This document shows, piece after piece, positions 1-64,000 of a stretch of DNA of 64,000 bases (position 1 is its first letter; the number at the start of each line of letters is the position of its first letter). Source of the stretch: Microbotryum silenes-acaulis (taxonomy: Eukaryota > Basidiomycota > Microbotryomycetes > Microbotryales > Microbotryaceae); NCBI GenBank assembly GCA_003665825.1, contig QPFY01000007.1, forward strand, positions 1,550,001 through 1,614,000, written 5' to 3'. Position numbers and translations under genes: made by a program. Under the pieces are notes generated by a model. That model did no database searches. It had not been told where the DNA came from and saw nothing but the letters and a program-made list of their open reading frames with translations.

Positions 1-3000
1 CATGAACGGCAGAACTCGGCGCAATCGGCAGACATGGACGACCACCAGTACAAAGGACGTATGGCGGCCAAGGTGATGCGATGTCCAGCGTGCCCGACGC
101 TCCGATGAATCTCCGAAAGCACGAGCTCGCGCAGCGAAGGGACCTTGTCGGAGTTGACGACGCCGGTAGCAAGACCACGAGGCACAAACAGGGAAAGAGA
201 CTCATCTGGATGTACACGCAAGATCCTCCCTTCCTCGGTCACCCGAAACATAGGCCATGATATCGGGTCGGTAATGATGACCTGGGCTTGCGAATCGTTG
301 GCGTATGCTCGGATGATGGTGTCGAGGAAGGGTTGGGGCAGTGGATCAGGCGGCCGATGGACTACAGGGGCTTCATTGACCTCATCGGTGGCGACTCCCA
401 ACAAATCGAGTTCGTCGGCGTCGGCATCGACCGGAATGGGCGGGTCGTTGGCGGGGGCCGCAGCGATAGCGTGAACTCGATTGACAGCGATGGGAGGGGA
501 GAGGGGACCGGTAGACAAGTCGACAGCGTCCATTATGTTCTCGGCGAGGTGATGGGAACCGGGAGAGCCTGCATTGTAACCGTGTCCCCAGGGCCCGAAG
601 GCACAATCAACAGCCGGCAACCGATCATGCGAAGGTGAGGTGTAAGGACGTTCCTCGAGGAGGCTCTCACCGGGCGTAGTGAACTCGTGGCATTCTTCCT
701 TCAAGAACAAATTCCCTAATTCCTGTCCATTCACGTCCTCGTCTTGCGATTCCTCCTTGAACGCGTAGTATCCGGGAGAACCTGCCTCACCATCCTGGCC
801 TTGGGGCCCGAGGGCAAAATCAACAGGAGGCAACCGATCGGGAGATGGTGAGGTGGGAGGACGTTCCTCGGGGAGGCTCTCACCGGGTGTAGTGAATTCG
901 TGGCGTTCTCCATCAAAGAACATGTCCTCCAACTCATTCTCCTTGACCTGATCCTCGTGTGAACCCTCCTTGACCTCCCACAGACGCGACAACGAATCGG
1001 CTAAGGAATTGTTTTTGCCCGCGATGAATTCGAATTCGAAGTCGAAACGGCTGAGTTCGAGACACATGCGGATGTGCCGAGGCGTCTGGCGCAGTTTTTG
1101 GGTTTTTATCGTGCGAAGGGCCTGATGGTCGGTGACGATGACAAAGGGATAACCGATCAAGTGCTGCTCAAACGCCCGACACACCGAGACGACAGCCAAG
1201 AACTCTTTATCAGTGACATGATAGTTGAGCTGAGCGCCGTTGAACTTAGCGGAAAAGAATCGCGTAGGAACGGCCTGCGAACGGGTGGGACCGGACGCCA
1301 GACAAGCGCCAATGCCAACCCGACTGGCATCCGTGAACAGGTACATCTTGTGCTCGCCCGAGGTGATCTTGGCGCCATCGATCGGTCGTAGGGTGGCGGG
1401 CACCAGGGACTTGACGGTATCGAAAGCCTGCTGTTCTCGCTCGTTCCAACGCCACGACGTCGATTGCGCCAACAACGCGGTGATTGGCTCCAAGATCGTC
1501 GAGAGGTGCGATAGGTGATCTCGCATCCAATTGACGGTGCCGAGGAAACGCTGGATGTCGCACTTGTTGCAAGGGATCGGCCACTGACGGATACGCGCCC
1601 ACTTGGCGGGGTCGACTTCGATGCCGTCGTCGGAGATGATGGTGCCCAAGGAATCCAACGACTTTGAGAACCACTCGGATTTCTTGGATCCTAAGTAGAA
1701 CCGGTAGTGTCTCAAGGTCATCAGCAGGATCTCGATGTGTCTCAAGTGCGCGCGACGGGTATTGGAATGGACGTGAACATCGTCGAAAAAGATCTTGGCG
1801 AACGAGAGACACGGTTGGAACATCGCCGAGGTCAAGAGGTTAAGGGTATTGGGCGCATTGGTGTCACCAAACTGCATGACCCGCGACATGTACGTGCCTG
1901 TCACCGTTGCGAAGCCGGTGCGATCGACGTGCTCCGGTATGACCCGAACCTGCTCAAATGCCGCGGCCACGTCGAATTTGGACCGATAGCGCGATCGAGC
2001 CACCTCGTATCGAACATTGGTCATGTCCGGGATGGGCGAAAAACGCTTGGCGGTGTTGCTGTTGCGCGCGCGGAGGTCGATCACGAAACGAGCCGTCTGG
2101 GAGTTCTTCTTCGGAATCGCAAAGACCGGAGCCGCAGAATCGATCGGACCCGAAACCCAAAATCGACCACGAGTGTACTTAGCTGAGTGTTCCGCCCACT
2201 GGCTCCGATATTTGTCGGCAAGGGGGTACACCCGGGGCTTGACCTTTTCGGTGGGATCGATCAACGGGATCTCGTGGTTAACTGGCCGGTACGGTGGGAG
2301 TCGATCCATTGGTAGCGAATCTACGAACACATCAGAAAATTTATCGAGTAAGGCAGACAATCGTGTTCGTGCTTCGGACTCAGACAAATCCTCGAGGGCC
2401 GGATCGTCCACGACGTCGAGCATCGGGTTGTGCGGCTCGAGACCAATGATCTCGTCGTCGGGGAGCAACCCAGGGTGATTGCAGCCAAGGGCAGAACCGG
2501 ATAAGATAGGTGCTACGGTGACGGCTCGATCCCATTCGTGCATACCCTGGGCGACGGGTTGCGAAGGCCCGGGGCGCGCGACGGTGAAGGCGCCCCAACC
2601 CACGAGCATGCCTGTATCCTTAAGAAACGGCAGCCCCAAGATGGCGTCGTACGCAGTTACACGGCAAACGAAGAACGGTCGCAAACCGAGGTCGAGGGCG
2701 CCGGACAAAAAGAAGGCGGTGGCAAACACGGCACATCGGTCGGACTTATCGTGGGTGCCGAGGCGCAAGTGCAGCGGCGCGGTCAAGCGAGCCGTCGCGA
2801 AGCTCGTGTCGGCCCGCACCACCTCCTGGTCCACCAAGTCCACCTCGGACCCAGAATCGATCAAACATCGCAAGACCCGTCCGGAAGGCAGCGTCCACGC
2901 GATGACATTGCGGGCGCGCGCAATGGCTGGCTCGACAGGTCGGTCGGGTTTGTCGATGTCGCTCAGGGACGCAGCGGACGCCAAGAGAGACACACCCGAC

Positions 3001-4781
3001 GGTACAGGAATCTGGAGAGAGCTCACCGAAGCAGTCCTTTCCGCCTTGCGAGACGACACCACTTCCGGCCCCCAATAACGACACAAGCGCGACGCGGCAT
3101 CAGCGTAAGACAAGACATCTTCCACCGCGTCAAACGCGATGTCAGCCCGGCTATCGTCGAGACGATGTCGATCTGCATCATTTGCCGGCACGGTTGGAGG
3201 CGAGCTACTTGATGAAGTCTGAACTTCAAAAGAAGAAAAGGCGACGTCTTTCGCTCGTCCAACTAGGTCTGCGGGTGGGCAAGATCGGTGCGTCACTAAG
3301 GCGGATGAGGAACTCGACGGTCGAGTCAAATCAGGCTCGAGGAGAAGGGGGAATCTCACCTGGGGGTCCTCAACGTCACCTGAGGCCGACGACCATTCGT
3401 CCTCGTCCATGTCGGCAAAGGTGATCGCTGATATTTGGACGGTCGAGGGGGATTGTCGCTCCGCTGTACAATGCTGCGAGAAATGGCCGGCTTGACCGCA
3501 ATTAAAACATGCCATGCTGGCGGGTACCCCACCCGATGCCGGCGAGAACCACGTCTTCCGATCCTTCCACAGGTGGGCCTGTTGCCATTTACCGGCGCGG
3601 TCCATCCATCGAGCTCGACGGATCTGGGTACGCTCGTCGTCGTTTGCCGTGGACGGGGCGGTGCGTGGCGTTTTCGCAATTGCTCCATAAGTCGCAGTAC
3701 GAATCGGCGGGGTTGCCACTGATGTCGTACTGGTGTCGTCGGCAATGGCGGCCCAATCGGTAACCTCATCGAGGGACGGGACAGTTCGTCCGAACCTCCC
3801 TATAGTCACAAGTGAGTTATCCCGATATTCCCGTAGCATACCGGCCCGCACTTCCCGCTTAGCCCCATCACTCAGCGATTGATAAAAGGTGGTGGCGAGT
3901 TGAAGGGCCGAGAGGCTGAAGCTGGTGTTATTGTGCATAAACGCTCGGTACCGAGCACGCCATTCGCCCACATGGTCATAGGCGCGAGACGCAGACTGAC
4001 GGCACCCGTAGAAATCTTGGGACACTCGGTCGGCAAAGCCGGGATCCGGCCAACGACGTCCTACTGCTGTCATCAGTGACGTCCAGCAATGAGGTCGCTC
4101 GTCCCGGACCGCATCCGTCATCGTATCAACGGCCCAGTCGTGCGGAGACTGACGGCGCTGGGGCGATGTTGAACGAACGAATAAAGTCGCCACGAGCTGG
4201 ATGACCCGGTCGGTGGTCAAAATGTCGCAAAGTAGAGACAAGTACGACTTCCCAAATGTAGTGAAAGTGACCAACCTATCCGGGTTATCCCCGGTCCAGA
4301 GCCCTTCCCGGTCGGGTAATGTCCCTCTCCAACGAGAGCTAATCACCGCCGGGGAAGGGCCGTCCCTTCGTGCGCTGTAAGATTCCCCCCCAGGGGTACG
4401 AGCAAGGGGGTCAGCGGTATTGCCTGAACGTCCCGAAAATGTGTGCGGGGGGACGTCCAGGGGGACCGATCTCACCGGCGTAAACTCCCCGGCCCGAGCT
4501 GCGGCTGGTTCAGAGAATCCGGCCCGCGCCACAGCTGGTTCAGGTGAGCTTTTCAGTAAACTCTCCACCAACTTCTCCAAGTGCTGAACGCATTCCTCGG
4601 AGTCGATACGACGTGCTTCGGATTCCTCGAGGCGGGTTTCGAGGGATGAGAGGGCGGTGGCGGTGTGGTACGCGTGTGGTGGCGGGGACTTAGGCGGTTT
4701 CGCGCGCCCGGGGTCTTCGTCGCGGAGAGGAGCGTCTCGATCATCGGCGGCGGCGTGGGACATGTCGCGCTCGTCGGCCAT
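1..4781 (-). CDS. Gag-Pol polyprotein of chromovirus G-A (C-terminus beyond window)
   Basis: I checked this frame for stop codons from the ATG at 4781 to base 3 and found none, giving 1593 codons. Order seen: an acidic N-terminus; a likely coiled coil at about 43-77; the Gag core; one zinc knuckle CFNCGQAGHFSQHC at 425-438; aspartic protease with IDSGS (catalytic D642); reverse transcriptase with FFDD at 998-1001 in place of the usual YxDD; RNase H with first catalytic Asp at 1151; then the integrase zinc-binding domain. The frame leaves the window between the paired Cys of that domain. Copy G-B supplies the rest (D,D-35-E core, GPY/F-like segment, chromodomain), implying about 1990 residues. 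Gag and Pol share one frame with no frameshift, as in several fungal chromoviruses. The start chosen is the first ATG after the leader. Function is clear from motifs; activity is not shown. Confidence 0.92.
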   Translation of the reverse strand, partial: MADERDMSHAAADDRDAPLRDEDPGRAKPPKSPPPHAYHTATALSSLETRLEESEARRIDSEECVQHLEKLVESLLKSSPEPAVARAGFSEPAAARAGEFTPVRSVPLDVPPHTFSGRSGNTADPLARTPGGESYSARRDGPSPAVISSRWRGTLPDREGLWTGDNPDRLVTFTTFGKSYLSLLCDILTTDRVIQLVATLFVRSTSPQRRQSPHDWAVDTMTDAVRDERPHCWTSLMTAVGRRWPDPGFADRVSQDFYGCRQSASRAYDHVGEWRARYRAFMHNNTSFSLSALQLATTFYQSLSDGAKREVRAGMLREYRDNSLVTIGRFGRTVPSLDEVTDWAAIADDTSTTSVATPPIRTATYGAIAKTPRTAPSTANDDERTQIRRARWMDRAGKWQQAHLWKDRKTWFSPASGGVPASMACFNCGQAGHFSQHCTAERQSPSTVQISAITFADMDEDEWSSASGDVEDPQVRFPLLLEPDLTRPSSSSSALVTHRSCPPADLVGRAKDVAFSSFEVQTSSSSSPPTVPANDADRHRLDDSRADIAFDAVEDVLSYADAASRLCRYWGPEVVSSRKAERTASVSSLQIPVPSGVSLLASAASLSDIDKPDRPVEPAIARARNVIAWTLPSGRVLRCLIDSGSEVDLVDQEVVRADTSFATARLTAPLHLRLGTHDKSDRCAVFATAFFLSGALDLGLRPFFVCRVTAYDAILGLPFLKDTGMLVGWGAFTVARPGPSQPVAQGMHEWDRAVTVAPILSGSALGCNHPGLLPDDEIIGLEPHNPMLDVVDDPALEDLSESEARTRLSALLDKFSDVFVDSLPMDRLPPYRPVNHEIPLIDPTEKVKPRVYPLADKYRSQWAEHSAKYTRGRFWVSGPIDSAAPVFAIPKKNSQTARFVIDLRARNSNTAKRFSPIPDMTNVRYEVARSRYRSKFDVAAAFEQVRVIPEHVDRTGFATVTGTYMSRVMQFGDTNAPNTLNLLTSAMFQPCLSFAKIFFDDVHVHSNTRRAHLRHIEILLMTLRHYRFYLGSKKSEWFSKSLDSLGTIISDDGIEVDPAKWARIRQWPIPCNKCDIQRFLGTVNWMRDHLSHLSTILEPITALLAQSTSWRWNEREQQAFDTVKSLVPATLRPIDGAKITSGEHKMYLFTDASRVGIGACLASGPTRSQAVPTRFFSAKFNGAQLNYHVTDKEFLAVVSVCRAFEQHLIGYPFVIVTDHQALRTIKTQKLRQTPRHIRMCLELSRFDFEFEFIAGKNNSLADSLSRLWEVKEGSHEDQVKENELEDMFFDGERHEFTTPGESLPEERPPTSPSPDRLPPVDFALGPQGQDGEAGSPGYYAFKEESQDEDVNGQELGNLFLKEECHEFTTPGESLLEERPYTSPSHDRLPAVDCAFGPWGHGYNAGSPGSHHLAENIMDAVDLSTGPLSPPIAVNRVHAIAAAPANDPPIPVDADADELDLLGVATDEVNEAPVVHRPPDPLPQPFLDTIIRAYANDSQAQVIITDPISWPMFRVTEEGRILRVHPDESLSLFVPRGLATGVVNSDKVPSLRELVLSEIHRSVGHAGHRITLAAIRPLYWWSSMSADCAEFCRS

Positions 4782-5057
4782 GGCGATCTCGTGGCTCAAC
4801 CGTCGGCGATTACGGGGCGAACGAAGACGAGCACGAGACGGTTGGCGGAAAGGGTAGGAAGGATAAACGCGTTCGTCGTCGGACTCTGTAAAGGAAGTCG
4901 GGAAGGACAGCGACGCGTTCGTCGCGGATGAGTTCGGCAACGGAGAGGAGGCTGACGACTCAGGGTCAGAGAGTGGGTGTGAATGCTCGTCCAGGGCGGG
5001 GGACGAAGCGGTTGTAGAGGTACGGATCGTTGTCGGCAATGCCGAACTTGAAAAAAG
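4782..5057 (-). other. 5' leader of G-A, primer site unclear
   Basis: This 276-bp untranslated leader lies between the LTR and the Gag ATG. The sequence just after the LTR reads CTTTTTTCAAG and does not begin with the TGG expected for a tRNA 3'-end primer. Self-priming, as in Tf1-like elements, or a tRNA-fragment primer is possible. I could not find a convincing complement in the LTR by eye. Confidence 0.6.
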
Positions 5058-5618
5058 TGACAGGCGACGTCCGCAGGGATGACGTCGTCTACACGCGTTG
5101 GTGCGAGGGGGGGATTTCAGGAAGCGTCGGCTGTTGCGGCGGCAGTCGACAGAGGAGCAACCAAGGAGGGGAGTCGGTCGAGAGGCTCGCAGGAAATCAA
5201 GTATAACGGACTTAATTCCCAAACGATCGACAAGAAGAGGAAGGGCAACAAAACAAGAAGAGCGGACCAAGCTCCGGGGGAAGGTGCTAAGACAAAAAGG
5301 AAGGGACTGCTCCAGGCACAGAGGGGACTTAGCCAAATCAACCACTCCAAGAGGTCGCCTCAGGGGTAAAAAGGATTGCTCGCGGGAGCACCGGTAAAAA
5401 CCCTGAAGCCGCGCCTCGGCTAACAAAAAGATAAAACAAACCAAAAGAAGATTGCGCTCTGGGCGCATTGAACCCTCGACCACCGAGTGCGCGCCCACGC
5501 GCCTCACGCCTACGCCATCACGCCGACGATGCTTGAAACAAGGCAAGCATCCGGTCAAGTCAACTCTACCCGCATATAGCCTTGGGGGCTTCCTTCGAGT
5601 ATTGCTGTCATCCTGACA
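5058..5618 (-). repeat. 5' LTR of G-A (family G, 561 bp)
   Basis: In element sense it begins TGTCAGGATGACAG and ends GCCTGTCA, so it has TG...CA ends with a short terminal inverted repeat TGTCAGG/CCTGTCA. The first 13 bases are themselves an inverted repeat (TGTCA-GGA-TGACA). Full or partial copies recur at 10100, 10884, 12186, 23437 and 32436. The LTR also holds an 8-bp-stem hairpin and tRNA-like box motifs, described at the 23437 copy. Confidence 0.92.
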
Positions 5619-5834
5619 GCTCAAGTCTACCTCGCGTTCGCGTGGGGGGGGGGTGTGAGGAATCCACTCTCCGCTCGGGTCAGGACTTAGGCGCGCGCAG
5701 TGAGCCTGGCACATTGGCTCAGCCCCGAGGCTCGCTGGCTGAGGACTTGGGGCGCGCGGATCCCTTACTGTTAGATTCCTATTCATCACTCTTGGCTATA
5801 ACTACATTGCTGACGTAGTAGAGTTGATCGAATA
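5619..5834 (+). mobile_element. C1-type copia remnant: 3' end and 3' LTR
   Basis: Bases 5619-5653 match the 3' untranslated end of C1 and finish in a ten-G polypurine tract. The LTR runs 5654-5834, beginning TGTGAGGAATCC and ending GATCGAATA. At 181 bp it is shorter than the 329-bp LTRs of the full C1 copy because it lacks their internal duplications. The body upstream was displaced by the G-A insertion. The right flank is array DNA, so this C1 copy had landed in the tandem array. Confidence 0.88.
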
Positions 5835-6055
5835 GAGATCATCCTCGAGTGGTGATTTTGCAAGTCAAAGGCCATGTATAGTACTAGAAAGCCATGAACG
5901 TCGGACGATCGAGTGTTGTCGCCGACAGTGCTAACGCGGCCAAGTTTCTCTGGGCACCATCACCCTATCCCTTTACTATTTCAAAGGAAGACCTTTTAAC
6001 CGACCAAGAGTCGTCAGATCGACCTCACAGAGCACTGCAATGTCCGCAAACGAAG
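5835..6055 (+). repeat. Fragment of the tandem array between two transposons
   Basis: These 221 bases match 40333-40553 in the right-hand array with few differences. They begin gagatcatcctcgagtgg and stop at CGAAG, where C2a was inserted. They show that the transposon-rich left half sits in the same array. No coding potential is seen. Confidence 0.85.
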
Positions 6056-6282
6056 TGTTAATCGTATGTCTCGAGAGGGGACTGGATCGGCAACCAGTAA
6101 GTACACGAGACAGAGTACGGGTTGTAAGGGAGTAGTTTGGAGCGTTAGGGGGAAGACTAAAGAGGCGCGCAGTGCGAGTGTGCGAAATATCTCTAAGTCC
6201 AAAGAGAGGTCCAAGCGGCGCGGCTAGCTAGGCGCGGCGCGGATTGGAGATTGATCTAAGCAAGAGTGTATGGAATTCAACA
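6056..6282 (-). repeat. 3' LTR of C2a (227 bp) with polypurine tract beside it
   Basis: In element sense it begins TGTTGAATTCCATAC and ends CGATTAACA. Directly upstream lies the polypurine tract GAGGGGGGG (6283-6291). The tract and LTR start match those of the Gag-only element at 43564 closely. Confidence 0.92.
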
Positions 6283-6304
6283 CCCCCCCTCGCTCGAAGC
6301 TTAC

Positions 6305-9300
6305 TTAGCCTCGGAGACCCAGGTTCTCACGATGAACCTTGAACACTAAAGGCCCAAGTGCCTTGGTGAAGATATCGGCGACCATGGTTTTCGTGTCCAC
6401 ATAGTCGACTCGAATGGTGCCCAGCCTGACCTGGTCGCGTACGAAATGTTCGCGAATGCGAATGTGTCGGGACCGGTGGTGAAGGGTGGGGTTCTTGGCG
6501 AGAGCCAGTGCTCCTTGGTTGTCGCCGTAAAGTTGGACGGGAGCTTGGGTGTCGATGCCCAGCTCCATAAGTAGTTCTTGGAGGTGGCCAGCTTCCTTCG
6601 AGGCATGCGAGAGGGCGAGGTACTCGGTGTCTGTGGTGGAGTCGGCCACTCGGTTTTGCACTTTGGAGGACCAGGAGATAACGGAGCCAGCCAGGTGGAA
6701 GCTGTACCCCATGGTTGACCGTGATGACGTGGTGCAGGTTCCCCAGTCCGCGTCAGAGTAACCGGTGAAGCCGGAGAACTTGCCTTGTTCAGAGCTGTAG
6801 TGCAGTCCCAGACGTGCGGTTCCACGTAAGTACCGGAAGACAGTCTTGATGGCCGTCCAGTGTTCAGGTGTGGGACTGGCAGAGAAGCGTGCAAGGTATC
6901 CAACGGCGTAGGAGATGTCTGGGCGAGTACCAGTGGCGGCGTAGAGGAGGCACCCAATGGCCTGCATGTAGCGCGTCTGAGCGATCTTTGACGGTTCCGC
7001 GAGCGAATGCTCGAGCTGGCGGTTTGGGGCCATGGGCGTGGAGGCGGGGCTGCTGTCTGACATTCCAAATCTGCGGAGGATACTTGTGATGTACGCCTCC
7101 TGCGACAGGATGATGGATTTGTCGGCCTGTCGTTTGATCTGGATCCCCAAGATGTATTGGGCTGGGCCAAGTCGCTTGATGCCGTATTTTTGCTCCAGGC
7201 CGTTGAGGATGCGCTCGATCTCGTCCTCCGAAGGGCTGACCATCAGCAAGTCATCGACGTAGAGGGCGATGTAGTGGTATTGGTCGCCGTCGCGTCGTAC
7301 GTACACGCAGTGGTCCTTGGCTGTGGCGCGGTAGTTGAGGCTCTTCAGCGTCAAGTCAATGTGCTCATTCCAGACTCGGCCGGCCTGCTTGAGGCCGTAG
7401 ATCGATCGATGGAGTTTGAGGACTTTACCGGGCATGTCAACACCTTGTGGGACGCGCATGTAGAGGTCTTCCTTCAGCTCGCCGTGGAGGTATGCCTTGT
7501 CAACGTCGGCCTGATGGACGTGGAGGTTCTTGGCGGCGGCCAGTGCGATGAGAGCTCGGATTGAGGTGAACTTGGCGACAGGAGCAAATGTCTCATCGTA
7601 ATCGATACCTGGGCGCTGGGAGAAGCCTTGTGCAACGAGCCGGCCCTTGTGCGAAGTGATCTTGCCAAGTTGATCGCGTTTGGTGCGGAAGATGAACCTG
7701 GATCCAAGGACTTTGGCACCGGGGGGCAGTGAGGAGGAGTTGACCAGGGTGAAGCATTTGTACTCGGTGGCAAGGGAGTGAAACTCATCGGCTGCTGCTT
7801 GCCTCCAGATCTCCTCTTTACCTGACTTGACCGCCTGCGACCAATTTTGGGGGTCCTCGGTTGGCCCTTCGAGTTCGACGACCGGTGAACCAGCAGTGGT
7901 GGCGGCGAAGGCAGCGGCGCGAGACGGGCATGACAAGAAGTCGATTGGGTCGGCTGAGTCGTCGGTCACGTCCGACGCAGGAGGTGATGGCGAGAACTGA
8001 GCCCTGGACATGTCGGACGGTGTGTCAAAGCCATCGTCGGACATGTCGATTGTTGTGTCGTCACTCGCGTTGGTCTCAAGCGCGGCAAATCGATTTTCGT
8101 GCACGACAGGCTGGAGGGACGGAGGTGGTGCAGCGCGGGAGCCATGGGCAGCGTCAACAAAGGTCCAGTCGCCAGTGGTGGACGTCATGGGAGGTTTCGG
8201 TTGGTCGATCGGGGCATCTCGAGCGGGGAAGACTTTCTCATCGAATAGGACGTCGCGACTCTGGAAGAACGAAGTTGTGGCCGAGTCGTACAGCGTCCAG
8301 GCCTTGGATTTGTTATCGATGCCAACAAAGATGAATGGTTTGGCCTTGGGGTCGAGTTTTGCCCGCTTGTGCTGAGGGGTGGTGTGCCAGGCGCGGCAGC
8401 CAAATACCCTCAGGTTTGCCGTGCTGGGAGGTTTGCCAAACCAGACAGCGTCCGGGATCTTGTGGTCGATGGCGCTGTGCGGGCTGAGGTTCTTGGTGTC
8501 AACAACGTACCTGAGGGCCTCTCGCCAGAGTGTCATGGGCAGTCCCGAGTGCTGGAGCAGGGCGATCGTCCCCTCGATGATCGTGCGGTTTGTCCTTTCG
8601 GCTCGGCCGTTCTGCTCCGGGGTGTACGGGATTGTGAGCTGCTTGGTAATGCCGTGGTGAGAGCAGTACTCAATGAAGGCTTTGGACGTGTATTCGCCGC
8701 CATTGTCTGTTCGTAACGTGCGGAGCTTGAGGCCCGTTGAGCGTTCGATCATGGTGTGCCAACGCTGGAAGGTGTCGAATACTTGACTCTTGTTTCTCAG
8801 CGCGCTGACCCACGTCTTTCGGGAGAAATCGTCGATGAAGGTGACAACATATCGTTCCCCGTTGGTGGCTGGTTCGGGCAGAGTGAGGACATCGGAGTGG
8901 ACCAGTTCGAGTGGTTGCGAAGCGCGAGAGTCCGACGTTGGGAAAGGTTTCCTGGTTGCCTTTGCCGCTTTGCAGGTGTCGCAGGAGAAGGCCTTGCATT
9001 CGGCCGCCGAGTACGTCCATGTTTGACCTTGTAGTTGACCCGACGAGACTGCCCTTCGCAGGTTGGGAAGGGACAGGTGGCCGAATCGTTGATGCAGAGT
9101 CAGGAGAGGGATGGCGGCGGCTGCAACCGGTGACGGTGTGCAGCGGATTGGGGTGGCGTCCAGTGTCGACAATTGGTTTGCAATGAGGGATGCGACGCCT
9201 ATGAGGTGACCTTGTGACCGGAGCTCGATGGTCTTGCCAAAGTGGGTGTAAATGCGCTCGCGGCGCAGCTGCATGACCGAGATCAGGTTGGCCGGAAGGT

Positions 9301-9730
9301 CGGGAACGTAGTAGACGTTGCAGAGCTTGATCGTTCGTTGTTTCGACGTTCGTATCGTGATCGAGCCGGTTCCTTGGGCCATGAGTGATCCACCAGCGCC
9401 ATCAACGGCGATGTGCGACCGAGTGTGCCAGACGTCGAATAGAGACGCGTCCTTGACCATGTGGTGGGAGGCGCCCGAGTCGAGTACGAGGGTGTCGTTG
9501 GGGAGGTGAAGCTCCCGGTTCGAGTTCAGACGACCTAGGAGTGCAACGACGTTCACGCTGGGCCGAACTGTCACGCTCACAGTCGGGTCCAGGTGCAACG
9601 TGTCAAGTTGCGTCAAGGTGCGGTAACGGCCGATTGCGTGGGCGAGGGCGGTTGCAAGGGTGTGGCACAGTGCGATGATGATGATGAAGACGATCATGAT
9701 GGTCGCGAATGACGTCAGTGGAGCTGTCAT
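6305..9730 (-). CDS. Gag-less copia Pol (PR-IN-RT-RH) with hydrophobic N-terminus, C2a
   Basis: An intact 1141-residue ORF. Residues 7-30 are strongly hydrophobic (runs of I, V, A, L) and look like a membrane or signal-anchor segment, where a copia polyprotein would normally carry about 250-350 residues of Gag. Protease DSGASHHM follows (D84). Integrase has H213, H218, C250, C253 and the triad D280, D342, E378 with exact D35E spacing. Reverse transcriptase has ALYVDDLL (YVDD 824-827). RNase H has GYSDADWG (about D993), TDTEYLALS (E1036) and YGDNQGA (D1070). No zinc knuckle is present. The ORF ends just before the polypurine tract. Copy C2b has the same layout, so absence of Gag is a family trait. 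All catalytic residues are kept, so it may be active if Gag comes from elsewhere. Confidence 0.93.
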   Translation of the reverse strand: MTAPLTSFATIMIVFIIIIALCHTLATALAHAIGRYRTLTQLDTLHLDPTVSVTVRPSVNVVALLGRLNSNRELHLPNDTLVLDSGASHHMVKDASLFDVWHTRSHIAVDGAGGSLMAQGTGSITIRTSKQRTIKLCNVYYVPDLPANLISVMQLRRERIYTHFGKTIELRSQGHLIGVASLIANQLSTLDATPIRCTPSPVAAAAIPLLTLHQRFGHLSLPNLRRAVSSGQLQGQTWTYSAAECKAFSCDTCKAAKATRKPFPTSDSRASQPLELVHSDVLTLPEPATNGERYVVTFIDDFSRKTWVSALRNKSQVFDTFQRWHTMIERSTGLKLRTLRTDNGGEYTSKAFIEYCSHHGITKQLTIPYTPEQNGRAERTNRTIIEGTIALLQHSGLPMTLWREALRYVVDTKNLSPHSAIDHKIPDAVWFGKPPSTANLRVFGCRAWHTTPQHKRAKLDPKAKPFIFVGIDNKSKAWTLYDSATTSFFQSRDVLFDEKVFPARDAPIDQPKPPMTSTTGDWTFVDAAHGSRAAPPPSLQPVVHENRFAALETNASDDTTIDMSDDGFDTPSDMSRAQFSPSPPASDVTDDSADPIDFLSCPSRAAAFAATTAGSPVVELEGPTEDPQNWSQAVKSGKEEIWRQAAADEFHSLATEYKCFTLVNSSSLPPGAKVLGSRFIFRTKRDQLGKITSHKGRLVAQGFSQRPGIDYDETFAPVAKFTSIRALIALAAAKNLHVHQADVDKAYLHGELKEDLYMRVPQGVDMPGKVLKLHRSIYGLKQAGRVWNEHIDLTLKSLNYRATAKDHCVYVRRDGDQYHYIALYVDDLLMVSPSEDEIERILNGLEQKYGIKRLGPAQYILGIQIKRQADKSIILSQEAYITSILRRFGMSDSSPASTPMAPNRQLEHSLAEPSKIAQTRYMQAIGCLLYAATGTRPDISYAVGYLARFSASPTPEHWTAIKTVFRYLRGTARLGLHYSSEQGKFSGFTGYSDADWGTCTTSSRSTMGYSFHLAGSVISWSSKVQNRVADSTTDTEYLALSHASKEAGHLQELLMELGIDTQAPVQLYGDNQGALALAKNPTLHHRSRHIRIREHFVRDQVRLGTIRVDYVDTKTMVADIFTKALGPLVFKVHRENLGLRG

Positions 9731-9750
9731 TGTTGGAGCAGCTTTAGCTC

Positions 9751-9762
9751 GGGCTCATAACC
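9751..9762 (-). promoter_or_regulatory. Primer-binding site of C2a, tRNA-iMet anticodon-loop type
   Basis: GGTTATGAGCCC follows the LTR directly. It is complementary to the anticodon region of initiator tRNA-Met (GGGCTCATAACC), the half-tRNA priming mode known from Drosophila copia and yeast Ty5. The ATG inside it opens a tiny frame (M-S-P-S-stop). Confidence 0.82.
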
Positions 9763-9946
9763 TGTTAATCGTATGTCTCGAGAGGGGACTGGATCGGCAA
9801 CCAGTAAGTACACGAGACACAGTACTAGTGGTAGGAAGTATATTGGAGCGTTAGGGGGAAGACTAAAGAGGCTCGCAGTTCGAATGCGCGAAATATCTCT
9901 AAGTCCAAAAGGGGTCCGAGCGGCGCGCGGCTGGCAAGGCTGGGCG
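9763..9946 (-). repeat. Truncated 5' LTR of C2a
   Basis: It matches the first 184 bases (on the plus strand) of the 3' LTR but lacks the last 40 or so, which hold the LTR start. It breaks off after gctgggcg, where a TGTTGAATTTC LTR of the Gag-only family begins. A recombination between the two LTR families is a simple explanation. Confidence 0.85.
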
Positions 9947-10099
9947 TGTTGAATTTCATTCTACTACAATCCTTCGAACACTTCAACCTTGCGCCGCAAC
10001 TTACCCGGCCCGCCCATTTTCTTGTCTCGAGCGCCTTTCGCCTCGGCGCACTCTCGCCTCGAGCGCTTTTTCGCCTCGGCGCGTTCTCGTCTCGGGCGC
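9947..10099 (+). repeat. 5' fragment of a Gag-only-family LTR
   Basis: It begins TGTTGAATTTCATTCTAC, as do the LTRs at 43564, 45738 and 47912, and then runs into that family's GC-rich TTCGCCTCGGCGC repeats. It ends abruptly at a family G LTR. The same 153-bp piece joined to the same G LTR recurs at 32283-32435. Confidence 0.8.
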
Positions 10100-10661
10100 T
10101 GGCAGGCGACGTCCGCAGGGATGACGTCGTCTACACGCGTTGGTGCGAGGGGGGGGATTTCAGGAAGCGTCGGCTGTTGCGGCGGCAGTCGACAGAGGAG
10201 CAACCGAGGAGGGGAGTCGGTCGAGAGGCTCGCAGGAAATCAAGTATAACGGACTTAATTCCCAAACGATCGACAAGAAGAGGAAGGGCAACAAAACAAG
10301 AAGAGCGGACCAAGCTCCGGGGGAAGGTGCTAAGACAAAAAGGAAGGGACTGCTCCAGGCACAGAGGGGACTTAGCCAAATCAACCACTCCAAGAGGTCG
10401 CCTCAGGGGTAAAAAGGATTGCTCGCGGGAGCACCGGTAAAAACCCTGAAGCCGCGCCTCGGCTAACAAAAAGATAAAACAAACCAAAAGAAGATTGCGC
10501 TCTGGGCGCATTGAACCCTCGACCACCGAGTGCGCGCCCACGCGCCTCACGCCTACGCCATCACGCCGACGATGCTTGAAACAAGGCAAGCATCCGGTCA
10601 AGTCAACTCTACCCGCATATAGCCTTGGGGGCTTCCTTCGAGTATTGCTGTCATCCTGACA
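10100..10661 (-). repeat. Family G LTR, minus orientation, no target duplication
   Basis: A full-length copy (562 bp) except that its plus-strand left end reads TGGCAGG instead of TGACAGG. Its flanks (GGCGC and ACTTA) do not match, so it is not a simple insertion. It forms a chimera with the fragment to its left. Confidence 0.85.
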
Positions 10662-10690
10662 ACTTAGGCGCGCGCAGTGAGCCTGGCACA
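10662..10690 (+). repeat. Short C1 LTR fragment
   Basis: Twenty-nine bases matching the middle of the plus-strand C1 LTR at 5654-5834 (acttaggcgcgcgcagtgag and following). It is back to back with the minus-strand C1 LTR that starts at 10691. Confidence 0.7.
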
Positions 10691-11487
10691 TATTCGATCA
10701 ACTCTACTACGTCAGCAATGTAGTTATAGCCAAGAGTGATGAATAGGAATCTAACAGTAAGGGATCCGCGCGCCCCAAGTCCTCAGCCAGCGAGCCTCGG
10801 GGCTGAGCCAATGTGCCAGGCTCACTGCGCGCGCCTAAGTCCTGAGCCGATGCGCCCGGCTCGCTCCGCGCGCCTAAGTCCTGTGTCAGGATGACAGCGG
10901 TACACTGACAGCAGGACTCAAAGGAAGTCTTCCCCGAGGTTGTGTGCAGGTAGCGATGACTTGACCCAATGGCGGATTCGTTTCAAGCAGCGCGGGCGTC
11001 GTGGTGTAGCCGTTTGGCGCGTGGGCGCGCACTCGCTGGTTGCAGGTTCGATGCGTTGCGAGCGCAATCTTCTTTCGATTTGTTTTATCTTTTTTGCTAG
11101 CTGAGGCGCGGCCTCAGGGTTTTTACCGGTGCTCCCGCGAGCAATCCTTTTTACCCCTGAGGCGACCTCTTGGAGTAGTTTGATTTGGCTGAGTTCCCTC
11201 GGCGCCTGGGCAGTCCCTCCCTTCGGTTTCGACACCTTCCGCGGGAGCCTGGTCCGCTCATCATCTTATTGGCCCCCCCCCTCTCCTTGCCGATCGTTGG
11301 AATAAAGTCCGTTATACTTGACTTCCCGCGAGCTTTTCGGTCGACACCCCTCTTCGATCGCTCCCTCGCCGACTGCCGCCACCACAGCCGATACTCCTCG
11401 ACACCCCCGTCCTTCGTCGTGTAGACGACGTCATCCTCGCCGACGTCGCCTGTCATCCTGACCCGAGCGGAGAGTGGATTCCTCACA
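10691..11487 (-). repeat. 3' LTR of a truncated C1 copy, split by a solo G LTR
   Basis: The LTR ends lie at 10691 (plus-strand TATTCGATC) and 11487 (CCTCACA). Family G LTR sequence at 10884-11455 interrupts it. Removing that insert and one TCCTG gives a normal C1 LTR. The internal part of this C1 copy continues to 12185. Confidence 0.88.
10884..11455 (+). repeat. Solo family G LTR with TCCTG target duplication
   Basis: It begins TGTCAGG and ends CCTGTCA, flanked by TCCTG at 10879-10883 and 11456-11460. At 572 bp it is visibly more diverged from the other G LTRs than they are from each other, so it is older. Its tRNA-like region (TGGTGTAGCCGTTTGG ... GGTTCGATGC) is the clearest in the window. 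Confidence 0.93.
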
Positions 11488-12185
11488 CCCCCCCCCACGC
11501 GAACGCGAGGTAGACTTGAGCCGTGGGTGCCGCGTCCGGAGGCCTAGAGCATAGCAATGTATACCAAAAATCTTGGGACCCAGCGCTTTGGTGAATAGGT
11601 CCGCAACCATGTCCGCTGTGCCAACGTGTGAGAGGGAGATATCGCCTCGGTTGACCATGTCGCGGACGAAATGCTCGCGGAGGCGTATGTGTCGAGTGCC
11701 GGAGGTGCGAACAGGGTCGTGAGCGACGGCGGCCGCGGCCTCGTTGTCGGTGAAGATGTGAGCTGCATCGATCGGGCGAACGTGGAGCTCGGAGAGGAGT
11801 TGCGTAAGGTAAATCGCTTCCTTACCAGCGTGCGACAAGGCGAGGTATTCGGCATCAGTGGTGGAATCCGCCACCCGAGTCTGACGCTTCGATGACCAAG
11901 AGACGGCGGAGCCAGCCAAGTAAAAGACGAAGCCCATTGTGGAGATGGACGTGTCGACGCAGGCACCCCAGTTTGCATCGGAATAACCAACCACGCCCGT
12001 AACTTTGGCTGGACCGCGGGCGTAGAGTAGCTCATCGCGGTACGTGGCGCGAAGGTAGCGAAGGACGTGTTTGACGGCAATCCAATGACGGCGGCCAGGG
12101 TTGTTGGCAAACCGGGACAAGTACGAGACGGCGAAAGCAATGTCGGGTCGAGTGCCAAGGGAAATGTACAGGAGTGAGCCAATGG
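11488..12185 (-). pseudogene. C1 pol remnant: end of reverse transcriptase and RNase H
   Basis: Reading from 12185 the frame is nearly identical to the C1 full copy from the TRPDIAF region on. It keeps the RNase H motifs [22 protein letters not shown] and FTDNEAAAA. Everything upstream (Gag, protease, integrase, most of RT) is missing, cut at 12185 by a family G LTR. As in the full C1, no stop separates RNase H from the polypurine tract, and the frame runs on into the LTR. Confidence 0.9.
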
Positions 12186-12748
12186 TGACAGGCGACGTCC
12201 GCAGGGATGACGTCGTCTACACGCGTTGGTGCGAGGGGGTGGGATTTCAGGAAGCGTCGGCTGTTGCGGCGGCAGTCGACAGAGGATCAACCGAGGAGGG
12301 GAGTCGGTCGAGAGGCTCGCAGGAAATCAAGTATAACGGACTTAATTCCCAAACGATCGACAAGAAGAGGAAGGGCAACAAAACAAGAAGAGCGGACCAA
12401 GCTCCGGGGGAAGGTGCTAAGACAAAAAGGAAGGGACTGCTCCAGGCACAGAGGGGACTTAGCCAAATCAACCACTCCAAGAGGTCGCCTCAGGGGTAAA
12501 AAGGATTGCTCGCGGGAGCACCGGTAAAAACCCTGAAGCCGCGCCTCGGCTAACAAAAAGATAAAACAAACCAAAAGAAGATTGCGCTCTGGGCGCATCG
12601 AACCCTCGACCACCGAGTGCGCGCCCACGCGCCTCACGCCTACGCCATCACGCCGACGATGCTTGAAACAAGGCAAGCATCCGGTCAAGTCAACTCTACC
12701 CGCATATAGCCTTGGGGGCTTCCTTCGAGTATTGCTGTCATCCTGACA
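12186..12748 (-). repeat. Family G LTR at the 5' side of G-B, wrong orientation
   Basis: A full 563-bp LTR in minus orientation, while G-B beside it is in plus orientation. Flanks (AATGG left, GGGTG right) do not match. Left of it is C1 RT sequence and right of it is the G-B protease region. The arrangement points to recombination between LTR copies that deleted the G-B 5' LTR, gag and start of pol. Confidence 0.9.
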
Positions 12749-13909
12749 GGGTGTGTCTCTCTTGGCGTCCGCTGCGTCCCTGAGCGACATCGACAAACCC
12801 GACCGACCTGTCGAGCCAGCCATTGCGCGCGCCCGCAATGTCATCGCGTGGACGCTGCCTTCCGGACGGGTCTTGCGATGTTTGATCGATTCTGGGTCCG
12901 AGGTGGACTTGGTGGACCAGGAGGTGGTGCGGGCCGACACGAGCTTCGCGACGGCTCGCTTGACCGCGCCGCTGCACTTGCGCCTCGGCACCCACGATAA
13001 GTCCGACCGATGTGCCGTGTTTGCCACCGCCTTCTTTTTGTCCGGCGCCCTCGACCTCGGTTTGTGACCGTTCTTCGTTTGCCGTGTAACTGCGTACGAC
13101 GCCATCTTGGGGCTGCCGTTTCTTAAGGATACAGGCATGCTCGTGGGTTGGGGCGCCTTCACCGTCGCGCGCCCCGGGCCTTCGCAACCCGTCGCCCAGG
13201 GTATGCACGAATGGGATCGAGCCGTCACCGTAGCACCTATCTTATCCGGTTCTGCCCTTGGCTGCAATCACCCTGGGTTGCTCCCCGACGACGAGATCAT
13301 TGGTCTCGAGCCGCACAACCCGATGCTCGACGTCGTGGACGATCCGGCCCTCGAGGATTTGTCTGAGTCCGAAGCACGAACACGATTGTCTGCCTTACTC
13401 GATAAATTTTCTGATGTGTTCGTAGATTCGCTACCAATGGATCGACTCCCACCGTACCGGCCAGTTAACCACGAGATCCCGTTGATCGATCCCACCGAAA
13501 AGGTCAAGCCCCGGGTGTACCCCCTTGCCGACAAATATCGGAGCCAGTGGGCGGAACACTCAGCTAAGTACACTCGTGGTCGATTTTGGGTTTCGGGTCC
13601 GATCGATTCTGCGGCTCCGGTCTTTGCGATTCCGAAGAAGAACTCCCAGACGGCTCGTTTCGTGATCGACCTCCGCGCGCGCAACAGCAACACCGCCAAG
13701 CGTTTTTCGCCCATCCCGGACATGACCAATGTTCGATACGAGGTGGCTCGATCGCGCTATCGGTCCAAATTCGACGTGGCCGCGGCATTTGAGCAGGTTC
13801 GGGTCATACCGGAGCACGTCGATCGCACCGGCTTCGCAACGGTGACAGGCACGTACATGTCGCGGGTCATGCAGTTTGGTGACACCAATGCGCCCAATAC
13901 CCTTAACCT
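12749..13909 (+). pseudogene. G-B pol, first segment: protease to reverse transcriptase palm
   Basis: The frame carries the protease motif IDSGSEVDLV and the start of RT up to the GDTNAPNT segment. Compared with G-A, one codon changed from CGA to TGA at 13065-13067, a C-to-T change at a CpG, which ends translation after about 105 codons. An in-frame ATG at 13107 reopens it. The AACCT at 13905-13909 is the left target duplication of the solo LTR that follows. No Gag is present in this copy. Confidence 0.9.
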
Positions 13910-15137
13910 TGTTGAATTGCATTCTGTCAAGCCTTCGAACACTTCGACATCGGACCGCCGTTTGACGGACTTGCCCGCCTTTCGCCTCGGCGCCTCGCTC
14001 CGCGCGTCTTCGCCTCCGCAAGCCTCCACCGCGCCCCCTGTCCCTCGAGCCTCGCTGCATGATCCTCGCACCCGGCCTCGTCCCTCGACCGATGTGCACC
14101 GCTCGTCAACTTGTCCACATCCCGGTCCGTCTGCCCGTCGTTGCCAGCTTTGCCTACTCTGCCATGCTCGCCACCACGCGCCTTTGCCTCTTGGCACTTT
14201 CACCTCGGCGCCTTTTTCGCCGCCGCGCGCCTTCGCAGCCAAGCCGCCCCCTTGTTCACCGCCCAGTTTTCGCCTCGGCGCCTCTTTCGCCGCCGCGCGC
14301 CTTCGCCTCGGCGCCTTCGCCCTCGCTGCCAAGCCGCCCCCCAGTCTTTCGCCTAGGCGCCTTCGCCTTCGCCGCCTTCGCCGCCCCCCCCCTCCAGTCT
14401 TTCGCCTAGGCGCCTTCGCCTTCGCAGCCAAGCCGCCCCCTTGTCTCCGCCTCCGCGCCAGCCTGCTCAACTCACGCTCGCGCGCCGCTGCCTCCACGCC
14501 GGGACTTAGTCAGTCCGCACTCTCCAGCCTAGCCGAGCCAACGCCTCCGCCTCGCCACAGCCAGTTTGCCACCGCCGACCTCATGACCCATCGGCCATGC
14601 AGAACATCGCCCACTCATGATGCCCGCGGTTCGCAACCTGAAGCCTGTCGTCACGGATCGCCTCACTCAACAACTCTGGATCGTGTAGATAAGTTTCCCC
14701 TCGTGTCCGTCGTCCAACACAACACCCCTCAGAGCCTCGATGGTCCACTTGGAGTTCGGTCTTGAAGCTTCGCATTGTGTTAGCCCAGTTTGTCTTAGCG
14801 CGGCCCTTTGCTGGAACCTCACCCGACTCGCGCGCCCTCGCGCCTCTCTTCCTCTTCTCTACCGCTTCCCAACATTAGCTAGACCGCTAATCTTCGGTAG
14901 AGAACAGGTTAGTTGCAATCACATCGACCGCTTCCCAACATTAGCTAGACCGCTAATCTTCGGTAGAGAACAGATCGTCCAGCCGCACCGTGTCCGTCTC
15001 GTCAGACTGCGTCCGTGCCGCCTCACGACTTCTCCCCCCGGCCCGTCCGTCGCACACTGTAGCCACGTCGACGCTCCGCCAGTAGCCCAAGCGGTCGCTA
15101 CTCCCAAGTCCGAAACCTTTTCGGCTTCCACTCAACA
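13910..15137 (+). repeat. Solo LTR of the Gag-only family (1228 bp)
   Basis: It begins TGTTGAATTGC and ends TCAACA, with AACCT duplicated at 13905-13909 and 15138-15142. It is inserted in the RT of G-B. Compared with the 885-bp LTRs at 43564 it is longer, mostly because GC-rich imperfect repeats (GCCTTCGCCTCGGCGCC-like) in the middle are amplified. Near the 3' end is a duplicated two-tier hairpin (14856-14903, and 14928-14968) also kept in the 885-bp LTRs. The apparent reading frame across it (G-B frame to 14765) is incidental. Confidence 0.92.
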
Positions 15138-18126
15138 AACCTCTTGACCTCGGCGATGTTCCAACCGTGTCTCTCGTTCGCCAAGATCTTTTTCGACGAT
15201 GTTCACGTCCATTCCGATACCCGTCGCGCGCACTTGAGACACATCGAGATCCTGCTGATGACCTTGAGACACTACCGGTTCTACTTAGGATCCAAGAAAT
15301 CCGAGTGGTTCTCAAAGTCGTTGGATTCCTTGGGCACCATCATCTCCGACGACGGCATCGAAGTCGACCCCGCCAAGTGGGCGCGTATCCGTCAGTGGCC
15401 GATCCCTTGCAACAAGTGCGACATCCAGCGTTTCCTCGGCACCGTCAATTGGATGCGAGATCACCTATCGCACCTCTCGACGATCTTGGAGCCAATCACC
15501 GCGTTGTTGGCGCAATCGACGTCGTGGCGTTGGAACGAGCGAGAACAGCAGGCTTTCGATACCGTCAAGTCCCTGGTGCCCGCCACCCTACGACCGATCG
15601 ATGGCGCCAAGATCACCTCGGGCGAGCACAAGATGTACCTGTTCACGGATGCCAGTCGGGTTGGCATTGGCGCTTGTCTGGCGTCCGGTCCCACCCGTTC
15701 GCAGGCCGTTCCTACGCGATTCTTTTCCGCTAAGTTCAACGGCGCTCAGCTCAACTATCATGTCACTGATAAAGAGTTCTTGGCTGTCGTCTCGGTGTGT
15801 CGGGCGTTCGAGCAGCACTTGATCGGTTATCCCTTTGTCATCGTCACCGACCATCAGGCCCTTCGCACGATAAAAACCCAAAAACTGCGCCAGACGCCTC
15901 GGCACATCCGCATGTGTCTCGAACTCAGCCGTTTCGACTTCGAATTCGAATTCATCGCGGGCAAAAACAATTCCTTAGCCGATTCGTTGTCGCGTCTGTG
16001 GGAGGTCAAGGAGGGTTCACACGAGGATCAGGTCAAGGAGAATGAGTTGGAGGACATGTTCTTTGATGGAGAACGCCACGAATTCACTACACCCGGTGAG
16101 AGCCTCCCCGAGGAACGTCCTCCCACCTCACCATCTCCCGATCGGTTGCCTCCTGTTGATTTTGCCCTCGGGCCCCAAGGCCAGGATGGTGAGGCAGGTT
16201 CTCCCGGATACTACGCGCTCAAGGAGGAATCGCAAGACGAGGACGTGAATGGACAGGAATTAGGGAATTTGTTCTTGAAGGAAGAATGCCACGAGTTCAC
16301 TACGCCCGGTGAGAGCCTCCTCGAGGAACGTCCTTACACCTCACCTTCGCACGATCGGTTGCCGGCTGTTGATTGTGCCTTCGGGCCCTGGGGACACGGT
16401 TACAATGCAGGCTCTCCCGGTTCCCATCACCTCGCCGAGAACATAATGGACGCTGTCGACTTGTCTACCGGTCCCCTCTCCCCTCCCATCGCTGTCAATC
16501 GAGTTCACGCTATCGCTGCGGCCCCCGCCAACGACCCGCCCATTCCGGTCGATGCCGACGCCGACGAACTCGATTTGTTGGGAGTCGCCACCGATGAGGT
16601 CAATGAAGCCCCTGTAGTCCATCGGCCGCCTGATCCACTGCCCCAACCCTTCCTCGACACCATCATCCGAGCATACGCCAACGATTCGCAAGCCCAGGTC
16701 ATCATTACCGACCCGATATCATGGCCTATGTTTCGGGTGACCGAGGAAGGGAGGATCTTGCGTGTACATCCAGATGAGTCTCTTTCCCTGTTTGTGCCTC
16801 GTGGTCTTGCTACCGGCGTCGTCAACTCCGACAAGGTCCCTTCGCTGCGCAAGCTCGTGCTTTCGGAGATTCATCGGAGCGTCGGGCACGCTGGACATCG
16901 CATCACCTTGGCCGCCATACGTCCTTTGTACTGGTGGTCGTCCATGTCTGCCGATTGCGCCGAGTTCTGCCGTTCATGCGAAGACTGTGCCCGAGGCAAG
17001 GCATCCACTCAAGTCCCCTATGGCCGACTGCATCCGATGCCGATCCCTTCGGGTCCTTGGGAACAAGTGGCGATCAACTTCATGACAGGACTGCCTCCGG
17101 TCGAGTGCGAAGGAATGATGGTCGCTCAAATCATGGTGGTCACTGACACTTGGGGAAAAATGGTCCACCTAATTCCCCTCCCAGCCGACGCCGACTCTGA
17201 GCTCGTTGCCGAGAAGTACTACGCCACCATCTTTCGACTGCATGGGACACCTTCAGCCATCGTTTCCGACCGCGATCCCAAGTTCACCTCGCAGTTTTGG
17301 CGGGCATTGCAGGCAAAGGTTGGCGCCGTCTTGCGAATGTCAACCGCGGCACACCCCGAGACGGACGGATCGAGCGAGAATCGGATCAAGATGGTCACCC
17401 AAACGCTGCGGATCATGGTGTCGTCAAACCACGAGGCTTGGGCATCTCGTCTTGTTGAAGCTGAGTTCGCTCTTAACTCTTCTGTTGCTGTGTCCACGTC
17501 TCTGTCGGCTTTTGAGGCGACCTACGGCTACCTTCCTCGACAATGGCCCACCGATTCCTGGCCTGTTTCGGATGTCCCTCGTGCGGAAGCGTTTGCTCGG
17601 ATCCGACAATTACGGAACCTCGATGTGACGGATGCGATCATTGGAGCACGCCTCGACCAGTCATATCAGGCCAACAAGCGTCGACGCCCGGATGACCCCG
17701 CCTTTCGGACCGGCAGTTACGTCTACCTTTCGACAAAGAATCTGGCAGTTCCTGAAGGGATGAAGTCGAAGTTGTTGCCGCGCTACATCGGCCCTTTCCG
17801 TATTCGAGCGGCAATTCCGGCAACATCCAGCTACGACCTCGAGCTCCCTCCAGCGATGTCGCGAGTGCACAATCGCTTCCATGCTCGACTCCTTCGGCCT
17901 TACATTGAGAATGATGCTGAAAGGTTCCCTGGGCGTGACCCCGCAGTTCTTTTTGTCGAAGATGTAGCCGACGCGGCCGACAACTCTGCGATTCCGGAAC
18001 GGATTGTTCGCGATCGGCGGAACGCTCGGGGCGCTCGTTCGTTCTTGGTTCGATGGGTAGGCCGTAACGACACCAACGATACTTGGACGTCGGAGCAGTC
18101 CCTTCGCCTGGACCATCCGTCCGTCC
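15138..18126 (+). pseudogene. G-B pol, second segment: RT, RNase H, integrase, start of chromodomain
   Basis: The frame resumes after the solo LTR in phase. Visible motifs: RT KIFFDDVHV (FFDD, as in G-A); RNase H LFTDASRVGIGA, DKEFLAVV and VTDHQALRTI; integrase zinc domain with HRSVGHAGH and CRSCEDC; catalytic integrase VVTDTWGK, VSDRDPKF and TDGSSENR; GPY/F-like LLPRYIGPFRI; then a chromodomain-like segment (ERIVRDRR ... FLVRWVG ... TWTSEQ). Chromodomains direct integration to marked chromatin in the known chromoviruses. C1 is inserted at codon VL, after CGTCC (18122-18126). The last residues are at 23360-23412. Confidence 0.93.
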
Positions 18127-18455
18127 TATTCGATCAACTCTACTACGTCAGCGATGTAGTTATAGCCAAGAGTGATGAATATCATTTCAACATACCTATT
18201 CGATCAACTCTACTACGTCAGCGATGTAGTTATAGCCAAGAGTGATGAATAGGAATCTAACAGTAAGGGAGCCGCGCGCCCCAAGTCCTCAGCCAGCGAG
18301 CCTCGGGGCTGAGCCAATGTGCCAGGCTCGCTGCGCGCGCCTAAGTCCTGGGCCGATGCGCCCGGCTCGCTCCGCGCGCCTAAATCCTGGGCCGATGCGC
18401 CCGGCTCGCTCCGCGCGCCTAAGTCCTGACCCGAGCGGAGAGTGGATTCCTCACA
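18127..18455 (-). repeat. 3' LTR of C1 (329 bp)
   Basis: Begins TGTGAGGAATCC, ends GATCGAATA. It contains a duplicated segment of about 70 bases (plus-strand tattcgatcaactctac at 18127 and again at 18198) and three copies of a GC-rich block (ccgatgcgcccggctcgct-like). The single C1 LTR at 5654 lacks these, so the LTR has grown by internal duplication. Confidence 0.94.
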
Positions 18456-21400
18456 CCCCCCCCCACGCGAACGCGAGGTAGACTTGAGCCGTGGGTGCCG
18501 CGTCCGGAGGCCTAGAGCATAGCAATGTATACCAAAAATCTTGGGACCCAGCGCTTTGGTGAATAGGTCCGCAACCATGTCCGCTGTGCCAACGTGTGAG
18601 AGGGAGATATCGCCTCGGTTGACCATGTCGCGGACAAAATGCTCGCGGAGGCGTATGTGTCGAGTGCCGGAGGTGCGAACGGGGTCGTGAGCGACGGCGG
18701 CCGCGGCCTCGTTGTCGGTGAAGATGTGAGCTGCATCGATCGGGCGAACGTGGAGCTCGGAGAGGAGTTGCGTAAGGTAAATCGCTTCCTTACCAGCGTG
18801 CGACAAGGCGAGGTATTCGGCATCAGTGGTGGAATCCGCCACCCGAGTCTGACGCTTCGATGACCAAGAGACGGCGGAGCCGGCCAAGTAAAAGACGAAG
18901 CCCATTGTGGAGATGGACGTGTCGACGCAGGCACCCCAGTTCGCATCGGAATACCCAACCACACCCGTAACTTTGGCTGGACCGCGGGCGTAGAGTAGCT
19001 CATCGCGGTACGTGGCGCGAAGGTAGCGAAGGACGTGTTTGACGGCAATCCAATGACGGCGGCCAGGGTTGTTGGCGAACCGGGACAAGTACGAGACGGC
19101 GAAGGCAATGTCGGGTCGAGTGCCAAGGGAAATGTACAGGAGGGAGCCAATGGCTTGTAGGTACCACGATCGAATGCGCTCCGTTCCTTGACCCGGAACT
19201 GCCGTGAGCGAGAGGCCGGGCGTCATTGGCACCGTAGCGCCGCGTGTCGTGGTGTCGAAGTGAAACCGGGCGAGCACGTCCATGATGTAGCGTTCCTGGG
19301 ATAGGGCAATGGAGCCGTCGTCCAGGCGGCGGATTTGGATGCCGAGGATGTATTCCGCGGGGCCGAGTCGTTTGACGCCGTATCGTTGTTCGAGGCCGGA
19401 GATGACGCGTTCGATCTCGTCGAGGGCGGGGCTGACAATGAGGAGATCGTCGACATACAAGGCGATATAATGGGGCCGTTGCTGATCATCAATGTGAGAG
19501 TAAATGCAGTGATCAGTGCCCGTTGCCTTGTACCCGAGACTCCTGAGTGATGTGTCAATGTGGCGATTCCAGATGCGACCGGCCTGCTTGAGACCGTAGA
19601 TTGAGCGCCGCAGGCGGAGAATCTTATCACTTGGGAAGTCGAAACCTCGTGGCGTCGTCATCCAGATATCGTGATCGAGCTCGCCGTGGAGGTAAGCCTT
19701 GTCGATGTCGGCCTGATGAACGTGGTAACCATTGGCAGCGGCGAGGGCAAGGAGGCAGCGAATGGAGGAGAACCGGGCGACGGGTGCGAAAGTCTCCGAG
19801 AAGTCGATGCCGTCGCGTTGTCGGTTACCTTGCGCTACGAGACGTGCCTTGTGCCCCGTGACTTCGCCGCGTGCGTCGCGTTTGGTCTTCCAGACGAACT
19901 TGGAGGTGACGATAGTGGCGCCCGGTGGTACGGAGGATCGAGGCTCGATGGTGAACACCTTGAAGTCGTCGCGCATGGCGGTGAACTCGGCGGCGGCAGC
20001 CTGAGCCCAGATGTCGTGCTCGTCGCTGGACATTGCTTCGCGCCAGGTCTGAGGATCGCTAGTAATCGACTTGACGGGCTCGATGGCGTCGAGGGTGGGG
20101 TCGTCGTCGTCTGTGGCGATGAAGGCGCGGTGGTGGCGAGAGAGGAAATCGATCTCATCAGGGGAGTCGTCATCGGAGGGCTGTTCAGCGGGGGCAATGG
20201 CGGGTGCGGGCGTCACCAGGGTGTCGTCGTCGGATCGATGTACGTCCATCAGGTTGAGGCGAACCGCGGTGTTGGAGTTGAGGAGGTCAAGCGGGTCGTC
20301 CGAGTCATCGAGGGACGGTCCTCCGGCCGAGGACGTGGCGGGCGACGAAAGCGGGACAAGCGACGGGGACGGCGAGGGGCTGATATCTGTAGAATTAAGT
20401 AAGGATCCGCCAGTGTACCCTGGGGCCACGTCAACGGCGCTCATGGCAGAATCATCAAGAGAGGATGAGACGTCCATGTGCGCCGACCTTACTAGTGGGG
20501 TCCTCGTCTTGACGGCGGGGGCGGGCGTGTCGGCGGGAATGACGAACTGGCGTTCGGTGTTGTCCACATCGACGGGCGTGTTGATTGGGAGGCCGGGGAA
20601 GTCGTCGTCGAGGAAGGTGGCATTTCGGCCAATCACAACCTTGTTGGTATAATGGTCGAAGAAACGGAAAGCCTTGGAGGCGAGGTCGTAACCGGTGAAG
20701 ATCACGCGCGCGGCCTTGGGGTCGAGCTTGCTGCGAAGGTCCGGCGCGACCGTGAGCCAGGCCGCGCAGCCGAACGGGTGGAGGGCGGTGGTGGTGGTGC
20801 GTCGGCCGTTCCAAACGGATTCTGGAGTCTGTTTGGCCAAAGCTGAGTGTGAGCACCTGTTTTTGCAATAAACGAAGTACGCAGCCGCTTCATCCCAAAA
20901 GGTGGCCGGCAGATGGGAGTCAGCAAGGAGGGCGAGGATGCCCTCGACAATGGAGAGATTGACACGTTCGGCACGACCGTTTTGCTGAGGTGTGTAGGGG
21001 ATAGAGTATTGACGACGAATGCCCCTGGACTTGCAGAACTCCGTGAATGCGTTCGATCGGTACTCCCCGCCGTTGTCAGTGCGAAGGGTTTTTAAACGCG
21101 CGTTCGTCTCTAACTCCACTTCGGCGAGCCAAGTCTGGAAGGTCGGGAAGACGTCGCTTTTGTGATCGATCGCGTATGCCCAGAGTTTGCGAGAGTGGTC
21201 GTCAAGAAATGTGACAAGGTAGCGCTTCCCGGTCAAGGACGGAGTGGGGAACGAAAGGACATCGCTGTGCACGAGGCCGAGTCTCTCGGGGGAATGCGAC
21301 TCAGAGTCGGGAAAAGGAAGACGGTGGCCTTTGGAACCAAGGCAAGCATTGCAAACAAACTCCTCTACGTCTTTGTCACTGTACCCGGCCCCAAACCCGT

Positions 21401-22931
21401 CCAGCAAACCTGCGGCGATCATCTTCTGTATAGAGGATGGGGCAAGATGGCCGAGGCAGCGGTGAAGGGTAAGCAGGGGCACGGTAGACTCAGAACGCGA
21501 GAGAAGGGCAAGCTGCTGACACTTGGTGTGATCCGCGTCCAAAAGGTAGAGACCGTCGTTAACCCTGGTACCGTGAGCAATGGCCTGGCCGTCCTTGGCG
21601 ATGTCGATGCCGTCGCTGGTGAAGGCGAGTCGAACGCGGTCGGTGTCGCAGAGGCGAGAAACAGAGAGGAGGTTGACGTGGAGGCCCGGCGTGTGCAGAA
21701 CGCCACGCAGCGTGATCGGATGTCCGGTCTTGGCAACGAACGCTACGTCCCCCATACCAATGGCCGTGATACCGCCGGCGATGCCGCCGATCTTGGTGTG
21801 CGCCGTCTGGCGATAAGCCGTGAATAGAGAGCGATCGGCGACCATGTGTGCCGTGGCGCCCGAGTCGACTACAAAGGCGTCAGTCGGGAGTTGCCGGCGA
21901 GCGAACAGGCAGGAGGCGAAATAGCCGATGTTAGGCTGTTGAGCGGCGGGGAGAGACGTGTCGTCCTGGTTGTCGTCGCCGGTGTGTTTCTGTTCGCCCC
22001 GGTGCTTGCAGTCGAGGGCCCAGTGACCTTTCTTGTGGCAGCGGCGGCAGGGGCCGGCGGGCGGGTGTGTCGCCCGTGAGGTGCAGTCGCGCAGACGGTG
22101 GCCGGGGGCGCGGCAGGCGGGACAAGGGGAGGCGGTGGCGAGCATGGCCGAGTGTGATGACGAGAGTCCCGCCGAGCGAAGCTGGATGCGAATGCGATCC
22201 GTCAGCGTCGTGAGTTCCGGGAGGTCGCGTTGGTTGCGCTGCTCGTCCGTGAATGTGAGGCGGAAGCTGTCGAGGCAGGGTGGGACCATGGCGAGCACGT
22301 GAGTGGCGAGCACGTCGTTGAGCGAGGTTTTGGCGTCGCGGATTTCCTGCGCGATCGACATGTATTCACGGAGCCACGTGTCGTACGCCTCGACGGAGGC
22401 AGGCATCTTCCTGAAGTCCCAAAGGCGGGCGAACAACTCGAGGGTACGAGTGGCGTCGTCCGGTGCGAAACGAGCCTTGAGTGCGGCGAAGATGCGTGGT
22501 GCCGACAGGTCGTCGCTGGGGATGGTGTCGAGGGTGGCTGAGACGTCGGCTGAGTCGATCGAGCCAACGATGATTTCACGCGCGGCGTCGTCACGGGCGG
22601 CAAGCTGGTCGGCCGTCCACGTCGGGGGAATGACACCGTCAAGAACGTAACCACGGGCTTGATTTGGAAGCGCGAGACGGAGTTGACGTAACCAGTTTGT
22701 AAACGACTTAGGGCCGTCAAGGCGAGCGTGCTTGGGGAACACGACTTTTGATGCGGTGGCGGTGTTTGCCTGCGTGGCAGTGACGGGCGGGGAGGCGGCG
22801 GCGGCGGCAGGGGGCTGTGAGGCCTGTAGAGCGGCAAGCTGTGCCTGTAGCGTGGCGATTTGCACGCTGATCGAAGGGTCAGGGGAGCTGATGTCCCTGG
22901 GGGGCGAAGGCGGGGCGGGGGAGCTGTCCAT
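18213..22931 (-). CDS. Gag-Pol polyprotein of copia element C1
   Basis: An intact 1572-codon frame. N-terminal Gag (about 1-320) has a helical core and two zinc knuckles, [14 protein letters not shown] (270-283) and [14 protein letters not shown] (295-308). Protease is [10 protein letters not shown] (D356). Integrase: H490, H495, C527, C530; D556, D619, E655. Reverse transcriptase: YVDD at 1159-1162. RNase [26 protein letters not shown]. Gag and Pol share one frame, as in Drosophila copia. The start is the first ATG downstream of the primer site. There is no stop after RNase H. The frame runs through the polypurine tract and on into the 3' LTR, adding roughly 80 residues rich in GARSEPG repeats. 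That tail may be real or may only reflect loss of the normal stop. Confidence 0.95.
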
Positions 22932-23013
22932 GCTGCGATGGTGCGATGGGCTGGGGCGGCTCGAGTGGCTGGGCTCGAGGGAAAAATTTCAAGCGGCGGG
23001 GCTGGTAGCTCGT

Positions 23014-23025
23014 GGGCTTATAACC
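23014..23025 (-). promoter_or_regulatory. Primer-binding site of C1
   Basis: GGTTATAAGCCC lies directly after the 5' LTR. It differs from the C2 site by one base (A for G) and would pair with an anticodon loop reading CTTATAA, the arrangement of tRNA-Ile(UAU), rather than with initiator Met. The primer identity is an inference. Confidence 0.7.
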
Positions 23026-23354
23026 TATTCGATCAACTCTACTACGTCAGCGATGTAGTTATAGCCAAGAGTGATGAATATCATTTCAACATACCTATTC
23101 GATCAACTCTACTACGTCAGCGATGTAGTTATAGCCAAGAGTGATGAATAGGAATCTAACAGTAAGGGAGCCGCGCGCCCCAAGTCCTCAGCCAGCGAGC
23201 CTCGGGGCTGAGCCAATGTGCCAGGCTCGCTGCGCGCGCCTAAGTCCTGGGCCGATGCGCCCGGCTCGCTCCGCGCGCCTAAATCCTGGGCCGATGCGCC
23301 CGGCTCGCTCCGCGCGCCTAAGTCCTGACCCGAGCGGAGAGTGGATTCCTCACA
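23026..23354 (-). repeat. 5' LTR of C1 (329 bp)
   Basis: It appears identical to the 3' LTR at 18127-18455, including the internal duplications. The following CGTCC (23355-23359) is the target duplication. Confidence 0.95.
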
Positions 23355-23436
23355 CGTCCTCGACGCCTACTTTGCACGCCTCGATCGCTCGAACCGCCGC
23401 CTCGTCGCACGGTAGACTTCCTTCTGGGGGGGACAG
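23355..23436 (+). pseudogene. G-B pol C-terminus and polypurine tract
   Basis: After the duplicated CGTCC the chromovirus frame resumes at 23360 and ends with TAG at 23413-23415. The last residues are DAYFARLDRSNRRLVAR, completing the chromodomain-type tail. The tract CTGGGGGGGACAG sits directly before the 3' LTR. Confidence 0.9.
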
Positions 23437-23998
23437 TGTCAGGATGACAGCAATACTCGAAGGAAGCCCCCAAGGCTATATGCGGGTAGAGTTGACTTGA
23501 CCGGATGCTTGCCTTGTTTCAAGCATCGTCGGCGTGATGGCGTAGGCGTGAGGCGCGTGGGCGCGCACTCGGTGGTCGAGGGTTCGATGCGCCCAGAGCG
23601 CAATCTTCTTTTGGTTTGTTTTATCTTTTTGTTAGCCGAGGCGCGGCTTCAGGGTTTTTACCGGTGCTCCCGCGAGCAATCCTTTTTACCCCTGAGGCGA
23701 CCTCTTGGAGTGGTTGATTTGGCTAAGTCCCCTCTGTGCCTGGAGCAGTCCCTTCCTTTTTGTCTTAGCACCTTCCCCCGGAGCTTGGTCCGCTCTTCTT
23801 GTTTGGTTGCCCTTCCTCTTCTTGTCGATCGTTTGGGAATTAAGTCCGTTATACTTGATTTCCTGCGAGCCTCTCGACCGACTCCCCTCCTCGCCTGCTC
23901 CTCTGTCGACTGCCGCCGCAACAGCCGACGCTTCCTGAAATCCCCCCCCTCGCACCAACGCGTGTAGACGACGTCATCCCTGCGGACGTCGCCTGCCA
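23437..23998 (+). repeat. 3' LTR of G-B (562 bp)
   Basis: Begins TGTCAGG right after the polypurine tract and ends TGCCA (usually TGTCA). A perfect 8-bp stem hairpin lies at 23504-23527 (GATGCTTG/CAAGCATC). Downstream are an A-box-like TGGCGTAGGCG (23538-23548) and a B-box-like GGTTCGATGCG (23581-23591), 32 bases apart, then T-runs near 23610-23630. These resemble a tRNA-type RNA polymerase III promoter. The LTR abuts C3 pol. Confidence 0.92.
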
Positions 23999-26516
23999 CA
24001 AGAGCCGACAAAGCAGAGTTGATCTCGTTGTTCCAGATACGTCCAGCCTGGCGCAAGCCGTAGAGTGACCGGTGCAGTTGGAGGACCTTGCCGGGCATGT
24101 AGATCCCTTCGGGCACGCGAATGTACAGGGGGGTGTCCAGTTTACCGTAGAGATAGGCCTTGTCGATGTCGGCCTGATGGACGTGGTACCCATGAGCGGC
24201 TGCAAGGGCCAGGAGTGCGCGAATGGATGTGAACTTAGCGACGGGTGCGAAGGTCTCATCGAAATCAATGCCGGAACGCTGAGAGTCACCACGAGCAACC
24301 AGTCGGCCTTTGTAAGACTTGATGTGGCCGTGTTGGTCGCGTTTCGTGCGGAAGACAAAGCGCGAGCCGAGGACTTTGGAGTCTGCAGGCACGAGGGACT
24401 CATCAATTGGTGTGAAGGCCGAGAAATCCCGGGAGAGCGAGTCGAATTCGGCCTGGGCAGCGAGACGCCACTCGTCTGCTTGCGGGGTTGCCATCGCAGC
24501 GCGCCAGTGAGGAGGGTCCCGGGCAGGTGCGATCAGTTCCGTCGGGTCGACGGGCGAGGTTTCGAGCAGAGCAGTGGCGCCAGAGGCGAGGTAGGCAACA
24601 GGCGAGGGGGAGTGAAGCGCAGCATCAACGTCGTCAGGGAATTCCTGCGCAAGGCAGAGGGACGCAACATCACCCGAGCGTGGCAAGAGGTCGATGGGGT
24701 CTGGTGATTCGGATCGAGCAGGCGAGGGTGGCGCCGGCAACGGACGTGGGGCCACCGGTCGCGGTGATGGGCAGGGCATGGAGATGGCCGAGTCGGAGCT
24801 GCCTTGGTCAGAGGCGCAGGAGGTTGGGGAATCCCGGTCGGAGTGGTCACCAGTTTGGGATATGGGAGAGCCTTGGTCAGAGGCGGGAGGCGCGCGTGAG
24901 TCCTGGTCAGGGATGTCACGGGCCGGGGAGGGACGGCGCAGGCCTTGGTCAGAGGCAGCGGGCACAGGTCCAGGGAGCTCAGCGCGAGGCGCCAGAGAGC
25001 GAAGGCTCAGAGTGGTCTACCTGGTCAGGGTAAATGTCGGCGGCCACAGGAAGCGGAATGGCGCCGGTGTGGGTGTTGGCCACAGGCTGCAGGGCGGGGA
25101 ACTCAGATTCACGAAAGACGACGTTGCAACTGAGGATAATTTTGCGTGTAGCCGGGTCGAAGAGGCGATAGGCCTTTGCATGGTCGTCGAGCCCTACGAA
25201 GATGAGTGGCACGGCCTTGGGGTCGAGGTCGGTGCGCTTAACCGAGGGGAGGCAGTGCCAAGCGCGGCAGCCAAAGGCACGTAGCGAGGAGACATCCGGT
25301 GCGACACCATGCCAGCGAGTGTCGGGAATATCGCCACGGATGCCCGCATGGGGCATCAAGTTTTTGCAGTGCACGAAGTACTTGGCAGCTTCGGCCCAGA
25401 GACGTGTATCGGCGCCGGCCGAGTAGAGCAAAGCAAGGATACCCTCTTTGATGGTCCGATTGGTGCGTTCAACACGTCCGTTTTGTTGAGGCGTGTATGG
25501 AATAGTGAGTTCGCGACGGATGCCCTTGGTCAAACAGAAGTCGACAAAGTTGTGCAGAGTGAACTCGCCACCATTGTCAGAGCGAATGGTTTTTACCCGA
25601 TCACCCGTGGTGTTCTCTACCTCAAGAATCCAGTCGCGGAGACGGTGAAAGACGTCGCTCTTGTAAGTGAGGAGGATGCACCAATGTTTGCGGGTGTAGT
25701 CGTCGACAATCACAAGCATGTAGCGATGACCGCCGAAGCTGGCTCGAGGCATTTGGGCAACGTCGACATGGACAAGGTCCAGACGGCCAGACGCAATGGA
25801 CTGGGAACGACTGAAAGGAAGGGCGTGCGCTTTGGAAGCGAGACAAGCATTGCAATTGAAGGACCTAACCTCCTCCTCTGAATATACCCAATCCACCCCA
25901 GTGACCAAGCCTTTCTGCACGACGTTCTTGAGTTGCGCAACGGGTAAATGCGCGAAGCGACGGTGCAGAGTCAGCAAGGAAACTCTGTGAGGGGTGGCAA
26001 GGAGGGCATTGGGCATACAGGGTGAGGGTGCGACGTTTAACGCGTACAGGTCATTTGCAACGGCTTGAGCAGTGGCAACAACGGTGCCAGAGGAGTTGCT
26101 GATCTTGGCGCAGCCGGAGCCAAAGGAGATGCTGAACCCAAGGCGATCCAATCGTCGGACGGACAGCAGGTTGCACGGCAGGGATGGCACCAAGAGGACA
26201 TCGGTCGTCACGACGGGGCCAGTTGGAGTCGATATGCGGACAGAGCCACAACCGGTGGAGGGGAGGGAACCGGCAACTCCAGCAACAGGCGGGCCGGTGA
26301 ACGAGCGCAGCGTCGAGAATAGTGAACGGTCGTTGGCCATGTGACGATTTGCACCGGAGTCGAGGAGCCATGCCGATTTGGGAAACGGTGACGGAGTGGC
26401 AAGGAGACAGGCGGTGAACGTCGTGGGCTCGGGCATCTCGACAACGGCGGGAGAGGCGACGGCTGGGGTACCCTTCTTACGTCCTCGCGAACTCGCTCCG
26501 GTGGAAGCCTTGCGGG
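23999..26516 (-). pseudogene. C3 pol: protease, integrase, partial reverse transcriptase
   Basis: The frame enters from the gag border with a basic stretch (GASSRGRKKG) and the protease motif LLDSGANRHM. Integrase follows with LHRRFAHL and CNACLASK, then HVDVAQ, RSDNGGEF and QQNGRVERT. A stop at 24979-24981 with a +1 shift to the frame starting near 24965 breaks the linker before RT. RT reaches [12 protein letters not shown] and LRQAGRIWNN, then ends at 23999, well short of YVDD, at the family G LTR. It is related to C1 and C2 but clearly a third family. Confidence 0.88.
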
Positions 26517-26824
26517 TATTGAATCGTATGTCTCGGGAGGGGACTGGATCGGCAACCAGTGAGTACACGAGACACAGTACGAGTTGTGGGAAGTATATTG
26601 GAGCGTTTGGATTGCAACTGACCTGGATCGGCAACCAGTGAGTACACGAGACACAGTACGAGTTGTGGGAAGTATATTGGAGCGTTAGGGGAAAGACTAT
26701 AAGAGGCGCGCAGTGCGAGTGCGCGAAATATCTCTAAGTCCAAAAGGGGTCCGAGCGGCGCGCGGCTGGCTAGGCTGGGCGCGGGTTGGAGATCGACCTA
26801 AGCAAGAGTGTATGGAATTCAACA
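26517..26824 (-). repeat. 3' LTR of C2b (308 bp) and polypurine tract
   Basis: Begins TGTTGAATTCCATAC and ends CGATTCAATA in element sense. The tract GAGGGGGGG is at 26825-26833. A 79-bp duplication (gatcggcaaccagtgagtac at 26549 and again near 26628) is absent from the 5' LTR, so it arose during or after this insertion. Confidence 0.94.
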
Positions 26825-26846
26825 CCCCCCCTCGCTCGAAGCTTAC

Positions 26847-29800
26847 TTAGCCTCTAAGACCCAGGTTGTCACGATGAACCTTGAACACCAAGGGTCCAAG
26901 TGCCTTGGTGAAGATGTCGGCGACCATGGTTTTTGTGTCCACATAGTCGACTTGAATGGTGCCCAGCTTGACCTGGTCGCGTACAAAGTGCTCACGAATG
27001 CGAATGTGACGGGACCGGTGGTGAAGGGTGGGGTTCTTGGCGAGAGCAATGGCTCCTTGGTTGTCGCCGTACAGCTGGACGGGAGCTCGGGTGTCGATGC
27101 CCAGCTCCATGAGCAGTTCTTGGAGGTGGCCAGCTTCCTTTGAGGCATGTGAGAGGGCGAGGTACTCGGCGTCTGTAGTGGAGTCGGCCACACGGTTTTG
27201 CACTTTGGAGGACCAGGAGATGACAGATCCCGCAAGGTGGAAGCTGTACCCCATGGTTGACCGTGATGATGTGGTGCAGGTTCCCCAGTCTGCGTCAGAG
27301 TAACCGGTGAAACCGGAGAACTTGCCTTGTTCAGAGCTGTAGTGCAGTCCCAGACGTGCGGTTCCACGTAAGTACCGGAAGACAGTCTTGATGGCCGTCC
27401 AGTGTTCAGGTGTGGGACTGGCAGAGAAGCGTGCAAGGTATCCGACAGCGTAGGAAATGTCTGGGCGAGTACCGGTGGCAGCGTATAGGAGGCACCCAAT
27501 GGCCTGCATGTAGCGTGTCTGAGCGATCTTTGACGGTTCCGCGAGCGAATGCTCGAGCTGGCGGTTTGGGGCCATGGGCGTGGAGGCGGGGCTGCTGTCT
27601 GACATGCCAAATCTGCGGAGGATACTTGTGATGTACGCCTCCTGCGACAGGATGATGGACTTGTCGGCCTGTCGTTTGATCTGGATCCCCAAGATGTATT
27701 GGGCTGGGCCAAGTCGCTTGATGCCGTATTTTTGCTCCAGGCCGTTGAGGATGCGCTCAATCTCGTCCTCCGAAGGGCTGACCATCAGCAAGTCATCGAC
27801 GTAGAGGGCGATGTAGTGGTAGTGGTCGCCGTCGCGTCGTACGTATACGCAGTGATCCTTGGCTGTGGCGCGGTAGTTGAGGCTTTTTAGCGTCAAGTCA
27901 ATGTGCTCGTTCCAGACTCGGCCGGCCTGCTTGAGGCCGTAGATCGATCGATGGAGTTTGAGGACTTTACCGGGCATGTCAACACCTTGTGGGACTCGCA
28001 TGTAGAGGTCTTCCTTCAGTTCGCCATGGAGGTATGCCTTGTCAACGTCGGCCTGATGGACGTGGAGGTTTTGTGCGGCGGCCAGGGCGATGAGAGCTCG
28101 GATGGAGGTGAACTTGGCGACAGGAGCAAACGTCTCATCGTAATCGATACCTGGGCGCTGGGAAAACCCCTGTGCAACGAGCCGGCCCTTGTGCGAAGTA
28201 ATCTTGCCAAGTTGGTCGCGTTTGGTGCGGAAGATGAACCTGGATCCAAGGACTTTGGCACCGGGGGGCAGTGAGGAGGAGTTGACCGGGGTGAAGCATT
28301 TGTACTCGGTGGCAAGGGAGTGAAACTCATCGGCTGCTGCTTGCCTCCAGATCTCCTCTTTACCTGACTTGACCGCCTGCGACCAATTTTGGGGGTCCTC
28401 GGTTGGCCCTTCGAGTTCGACGACCGGTGAACCAGCAGTGGTGGCGGCGAAGGCAGCGGCGCGAGACGGGCATGACAAGAAGTCGATTGGGTCGGCCGAG
28501 TCGTCGGTCACGTCCGACGCAGGGGGTGATGGCGAGAACTGAGCCCTGGACATGTCGGACGGTGTGTCAAAGCCATCGTCGGACATGTCGATTGTTGTGT
28601 CGTCACTCGCGTTGGTCTCAAGCGCGGCAAATCGATTTTCGTGCACGACAGGCTGGAGGGACGGAGGTGGTGCAGCGCGGGAGCCATGGGCAGCGTCAAC
28701 AAAGGTCCAGTCGCCAGTGGTGGACGTCATGGGAGGTTTCGGTTGGTTGATCGGGGCATCTCGAGCGGGGAAGACTTTCTCATCGAATAGGACGTCGCGA
28801 CTCTGGAAGAACGAAGTTGTGGCCGAGTCGTACAGCGTCCAGGCCTTGGATTTGTTATCGATGCCAACGAAGATGAATGGTTTGGCCTTGGGGTCGAGTT
28901 TTGCCCGCTTGTGCTGAGGGGTGGTGTGCCAGGCGCGGCAGCCGAATACCCTCAGGTTTGCCGTGCTGGGAGGTTTGCCAAACCAGACAGCGTCCGGGAT
29001 CTTGTGGTCGATGGCGCTGTGCGGGCTGAGGTTCTTGGTGTCAACAACGTACCTGAGGGCCTCTCGCCAGAGTGTCATGGGCAGTCCCGAGTGCTGGAGC
29101 AGGGCGATCGTCCCCTCGACAATCGTGCGGTTTGTCCTTTCGGCTCGGCCGTTCTGCTCCGGGGTGTACGGGATTGTGAGCTGCCTGGTAATGCCGTGGT
29201 GAGAGCAGTACTCAATGAAGGCTTTGGACGTGTATTCGCCGCCATTGTCCGTTCGTAGCGTGCGGAGCTTGAGGCCCGTTGAGCGTTCGATCATGGTGTG
29301 CCAACGCTGGAAGGTGTCGAAGACTTGACTCTTGTTTCTCAGTGCGCTGACCCACGTCTTTCGGGAGAAATCGTCGATGAAGGTGACAACATATCGTTCC
29401 CCGTCGGTGGCTGGTTCGGGCAGAGTGAGGACATCGGAGTGGACCAGTTCGAGTGGTTGCGAAGCGCGAGAGTCCGACGTTGGGAAAGATGTCCTGGTTG
29501 CCTTTGCCGCTTTGCAGGTGTCGCAGGAGAAGGCCTTGCATTCGGCCGCCGAGTATGTCCATGTTTGACCTTGTAGTTGACCCGATGAGACTGCCCTTCG
29601 CAGGTTGGGGAGGGACAGGTGGCCGAATCGTTGATGCAGAGTCAGGAGAGGGATGGCGGCGGCTGCAACCGGTGACGGTGTGCAGCGGATTGGGGTGGCG
29701 TCCAGTGTCGACAATTGGTTCGCAATGAGGGATGCGACGCCTATGAGGTGACCTTGTGACCGGAGCTCGATGGTCTTGCCAAAGTGGGTGTAAATGCGCT

Positions 29801-30272
29801 CGCGGCGCAGCTGCATGACCGAGATCAGGTTGGCTGGAAGGTCGGGGACGTAGTAGACGTTGCAGAGCTTGATCGTTCGTTGTTTCGACGTTTGTATCGT
29901 GATCGAGCCGGTGCCTTGTGCCATGAGTGATCCGCCAGCGCCATCAACAGCGATGTGCGACCGTGTGTGCCAGACGTCGAAGAGAGACGCGTCCTTGACC
30001 ATGTGGTGGGAGGCGCCCGAGTCGAGTACTAGGGTGTCGTTGGGAAGGTGAAGCTCCCGGTTCGAGTTCAGACGACCTAGGAGTGCGACGACGTTCACGC
30101 TGGGCCGAACTGTCACGCTCACAGTCGGGTCCAGGTGCGACGTGTCAAGTTGCGTCATGGTGCGGTAACGGCCGGTCGCATAGGCGAGGGTGGTTGCAAC
30201 AGTGTGGTATAGAGCGATGATGATGACGAAGACGATCATGATGGTCGCAAGTGACGATGGTGGTGGTGGCAT
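26847..30272 (-). CDS. Gag-less copia Pol (PR-IN-RT-RH) with hydrophobic N-terminus, C2b
   Basis: An intact 1141-residue ORF, the same length as in C2a. From about residue 51 on the two proteins differ at roughly a dozen to fifteen positions, and all catalytic residues are the same (D84; H213, H218, C250, C253; D280, D342, E378; YVDD 824-827; RNase H Asp/Glu/Asp). In a sampled RNase H stretch the DNA differs by several percent, mostly at silent sites, as expected under purifying selection. The first 50 residues differ far more (about 14 changes), yet residues 7-30 stay hydrophobic (LATIMIVFVIIIALYH). The start is the only ATG after the primer site in this frame. No Gag, nucleocapsid or zinc knuckle is encoded anywhere in the element. 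Confidence 0.94.
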   Translation of the reverse strand: MPPPPSSLATIMIVFVIIIALYHTVATTLAYATGRYRTMTQLDTSHLDPTVSVTVRPSVNVVALLGRLNSNRELHLPNDTLVLDSGASHHMVKDASLFDVWHTRSHIAVDGAGGSLMAQGTGSITIQTSKQRTIKLCNVYYVPDLPANLISVMQLRRERIYTHFGKTIELRSQGHLIGVASLIANQLSTLDATPIRCTPSPVAAAAIPLLTLHQRFGHLSLPNLRRAVSSGQLQGQTWTYSAAECKAFSCDTCKAAKATRTSFPTSDSRASQPLELVHSDVLTLPEPATDGERYVVTFIDDFSRKTWVSALRNKSQVFDTFQRWHTMIERSTGLKLRTLRTDNGGEYTSKAFIEYCSHHGITRQLTIPYTPEQNGRAERTNRTIVEGTIALLQHSGLPMTLWREALRYVVDTKNLSPHSAIDHKIPDAVWFGKPPSTANLRVFGCRAWHTTPQHKRAKLDPKAKPFIFVGIDNKSKAWTLYDSATTSFFQSRDVLFDEKVFPARDAPINQPKPPMTSTTGDWTFVDAAHGSRAAPPPSLQPVVHENRFAALETNASDDTTIDMSDDGFDTPSDMSRAQFSPSPPASDVTDDSADPIDFLSCPSRAAAFAATTAGSPVVELEGPTEDPQNWSQAVKSGKEEIWRQAAADEFHSLATEYKCFTPVNSSSLPPGAKVLGSRFIFRTKRDQLGKITSHKGRLVAQGFSQRPGIDYDETFAPVAKFTSIRALIALAAAQNLHVHQADVDKAYLHGELKEDLYMRVPQGVDMPGKVLKLHRSIYGLKQAGRVWNEHIDLTLKSLNYRATAKDHCVYVRRDGDHYHYIALYVDDLLMVSPSEDEIERILNGLEQKYGIKRLGPAQYILGIQIKRQADKSIILSQEAYITSILRRFGMSDSSPASTPMAPNRQLEHSLAEPSKIAQTRYMQAIGCLLYAATGTRPDISYAVGYLARFSASPTPEHWTAIKTVFRYLRGTARLGLHYSSEQGKFSGFTGYSDADWGTCTTSSRSTMGYSFHLAGSVISWSSKVQNRVADSTTDAEYLALSHASKEAGHLQELLMELGIDTRAPVQLYGDNQGAIALAKNPTLHHRSRHIRIREHFVRDQVKLGTIQVDYVDTKTMVADIFTKALGPLVFKVHRDNLGLRG

Positions 30273-30292
30273 CGTGGAGCAGCTGTTAGCTC

Positions 30293-30304
30293 GGGCTCAT
30301 AACC
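30293..30304 (-). promoter_or_regulatory. Primer-binding site of C2b
   Basis: GGTTATGAGCCC directly after the 5' LTR, the same as in C2a, complementary to the initiator tRNA-Met anticodon region. Confidence 0.83.
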
Positions 30305-30533
30305 TATTGAATCGTATGTCTCGGGAGGGGACTGGATCGGCAACCAGTGAGTACACGAGACACAGTACGAGTTGTGGGAAGTATATTGGAGCGTTAGGGG
30401 AAAGACTATAAGAGGCGCGCAGTGCGAGTGCGCGAAATATCTCTAAGTCCAAAAGGGGTCCGAGCGGCGCGCGGCTGGCTAGGCTGGGCGCGGGTTGGAG
30501 ATCGACCTAAGCAAGAGTGTATGGAATTCAACA
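30305..30533 (-). repeat. 5' LTR of C2b (229 bp)
   Basis: Begins TGTTGAATTCC, ends ATTCAATA. It is the unexpanded form of the LTR. The outer flank GCGGG (30534-30538) matches 26512-26516. Confidence 0.94.
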
Positions 30534-31412
30534 GCGGGCGCGGAAAGCGGCGGCCCAGGCGGTGTCAGGACAATCTCTGAGCCAGTGCAGTTGGCGACAT
30601 GTTGGGTTGGGGCATGGTCCGGGAACGGCGCGGTGCTGGGGGGTGGCGACAGCGACAGCGGGAGCTTCAGCCGGACGAGCCTTGATCTCCCGATAGATGC
30701 GGTTGAGGATGTCGGCCGCGGGAGGTAAGGTACCGGATGTGCCCTGAGCATTCACGAAGGTTGTGCGCCATGCGGAGAGGGACGATGGCATCCTCGCGAG
30801 TAGGTGAGACGCAAGCAGGGAATCTGTGGTGACGTTGGAGTCGGCGAGAAGTCGAGAATCATTGTCAAAGCGATCACGAAACTGGAGGAATGCGTCGGGG
30901 CTATCGGGCATGGGCTCGGGGCTGAAGAGGCGAGCGACAACGGGTAGGAGGTCGACAGCCGAGACGGCGCCATATCGCATGCGGAGAGCCACCCAAATCT
31001 TGTGGCCGCTGTGGGCGTCGCCGAAGTAACGAGAGAGACCGGGAAGAACCATCCGTGGGTCGACGGCGGCGCAGATGGAGGCGCGAGCGTAGTGATCCCA
31101 TAGTGGGACGTAGGACGGGGGCCAAGATGGATGGGGTACACCGGATTAAAGGTATCCGAGGACGTCGGAGGGTAGGCGGGAGCACAGCGTAAGGACCCAG
31201 TCCTGGTAGCCGTTGGCGTCGCGGAGGAGATCGGAGGCAGCAAAGGCTGCGACTTGCGTGGGCGGGCGAGGTGGAGGAACCGCGAGCGTCGTGGCGGGGC
31301 CTACGGACTTGCTGTCGGCAGGCGCGGACTTGGTGTCGTCAAGCGCAGACATGCTGAGTCGTGCGGAGCGCCGGGCAAAGCCGGGCGGTGCGAAGGACGC
31401 AAAGTTCGACAA
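30534..31412 (-). pseudogene. C3 gag
   Basis: The frame starts at the ATG at 31412 and runs to the C2b insertion. A copia-type Gag core is recognisable (YQDWVLTLCSRL early; later FLQFRDRFDNDSRLL and LLASHLLARMP), followed by a zinc-knuckle-like CPNPTCRQLHWLRDC whose spacing is CX4CX3HX4C rather than CX2CX4HX4C. A TAA at 31146-31148 interrupts it, and the frame continues in phase beyond. It joins the C3 pol frame across the C2b insertion once one GCGGG is removed, so C3 had a single Gag-Pol frame. Confidence 0.85.
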
Positions 31413-31449
31413 AGGCGGACACGGGAGTGGCCGCGCTGGTAGGTCGTTC

Positions 31450-31461
31450 GGGCTTATAACC
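31450..31461 (-). promoter_or_regulatory. Primer-binding site of C3
   Basis: GGTTATAAGCCC directly after the LTR, identical to C1 and one base different from C2 and the Gag-only element. Confidence 0.72.
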
Positions 31462-31949
31462 TATGAAGTTACGACGACTGCTCAAGCGGTGGTAAGGCTC
31501 TGATCGACGGACCAAGGAGACCAGACCAAGAAGTTGCTTGTTACACACCTGCTCAAGCGGTGGTAAGGCTCTGATTGACGGACCAAGGAGACCAGACCAA
31601 GAAGTTGCTTGTTACACACCTGCTCAAGCACTACAGTGAGTTATGATAGCTAGTAAAGATAAAGGAAGAAGGAAATGTAGTGCTCACCTGCTCAAGCGGT
31701 GGTAAGGCTCTGATCGACGGACCAAGGAGACCAGACCAAGAAGTTGCTTGAGCAGGAGAGAGAGAAGCGCGGAGCCATTTGGCTCGGGTGAGCGCACGGC
31801 TGGGTCTGCCACCTTTGTCAGGCGCACGGACCCAGCCCAGGAAAGGGAGAGAGCCTAGGTGTGGAAGGCAGGCCAAAAAGGAGGTAAGATGAGACTAAGA
31901 AAAGGAGGCATGATGCGAGAAGGAAACATAAGAGTTTGTCAATCTCACA
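31462..31949 (-). repeat. 5' LTR of C3 (488 bp)
   Basis: In element sense it begins TGTGAGATTGAC and ends AACTTCATA. It contains 71-bp direct repeats starting at plus positions 31478 and 31549, with further copies at 31620 (partial) and 31688. An 11-bp perfect inverted repeat CCTGCTCAAGC/GCTTGAGCAGG (31687-31697 and 31746-31756) encloses the last copy. The outer flank is C2 RNase H sequence. Confidence 0.82.
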
Positions 31950-32282
31950 AATGGCGCCTTGGTTGTCGCCGTACAGTTGGACAGGGGCTCGTGTGTCAAC
32001 GCCCAGCTCCATAAGCAGTTCTTGGAGGTGGCCAGCTTCCTTTGAGGCATGTGAGAGGGCGAGGTACTCGGCGTCTGTAGTGGAGTCGGCCACACGGTTT
32101 TGCACTTTGGAGGACCAGGAGATGACAGATCCAGCCAGGTGGAAGCTGTACCCCATCGTTGACCGTGATGATGTGGTGCAGGTTCCCCAGTCTGCGTCAG
32201 AGTAACCGGTGAAGCCGGAGAACTTGCCTTGTTCAGAGCTGTAGTGCAGTCCCAGACGTGCGGTTCCACGTAAGTACCGGAA
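31950..32282 (-). pseudogene. C2c: RNase H fragment of a third C2 copy
   Basis: The sequence matches C2 RNase H from the YGDNQGA motif back to the LRGTARLG region, with SGFTGYSDADWG and [11 protein letters not shown] visible. It is cut on the left by the C3 LTR, which entered at the codons after GDNQGA, and on the right by an LTR fragment at 32283. C3 is therefore younger than C2c, yet C2b entered C3, so C2 was active before and after C3. Confidence 0.9.
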
Positions 32283-32435
32283 TGTTGAATTTCATTCTAC
32301 TACAATCCTTCGAACACTTCAACCTTGCGCCGCAACTTACCCGGCCCGCCCATTTTCTTGTCTCGAGCGCCTTTCGCCTCGGCGCACTCTCGCCTCGAGC
32401 GCTTTTTCGCCTCGGCGCGTTCTCGTCTCGGGCGC
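32283..32435 (+). repeat. 5' fragment of a Gag-only-family LTR (second copy of the chimera)
   Basis: It reads the same as 9947-10099 and is joined to the same family G LTR position. It begins TGTTGAATTTCATTC. The shared junction at two sites means one chimeric piece was copied. Confidence 0.82.
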
Positions 32436-32730
32436 TGGCAGGCGACGTCCGCAGGGATGACGTCGTCTACACGCGTTGGTGCGAGGGGGGGGATTTCAGG
32501 AAGCGTCGGCTGTTGCGGCGGCAGTCGACAGAGGAGCAACCGAGGAGGGGAGTCGGTCGAGAGGCTCGCAGGAAATCAAGTATAACGGACTTAATTCCCA
32601 AACGATCGACAAGAAGAGGAAGGGCAACAAAACAAGAAGAGCGGACCAAGCTCCGGGGGAAGGTGCTAAGACAAAAAGGAAGGGACTGCTCCAGGCACAG
32701 AGGGGACTTAGCCAAATCAACCACTCCAAG
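32436..32730 (-). repeat. Partial family G LTR
   Basis: It matches the first 295 plus-strand bases of the LTR at 10100-10661 and stops at ccactccaag, where the first 84-bp minisatellite module begins. The rest of the LTR is missing. Confidence 0.85.
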
Positions 32731-33440
32731 TATATAGGTATCATAGGTGGGGTAGAGCCCAATTCCGGGATACATTTTGGAATAGAACCCCAAATTCCCA
32801 GTGAAAATGAAAATTGACAGTGCAGGGGAAATTGCTCGTGCACTGCTGAAATCCACTTTTTCGACTCTGAAGGGCGGCACACATCAAAAACCGTCAAATC
32901 GAGGTGCACGGTCAATTGCTCGTGCACCGCTGAAATCCACTTTTTCGACTCTGAAGGGCGGCACGGGTCAAAAACCGCCAAATCGAGGTGCACGGTCAAT
33001 TGCTCGTGCACCGCTGAAATCCACTTTTTCGACGCTGAAGGGCGGCACGGGTCAAAAACCGCCAAATCGAGGTGCACGGTCAATTGCTCGTGCACTGCTG
33101 AAATCCACTTTTTCGACGCTGAAGGGCAAGTCAAACATCGCCAAATTGAGGTGCACGGGGAATTGCTCGTGCATTGCGAGATGGCAGTGCAGCGTGAAAC
33201 CCCGTGCACCGAGTAAGCCTGAGCCCAGAGCGCTGAACCGAGATCGGATCCGAAATGGGAAACCCATTTCGGGCTTCGGCGTATCGCTAGAGCTGAGCCA
33301 CGGCAGACTTGAGGACTTGTAGACGTTGATAAGTTTATTGCAACTCTGTCACGATCACAGCTGGCTTATATAGGCTTGATTTGTCCTATTCTGCGTTGTT
33401 TTTTCAGTATACTCAATTTTACTAGTCGTTGTGGCCTCGT
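32731..33440 (+). repeat. Minisatellite module M84-1
   Basis: A 5' segment starts TATATAGGTATCATAGGTGG (32731-32815). About four to five units of an 84-bp repeat follow, each with the hairpin GGTGCACG-N10-CGTGCACC. A 3' module starts near 33190 with a perfect hairpin CCGAAATGGG-AAA-CCCATTTCGG and ends at ...tactagtcgttgtggcc. The long frames through it exist because 84 is divisible by three. I see no gene. Confidence 0.85.
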
Positions 33441-35335
33441 CTGAGGCCCGTCCGAGTCGACTTCAGCGCGCGCGCCAACGCTCCTTTCCCTCTCCCCACT
33501 CACTCGCCCGACCCGACTCGACTCAGCTCTGAAACCACTACACCATAACGCTCTCCCCACATCACCCAATCGGCAAGATGCAGCTCGGCCACTCTCGACG
33601 GATGCTCGACGTGTCCCTTCGTGCGGGCTGATGCGGGCACGGTGCGACGTCGCACGACACGACTATCAACGACTCCAACATCGTCGTCTTCGGCACGATA
33701 CGATGGGCAGATTGATACGAGAGTGCGTGGTCATTTTCAGCTGCGTCGTAGCTTACGTCGATGCATCGCTCAGCGTACTCGGTCGGACACGTGCTCGGTC
33801 AGCGCATCGCTTCGATCACCCCGAACGCCCACAAGCTACTCGACCAATGAGGGTGGTGAGCTCTTTATTCAGAAGTACTCAGCTCTCGTCCCATTCGCTC
33901 ACCTCATTGTTGTTGGGTACTGCGGCTCACCACTCTAGTTCAGATTGCGCGTTGGCCGACGCGCTGGCATCCGAGCTTCGCACCGAACCGCTCTGTGACT
34001 TGTACAACCATATTCTGCGATCACAATGCCCAACCCACATCAGCTCCATCGAGGAGACGCTCACCCTTCTCCAGGTCTCGAATCGATGCATATGTCACTC
34101 GACCCACATCGCCGCACCCCGAACACCACTATCGACCGGTGACGATCTCCTCCGCCACCCCCACATCGCCCACTTCGCGTCGTCAACTTCAACCCATCAC
34201 ACGAATGCAATCGCTTGCTGTCACATCTCTTTCTTGATCGAATTGGCGAGTGTCATCGACGCGGCAAGCTCAGGGTTTGTCGGAACATGTGATGCACGAC
34301 CCGACTGATTTCGTCGATGTCGAGATCCGAGACCTGCATCGGCTCGAGCACTTTCACTCCGTCTCAACCGCCCGCGACTTACTCAACCTCCGCGCTCGTC
34401 AGCCAGCTCATCGAGTCATTCGTCCCAAGTCACTACGTCTCAACTCGTCGCTTCAAACATACCACATTCCAGCTCGCCTTCCTCGCCATCCAACTTGATT
34501 GGACTTGCACGCTGGCTTTCAAGCTCGTCGATCGCATCATCCAATTGACTTTCGGGCAAAACTGTCGAGATTCGCCACGGAACACCTCGTCGCTTCACAT
34601 TTTACTCGACCTCCATCCTACGTTGCGCAGGTTGAAGCGTCAAGGCACGACTCGAACTTCTTCGGATCGCTCGAACTGGGCCTCGAACTGTGACGATTTT
34701 TCGCACTCTCAATCGACCTCGGCGCTTCGCTCGACCAGCTTGTTACGTGCGATTAGCATCCCGCCGATTTGCACGTTCGTACACGCTTCTGAAAGTCTGG
34801 TCATGCGGCCATGGACTGCGATAGGCGTCGCATGGCGCTCCACCTCCTCTCGCTTCGCTTCTTGCACTCACCTCCCAGGGTTTCGACGAAATTGCTCGGC
34901 AGTTACTAAGCGAGCAAACGTCCGAAAGGTCAGTGAGTGTCTTCAACCTGAAGGCATAATCTTCCTCCACACCTCGCGTTGCAAGTATGTGCAGTCTTGC
35001 TCATGTTTGACTTTTGATTTGCTCCACCGGGTCTCAGATTTCTGCCTGCGCTCAAGTCGACTCTTTGGACTCCCATTTGCTCCCAACCGTTTCCAGTGCG
35101 TCTCCCGGAAGAAAGATCGTCCACCATTTCCAATTGGGATCGACAATCTCCTGGCGAAGCTTGCTTTGCTCGACCTCGACCTCCTCTCGATCGCCCTGAC
35201 CTCAAAACTCAACTCGGTGCGACCGTTCGTTGAGGAGCGTGTAAGCTCTCATCTTTGCCGCTGCTGCCTCGCCCACTTGTCATTCGCCGATCCTCGTACC
35301 ACTCGACTCGACTCGACTTTCTTTCACTGCATGAA
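33441..35335 (+). repeat. Array unit U1, first part
   Basis: It opens with the unit landmark gcgcgcgccaacgctcc and the palindrome GTGCGACGTCGCAC (33642-33655). It is nearly identical to 52430-54310 in U4, so one was copied recently. The composition is rich in ctcgactcg-like words. Long frames exist (for example 33631-34308 and 34317-35351) but have no recognisable domain and are not kept in frame in other units. No gene called. Confidence 0.8.
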
Positions 35336-36440
35336 GTATAAGGGCAAATGACCCCGCCCCCCCCCCTAAAAAAGAGTTGGCTCTTGAGTTAGGTAGTGGC
35401 CCCAGAGGCAAAAAAGTCACGTGATATTGTGTTTTTGATCTTCATTGCATCGACTCAACATCAGCACGACCCAGTGTAGCTCGAACTTTTCGCGGTGCTG
35501 CAAAGAGATTGCGCTCATGTCCTGTCGCCGCACCGTGCGGTGCCGAATTCAGATTCTTGTTCCCGCACCGTGCGGCGCCGAATCCAAATTCCTGTTCCCG
35601 CACCGTGCGGTGCCGAATTCAGATTCTTGTTCCCGCACCGTGCGGTGCCGAAACCAGATTCTTGTTCCCGCACCGTGCGGCGCCGAAACCAGATTCTTGT
35701 TCTCGCACCGTGCGGCGCCGAATTCAGATTCCTGTTCCCGCACCGTGCGGCGCCGAAACCAGATTCCTGTTCCCGCACCGTGCGGCGCCGAAACCAGATT
35801 CCTGTTCCCGCACCGTGCGGCGCCGAAACAGATCTCACTCGAGGGAGAAGACTGCGCTCGATTCCTGTTCCCGCACCGTCCGGTGCCGAATTCAGATTCT
35901 TGTTCTCGCACCGTGCGGCGCCGAAACAGATCTTACTCGAGGGAGAAGACTGCGCTCGATTCCTGTTCCCGCACCGTGCGGTGCCGAATTCAGATCGTTG
36001 TTCTCGCACCGTCCGGTGCTGAATTCAGATTCCTATATATGGGAAATTTCCAAAGACCACGTGCCACAGAGTCCCGAGAGACCCTTGCAAAGAAGCTCGC
36101 GCGAGCTTCTTGTGCTATTTGAGAGAGAGGGGTGGGGGCAGCCGCACTCGCAGCCTTCGGCCACCGGCGCTCGCGATCTCCGAAATGGGAAATCCATTTC
36201 GGGCTTCGGTGTATCGCTGGAGCTGAGGCACGGCAGACTTGAGGACTTGTAGACGTAAATAAGTGTATTTTAACTCTGTCACGATCCCAACTGGTTTGTA
36301 CATTAGTTAGGGTAATAGGGTAAAGGCCCCATTTGTGCTATTATGCATTGTGCTTTGAGTATACTCAATTACACTAGTCGTTGTGGCCTTGACGACTTTG
36401 GGGCGCGCGCGCGGTCCACTGCTTCTTGTCCTCCGGCCAG
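35336..36440 (+). repeat. Minisatellite module M35-1
   Basis: The 5' segment begins TATAAGGGCAAATGACC followed by a C-run. From 35531 there are 13 repeat starts with spacing 35 (most) or 63 bases. The short unit holds the palindrome CCGCAC-C-GTGCGG; the long unit adds 28 bases with CACTCGAGGGAG. The 3' module (from 36025) holds a perfect 22-bp palindrome at 36090-36111 and the CCGAAATGG/CCATTTCGG hairpin (36180-36202). It resembles the M84 3' modules. Confidence 0.85.
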
Positions 36441-37609
36441 AACAAATGTACGGACATGTTTGTCCACTTCCTTTTAGGTACACAACTGGATCAGAGGCTG
36501 TTGAACACTTATATGAGTAGACTCACATGGATTTGCAGGGAGAACATGATAGCATGTGTATTTCAGTACTTATGATGATTCGAAATTGTCATGTCCGTAC
36601 CGCAACCCCATGTCCGTCCACTTGTCGGTCGCGGTTGCGGACACGGCGGTCTGCGCTACGGACATGGCTAGGAGATGTCGGCAGACATCCGACCAAAGCC
36701 GCGGCTTCGCTCGCTCCGAAGTGGTCAGTGTGACCGAAGACAAGTGGCTGTATAGATTGAACCTTGTTAATACATCATTACATCAACGAATACCTAGGAA
36801 TCATGCTCGAGTGGTGATTTTGCAAGTCCAAGGCCATGTATTGTGAAAGTCATGAACGCCGGACGATCGAGCCCCTTTTCGCCGACAGGGCTAAGTGGGC
36901 GATCTTCTCCGTGCCATCATCATATCCATGTACTTTTGCAAACGAATGCCTTTTCACGGAAGAAAAAGGCGTCAGATCGACCTCACAGAGAATTGCGATC
37001 ATCGTCGAAGGCGGGCCGGGTGACCGAACTTGTGCGCAAACGAAGTGCCAACCGCATCATCTTTTCACCGACGTTCTATTAAAGAAAGCCCAATCTCAGG
37101 CTCTGTTCACGCTACCAGATATAATTATCTCTTTATTCATATCACAGTAGTGCGGTCTGCGAGAGACTGCCAGTGAGACATGCTTCCGGGACACGCCCTG
37201 CTTGACTCTGACTCGGAGTCTCGTCTACCATCGCGCGGTGATCTCGCTCGTAATCGGATCAAAAGTGTGCTCCCGAATACGATGTCTTTCCCTCAAATCT
37301 TCCGACGTAGCTCGTCTACATGCCAAGAACAGCCCTTCATTAAAGGAATGTCGATTGTACAAGCATGCTCAGTGACCTGGACGAATCGACCAAGTTTTCG
37401 CCGCGGACGCCGGTCGACTCACTCGTTCAACGACCCCGCCAAGCGCTGACCTCGGAATTACTCGCTCTCTCTAGCCTTGAAACTTTCTCGCATCCCTTTT
37501 CGAGTTTCAAAAAGATATACGCCTTTAAAGGTTGACTGGACCTGAGCCAATCGGAGACCGATCTCACGGCCGAGTGCGCCGAGCTTCGGAATCTCGCGCG
37601 GTGAGCTGA
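36441..37609 (+). repeat. Array unit U1, second part
   Basis: It starts with repeated CATGTCCG words (36440-36670), then the shared blocks around cgatcgag...gccgacagggctaa (36867), cagatcgacctcacagag (36974) and ctcgctctctctagccttgaa (37463) that precede each new unit. No coding feature is supported. Confidence 0.75.
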
Positions 37610-38410
37610 TAGGCTCGACTTGACGTTCGCGCGCGCCAACGCCCCTTTCCCTCTCCCCACTCACTCGCACCACTGGCCTCGACTCGGACTCGGCACTGAC
37701 CGCACTACGTCACAACTCGGCGTCACAATGCTTTCATGTCGTTCGATGCCCCATTCAATCTGCAAGGCGCAGCTCGATCCCTCTTCACTACAGCTCGACG
37801 TGTCACCTCAAGCCGGCTGATGCGGGCACGGTGCGACGTCGCACAACGTGGTCAACAACACTGCCATCTTCAACACGATACAACTAAGACCGCAACCTGA
37901 GAAGGCGTGATCACTTTCAGCAACGTGCTAGCTTGCGTCGATGCACCGCTCGAGCGTTCTCGGTCGGACACGTGCTCGGTCACCGCACCGCCTCGATCGC
38001 CCCGATTGCCCACTCGCTACTCGACCGATGAATGTGGTGAGCTCTTCATTCAGATAGTATTTAGCGGGAACTGCAATCGCTCACCTCATGATCGTCTTTG
38101 CTGCGCATCACTCTAGTTCAGATCGTGCGTTGGCCGTCTCGCTGGCATCCGAGCCTCGCACCGAACCGCTCTGTGACTTGTAGGACCATACTCTGCGATC
38201 ACAGTGCACAACCCACATCAGCACCATTGAAAAGATGATACTTTTCCGCGGTCTCGAATTGGTGCACACGTCACTCGATCCTCGTCGCTCCACCCCGAAC
38301 ACCACTGTCGACCTGTGCCGATCTTCTCCGCCACCCCCACATGGTGCACCCGCGTCGTCAACGTCAACCAATCGCACGAATGCATTCCCTCACATCTCTT
38401 TCTTGATCGA
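37610..38410 (+). repeat. Array unit U2, first part
   Basis: Landmark cgcgcgccaacgcccc near 37630 and palindrome at 37831-37844. It matches 41145-41950 of U3 closely until cttgatcgag, where module M84-2 starts. The corresponding U3 sequence runs on uninterrupted, which marks the module boundary. Confidence 0.78.
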
Positions 38411-39945
38411 GTATATAGGTACCATAGGTGGGGTACAGCCCAATTCCGGTTTACGTTTTGGATTAGAACCACAAATCCCCAGTGAAATTGAAAAGTCGCA
38501 GTGCACGGGGAATTGCTCGTGCACTGCTGAAATCCACTTTTTCGGCAAAACCGTCAAATCGAGGTGCACGGTCAATTGCTCGTGCACCGCTGAAATCCAC
38601 TTTTTCGACGCTGAAGGGCGGCGCGGGTCAAAAACCGCCAAATCGAGGTGCACGGTCAATAGCTCGTGCACTGCTGAAATCCACTTTTTCGACGCTGAAG
38701 GGCGGGGCACAAGTCAAAAACCGTCAAATCGAGGTGCACGGTCAATTGCTCGTGCACCGCTGAAATCCACTTTTTCGACGCTGAAGGGCGGCACGGGTCA
38801 AAAACCGTCAAATCGAGGTGCACGGTCAATTGCTCGTGCACTGCTGAAATCCACTTTTTCGACGCTGAAGGGCGGGGCACAAGTCAAAAACCGTCAAATC
38901 GAGGTGCACGGTCAATTGCTCGTGCACTGCTGAAATCCACTTTTTCGACGCTGAAGGGCGGCACGGGTCAAAAACCGTCAAATCGAGGTGCACGGTCAAT
39001 TGCTCGTGCACCGCTGAAATCCACTTTTTCGATGTTGAAGGGCGGCACAAGTCAAAAACCGTCAAATCGAGGTGCACGGTCAATTGCTCGTGCACCGCTG
39101 AAATCCACTTTTTCGACGCTGAAGGGCGGCACGGGTCAAAACCGTCAAATCGAAGTGCACGGTCAATTGCTCGTGCACTGCTGAAATCCACTTTTTCGAT
39201 GTTGAAGGGCGGCACAAGTCAAAAACCGTCAAATCGAGGTGCACGGTCAATTGCTCGTGCACTGCTGAAATCCACTTTTTCGACGCTGAAGGGCGGCACG
39301 GGTCAAAAACCGTCAAATCGAGGTGCACGGTCAATTGCTCGTGCACCGCTGAAATCCACTTTTTCGATGTTGAAGGGCGGCACAAGTCAAAAACCGTCAA
39401 ATCGAGGTGCACGGTCAATTGCTCGTGCACCGCTGAAATCCACTTTTTCGACGCTGAAGGGCGGCACGGGTCAAAAACCGTCAAATCGAGGTGCACGGTC
39501 AATTGCTCGTGCACCGCTGAAATCTACTTTTTCGACGCTGAAGGGCGGCACAAGTCAAAAACCGCCAAATCGAAGTGCACGGGGAATTGCTCGTGCACTC
39601 ATGAAATCCACTATATATATGGGCAATTGCCAAATACCACATGGCACAGACTCCCGAGAGACGCTTGCAAAGAAGCTCGCGCGAGCATCCTGTGGCATTT
39701 GAGAGTGGGGTGGTGGGGGGCAGCCGCACTCGTAGCCTTCGGCCACCGGCGCTCGCGATCTCCCATTTCGGGCTTTGGTGTATCGCTGGAGCTGAGGCAC
39801 GGCAGACTTGAGGACTTGTAGACGTAAATAAGTGTATTGTAACTCTGTCACAATCCCAACTGGTTTGTACATGCCTAATTTGTGCGATTATGCATTGTGC
39901 TTTGAGTATACTCAATTACACTAGTCGTTGTGGCCTTGACGACTT
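38411..39945 (+). repeat. Minisatellite module M84-2 (about 13 units)
   Basis: Starts TATATAGGTACCATAGGTGG after ...cttgatcgag. Units are mostly 84 bp, some 83 or 86. The last unit is at about 39590. The 3' module (39606-39945) opens with tatatatgggcaattgcc, then a degenerate form of the 36090 palindrome, and ends ...cactagtcgttgtggcc. Two alternating unit subtypes (gggcggcacgggtcaaaaacc and ggcggcacaagtcaaaaacc) indicate duplication in pairs. Confidence 0.87.
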
Positions 39946-41144
39946 TGGGGCGCGCGCGCGGTCCACTGCTTCTGGTCCTCGGGCCAGAACAAATGTACGG
40001 ACATGTCCGTCCGCTTGATTTTAGATACAGCTGGATCAGATAATACTGATGCTGTCGAACAATTGTATGAGTAGACTCACTATCTGCAAGGAGAACATGA
40101 TAGCATCTTATAATGATTGGAATTTTCATGTCCGTACCGCAACCCCATGTCCGTCCACTTGTCGGTCGCGGTTGCGGACATGGCGGTCTGCGGTACGGAC
40201 ATGGCTGGGAGATGTTCGCACACTGTCATCCGATCCACGCCGCTTCGCTCGCTCCGACATGGTCTGTGACGAGAGACAAGTGGCTGTATGAATTAAATCT
40301 TGTTTATACATCATTACATCAAAGAATTTCTAGAGATCATCCTCGAGTGGTGATTTTGCAAGTCAAAGGCCATGTATAGTACTAGAAAGCCATGAACGTC
40401 GGACGATCGAGTGTTGTCGCCGACAGTGCTAACGCGGCCAAGTTTCTCTGGGCACCATCACCCTATCCCTTCACTATTTCAAAGGAAGACCTTTTAACCG
40501 ACCAAGAGTCGTCAGATCGACCTCACAGAGCACTGCAATGTCCGCGAATGAAGTGTCGACCGCGTCATCTTTTCACCGACGATCTCTTGTAGGAAACCTA
40601 CGCTCACGCTGTTTTCACGCCGCCAGATATCACCTGAGAAGTCAACTCACCTCTTGACACATTTCACAGAATTGCGATCTGCAAGAGACAAAGACCTGCT
40701 TACGGGACACGCCCGGCGTGGCCCCAGTGAGTCTCCGAGTCGTCTACCATCGCGCGATGATCTTGCCCGTAATCGGATCAAATACCTGCTCCCGAATACG
40801 ATGTCTTCACTTCAAATCTTCCGACACAGCTCGTCTAAATTCCAAGAACAGCATTTTAGTATAGGAATGTCAATAGTACAGGCCGAATACAGTGACCTGG
40901 ACGAATTGACTTTGTCGCCGCGGACGCTGCCGATTGCTCAAACGGCCCGTGTCGACAAGCGCTGATACGCACTAACCTCGAAAAACACTTGCTCTCTCTA
41001 GTCCTGAAGCTCTCTTGCATCCTTGTTTGATCTTCGAATCTTGAAGTGCAACAGGTTGAATGGACTCGAGCAAATCGGAGACCGATCTTTCGGCTGAGCG
41101 CGCCGAGCTTCGGGATCTTGCGCGTTAGCTGATTGGCTCGACTT
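39946..41144 (+). repeat. Array unit U2, second part
   Basis: Same block order as 36441-37609: the CATGTCCG cluster, then blocks matching 5835-6055 (40333-40553), then the pre-unit block ending near 41110. No gene is supported. Confidence 0.75.
40127..40203. repeat. Foldback of CATGTCCG words
   Basis: CATGTCCGTACCGC (40127-40140) is the exact reverse complement of GCGGTACGGACATG (40190-40203). A second, inner pair CCATGTCCG/CGGACATGG lies between. The related copy near 36589-36665 is imperfect. Confidence 0.85.
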
Positions 41145-43563
41145 CGGACTCGCGCGCGCCAACACTCCTTTCCCTCTCCCCACTCACTCGCACCACTCGC
41201 ACCATTTGACTCGATTTGGACTCGGCACTGATCGCACCACGCCACAACTCGACGTCACATGCTTTCGCATCGTTCACATGCGCCATTCAAGCTGCAAGAT
41301 GCAACTCGATCTCTCAACTACAGCTCGACGTGTCACCTCAAGCCGGCTGAGGCGGGCCGGTGCGACGTCGCACAACACGGTTAACAACGAGTCCAACACT
41401 GCCATCTTCAACACGATAACTAAAAACCGCCACCTGAGAGGGCGCGGTCACTCTCAGCAGCGTCCAAGCTTACGTCGATGCATCGCTCGAGCATTCTCGG
41501 TCGGACACGTGCTCGGTCAGCGCATCGCCTCGTTGACCCCGGTCGCCCTCTCGCTGCTCGACCGATGAATGTGGTGAGCTCTTCATTCGCATAGTATTCA
41601 GCGGGAACTGAAATCGCTCACCTCATGTACGTCTTTGCTGCTCATCACTCTAGTTCAGATCGTGCGTTGGCCGTCTCGCTGGCATCCGAGCCTTGCACCG
41701 AACCGCTCTGTGACTTGTAGGACCATACTCTGCGATCACAGTGCAGAACCCACATCAGCACCATTGAAAAGATGATACTTTTCCGCGGTCTCGAATTGGT
41801 GCACACATCACTCGATCCTCGTCGCTCCACCCCGAACACCACTGTCGACCTGTGCCGATCTCCTCCGCCACCCCCACATGGTGCACCCGCGTCGTCAACG
41901 TCAACCAATCGCACGAATGCATTCCCTCACATCTCTTTCTTGATCGAGTCGGAGAGTCTCATCGACGCGGCTAGCTTGGGGTTTGTTGAAACATCTGTTG
42001 CGCGACTCGACTGATTTCGTCAATGTCGAGATCGGACACCTTCATCGGCTCAAGCACTTTCTCGACCGCGCCGCGAATCACTCAACCTCCCGCGCCCGTC
42101 ATCCAGCTCTTCGAGTCATCCGGTTAAAGCCACTACGTCTCAGCTCGTCGCTCTAAACATCTCCCGAACTCGTTCGGCAGTCACAAAGCGAACCAACGTC
42201 CGAAAGGTCAGTGAGTGCCTTTAACCTGAAGGCTTTCCCTTCCTCCACCTCGTGTGTTGCAAGTCTGTGCCCTCTTGCTTATGTTTGACTTTTCTTTCGC
42301 TCCACCAGGTCATGGATTTTAGCCGGCGCTTAACTCGACTCTTTAAACTCCGACTCGTTCGAAACCGTTTCTAGCTCTCATGGATGGACCTCGATCTCCT
42401 CTCGATCAGCCCTGACCGCAAAACTCGACTCGGTGCGATTCGACGATGGTGCAAGCTCTCAACTTTGCCGCTGCTGCATCCGCCACCCAAGATTCGATAT
42501 CCGCCGATCCCTCGCACCATTCGACTCGGCTCGACTTTTCCTCTCACTGCACGAAGACACGACGACGCAACGCCTTGCTGCCATGGTGAAACATCACTTG
42601 CCCGGTACATGCGGCTCGACCCTACTCGACCCGGCACATGGCGTGTCACCTGGAGCCGGCTAAGGCAAGCATGACACCGTTTAGCAACTGCAACTGCAAC
42701 ACCCTCACCCCCCCCCCCCCCCCCCCCCCCAATTGGAACGACTCGATAAGAAGCTCCAAGATACCCACAGTTGCGTCCGGGCTATGTCGATTGCTCACTC
42801 GAGCCATCGCGACCGGAACTGCTCGACCTCGGACGACTCGCTCAGACCGCCGACAGTGAGCTGTTTCGATCTTAGCTCTCACTTGTGACTTGCCCTCCTT
42901 GCTGATAAGACGAAGATATGCTGTGTCACCGCGTACTGCAGATCGTTGGTCACGGAAGACCTGGAATGGGAGCGCTTCCTCGAATGAAACTTCGCACCGA
43001 CTCGCTCACATGCTCGCACGGCCCACATCCGAGCTCGTGCATCACCATCCATCCCCCGGTTTCTCTTGCGACAAGCTCCCAGCACACAGACTAGTGTCGG
43101 CCTTCTTGCCACTGGAGATCCGCCAGGAACGCTTGCTCGCCCAGCAGCTTTGGACCCGCTGCGAGCGAATTGCTCAATCGCCCGCCCTCGTCATCCAGCT
43201 TGTCAAGGCATCCCAGACCGTCTACGTTTCATCCCATGGCACCTCAACAACCCACCTTCCCGCTCGTCTCCTTGCCGTTCAAGTTGACCGGACTTGCACG
43301 CTGACTTCCTACCTCGTCGATCGCCCCGACCAATCGAGTGTCCGGCAAAGCTCTCGAGCTCGCGACACAACAACCACTCGCTCCATCACCTCTTCCTCGA
43401 ACACCGTACTACGTTGCGCACGATTATTCATGCAGCCAGGACTCGGGCTTCTTCGGACCACTCGGCGCTCGAATCCGGGGTCGGACGGTGACGATCCTTT
43501 GCACTCTCAATCGACCTCGGCGAATCGCTCGACCAGCTGGATACGTGCGATCACCATCCCACC
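41145..43563 (+). repeat. Array unit U3, part before the Gag-only element
   Basis: Palindrome at 41360-41373. It contains a 23-base C-run (42708-42730) and the block around gcgtactgcagatcgttggtcacggaag (42930) shared with 49600, 54640 and 59480. The 325-codon frame at 42890-43867 crosses into the transposon LTR and is not a gene. It ends in CCACC (43559-43563), the left target duplication. Confidence 0.78.
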
Positions 43564-44448
43564 TGTTGAATTTCATTCTACTACAAGCGTTCGAACACTT
43601 CAACTTTGGGCCGCCGTTTGTCAGGACCGCCCAGTTTTCGGCGCCTCTTTCGCCGCCGCGCGCCTTCGCCTCGGCGCCTTTGCCCTCGCTGCCAAGCCGC
43701 CCCCCAGTCTTTCGCCTCGGCGCCTTCGCCTTCACAGCCAAGCCGCCCCCCTTTTGTTCGCCGCTCCCGCGCCAGCCTGTTCAACTCACGCTCGCGCGCC
43801 GCCGCCTCCACATCGGAACTTAGTCGGTCTACTTCTCCTGTCTTGCCAAGCCGTTGCCTCCGCCTAGCCACCGCCAGCTTGCCGCCACCGTCCTCATGTC
43901 TCATCGGCCATCCAGTGTATCGCCCATGCATGACGCCCGTTGTTCGCAACCTGGATCTTGTTGCTACGGATTGCCCAGCTCACCAACACTCGACCAAGGT
44001 AGATAAGTTTCCCTTCGTGTACATCGTCCAACACGACACCCCTCAGAGCCTTGATGGTCCGCTTGGAGTTCGGTCTTGTAGCTTCGCATTGTGCTAGCCC
44101 AGTTTGTCTTAGCGCGGCCCCTTGCTAGAACCTCACCCGACTCGCGCGCCCCTGTGCCTTTCTTCCTCTTCTCTACCGCTTCCCAACATTAGCCAGACAG
44201 CTAATCTTCGGTAGAGAACAGGTTAGTTGCAATCATCATACCGCTTCCCAACATTAGCCAGACAGCTAATCTTCGGTAGAGAACAGATCGTCCAGCCGCA
44301 CCGCGTCCGTCTCATCAGACCGCGCCAGTGCCGCCTCACGACTTCTCCTGTCGACCGTCCGTCGCATCCTTGCCACGTCGACGCTCCACTAGTAGCCCTA
44401 GCGGTCGCTACGCCAAATTCCGATAAGCCCTACAGTCCACATTCAACA
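43564..44448 (+). repeat. LTR 1 of the Gag-only element (885 bp)
   Basis: Begins TGTTGAATTTCATTC and ends ACATTCAACA. The middle is a GC-rich run of TTCGCCTCGGCGCC-like imperfect repeats. Two hairpin copies near the 3' end (about 44171-44219 and 44239-44283) carry inner stem ATTAGC/GCTAAT and outer stem CTACCG/CGGTAG. Confidence 0.95.
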
Positions 44449-44459
44449 GGTTATGAGCC
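44449..44459 (+). promoter_or_regulatory. Primer-binding site overlapping the Gag start codon
   Basis: GGTTATGAGCC matches the C2 site over 11 bases and differs from the GGTTATAAGCC of C1 and C3. The ATG at 44453-44455 lies inside it and is in frame with gag. Confidence 0.82.
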
Positions 44460-45622
44460 TACTTCGACCCGAACTGCCCAGATTCCCCCCAGCACCCACG
44501 AACCCTGCCGACGACACAGCCTCGGCCGCACCTGCCCACACCGAACCACCCGTACCCGACGAAGCCGACGGCACAATGTCCAGCCACGTTGACCCCACCC
44601 TGGCCGCCAGCATTGACGAGCGCATCCACATGGAAGTCCAACGTCGCCTCCGAGAATTCACCATGTCCCCTAGCCCGGCCCCAGATCGCAGACCCCACCA
44701 CAACATCGACATCCCCCGCCACCTTTCAAGCTGGCCGGCCGACGCTCTCCTTTCTGGTGTTGAAACCTTCCGCGTTTGGAACCGCACGTTACAAGACCGC
44801 GTAGGTACTACGATCTACGCCTACATCACCACTGGACACCTACCCGACCGTGCCGACGACATCGACCGTGAGAATGTCGAAATCTTTGCCGTCCGCCAAG
44901 TCTCCGATGGCGTCGCAAGTAACGTCCGCAAGTCCCTGCTCACCGTCGCCTCGACGCAACAACGCGCCCAGGCCTACTACGAACATCTTGACCACGAGTA
45001 CAACCCTACGTCGGCACAGTCTACCCTTCGTATGCTTCACTCATTCTTCAACATCACCCGTGCCCCCATCGAAGAAAAGGGCTTCGTCGAATGGATGACC
45101 GACTTCCTCGACCACTCAAACTGTCTCGAGTCCGCCAATATTACAATCACCGACGTCATCACCGCCCGAGCACTTACCCTCATCCCCGACGAACTAGATG
45201 CGTTCCGACAATACATGGAACTGCACAACACGGACAAACTTCCAACACCGGCAAACCTGATGGCCCTCGCACACAAGCAGGTCAAAAACCATCACGACAC
45301 TCGAAACGCCGGCTCGAACGTCACCGCATTCGCAGCAACCTCCTCGAACACTCCGTCATCGAACAAACCTAACACTTCATCCCGATCGTCGCAACTACCA
45401 CCGGCCCGATACATGTGCCCTGCCTGTAAGATCAGCGTGCACCGCGTCCGTGACTGCCCCGACGACGAAGCACGACAACGTTACATCGATCGCCGCAACC
45501 GACAACCACAACAACCTGTGGATCAGAATACAGACACCCCAGAGGACGCACCCGTTGTAGCATCCATCTCAAGGTTCCAAGATTTACCAGACCCCTCAAC
45601 GCGCCTCGGCCAGAATTGGTAA
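44453..45622 (+). CDS. Copia-type Gag, first copy
   Basis: A 389-residue protein with no catalytic domain. After a Pro/Ala-rich acidic N-terminus there is a helical core (about 95-280) whose segments MLHSFFNITRAPIEEK and RALTLIPDELDAFRQY align in order with the C1 Gag core. A single zinc knuckle CPACKISVHRVRDC lies at 322-335 (CX2CX4HX4C). The tail is short and polar and ends in a true stop. The first ATG lies in the primer site; M42 at 44576 is an alternative start, and a short polar N-terminus would fit either. Expected role: capsid/nucleocapsid that packages RNA. It is a fully open frame, unlike the C3 gag, which argues for recent selection or very recent origin. Confidence 0.92.
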   Translation: MSLLRPELPRFPPAPTNPADDTASAAPAHTEPPVPDEADGTMSSHVDPTLAASIDERIHMEVQRRLREFTMSPSPAPDRRPHHNIDIPRHLSSWPADALLSGVETFRVWNRTLQDRVGTTIYAYITTGHLPDRADDIDRENVEIFAVRQVSDGVASNVRKSLLTVASTQQRAQAYYEHLDHEYNPTSAQSTLRMLHSFFNITRAPIEEKGFVEWMTDFLDHSNCLESANITITDVITARALTLIPDELDAFRQYMELHNTDKLPTPANLMALAHKQVKNHHDTRNAGSNVTAFAATSSNTPSSNKPNTSSRSSQLPPARYMCPACKISVHRVRDCPDDEARQRYIDRRNRQPQQPVDQNTDTPEDAPVVASISRFQDLPDPSTRLGQNW

Positions 45623-45737
45623 AGTTACCCCTCCGCCCCGCGCCCAGGTCCCCCTACACCGGTCACTACCTCGTCGATTACACTACTTGCCTCAACCTCC
45701 CTTCGTGCTCTTATGGAAGCGTTCGAACGAGGGGGGG

Positions 45738-46622
45738 TGTTGAATTTCATTCTACTACAAGCGTTCGAACACTTCAACTTTGGGCCGCCGTTTGTCAGGA
45801 CCGCCCAGTTTTCGGCGCCTCTTTCGCCGCCGCGCGCCTTCGCCTCGGCGCCTTTGCCCTCGCTGCCAAGCCGCCCCCCAGTCTTTCGCCTCGGCGCCTT
45901 CGCCTTCACAGCCAAGCCGCCCCCCTTTTGTTCGCCGCTCCCGCGCCAGCCTGTTCAACTCACGCTCGCGCGCCGCCGCCTCCACATCGGAACTTAGTCG
46001 GTCTACTTCTCCTGTCTTGCCAAGCCGTTGCCTCCGCCTAGCCACCGCCAGCTTGCCGCCACCGTCCTCATGTCTCATCGGCCATCCAGTGTATCGCCCA
46101 TGCATGACGCCCGTTGTTCGCAACCTGGATCTTGTTGCTACGGATTGCCCAGCTCACCAACACTCGACCAAGGTAGATAAGTTTCCCTTCGTGTACATCG
46201 TCCAACACGACACCCCTCAGAGCCTTGATGGTCCGCTTGGAGTTCGGTCTTGTAGCTTCGCATTGTGCTAGCCCAGTTTGTCTTAGCGCGGCCCCTTGCT
46301 AGAACCTCACCCGACTCGCGCGCCCCTGTGCCTTTCTTCCTCTTCTCTACCGCTTCCCAACATTAGCCAGACAGCTAATCTTCGGTAGAGAACAGGTTAG
46401 TTGCAATCATCATACCGCTTCCCAACATTAGCCAGACAGCTAATCTTCGGTAGAGAACAGATCGTCCAGCCGCACCGCGTCCGTCTCATCAGACCGCGCC
46501 AGTGCCGCCTCACGACTTCTCCTGTCGACCGTCCGTCGCATCCTTGCCACGTCGACGCTCCACTAGTAGCCCTAGCGGTCGCTACGCCAAATTCCGATAA
46601 GCCCTACAGTCCACATTCAACA
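45738..46622 (+). repeat. LTR 2 of the Gag-only element (885 bp)
   Basis: The central LTR is shared by both units and preceded by the tract CGAGGGGGGG (45728-45737). It reads the same as LTR 1 and LTR 3. No target duplication is seen at its borders, so the tandem was not made by a second independent insertion. Confidence 0.95.
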
Positions 46623-46626
46623 GGTT

Positions 46627-47796
46627 ATGAGCCTACTTCGACCCGAACTGCCCAGATTCCCCCCAGCACCCACGAACCCTGCCGACGACACAGCCTCGGC
46701 CGCACCTGCCCACACCGAACCACCCGTACCCGACGAAGCCGACGGCACAATGTCCAGCCACGTTGACCCCACCCTGGCCGCCAGCATTGACGAGCGCATC
46801 CACATGGAAGTCCAACGTCGCCTCCGAGAATTCACCATGTCCCCTAGCCCGGCCCCAGATCGCAGACCCCACCACAACATCGACATCCCCCGCCACCTTT
46901 CAAGCTGGCCGGCCGACGCTCTCCTTTCTGGTGTTGAAACCTTCCGCGTTTGGAACCGCACGTTACAAGACCGCGTAGGTACTACGATCTACGCCTACAT
47001 CACCACTGGACACCTACCCGACCGTGCCGACGACATCGACCGTGAGAATGTCGAAATCTTTGCCGTCCGCCAAGTCTCCGATGGCGTCGCAAGTAACGTC
47101 CGCAAGTCCCTGCTCACCGTCGCCTCGACGCAACAACGCGCCCAGGCCTACTACGAACATCTTGACCACGAGTACAACCCTACGTCGGCACAGTCTACCC
47201 TTCGTATGCTTCACTCATTCTTCAACATCACCCGTGCCCCCATCGAAGAAAAGGGCTTCGTCGAATGGATGACCGACTTCCTCGACCACTCAAACTGTCT
47301 CGAGTCCGCCAATATTACAATCACCGACGTCATCACCGCCCGAGCACTTACCCTCATCCCCGACGAACTAGATGCGTTCCGACAATACATGGAACTGCAC
47401 AACACGGACAAACTTCCAACACCGGCAAACCTGATGGCCCTCGCACACAAGCAGGTCAAAAACCATCACGACACTCGAAACGCCGGCTCGAACGTCACCG
47501 CATTCGCAGCAACCTCCTCGAACACTCCGTCATCGAACAAACCTAACACTTCATCCCGATCGTCGCAACTACCACCGGCCCGATACATGTGCCCTGCCTG
47601 TAAGATCAGCGTGCACCGCGTCCGTGACTGCCCCGACGACGAAGCACGACAACGTTACATCGATCGCCGCAACCGACAACCACAACAACCTGTGGATCAG
47701 AATACAGACACCCCAGAGGACGCACCCGTTGTAGCATCCATCTCAAGGTTCCAAGATTTACCAGACCCCTCAACGCGCCTCGGCCAGAATTGGTAA
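46627..47796 (+). CDS. Copia-type Gag, second copy
   Basis: A 389-residue protein identical to the product of 44453-45622, including the zinc knuckle at 322-335 and the start codon within the primer site (46623-46633). The exact identity, together with identical LTRs, means the duplication is very recent or is kept uniform by recombination. Each gag has its own upstream LTR, so both could be transcribed. Confidence 0.92.
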   Translation: MSLLRPELPRFPPAPTNPADDTASAAPAHTEPPVPDEADGTMSSHVDPTLAASIDERIHMEVQRRLREFTMSPSPAPDRRPHHNIDIPRHLSSWPADALLSGVETFRVWNRTLQDRVGTTIYAYITTGHLPDRADDIDRENVEIFAVRQVSDGVASNVRKSLLTVASTQQRAQAYYEHLDHEYNPTSAQSTLRMLHSFFNITRAPIEEKGFVEWMTDFLDHSNCLESANITITDVITARALTLIPDELDAFRQYMELHNTDKLPTPANLMALAHKQVKNHHDTRNAGSNVTAFAATSSNTPSSNKPNTSSRSSQLPPARYMCPACKISVHRVRDCPDDEARQRYIDRRNRQPQQPVDQNTDTPEDAPVVASISRFQDLPDPSTRLGQNW

Positions 47797-47911
47797 AGTT
47801 ACCCCTCCGCCCCGCGCCCAGGTCCCCCTACACCGGTCACTACCTCGTCGATTACACTACTTGCCTCAACCTCCCTTCGTGCTCTTATGGAAGCGTTCGA
47901 ACGAGGGGGGG

Positions 47912-48796
47912 TGTTGAATTTCATTCTACTACAAGCGTTCGAACACTTCAACTTTGGGCCGCCGTTTGTCAGGACCGCCCAGTTTTCGGCGCCTCTTTCG
48001 CCGCCGCGCGCCTTCGCCTCGGCGCCTTTGCCCTCGCTGCCAAGCCGCCCCCCAGTCTTTCGCCTCGGCGCCTTCGCCTTCACAGCCAAGCCGCCCCCCT
48101 TTTGTTCGCCGCTCCCGCGCCAGCCTGTTCAACTCACGCTCGCGCGCCGCCGCCTCCACATCGGAACTTAGTCGGTCTACTTCTCCTGTCTTGCCAAGCC
48201 GTTGCCTCCGCCTAGCCACCGCCAGCTTGCCGCCACCGTCCTCATGTCTCATCGGCCATCCAGTGTATCGCCCATGCATGACGCCCGTTGTTCGCAACCT
48301 GGATCTTGTTGCTACGGATTGCCCAGCTCACCAACACTCGACCAAGGTAGATAAGTTTCCCTTCGTGTACATCGTCCAACACGACACCCCTCAGAGCCTT
48401 GATGGTCCGCTTGGAGTTCGGTCTTGTAGCTTCGCATTGTGCTAGCCCAGTTTGTCTTAGCGCGGCCCCTTGCTAGAACCTCACCCGACTCGCGCGCCCC
48501 TGTGCCTTTCTTCCTCTTCTCTACCGCTTCCCAACATTAGCCAGACAGCTAATCTTCGGTAGAGAACAGGTTAGTTGCAATCATCATACCGCTTCCCAAC
48601 ATTAGCCAGACAGCTAATCTTCGGTAGAGAACAGATCGTCCAGCCGCACCGCGTCCGTCTCATCAGACCGCGCCAGTGCCGCCTCACGACTTCTCCTGTC
48701 GACCGTCCGTCGCATCCTTGCCACGTCGACGCTCCACTAGTAGCCCTAGCGGTCGCTACGCCAAATTCCGATAAGCCCTACAGTCCACATTCAACA
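47912..48796 (+). repeat. LTR 3 of the Gag-only element (885 bp)
   Basis: Same sequence as LTR 1 and preceded by the tract CGAGGGGGGG (47902-47911). It ends TCAACA at 48796 and is followed by the right CCACC duplication (48797-48801). Confidence 0.95.
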
Positions 48797-51266
48797 CCAC
48801 CTCCGCGACATGCACGTTCGTACACGCGTCAGCAACCCTGGTCATGTGGTCAAGGACTGCGATCAGTGTCGCCTAGTGCTCCGTCTCTACTCGCTTCGCT
48901 TCTTGCACTCACCTCGCTTGGTATCGACGAACTCGTTTGGCATTTACTAATCGAGCAAACGTCCGAATGGTCAGTGCGTGCCTTCCCTTCCTCCACACCT
49001 TGTGTTGGAAGTATGTGCACTCTTGCTCATGTTTGACTCTTGATTTGCTCCACCAGGTCTCAGATTCCCGCCTGCGCTCAACTCGACTCTTTGGACTCCG
49101 ACTCGCTCGCAACCGTTCCCAGTACGTCTCCCGGAAGAATGATCGTCCACTGCTTCCAATTGGGGATCGACACCTTTGTGGCGAAGCTTGCTTTGCTCGA
49201 CCTCGATCTCCTCTCCCTCGGCCCTGACCTCAAAACTCAACTCGTGCGACAGATCACTCGTCGAGGAGCGTGCAAGCTCTTATCTTTGCCGCTGCTGCCT
49301 CCGCCACCCACGACTCGATATTCGCCTATCTCTCGCACCACTCGACTCGACTCGTCTTTTCTTTCACTGCACGAAGACACGACGACGCAACACTTTGCCG
49401 TCATGGTGAGACGTCACTTGCTCGGTACATGCGGCTCGACCTTACTCGACCCGGCACTTGACGGGTCACCTGGAGCCGGCTGAGGCAAGCGACGACGCGC
49501 CCTTCAGCAACTGCAACCCTCATCATCGCCAATCGGCCTTCAACGACTCGCCTCGCTTGCAACTTGCACCCCTTGCTGATGGGATCAATATATGCCGTGT
49601 CACTCTGCGCAGTGTGGATTGTTGGTCACGGAAGACCTGGAATGGGAGCGCTTCCTCGAATGAAACTTCGCACCGACTCGCTCACACGCTCGCACGGCCC
49701 ACATCCGAGCTCGTGCATCACCATCCATCCCCCGGTTTCTCTTGCGACAAGCTCCCAGCACACAGACTAGTGTCGGCCTTCTTGCCACTGGAGATCCGCC
49801 AGGAACGCTTGCTCGCCCAGCAGCTTTCGAGCCGCTGCGTGCAATTTGCTCAATCGCCCGCCCTCGTCATCCGGCTCGTCAAGGCATCACAAACCGTCTA
49901 CGTTTCAACTCATAGATTGAAACATCTTGGTTTCCGCCTGCCTCGCCCATCAATTGGACCGGAGTTGCACGCTGACTTTTAACCTCGTCGATCGCTCCGA
50001 CCGATCGACTTCATGGCAAAGCTCCCGAGATGTGCCACGGAACACCTCCTCACTGCTTCACACCTTTAAGGTTCAACGTGCGCAACGCAATATGGAGTCC
50101 GATTAAGATGTGAAGCAATGAGGAGGTGTTCCGTGGCACATCTCGGGAGCTTTGCGACTCGGGCTTCTCCACACCACTCGGCGCTCGCTTTCGGCGGTGG
50201 ACCGTGACGATCCTTCGCACTCTCAATCAACCTCGGCGATTCGACCAGCTTGTTACGTGGGATCACCATCCCATTTCTCCGACTTGCACGTTCGTACACG
50301 TTTCATCAACCCTGGACATGTGGTCATGGACTGCGCTAAGCGACGCACGGTGTTCCATCTCCCCTCGCTTCGCTTCTTCATGCATTCACCTCGCTTGGTG
50401 TCGACAAACTCGTTTGGCATTTACTAAGCGAGCACACGTGCGAAAGGTCAGTGCGTGCCATCAAATTAAGGGCTTCCCCTTCCTCCACACCTTGTGTTGC
50501 AAGTAGGTGCACTCTTGCTTATGTTTGACTTTTCTTTCGCTCTCAGATTCCAGCCTGCGCCTAGCTCGACTCTTCAGACTCCAACTCGCTCGAAACCGTT
50601 TCTCGCTCTCATGGATGAATGATCGTCGACTCTTTCCAATTGAGGATCCAGACTTTTTCGGCGAGACCTGCTTTGCTCGACTTCGATCTCCTCTCAATCG
50701 CCCCCGACCTCAAAACTCAACTCGGTGGGACAGATCCCTTGTCGAGGAGCATGCAAGCTCTCGTCTTTGCCGCTGCTGCTTCCGCCACCCAAGACTCGAC
50801 AATCGCCGATCACTTGTGTGAGGAGGCTTCGTCAACCATGCGAACTCTTCTGGGCGACCTAGCGCCCTGCCCGCTCGCCTTGACATTGAGAACGAAGGAC
50901 CACCCGGACTCTTTGGCCAACTGCTCGAGCGACCTTTCCCCCTGTCACTTCTTTCCCTGCATTTTGAGGTACGATTGTTGGAGCATGTGCTCCCGCAATA
51001 CCAGTTGGTCTTTGAGCTCATATGTGCGTGTCTGAGAACCTTTGGATCTTCTTGACCCATTCTTGCCCGGGTTTTCCTGCGGCCTCGGACATGGTTCTGC
51101 CGCAAACGACCTCAATGGGATGTTCTTGTATCAAATCCGACATGAACTCTGGACTACCAACTGCTGAACGCAAGCAAAATTGTGTCGGAGAATGTCAAAG
51201 TGACTCACTGGATCGATCGTATTCGTCGCTCATGCGTATGCGTCGCCCATGCCGACCGAGCTGCAG
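48797..51266 (+). repeat. Array unit U3, part after the Gag-only element
   Basis: It resumes the unit at tccgcgacatgcacgttcgtacacg and holds repeated internal blocks: cgaatggtcagtgcgtg (48963), gcaagctcttatctttgccgctg (49270) and the 49600 block. Near the end it reads ctcatatgtgcgtgtctgagaac (51017), shared with U4 and U5. It contains the foldback at 50016-50155. No gene is supported. Confidence 0.75.
50016..50155. repeat. Long foldback from a local inverted duplication
   Basis: Arms 50016-50062 and 50109-50155 are reverse complements over 47 bases with one mismatch, separated by 46 bases. Other units (for example near 55075 and 59885) have a single arm in normal orientation followed by the sequence that here appears inverted in the spacer. 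Confidence 0.9.
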
Positions 51267-52429
51267 TATATACGTATCATAGGTGGGGTACAGCCCAATT
51301 ACGGGTTACATTTTTGATTAGAACCCCAAATCCCCAGTGAAAATGAAAAGTGACAGTGCAGGGGGAATTGCTCGTGCACTGATGAAATCCATTCATTCGG
51401 CAAAACCGCCAAATCGCAGTGCACGGGGAATTGCTCGTGCACTGCTGAAATCCACTTTTTCGGCAAAACCGCCAAATCGAGGTGCACGGTCAATTGCTCG
51501 TGCACTGCTGAAATCCACTTTTTCGACTCTGAGGGCGGCACGGGTCAAAAACCGCCAAATCGAGGTGCACGGTCAATTGCTCGTGCACTGCTGAAATCCA
51601 CTTTTTCGACTCTGAGGGGCGGCACAAGTCAAAAACCGCCAAATCGAGGTGCACGGGGAATTGCTCGTGCACTGCTGAAATCCACTTTTTCGACGCTGAA
51701 GGGCGGCACAAGTCGAAAACCGTCAAATCGAGGTGCACGGTCGATTGCTCGTGCACTGCTGAAACCCACTTTTTCGACTCTGAGGGCGGCACGGGTCAAA
51801 AACCGTCAAATCGAGGTGCACGGTCAATTGCTCGTGCACCGCTGAAATCCACTTTTTCGACGCTGAAGGGCGGCACGGGTCAAAAACCGTCAAATCGAGG
51901 TGCACGGTCAATTGCTCGTGCACCGCTGAAATCCACTTTTTGGACGTTGAAGGGCGGCACAAGTCAAAAACCGTCAAATCGAGGTGCACGGTCAATTGCT
52001 CGTGTACTGCTGAAATCCACTTATTCGGCAAAACCGCCAAATCGCAGTGCACGGGGAATTGCTCGTGCACTGCTGAAATCCACTTGCTCGACGCTGGAGG
52101 GCGGCACAAGTCAAAAACCGCCAAATCGAGGTGCACGGGGAATTGCTCGTGCATTGCGAGATGGCAGTGCAGCGTGAAACCCCGTGCACCGAGTAAGCCT
52201 GAGCCCCGAGCGCTGAACCGAGATTGGATCCGAAATGGGAAACCCATTTCGGGCTTCGGCGTATCGCTAGAGCTGAGCCACGGCAGACTTGAGGACTTGT
52301 AGACGTTGATAAGTTGATTGCAACTCTGTCACGATCACAGCTGGCTTATATAGGCTTGATTTGTCCTATTCTGCGTTGTTTTTTCAGTATACTCAATTTT
52401 ACTAGTCGTTGTGGCCTCGTCTGAGGCAT
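51267..52429 (+). repeat. Minisatellite module M84-3 (about 10 units)
   Basis: Starts TATATACGTATCATAGGTGG directly after ...gagctgcag. The corresponding U5 sequence at 61070 continues tgacatgccg instead, marking the left boundary. The 3' module (from about 52180) is nearly identical to that of M84-1, including the CCGAAATGGG hairpin (52230-52252), and runs into unit U4 in the same way as M84-1 runs into U1. Confidence 0.86.
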
Positions 52430-55400
52430 GTCCGAGTCGACTTCAGCGCGCGCGCCAACGCTCCTGTCCCTCTCCCCACTCACTCGCCCGACCCGACTCG
52501 ACTCAGCTCTGAAACCACTACACCACAACGCTCTCCCCACATCACCCAATCGGCAAGATGCAGCTCGGCCACTCTCGACGGACGCTCGCAGTGTCCCTTC
52601 GTGCGGGCTGACGCAGGCACGGTGCGACGTCGCACGACAAGACTATCAACAACTCCAACCTCGTCATCTGTGGCACGATACGCTCAACAGGTTGATCTGA
52701 AAGGGCGTGGTTACTTTCAGCTGCGTCGTAGCTTACGTCGATGCATCGCTCGAGCGTTCTCGGTCGGACACGTGCTCGGTCACCCAATCGCCTCGATCAC
52801 CCTGTTCGCACTCTCGCTACTCGACCGATGGGTGTGGTGAGCCCTTCATTCAGATAGTCCTCAGCTCTCGTCTCATTCGCTCACCTCATGTTTGTCTTTG
52901 CTGCTCACCACTCTAGTTCAGATCGCGCGTTTGCCGACTCGCTGGCATCCGAGCTTCGCACTGAACCGCTCTGTGACTTGTACAAACATACTCTGCGATC
53001 GCAATGCACAACCCACATCAGCTCCATCGAGGAGACGCTCACCCTTCCCCGGGTCTCGAATCGATGCATATGTCACTCGACCCACATCGCCGCACCCCGA
53101 ACACCACTATCGACCGGTGACGATCTCCTCCGCCACCCCCACATCGTTCACTCTCGTCGACAAGATTGACCAATCGCACGAGTGCAATCACTCGCTGTCA
53201 CATGTCTTTCTTCGAATCGAAGAGTCTCATCGACGCGGCAAGCTCAGGGTTTGTCGGAACATGTGATGCACGACCCGACTGATTTCGTCGATGTCGAGAT
53301 CCGAGACCTGCATCGGCTCGAGCACTTTCACTCCGTCTCAACCGCCCGCGACTTACTCAACCTCCCGCGCTTGTCAGCCAGCTCATCGAGTCATTCGTCC
53401 CAAGTCACTACGTCTCAACTCGTCGCTTCAAACATACCACATTCCAGCTCGCCTTCCTCGCCATCCAACTTGATTGGACTTGCACGCTGGCTTTCAAGCT
53501 CGTCGATCGCATCATCCAATTGACTTTCGGGCAAAACTGTCGAGATTCGCCACGGAACACCTCGTCGCTTCACATTTTACTCGACCTCCATCCTACGTTG
53601 CGCAGGTTGAAGCGTCAAGGCACGACTCGAACTTCTTCGGATCGCTCGAACTGGGCCTCGAACTGTGACGATTTTTCGCACTCTCAATCGACCTCGGCGC
53701 TTCGCTCGACCAGCTTGTTACGTGCGATTAGCATCCCGCCGATTTGCACGTTCGTACACGCTTCTGAAAGTCTGGTCATGCGGCCATGGACTGCGATAGG
53801 CGTCGCATGGCGCTCCACCTCCTCTCGCTTCGCTTCTTGCACTCACCTCCCAGGGTTTCGACGAAATTGCTCGGCAGTTACTAAGCGAGCAAACGTCCGA
53901 AAGGTCAGTGAGTGTCTTCAACCTGAAGGCATAATCTTCCTCCACACCTCGCGTTGCAAGTATGTGCAGTCTTGCTCATGTTTGACTTTTGATTTGCTCC
54001 ACCGGGTCTCAGATTTCTGCCTGCGCTCAAGTCGACTCTTTGGACTCCCATTTGCTCCCAACCGTTTCCAGTGCGTCTCCCGGAAGAAAGATCGTCCACC
54101 ATTTCCAATTGGGATCGACAATCTCCTGGCGAAGCTTGCTTTGCTCGACCTCGACCTCCTCTCGATCGCCCTGACCTCAAAACTCAACTCGGTGCGACCG
54201 TTCGTTGAGGAGCGTGTAAGCTCTCATCTTTGCCGCTGCTGCCTCGCCCACTTGTCATTCGCCGATCCTCGTACCACTCGACTCGACTCGACTTTCTTTC
54301 ACTGCATGAAGACACGACGACGCAACGCTTTGCCGTCATGCCGAGACGTCACTTGCTCGGTACTTGCGGCTCGACCTTACCCGACCCGGCCCTTGATGTG
54401 TGACCCGGAATCGGCTAAGGCAAGGGGAACACACCCTCACCATCCCCAATTGGAACGACTCGATAACGAGCTCGAAGGTAGCTACAGTTGCGTCCGGGCT
54501 ATGTCAATTGCTCACTTGAGCCCTCGGGACCGGAACTGCTCGACCTCGGACGACTCGCTCAGACCGCCCACAGTGAGCTGTTTTGATCTGGGCTCTGGCT
54601 TGCGATTTGCACTCCTTGCTGATGAGACGAAGATATGCCGTGTCACCGCGTACTGCAGATCGTTGGTCACGGAAGACCTGGAATGGGAGCGCTCACTCGA
54701 ATGGACCTTCGCACGAATTCGCTCACACGCTCGCACGTCCCACAGCCGAGTTCGTGAATTACCATTCCTCGGTTTCTCTTGCGACAAGGTCCCAGCACGC
54801 AGACTAGTTGCGGCCTTCTCGCCACGGAGGTCCGCCGGAGATCCTAGCTCGCCCAGCAGCTTTCGAGCCGCTGCGAGCGGTTTGCTCGATCGCCCGCCCT
54901 CGTCATCCAGCTTGTCAAGGCAACACAGACCGTCTGCGTTTCATCTCATGGCACCTCAACAACCCACCTTCCCGCTCGTCTCCTTGCCGTTCAAGTTGAC
55001 CGGACTTGCACGCTGGGTTCCTACCTCGTCGATCGCACCGACCAATCGACTTGCTGGCAAAGCTGTCAAGATTCCCCACGGAACGCCTCCTCATCCGTTC
55101 AAATCTTACTCTAACACCGTCCTACGTTGGGCACGTTGATCCGCACAGCCAGGACTCGGGCTTCTTCGGGCCACTCGGCGCTCGAATTCGGTGACGATCC
55201 TTCGCACTCCCAATCAACCTCGGTGATTCGCTCGACCGGCTGGATATGTACAATCACCATCCCACCTCTGCGATATGCACGTTCGTACAGACTCTGGTTA
55301 TTCGGTCGTGGATAGTGCTTAGCGACGCACGGTGTTCCATCCCCTCTCGCTTGGTAGCGACGAACTCGTTTGGCGGTCACTAAGCGCTCAAACGTCCGCA

Positions 55401-57726
55401 AGGTCAGTGCATGCCTTCAAATTGAAATGCTTTCCTTCCTCCACACCTCGTATTGCAAGTGTGTGCACTATCGCTCATGTTTGACGGTTGAATTGCTCCA
55501 CCGGGCCTTAGTTTCCCAACTGCGCTCAACTCGACTCTTTGGACTCCGAACTGCTCGCAACCGTTTTCAGTCCGTCTCCCGGAAGAATGGTCGTCGACTC
55601 TTTCCAATTGAGGTTTCAGACGCTTTTGGCGGGACTTGCTCTGCTCGACTTTGAACTCCTCTCGATCGGTCCCGAACTAAAAACTCAACTCGGTGCGACC
55701 GATCGTTCGTCGATGAGCATGCAGGCTCTCATTTTTGCCGCTGCTGTCTCCGCCACCCAAGACTCGATATTTGCCGATGTCCTGTGCGAGGAGGCTTTTC
55801 CAACCATCCAAACTCTTGTGGGTGACCTAGCGCCCGGCCGGCTCGCCTCGAGATTGAGAACGAAGGACCACCTTGACTCTTTGCCCCACCGCTCGAGCGA
55901 CGTTTACTCCTTCCAGTTCTTTCCCTCCATTTCTGAGGTACGATCGCATGTGTTCCTCGATGCAATACCATTCGGTCTTTGAGCTCATATGTGCGTGTCT
56001 GAGAACCTTTGGATCTTCTTGAGCCATTCTTGCCGGGTTTTCCTGCGGCCTCGGACATGGTTCTGCCGCAAACGACCTCTATGGGATGTTCTTGAATCAA
56101 ATCTAACTTGAGCGCTGGACTACCAACTGCTGAACGCAATCAAAACTATATCGGAGTACGTCACAGTGACTCACTGGATTGATCGTATTCGTTGCTCATG
56201 TTGCCATGCGTACTCGTCGCTGCTGCCGACCGAGCTGACATGCCGCGGTCCGTTTAGAGTGACCTTCAACCTTGCGATCGCATCCCTAGCCTTTTACTAC
56301 AGCCTTTTCACGACTCTAGCAAGTAAATAAGTGTGAAGAACAGCTGCTTGCAGTGGTACGTCGTGAATCAACACCGGAGGGTTTCTCGGCTTTCACGCAA
56401 TGTCGAACCTCTGCGGCCGGCATCCCTCACCGACGAGCATGACTGAAAGTATGCTTTGACACTGAAAAGAAGCCCGTGGATTCTTCCGTCAAGGCTAAGA
56501 AATTCAACTATAAAGGTCCGCTTTCGATCGTCGAAGGATCACTGTCCGATCGACCAGCGAAAAGTAAAGGAGCCGAGTTTGCGCGATCGAGAGTATCTCC
56601 GAGTCCTTGCGCGACTTTTCAACTCGATCAGAAGTCGAAATTGACTTCAACACGGTGGTCATCATGTTGTAATAGGTCTGTCAACCGGAGTCAGACAGCT
56701 TGAAGCATGCTCCAATTCGAGTTGTATTGCTTGCAGCAGTGACCCGATTGAAAGGACCCGCTCGACCGAGATCGGGTGTGCTGCGGCATCACTTTTGCTT
56801 TTTGATCTCGGAGAACGGTGCCGAGGAAAATACTGCATCAACCTCCCAATTTAGCACGGCACGCCGATCGACCCGCCGCTTTTTCGCATATTCGAGTGTT
56901 CTCTGAGAGTGGGAAGCATTTGTCTGCAGGAGGGGCCAGTGAGAATGAGTCGATGCGTCACCCCGTGTCCTCGGCTGGGTAACGATCGAGTTTTTTCCGC
57001 CGACAGTGCTAACTGGACGATCTTTTCGGCGCCATCACCCCTGTATTATTTCAAACGCATGCCTTTTCACCGAAAAAGAGTCGTCAGATCGACCTCACAG
57101 CGAACTACAATCATCGTCGAAGGCGTCCGAACAAAAACTTGTCCGCAAACGAAGTGCCGACCGCGTCATCTTTTCACCGACGATCTCGTGGAGGAACGCT
57201 ACGCTCAAGCTGTGTTCACGCCGCTAGACATCACCTGAGAACTCAACCCACCTCTTAATGCATTTCACAGCATTGCGGTCTGCGAGCGCCCGACTGAGAT
57301 GTGCTTCAAAAACACGCTCCTGACTCTAAGTCTCGTCTACCATCGGGCGATGATCTCGCTCGTAATCGGACCAAAGAGCTGCTCCCGGATCAGAGGTGTT
57401 TTTCCTTAAATATTCCCACACGGCTCGTATCTATTTTGGGAACAGCTTTTGAGTAAAGAAATGACAAGCGTACAGGCGTGCTCAGTGACCCGGACGATCG
57501 ACCTCCTCCGACTCTCGCCACGGACGCCGGCGGCCGACTCGTTCAACGACCCACGCGGTGACCTCGGAGGTACTCGCTCTCTCTAGCCTTGAAGTGCCCT
57601 CGGATCCTTGCTCGATCTTCGAGTCTTAAAGTGCAACAGGTCGACTGGACTCGAGCAAATCGGAGACCGAACTTTCGGCCAAGCGCGCCGAGCTTCGGGA
57701 TAGTTCGGGATCTTTTGCGCGGTTAG
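52430..57726 (+). repeat. Array unit U4
   Basis: Palindrome at 52622-52635. The first 1.9 kb match U1. The block at 55690-56100 matches U5 at 60545-60960 almost exactly. A 539-codon frame (53520-55139) spans it but has no recognisable domain, is built of Ser/Arg-rich low-complexity sequence and is disrupted in U2, U3 and U5. I do not call it a gene. Confidence 0.75.
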
Positions 57727-60700
57727 CGACTTCGGACTCGCGCGCGCCAACGCCCCTTTTCCTCTCCCCACTCGCACCACTGGCCTCGACTCGGACTCGG
57801 CACTGACCGCACCACGCCACAACTCGACGTCACATGCTTTCACATCGTTCCGATGCACCATGTAATCTGCAAGATGCATCTCGATCTCTCCCAACTACAG
57901 CTCAACGTGTCACCTCAACCCGACTGATTCGGGCACGGTGCGACGTCGCACAACACGGTTAACGACATGTCCAACATTGCCATCATCAATACGGTACAAA
58001 TAAAACTGCACCCTGAGAGGGAGTGGTCACTTTCAGCAGCGTACTTGCTTGCGTCGATGCATCGCTCGAGCGTACTCGGTCGGACACGTGCTTGGTCAGC
58101 GCATCGCCTCGTTGACCCCGGTCGCCCTCTCGCTGCTCGACCGATGAATGTGGTGAGCTCTTCATTCAGATAGTATCCAGCGTCATCACATTTGCTCACC
58201 TCATGTCTTCTTTGCTGCTTATCACTCTTCAGATCGCGCGTTGGCCGACTCGCTGGCATCCGAGCCTGGCACCATACCACTCTGTGACTTGTAGGACCAT
58301 ACTCTGCGCATCTGTCATCAGCACCATCGAAGACATGATCAGCCTTCTTGAGGTCTCGCATCGATGCACACATCACTTGGTCCTCGTCGCCCCATCGAAC
58401 ACCACTGTCGGCCTGGGACAATGTCCTCCGCCACCCCCACATCGTTCACTCGCGTTCTCAACGTCGACCGATCACTCGAATGCAACTCCTCACGTCTCTT
58501 TTCGATCGAATCGAAGGGTCTCAACGATGCGGCAAGCCCGGGGTTTGTCGCATCTTCTGTTGCACAACTCGACTGGTTTTGTCAATGTCGAGATCGGACA
58601 CCTTCATCGGCTCAAGCACTTTCTCGACCGCGCCGCGAATCACTCAACCTCCCGCGCCCGTCATCCAGCTCTTCGAGTCATCCGTTCAAGGTCACTACGT
58701 CTCAACTCGTCGCTCTAAACACCCCCCGAACTCGTTCGGCAGTCACAAAGCGAACCAACGTCCGAAAGGTCAGTGAGTGCCTGTAACCTGAAGGCTTTCC
58801 CTTCCTCCACCTCGTATGTTGCAAGTCTGTGCCCTCTTGCTTATGTTTGACTTTTCTTTCGCTCCACCAGGTCATGGATTTTGGCCGGCGCTTAACTCGA
58901 CTCTTTAAACTCCGACTCGTTCGAAACCGTTTCTAGCTAGCTCTCATGGATGGACCTCGATCTCCTCTCGATCGGCCCTGACCGCAAAACTCAACTCGGT
59001 GCGATTCGACGATGGTGAAAGCTCTTATCTTTGCGGCTGCTGCCTCCGCCACCCACGACTCGATATTAGCCGATCTCTCGCACCACTCGACACAACTCGT
59101 CTTTTCTCTCACTGCGCGAAGACACGACGAAGCACCACCTTGCCGTCATGGTGAAACATCACTTCCTCGGTACATGCGGCTCGACCTTGCTCGACCCGGC
59201 ACTTGATGTGTCACCCGGAACTGGCTAAGGCAAGCGGAACTCATTCAGCAACTGCAACACTCTCACCATCACCAATCGGCTTTCAACGACTCGATAACGA
59301 GCTCGAAGGTAGCTACAGTTGCGTCCGGGCTATGTCAATTGCTCACTTGAGCCCTCGGGACCGGAACTGCTCGACCTCGGACGACTCGCTCAGACCGCCC
59401 ACAGTGAGCTGTTTCGATCTTAGCTCTCACTTGCGACTTGCACTCCTTGCTGATGAGACGAAGATATGCCGTGTCACCGCGTACTGCAGATCGTTGGTCA
59501 CGGAAGACCTGGAATGGGAGCGCTCACTCGAATGGACCTTCGCACGAATTCGCTCACACGCTCGCACGTCCCACAGCCGAGTTCGTGAATTACCATTCCT
59601 CGGTTTCTCTTGCGACAAGGTCCCAGCACGCAGACTAGTTGCGGCCTTCTCGCCACGGAGGTCCGCCGGAGATCCTAGCTCGCCCAGCAGCTTTCGAGCC
59701 GCTGCGAGCGGTTTGCTCAATCGCCCGCCCTCGTCATCCAGCTTGTCAAGGCATCTGTCCGAAGCCACTACATCTCAACTCGTCGTTCTCAACATCCCGC
59801 ATTCCCGCTCGCCGTCCTCGCCGTTCAACTTGATCGGACTGCTTTCAACCTCTTCGATCGCATCATCCAATCGACTTTCCGGCAAAACTCTCGAGATTTG
59901 CCACAGACAACCTCCTCATCGCTGCACATCTTACTCGAACTCCTTATTACGTTGTGCATGTCGAAGGATAAAGTCCCGACTCGGGCTTCTCCGGACCACT
60001 CGGCGCTCGATTTCAGCGTCAGACCGTGACGATCCTTCGCACTCTCAATCGATCTCGGCGATTCGCTCGACCAGCATGATACGTGCGATCACCATCCCAC
60101 CTCGGCGACTTGCACGTTCGTACATGCTTCACCAACTCTGGCCATGCGGTCATGGACCGCGCTCAATGACGCACGGTGTTCCATCCCTTCTCGCTTTCGC
60201 TTGTCACCTCGCTTGGTAGCGACGAACTCGTTTGGCAGTCACTAAGCGCGCAAACGCCCGAAAGGTCAGTGCATACCCTCAGCCTAAAGTCCTTCCCTCC
60301 CTCTCGATGTCGTGTTGCAAGTGTGTGCACTATTGCTCATGTTTGACGGTTGATTTGCTCCACCAGGTCTTGGATTTCCGTCTGCGCTCAACTCGACTTT
60401 TTGGACTCGGAACCGTTTCCAGTCCGTCTCCCAGAATAATGGTCGTCGCCTACTTGCGGATCCAGACTTTTTCGGCAGGACTTGCTCTGCTCAACGCTGA
60501 TCTCCTCCCCATCGGCCCCGACCTCACAACTCAACTCGGTGCGACAGATGGCTTGTCGACGAGTATGCAGGCTCTCATCTTTGCCGCTGTTGTCTCCGCC
60601 ACCCAAGACTCGATATTTGCCGATGTCCTGTGCGAGGAGGCTTTTCCAACCATCCAAACTCTTGTGGGTGACCTAGCGCCCGGCCGGCTCGCCTCGAGAT

Positions 60701-62594
60701 TGAGAACGAAGGACCACCTTGACTCTTTGCCCCACCGCTCGAGCGACGTTTACTCCTTCCAGTTCTTTCCCTCCATTTCTGAGGTACGATCGCATGTGTT
60801 CCTCGATGCAATACCATTCGGTCTTTGAGCTCATATGTGCGTGTCTGAGAACCTTTGGATCTTCTTGAGCCATTCTTGCCGGGTTTTCCTGCGGCCTCGG
60901 ACATGGTTCTGCCGCAAACGACCTCTATGGGATGTTCTTGTATCAAATCCGACATCAACTCTGGACTACCAACTGCTGAACGCAAGCAAAACTGTGTCGG
61001 AGTATGTCAAAGTGACTCACTGGATCGATCGTATATGTCGCTCATGCGTATGCGTCGCCCATGCCGACAGAGCTGCAGTGACATGCCGCGGTCCGTTTAG
61101 AGTGGGCTTCAACCTTGCACTCGCATCCCTAGCCTTTTACTATCGCCTCTTTCCGGCTTTCGCAAGTAAACAAGTGTGAAGAACAGCTGCTTGCAGAGGT
61201 ATGCCGTGATTCGACAGCGAGGGGCTTCCTCGGCTTTCACGCAAAGTCGAACTTTTGCGACCCGCATCCCTCACCGACGATCATGACTGAAAGTATGCTT
61301 TGACACCGCAAAGCACCCCATGGATTCTTCCCTAAAGACTGAAAAATTCCATTAAGAAAGTCCTCCTTTGAGTGTCGAAGATCACTATCCGATCGACCAG
61401 CGAAAGTAAAGGAGCCGAGTGTGCGCGATCGAGAGCCGGCCGACCTCCTTGCGCGACTTTTCAACTCCAAATCAGCACTCGAAATTGACTCCAACACAGT
61501 GACCACCATGTGATAGATCTCTCAAAAGGATTCCTGTAGCTTGCAACATGCTTCGATACGAGGTATATGGCTTCCAGCAATGACCTGTTGGAAAGGACCA
61601 CATCGACCTAAATCATGTGTGCTGCGGGATCACTTTGGCTTTATGATCTCGAAGACCTGTCCCGATGAAAATACTGCCTCAACAGGACCGCAATCTAGCA
61701 CTGCGCGCGTATGGACAGCTATATTCGATTTTTGAGTGTTCTGAGAGTGAGAACAGCTATCTGCCGGATGGGGCTGCGAGAATGAGTCGATTACTCCTTA
61801 CTTGTCTCTCAGCTCGGCGACCATCGAGCCTTTTTGCCGACAGTGCTAACTGGACGATCTTCTCCGCGCCATCACCATATCTCTTGACTATTTCAAATGA
61901 ATGGTTCTGTACCGAGAAGAAGTCCTCAGATCGATCTAACAGAGCATTGCGTTCATCGTCGAAAGCGACCGAACTTGTCCGCACTGCAAGCGAAGTGCCG
62001 ACCGCAGCGAGTTTTCACCGACGATCTGTTGGAGAAAGCCATCTCTCAAACTGTATCCACGCCGCCAGATACCACTTGAGCGCTCAACTCATCTCTTGAT
62101 GCATTTCACAGCATTGCGGTCTGCGCGAGACTGAGATGCGCTTCCAGGACACGCCCGCGGTTCTCGTCTCCCATCGATGACTCATCTCGACTCCGAGTAA
62201 TCGGACCAACGATCTGCTCCCGGATCAGATGTGTTTGCCCTCAAACATTCCGACGCACCTCGTACATATTCTGGGAATAGCCTTTGAGTAAAAGATTGAT
62301 GAGTGTACGAGTGTGCTCAGTGACCTGGACGGGTCGACCTTTTTGCCGCGGACGCCGCCGGCCGACTCGTCCGGGCCCTCGCACCGAGTTCGGAGGTACT
62401 CGCTCTCTCTAGCCTTGAAGTTCCCTCGGATCCCTGTTCGATCTTCGAGTCTTGAAGTGCAACAGGTCGACTGGACTCGAGCAAATCGGAGACCGTCGGA
62501 TCTCTCGGCCGAGCGCGCCTAATAAGCTTTCCGTCGCCGAGTCTGCCTGAGTTCAGCCGAGTTCAGCCGAGGTCAGTCAGCCAACCGCTCGACT
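57727..62594 (+). repeat. Array unit U5
   Basis: Palindrome at 57938-57951. It has no minisatellite module and so shows the uninterrupted unit order: landmark, ggcatccgagc block, gtcagtgagtg block, ctttgcggctgctgcctccgcc block, gcagatcgttggtcacgg block, ctcatatgtgcgtgtctg block, ctgcagtgacatgccgcgg (61073), gccgacagtgctaactgg (61837) and ctcgctctctctagcc (62399). No coding feature is supported. Confidence 0.75.
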
Positions 62595-62966
62595 TCAGAT
62601 TCGCGCGCGCCAACACTCCTTTCCCTCTCCCCGCTCACTCACACCACTCACTCGCCCAGTTGACCCGACTCGGCTCTGATCCCACTACACCACACCTCTA
62701 CGAAACAACGCTATCTCTGCATCGCCCAATCGGCAAGATGCAGCTCGATCACTCTCGACGGGCGCTCGACGTGTGCCTTGGTGCAGGCTCACGCGGGCAC
62801 GGTGCGACGTCGCACGACACGACGATCAACAACTCCGACATCGTCGTCTTCGGCACGATACGATGGGCAGATCGATACGAGAGGGAGTGGTCACTTTCAG
62901 CAGCGTACTAACTACGTCGATGCATCGCTCGAGCGTCCTCGGTCGGACACATGCATCGACGTAGTT
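62595..62966 (+). repeat. Array unit U6, truncated
   Basis: It starts at cgcgcgccaacactcc and contains the palindrome at 62802-62815. It stops about 370 bases in, at a perfect hairpin, where foreign sequence begins. Confidence 0.78.
62910..62966. repeat. Perfect 16-bp stem hairpin at the end of U6
   Basis: AACTACGTCGATGCAT (62910-62925) pairs exactly with ATGCATCGACGTAGTT (62951-62966) across 25 bases. The left arm is normal unit sequence. The right arm is its inverted copy and marks the breakpoint. Confidence 0.92.
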
Positions 62967-63325
62967 ACAAGGGGATCTGGGTTGGGGTTGGCAGGCCAGG
63001 AAACTCATGGACCAGCTTTTAAAAACTCAACTTTTTTGAGAGGGTTCAAGTCCCAGGTAGTGCATTGTTTACATGAGCTGTGTCTAACTGAGGCCTATCC
63101 AAAACTTTTTCCTGACCTTCCTCTGACTTTGATACTCTGTAGCACTTGCAGCAGGGGAGCTGCTGGCCTGAGCCTGGGCATAATGAAGCTATTACAACTT
63201 CACTAATCAGCCATTAGAAAGGCAACCAGGCAGTGTAGTCTCTGCATGAGCTAGAGGAAACTGACCCCTATCCACACTTTTTCCTGACCTTCCTGTGCCT
63301 CCGGGCCTCTGTAGCACTTGCAGCA
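62967..63325 (+). repeat. Unique lower-GC island, SINE-like features
   Basis: About 360 bases unlike anything else in the window. It has a perfect RNA polymerase III B-box match GGTTCAAGTCC (63044-63054), a weak A-box-like TGGCAGGCCAGG (62989-63000), and two related blocks, each with ctatcc-aactttttcctgacc and ending tctgtagcacttgcagcag. No ORF of note. I do not recognise the family. Contamination or transfer is possible. Confidence 0.5.
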
Positions 63326-64000
63326 GTATAAGGGCAAATGACCCCCCCCCCCCCCCCCTAAAAAAGAGTTGGCTCTTGAGTTAGGTAGTGGCCCCAGAGG
63401 CAAAAAAGTCACGTGATATTGTGTTTTTGATCTTCATTGCATCGACTCAACATCAGCACGACCCAGTGTAGCTCGAACTTTTCGCGGTGCTGCAAAGAGA
63501 TTGCGCTCATGTCCTGTCGCCGCACCGTGCGGTGCCGAAACAGATCTCACTCGAGGGAGAAGACTGCGCTCGATTCTTGTTCCCGCACCGTGCGGCGCCG
63601 AAACCAGATTCCTGTTCTCGCACCGTCCGGTGCCGAATTCAGATTCCTGTTCCCGCACCGTGCGGCGCCGAAACCAGATTCTTGTTCCCGCACCGTGCGG
63701 TGCCGAAACAGATCTCACTCGAGGGAGAAGACTGCGCTCGATTCCTGTTCCCGCACCGTGCGGTGCCGAAACCAGATTCCTGTTCTCGCACCGTCCGGTG
63801 CCGAAACAGATCTCACTCGAGGGAGAAGACTGCGCTCGATTCCTGTTCCCGCACCGTGCGGCGCCGAAACCAGATTCCTGTTCCCGCACCGTCCGGTGCC
63901 GAAACAGATCTCACTCGAGGGAGAAGACTGCGCTCGATTCCTGTTCCCGCACCGTGCGGTGCCGAAACCAGATTCTTGTTCTCGCACCGTGCGGCGCCGA
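63326..64000 (+). repeat. Minisatellite module M35-2, runs off the right edge
   Basis: Its 5' segment matches 35336-35530 except for a longer C-run (63342-63359). Repeat starts at 63523, 63586, 63621, 63656, 63691, 63754, 63789, 63852, 63887, 63950 and 63985 give spacings of 63 or 35, with long and short units more mixed than in M35-1. Frames through it are open on both strands but not coding in my view. Confidence 0.85.

Follow-up and report, generated by a model that had tools for sequence, protein, structure and literature searches.

A Gag-only Copia element of Microbotryum silenes-acaulis shares its terminal signals with a Pol-only family: a candidate two-part retrotransposon

The genome of Microbotryum silenes-acaulis contains Copia elements whose coding capacity appears to be divided over separately mobile families, GA and GB carrying Gag and C2 carrying Pol, a reading to which a probability of roughly two in three is given on the sequence data. 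The genes are divided between the families, the signals at the ends of the elements are common to them, GA has inserted recently and independently, and the ORFs of both halves are under purifying selection. Co-packaging, the use of Pol and Gag in trans and an obligate mutual dependence would presumably bind the two halves together.

In the window, i.e., the whole stretch of 64,000 nucleotides that was analysed, positions 43564-48796 are occupied by a tandem Gag-only Copia element, named GA, consisting of three identical LTRs of 885 bp each and two identical internal regions (period 2174), with CCACC duplications on both flanks. A single ORF extends from an ATG in the primer site to beyond a CX2CX4HX4C knuckle. 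The encoded protein aligns with the Gag portion of Copia polyproteins (best E 3.6e-18), and its Pfam matches to a zinc knuckle (E 0.0037) and to the Ty5 Gag region (E 0.015) are weak, both lying below the cut-off. Paired LTRs, a primer site, a polypurine tract and Gag, without Pol, place GA among the Gag-only (TR-GAG-like) elements, and the LTRs, repeats, duplications and single Gag ORF bear out the original prediction of such an element at this position. Its features are the following.

43559..43563, no strand, left 5-bp target site duplication CCACC (sequence, L009)
43564..44448, plus strand, GA LTR 1, 885 bp, 100% identical to LTR 2 and LTR 3
44449..44459, plus strand, primer site GGTTATGAGCC immediately 3' of LTR 1, with the gag ATG inside
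44453..45622, plus strand, gag ORF of unit 1, 389 aa when counted from the ATG in the primer site, with the CX2CX4HX4C knuckle and without PR, IN and RT
45728..45737, plus strand, polypurine tract CGAGGGGGGG
45738..46622, plus strand, GA LTR 2, common to both tandem units
46623..46633, plus strand, primer site of unit 2
46627..47796, plus strand, gag ORF, tandem copy 2
47902..47911, plus strand, polypurine tract of unit 2
47912..48796, plus strand, GA LTR 3
48797..48801, no strand, right 5-bp target site duplication CCACC (L007)

Throughout the assembly searched (29.85 Mb in 88 contigs), ten GA insertions and the C55 solo LTR display perfect 5-bp duplications at 11/11 tested sites, all different, the count excluding GA-type DNA on C69 and a solo LTR on C8. 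These distinct duplications, taken together with near-identical LTRs, indicate recent movement of GA; local segmental duplication is ruled out, each of the 11 sites having a duplication of its own. The C8 and C55 solo LTRs occupy an identical C2 position and may represent one insertion, later copied. A second Gag-only family, GB, uses the signals of GA and C2; Pfam matched its product to the Ty5 Gag region (0.0075) with the knuckle unmatched, and found a weak knuckle in protein P0003 and none in P0004. The Gag ORF of GA and GB is under purifying selection, with a dN/dS of 0.15 at a dS of ~1.0 and of 0.08 in the capsid core. At 21 of the 24 GA/GB Gag loci the tract and LTR follow within 250 bp; among the other three, L073 and L074 are broken off early and C19:69337 lies outside the loci read. 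The same signals recur in a short TRIM-like family, composed of an internal region of 572-587 bp with an ORF of ~150 aa that has a Gag-like beginning, and of long LTRs of 992-1228 bp, identical over 992/992 positions in one copy. The window holds a solo LTR of this family.

13910..15137, plus strand, TRIM-like solo LTR inside a Ty3 element, start TGTTGAATTGCAT, end CACTCAACA, AACCT duplication on both sides

The Pol half is represented in the window by two copies of the C2 family on the minus strand, C2B at 26517-30533 and a broken copy, C2A, at 6056-9946, both coding for PR/BBD-IN-RT-RH without Gag.

26512..26516, no strand, C2B target site duplication on the 3' LTR side, CCCGC in element orientation
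26517..26824, minus strand, C2B 3' LTR, 308 bp, including a 79-bp internal duplication
26825..26834, minus strand, C2B polypurine tract CGAGGGGGGG
26847..30272, minus strand, C2B pol ORF, taken from its first Met, with BBD/PR, IN, SH3, RT and RH and without Gag
30294..30304, minus strand, C2B primer site GGTTATGAGCC, the ATG within opening a mini-ORF MSPS*
30305..30533, minus strand, C2B 5' LTR, 229 bp
30534..30538, no strand, C2B target site duplication on the 5' LTR side, CCCGC in element orientation
6056..6282, minus strand, C2A 3' LTR
6283..6292, minus strand, C2A polypurine tract CGAGGGGGGG
6305..9730, minus strand, C2A pol ORF, without Gag
9752..9762, minus strand, C2A primer site GGTTATGAGCC
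9763..9946, minus strand, C2A 5' LTR, interrupted by a later insertion starting at 9947

The domain order Pol_BBD, rve, SH3_retrovirus, RVT_2 is that of a Copia (Ty1) Pol, and in 36/36 C2 leaders read the pol ATG stands 20-24 nt behind the primer site. C2 Pol is under strong purifying selection (dN/dS 0.10, and 0.047 for RT-RH). Identical LTR pairs occur in two C2 copies (229/229 and 228/228), and outside the window 4 of the 7 C2 pairs compared are non-identical, so some C2 copies are not fresh. More generally, identical or near-identical pairs exist in GA, GB, C2 and the TRIM-like family and the remaining C2 and GB pairs differ, these being individual pairs, not full age distributions; both halves thus have young copies. 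With an intact Pol, no Gag and recent activity, C2 is comparable to the Gag-less Copia elements Tos17 and BARE2. A derivation of C2 as a broken C3 copy is ruled out by an RT difference of ~35-40%, intact ORFs and other signals.

What GA and C2 have in common is a small set of terminal signals. The LTR start TGTTGAATTYCAT occurs 9 times at up to one mismatch, vs 0.12 expected; the primer site GGTTATRAGCC 6 times at up to one mismatch, vs 1.0 expected; and the tract CGAGGGGGG 8 times, vs 0.77 expected, 4/8 in GA or C2 and 4/8 in another repeat. These excesses, along with a reversed-pattern control, rule out a chance similarity. Base by base, GA and C2 agree at 12/13 positions of the LTR start and then at 1/12, at 15/18 positions of the tract and at 11/11 of the primer site, which is also that of the Gag-Pol elements L081 and L098. 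No exact match between them exceeds 13 bp except that of the tract/LTR start, at 19 bp, and the primer-site match measures 12 bp. The LTR bodies have no similarity, with no exact match of at least 14 bp outside the tract/LTR start, and by that measure a shared promoter is not seen. Pattern matches and base counts uphold the claim that tract, LTR start, primer site and 5-bp duplications are common to GA and C2. Since what is shared is limited to short DNA signals read by the enzymes, each family may well need the other for its movement.

The outer ends of the LTRs are less uniform. Both families have the TG..CA LTRs and 5-bp duplications of Copia elements (GA 11/11; C2B CCCGC), and some C2 LTRs end in TA. 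LTR ends near TTCAACA had been proposed for both families; the agreement is less close than that, GA ending in ATTCAACA and C2, depending on the copy, in ATTCAATA, ATTCAACA, GATTAACA, AATTAACA, GTTTAACA, ACTTAACA or ACTCAACA. The 3' tip of GA matches that of C2B at 7/8 positions and that of C2A at 5/8, and also those of L098 (5/8) and C1 (5/8), so the families cannot be told apart by their 3' tips. As to whether the integrase-proximal LTR ends stay matched across copies, these 3' tips agree at 5-7/8 and vary among C2 copies. Compared with the Wilma/Sabrina/WHAM type of association, primer site, LTR termini and coinciding activity are found here too, the 3' tips of some copies fitting no better than those of L098 or C1. 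As for the different signals attributed to C1 and C3, GGTTATAAGCC is present in both, and the LTR start TGTGAG stands for C1, the element in which the start was read.

All 67 exact tract-LTR junctions (0 matches for the reversed-pattern control) could be assigned, 38 of them from the DNA itself and 29 from their coordinates, to C2 (35), GA (15), GB (6) or the TRIM-like family (11), and none of the 67 belongs to a Gag-Pol element with matching TGTTGAATT...AACA tips. Five further relaxed tract sites lie outside the sites read, ~3 being expected by our own estimate from a uniform base composition. In a protein search with C2, the 40 candidates scored out of 1246 were all C2, a coverage that a rare Gag-Pol relative could have escaped. 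Neither these 67 junctions nor these 40 Pol candidates include a full Gag-Pol relative of the sort that serves TR-GAG elements as helper, and in the loci read neither partner is autonomous, each half lacking the genes of the other. The full Gag-Pol elements read, L081, L098 and C1, differ from GA in LTR start (matches at 5/13 bases for L081, 6/13 for L098 and, when set in register, 5/13 for C1) and in tract. Two of them are young Copia elements, L081 with LTRs 99.65% identical over 287 bp and L098 with LTRs 99.6% identical over 273 bp and ending in CAACA. Between the GA Gag and those of Gag-Pol elements the identity is ~20-27%, and the nearest RT is ~64% identical. The original prediction thus fared well on its central point: C2, the only matching Pol source in the window, lacks Gag according to its ORFs and leaders; genome-wide and within the reach of the searches, no C2 relative with Gag was found (36/36 C2 leaders read are without it) and no Gag-only relative with Pol (21/24 Gag loci run into tract and LTR); and the autonomous element that would have spoken against it, with the signals of both families, was not seen, L081, L098 and C1 being of another kind.

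The division probably extends to M. saponariae, whose gene models include two homologs of C2 (1093 and 1061 aa, 89-90%) and, separate from them, Gag-only homologs (70-78%). M. silenes-dioicae has two incomplete Gag-only proteins (P0006 and P0008), and the best 120 of 1053 proteins include no C2-like protein of this species above ~58%, nor any Gag-bearing protein above ~58% RT identity to C2. In a Gag tree of 81 rows and an RT tree of 89 rows the two halves form long, isolated branches. The Gag-only clade has a support of 1.0, and the nearest Gag-Pol elements lie ~2.9 substitutions per site away for Gag and ~0.8 for RT, distances with which a fission origin would be compatible. When the relatedness of Gag and of Pol was compared in a mirror test, C2 ranked 6th of 17, the controls spreading from 1st to 13th.

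Rather improbable, in our opinion, is the existence of two unrelated parasites, GA/GB taking Pol and C2 taking Gag from ordinary Gag-Pol Copia families, with shared tips left over from common descent. Young Gag-Pol Copia elements are present in L081 and L098, which have the same primer site; the tips of L098 and C1 fit GA equally well as those of C2A; Gag-only pieces occur in M. silenes-dioicae with no close C2 protein among the best 120 of 1053; and Tos17 is inferred to rely on Gag from a relative with which it has no integrase signal in common (PMC3977881). However, the full elements read mismatch in LTR starts and tracts, GA and C2 have nothing long in common besides their terminal signals, a pattern that neutral descent does not predict and that argues against independent parasitism, and the GA/GB Gag is under purifying selection.

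Still less probable is a full autonomous Gag-Pol parent that was unassembled, masked, unsampled or very recently lost, of which C2 and GA would be ordinary deletion derivatives. An assembly in 88 contigs, a Pol search covering 40 of 1246 candidates and the five relaxed tract sites leave some room for it, against which stand the 67/67 junctions and 36/36 C2 leaders accounted for, the C2 homologs of M. saponariae gene models, equally devoid of Gag, the ceiling of ~58% RT identity to C2 for Gag-bearing proteins among the best 120 of 1053, and a dS of ~1 between GA and GB, both Gag-only. Beyond the signals GA and C2 have no long stretch in common, so they did not arise by recent deletion from a single parent. 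Gag-only products can act as dominant negatives, and the truncated Ty1 Gag p22 of yeast reportedly interferes with particles. The GA/GB Gag could by analogy be an inhibitor or decoy directed at the particles of other Copia elements, with GA spreading via their Pol, which we consider very improbable: the GA Gag has kept its knuckle, and ~20-27% identity to the Gags of Gag-Pol elements is presumably too distant for an easy co-assembly.

If Gag and Pol are indeed supplied by separate families, GA and GB would provide Gag, and C2 the protease, integrase, reverse transcriptase and RNase H. Particles of GA/GB Gag would package the RNAs of GA, GB, C2 and the TRIM-like family along with C2 Pol; the C2 reverse transcriptase would prime all of them from the common Met-tRNA-like site and the common purine tract, and the C2 integrase would read the common LTR tips and insert all families with 5-bp duplications. 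The TRIM-like family, which keeps the signals and an ORF with a Gag-like start, would be a satellite riding on both. Mutual dependence, originally put forward as an inference, is supported by the complementary genes, the shared signals and a search in which no matching Gag-Pol element was found, and we still infer it. The odds lean slightly towards the fuller picture of an obligately two-part LTR retrotransposon, with two separately mobile lineages, neither moving alone, that would have retained no more than the signals for integrase, primer and tract as common property from a time before two Microbotryum species split, and on both of which a third, nearly non-coding lineage would live; it would be a counterpart of multipartite viruses, its Gag:Pol ratio being fixed by separate transcription units and not by frameshifting or splicing.

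Among the known relatives, i.e., Tos17, BARE2, Quinta/Cereba and Sabrina/WHAM/Wilma, a Gag-Pol partner is known or inferred, and every helper system compared contains, or is inferred to contain, an autonomous Gag-Pol element. The closest parallel, RLG_Cereba and RLG_Quinta of Einkorn wheat, is described in the part of the source used as a partly mutualistic pair, in which a Gag-only partner has LTR tips, primer site and tract in common with its enzyme supplier; unlike GA/C2, it belongs to the Gypsy superfamily, Quinta in addition contains a domain of unknown function, and Cereba codes for Gag and Pol, so that one partner only is incomplete (PMC11302176). Similarly, Sabrina and WHAM are, in the material available from their source, Gag(-PR) elements having little beyond LTR tips and primer site in common with their Pol supplier Wilma, which is complete, these being Gypsy elements of plants. 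Tos17 of rice (with Lullaby) resembles C2 as an active Copia element entirely without Gag and with an ORF of similar size (1058 aa), but the element inferred to donate Gag to it is a complete Gag-Pol one, sharing the primer site and not the integrase signal, and a Gag-only partner is not described (PMC3977881). BARE2 of barley, according to the sections consulted, is likewise a Copia element unable to make Gag and packaged in trans, its donor BARE1 being, unlike in C2, its Gag-encoding relative (PMC3735527). Plant TR-GAG elements are, by description, LTR elements with Gag alone like GA, but for GA the one Pol source found with matching signals itself lacks Gag. TRIM elements, by description short, with LTRs and without Pol, differ from the TRIM-like family in that the latter keeps its ~150-aa ORF with a Gag-like beginning and long LTRs of 992-1228 bp. 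If true, a stable split without an autonomous Gag-Pol element would mean that a retrotransposon genome is divisible like that of a multipartite virus. It would then also allow cooperation and cheating among selfish elements to be measured in a fungus with a small genome, and would serve as a naturally occurring test of the ways in which two lineages are bound by the Gag:Pol ratio, by packaging signals and by the recognition of ends by integrase.

Outside the four families, AACA-primer sites number 5/87, one being the Gag-Pol element L098 and four others. A CAT anticodon arm and a D-arm pattern suggest that the primer may be a Met-tRNA. The tRNA gene was not identified among the 63 of 669 candidates scored in an Rfam tRNA search, and the four sites with the tRNA-like string outside the four families gave no tRNA by ARAGORN (4/4) or Rfam. 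One tRNA-like copy adjoins the primer site in three C2 copies and one GB copy.

In the Gag-only Copia element GA, three copies of an 885-bp LTR alternate with two copies of an internal region, the copies of each being identical, and CCACC flanks this tandem on both sides. Each internal region opens, immediately 3' of the LTR, with the primer site GGTTATGAGCC, closes with CGAGGGGGGG ahead of the next LTR, and codes for a single ORF of 389 aa, the start codon of which is the ATG within the primer site. The protein can be aligned to the Gag portion of Copia polyproteins and a CX2CX4HX4C knuckle is read in its sequence; its Pfam matches, taken alone, are weak, and the ORF stops upstream of any protease. 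The elements and repeats of the window considered here are the following:

43564-48796, GA, Gag-only tandem element
26517-30533, minus strand, C2B, copy of the Pol-only (Gag-less) Copia family C2
6056-9946, minus strand, C2A, broken C2 copy
30177-30242, minus strand, hydrophobic stretch (IMIVFVIIIALYHTVATTLAYA) in the C2 Pol N-terminus, upstream of the protease; a similar one occurs in the Microbotryum saponariae homologs
9947-10099 and 32283-32435, in each case a short GA-like LTR start (TGTTGAATTTCAT) fused to a repeat with several copies in the window, a repeat that also holds the CGAGGGGGG motif
1-2997 and 12749-16978, near-identical inverted copies of a Ty3 element, one split by a solo LTR of the TRIM-like family (a short family with the same signals)
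32708-33259, 38452-39762 and 51453-52157, arrays of an 84-bp repeat, each overlapping open reading frames

The tandem LTR-gag-LTR-gag-LTR arrangement inside one target duplication recurs in four of ten GA elements (43564-48796, C18:53675, C19:36783 and C34:18743), which points to the insertion of tandem cDNA or to cDNA recombining with a copy already in place. Copies of the TRIM-like family also look tandem (C37, period 1579).

According to the original prediction, GA and C2 share the polypurine tract, the LTR start, the LTR ends and the primer site. The start-side signals bore this out: the tract region matches at 15/18 positions and the first 13 bases of the LTR at 12/13, compared to 10/18 and 5/13 in L081, 7/18 and 6/13 in L098, and 8/18 and 5/13 (after setting in register) in element C1 of the window, three full Gag-Pol Copia elements. 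The primer site together with the last LTR base forms a 12-bp match. Since the following 12 bases of the LTR match at 1/12 only, and the sole exact match longer than 13 bp is the 19-bp tract/LTR start CGAGGGGGGGTGTTGAATT, the GA-C2 similarity ends where the start-side signals end. The LTR 3' tips did not hold up equally well and are a weaker link, with 7/8 matches to GA in C2B and 5/8 in C2A, a value also reached by L098 and element C1.

The genome surveyed comprises 29.85 Mb in 88 contigs. With 102 of 342 candidates scored, the GA Gag search yielded 14 complete copies at about 100% identity, pieces of one more copy on contig C69, and a second Gag-only family, GB, at 9 places with 74-81% identity, below which matches fall to 22-27%. 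In the C2 Pol search, with 40 of 1246 candidates scored, 41 matches emerged, all with identities of 94-100%. Exact junctions of tract and LTR start number 67 genome-wide, distributed among C2 (35), GA (15), GB (6) and the TRIM-like family (11), the internal region of which measures 572-587 bp in the three copies read. None of the 67 belongs to a Gag-Pol element, as assigned for 38 from DNA read (L021-L050, L099-L101, L001 and four in the window) and for 29 by comparing their coordinates with those of the Gag, Pol and primer-site matches, one TRIM-like site via its primer-site match. Five of 87 AACA-primer sites lie outside the four families, one of them being L098, a Gag-Pol element from another clade.

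In all 36 C2 leaders read, 14 of them over 73 bases, the pol ATG sits 20-24 nt past the primer site and Gag is absent. The ATG of the primer site is the Gag start in GA, GB, L081, L082 and L098; in 33 of the 36 C2 leaders it opens merely a 4-codon ORF (MSPS, once MSLS) followed by a stop. The next relatives of C2, among the best 120 of 1053 proteins, carry both Gag and Pol and reach about 58% identity in RT (P0014), and stretches of this family occur at 60-65% in the genome loci read. Across 364 kb of loci, the 95 C2 matches of at least 100 aa fall into two groups, with identities up to 65% and from 85% upward, and none in between. The absence of Gag from the matching Pol source, noted in the window, extends to the genome-wide search, where neither the 36 leaders read nor the 40 scored of 1246 Pol candidates, all of them C2, yielded a signal-matched C2 relative with Gag.

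The remaining three leaders (L084, L088 and L062) and the GB insertion L058 contain the same tRNA-like stretch of 31-33 nt, which adjoins the primer site and takes the place of the leader. Its complement resembles the 5' half of a tRNA (D-arm and CAT anticodon arm), so that it would fit a putative Met-tRNA primer fragment copied into the plus strand during reverse transcription. The string also occurs at C1:169178 (contig C1), C8:655304, C8:1077313 and C16:135257, where no tRNA gene was detected; at some of these sites the bases ahead of the string are similar to the end of L081-type LTRs. L081 itself (C3:834756-839800) is a young element, with LTRs of 287 bp (99.65%), the duplication AGGAT, and Gag-PR and Pol in different frames, owing to either frameshifting or mutation. 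Two further loci, L097 and L082, possess ORFs of 558 and 580 aa, respectively, starting at or near the primer-site ATG (the L097 site differs by one base) and containing Gag and a protease-like part; no RT was found downstream in the stretch read.

Ten GA elements and a solo LTR on contig C55 display eleven different perfect 5-bp duplications, so the copies are independent insertions, and the LTRs of GA elements are near-identical. GB LTR pairs match at 860/860 aligned positions with 7 gaps, 843/844, 794/794 with 66 gaps and 719/792 with 71 gaps, the 5' end of the last being perhaps misplaced; one TRIM-like pair matches at 992/992. Among seven C2 pairs compared outside the window, two are identical over their full length and four differ; in the remaining pair, whose LTRs are of unequal length, identity is confined to the aligned part. 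The two LTRs of C2B are identical over 202 bp; a duplication of 79-80 bp in one LTR only distinguishes its 3' LTR (26517-26824, 308 bp) from its 5' LTR (30305-30533, 228-229 bp), as also occurs in the C2 element C6:1309970-1313450 (308 bp versus 228-229 bp). The dN/dS ratio between the two window C2 copies is 0.10 (RT-RH 0.047, short leader 0.42), and that between GA and GB Gag is 0.15 at a dS of about 1 (capsid core 0.08); given these low values, both C2 Pol and GA/GB Gag look maintained by selection.

The observed genes, signals, insertions and selection are most likely explained by a system in which GA and GB would supply the particle protein and C2 the enzymes, which, within GA/GB particles, would copy and insert every transcript that shares the primer site, the tract and the tips. 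We infer packaging in trans and a strict mutual need of GA/GB and C2. Tos17 (PMC3977881) and BARE2 (PMC3735527) are Gag-less Copia elements with an inferred or demonstrated Gag-Pol donor. Quinta (PMC11302176) and Sabrina/WHAM (PMC9744471) belong to Gypsy, possess Gag and have a partner that is complete. One partner is incomplete in these pairings, in contrast to two in the GA/GB-C2 system as read here. Among the titles and opening abstract lines listed in searches of the open-access literature, there was no two-sided Gag/Pol split, and the terms gag and non-autonomous are absent from the main text of a Microbotryum TE survey (PMC10502011).

GA Gag matched just six proteins, every one of them from M. 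saponariae or M. silenes-dioicae, so the genome surveyed is probably that of an anther-smut fungus. The latter species contains two incomplete Gag-only proteins (P0006 and P0008) and, among the best 120 of 1053 matches, no C2-like protein above about 58%; either both halves have decayed or Gag has outlasted C2. The M. saponariae homologs, taken from gene models, include Gag-only proteins at 70-78% identity and C2 homologs of 1093 and 1061 aa, devoid of Gag, at 89-90% identity over residues 20-1149. In the longest model, by our reading, Gag appears to continue into the same tract and LTR start.
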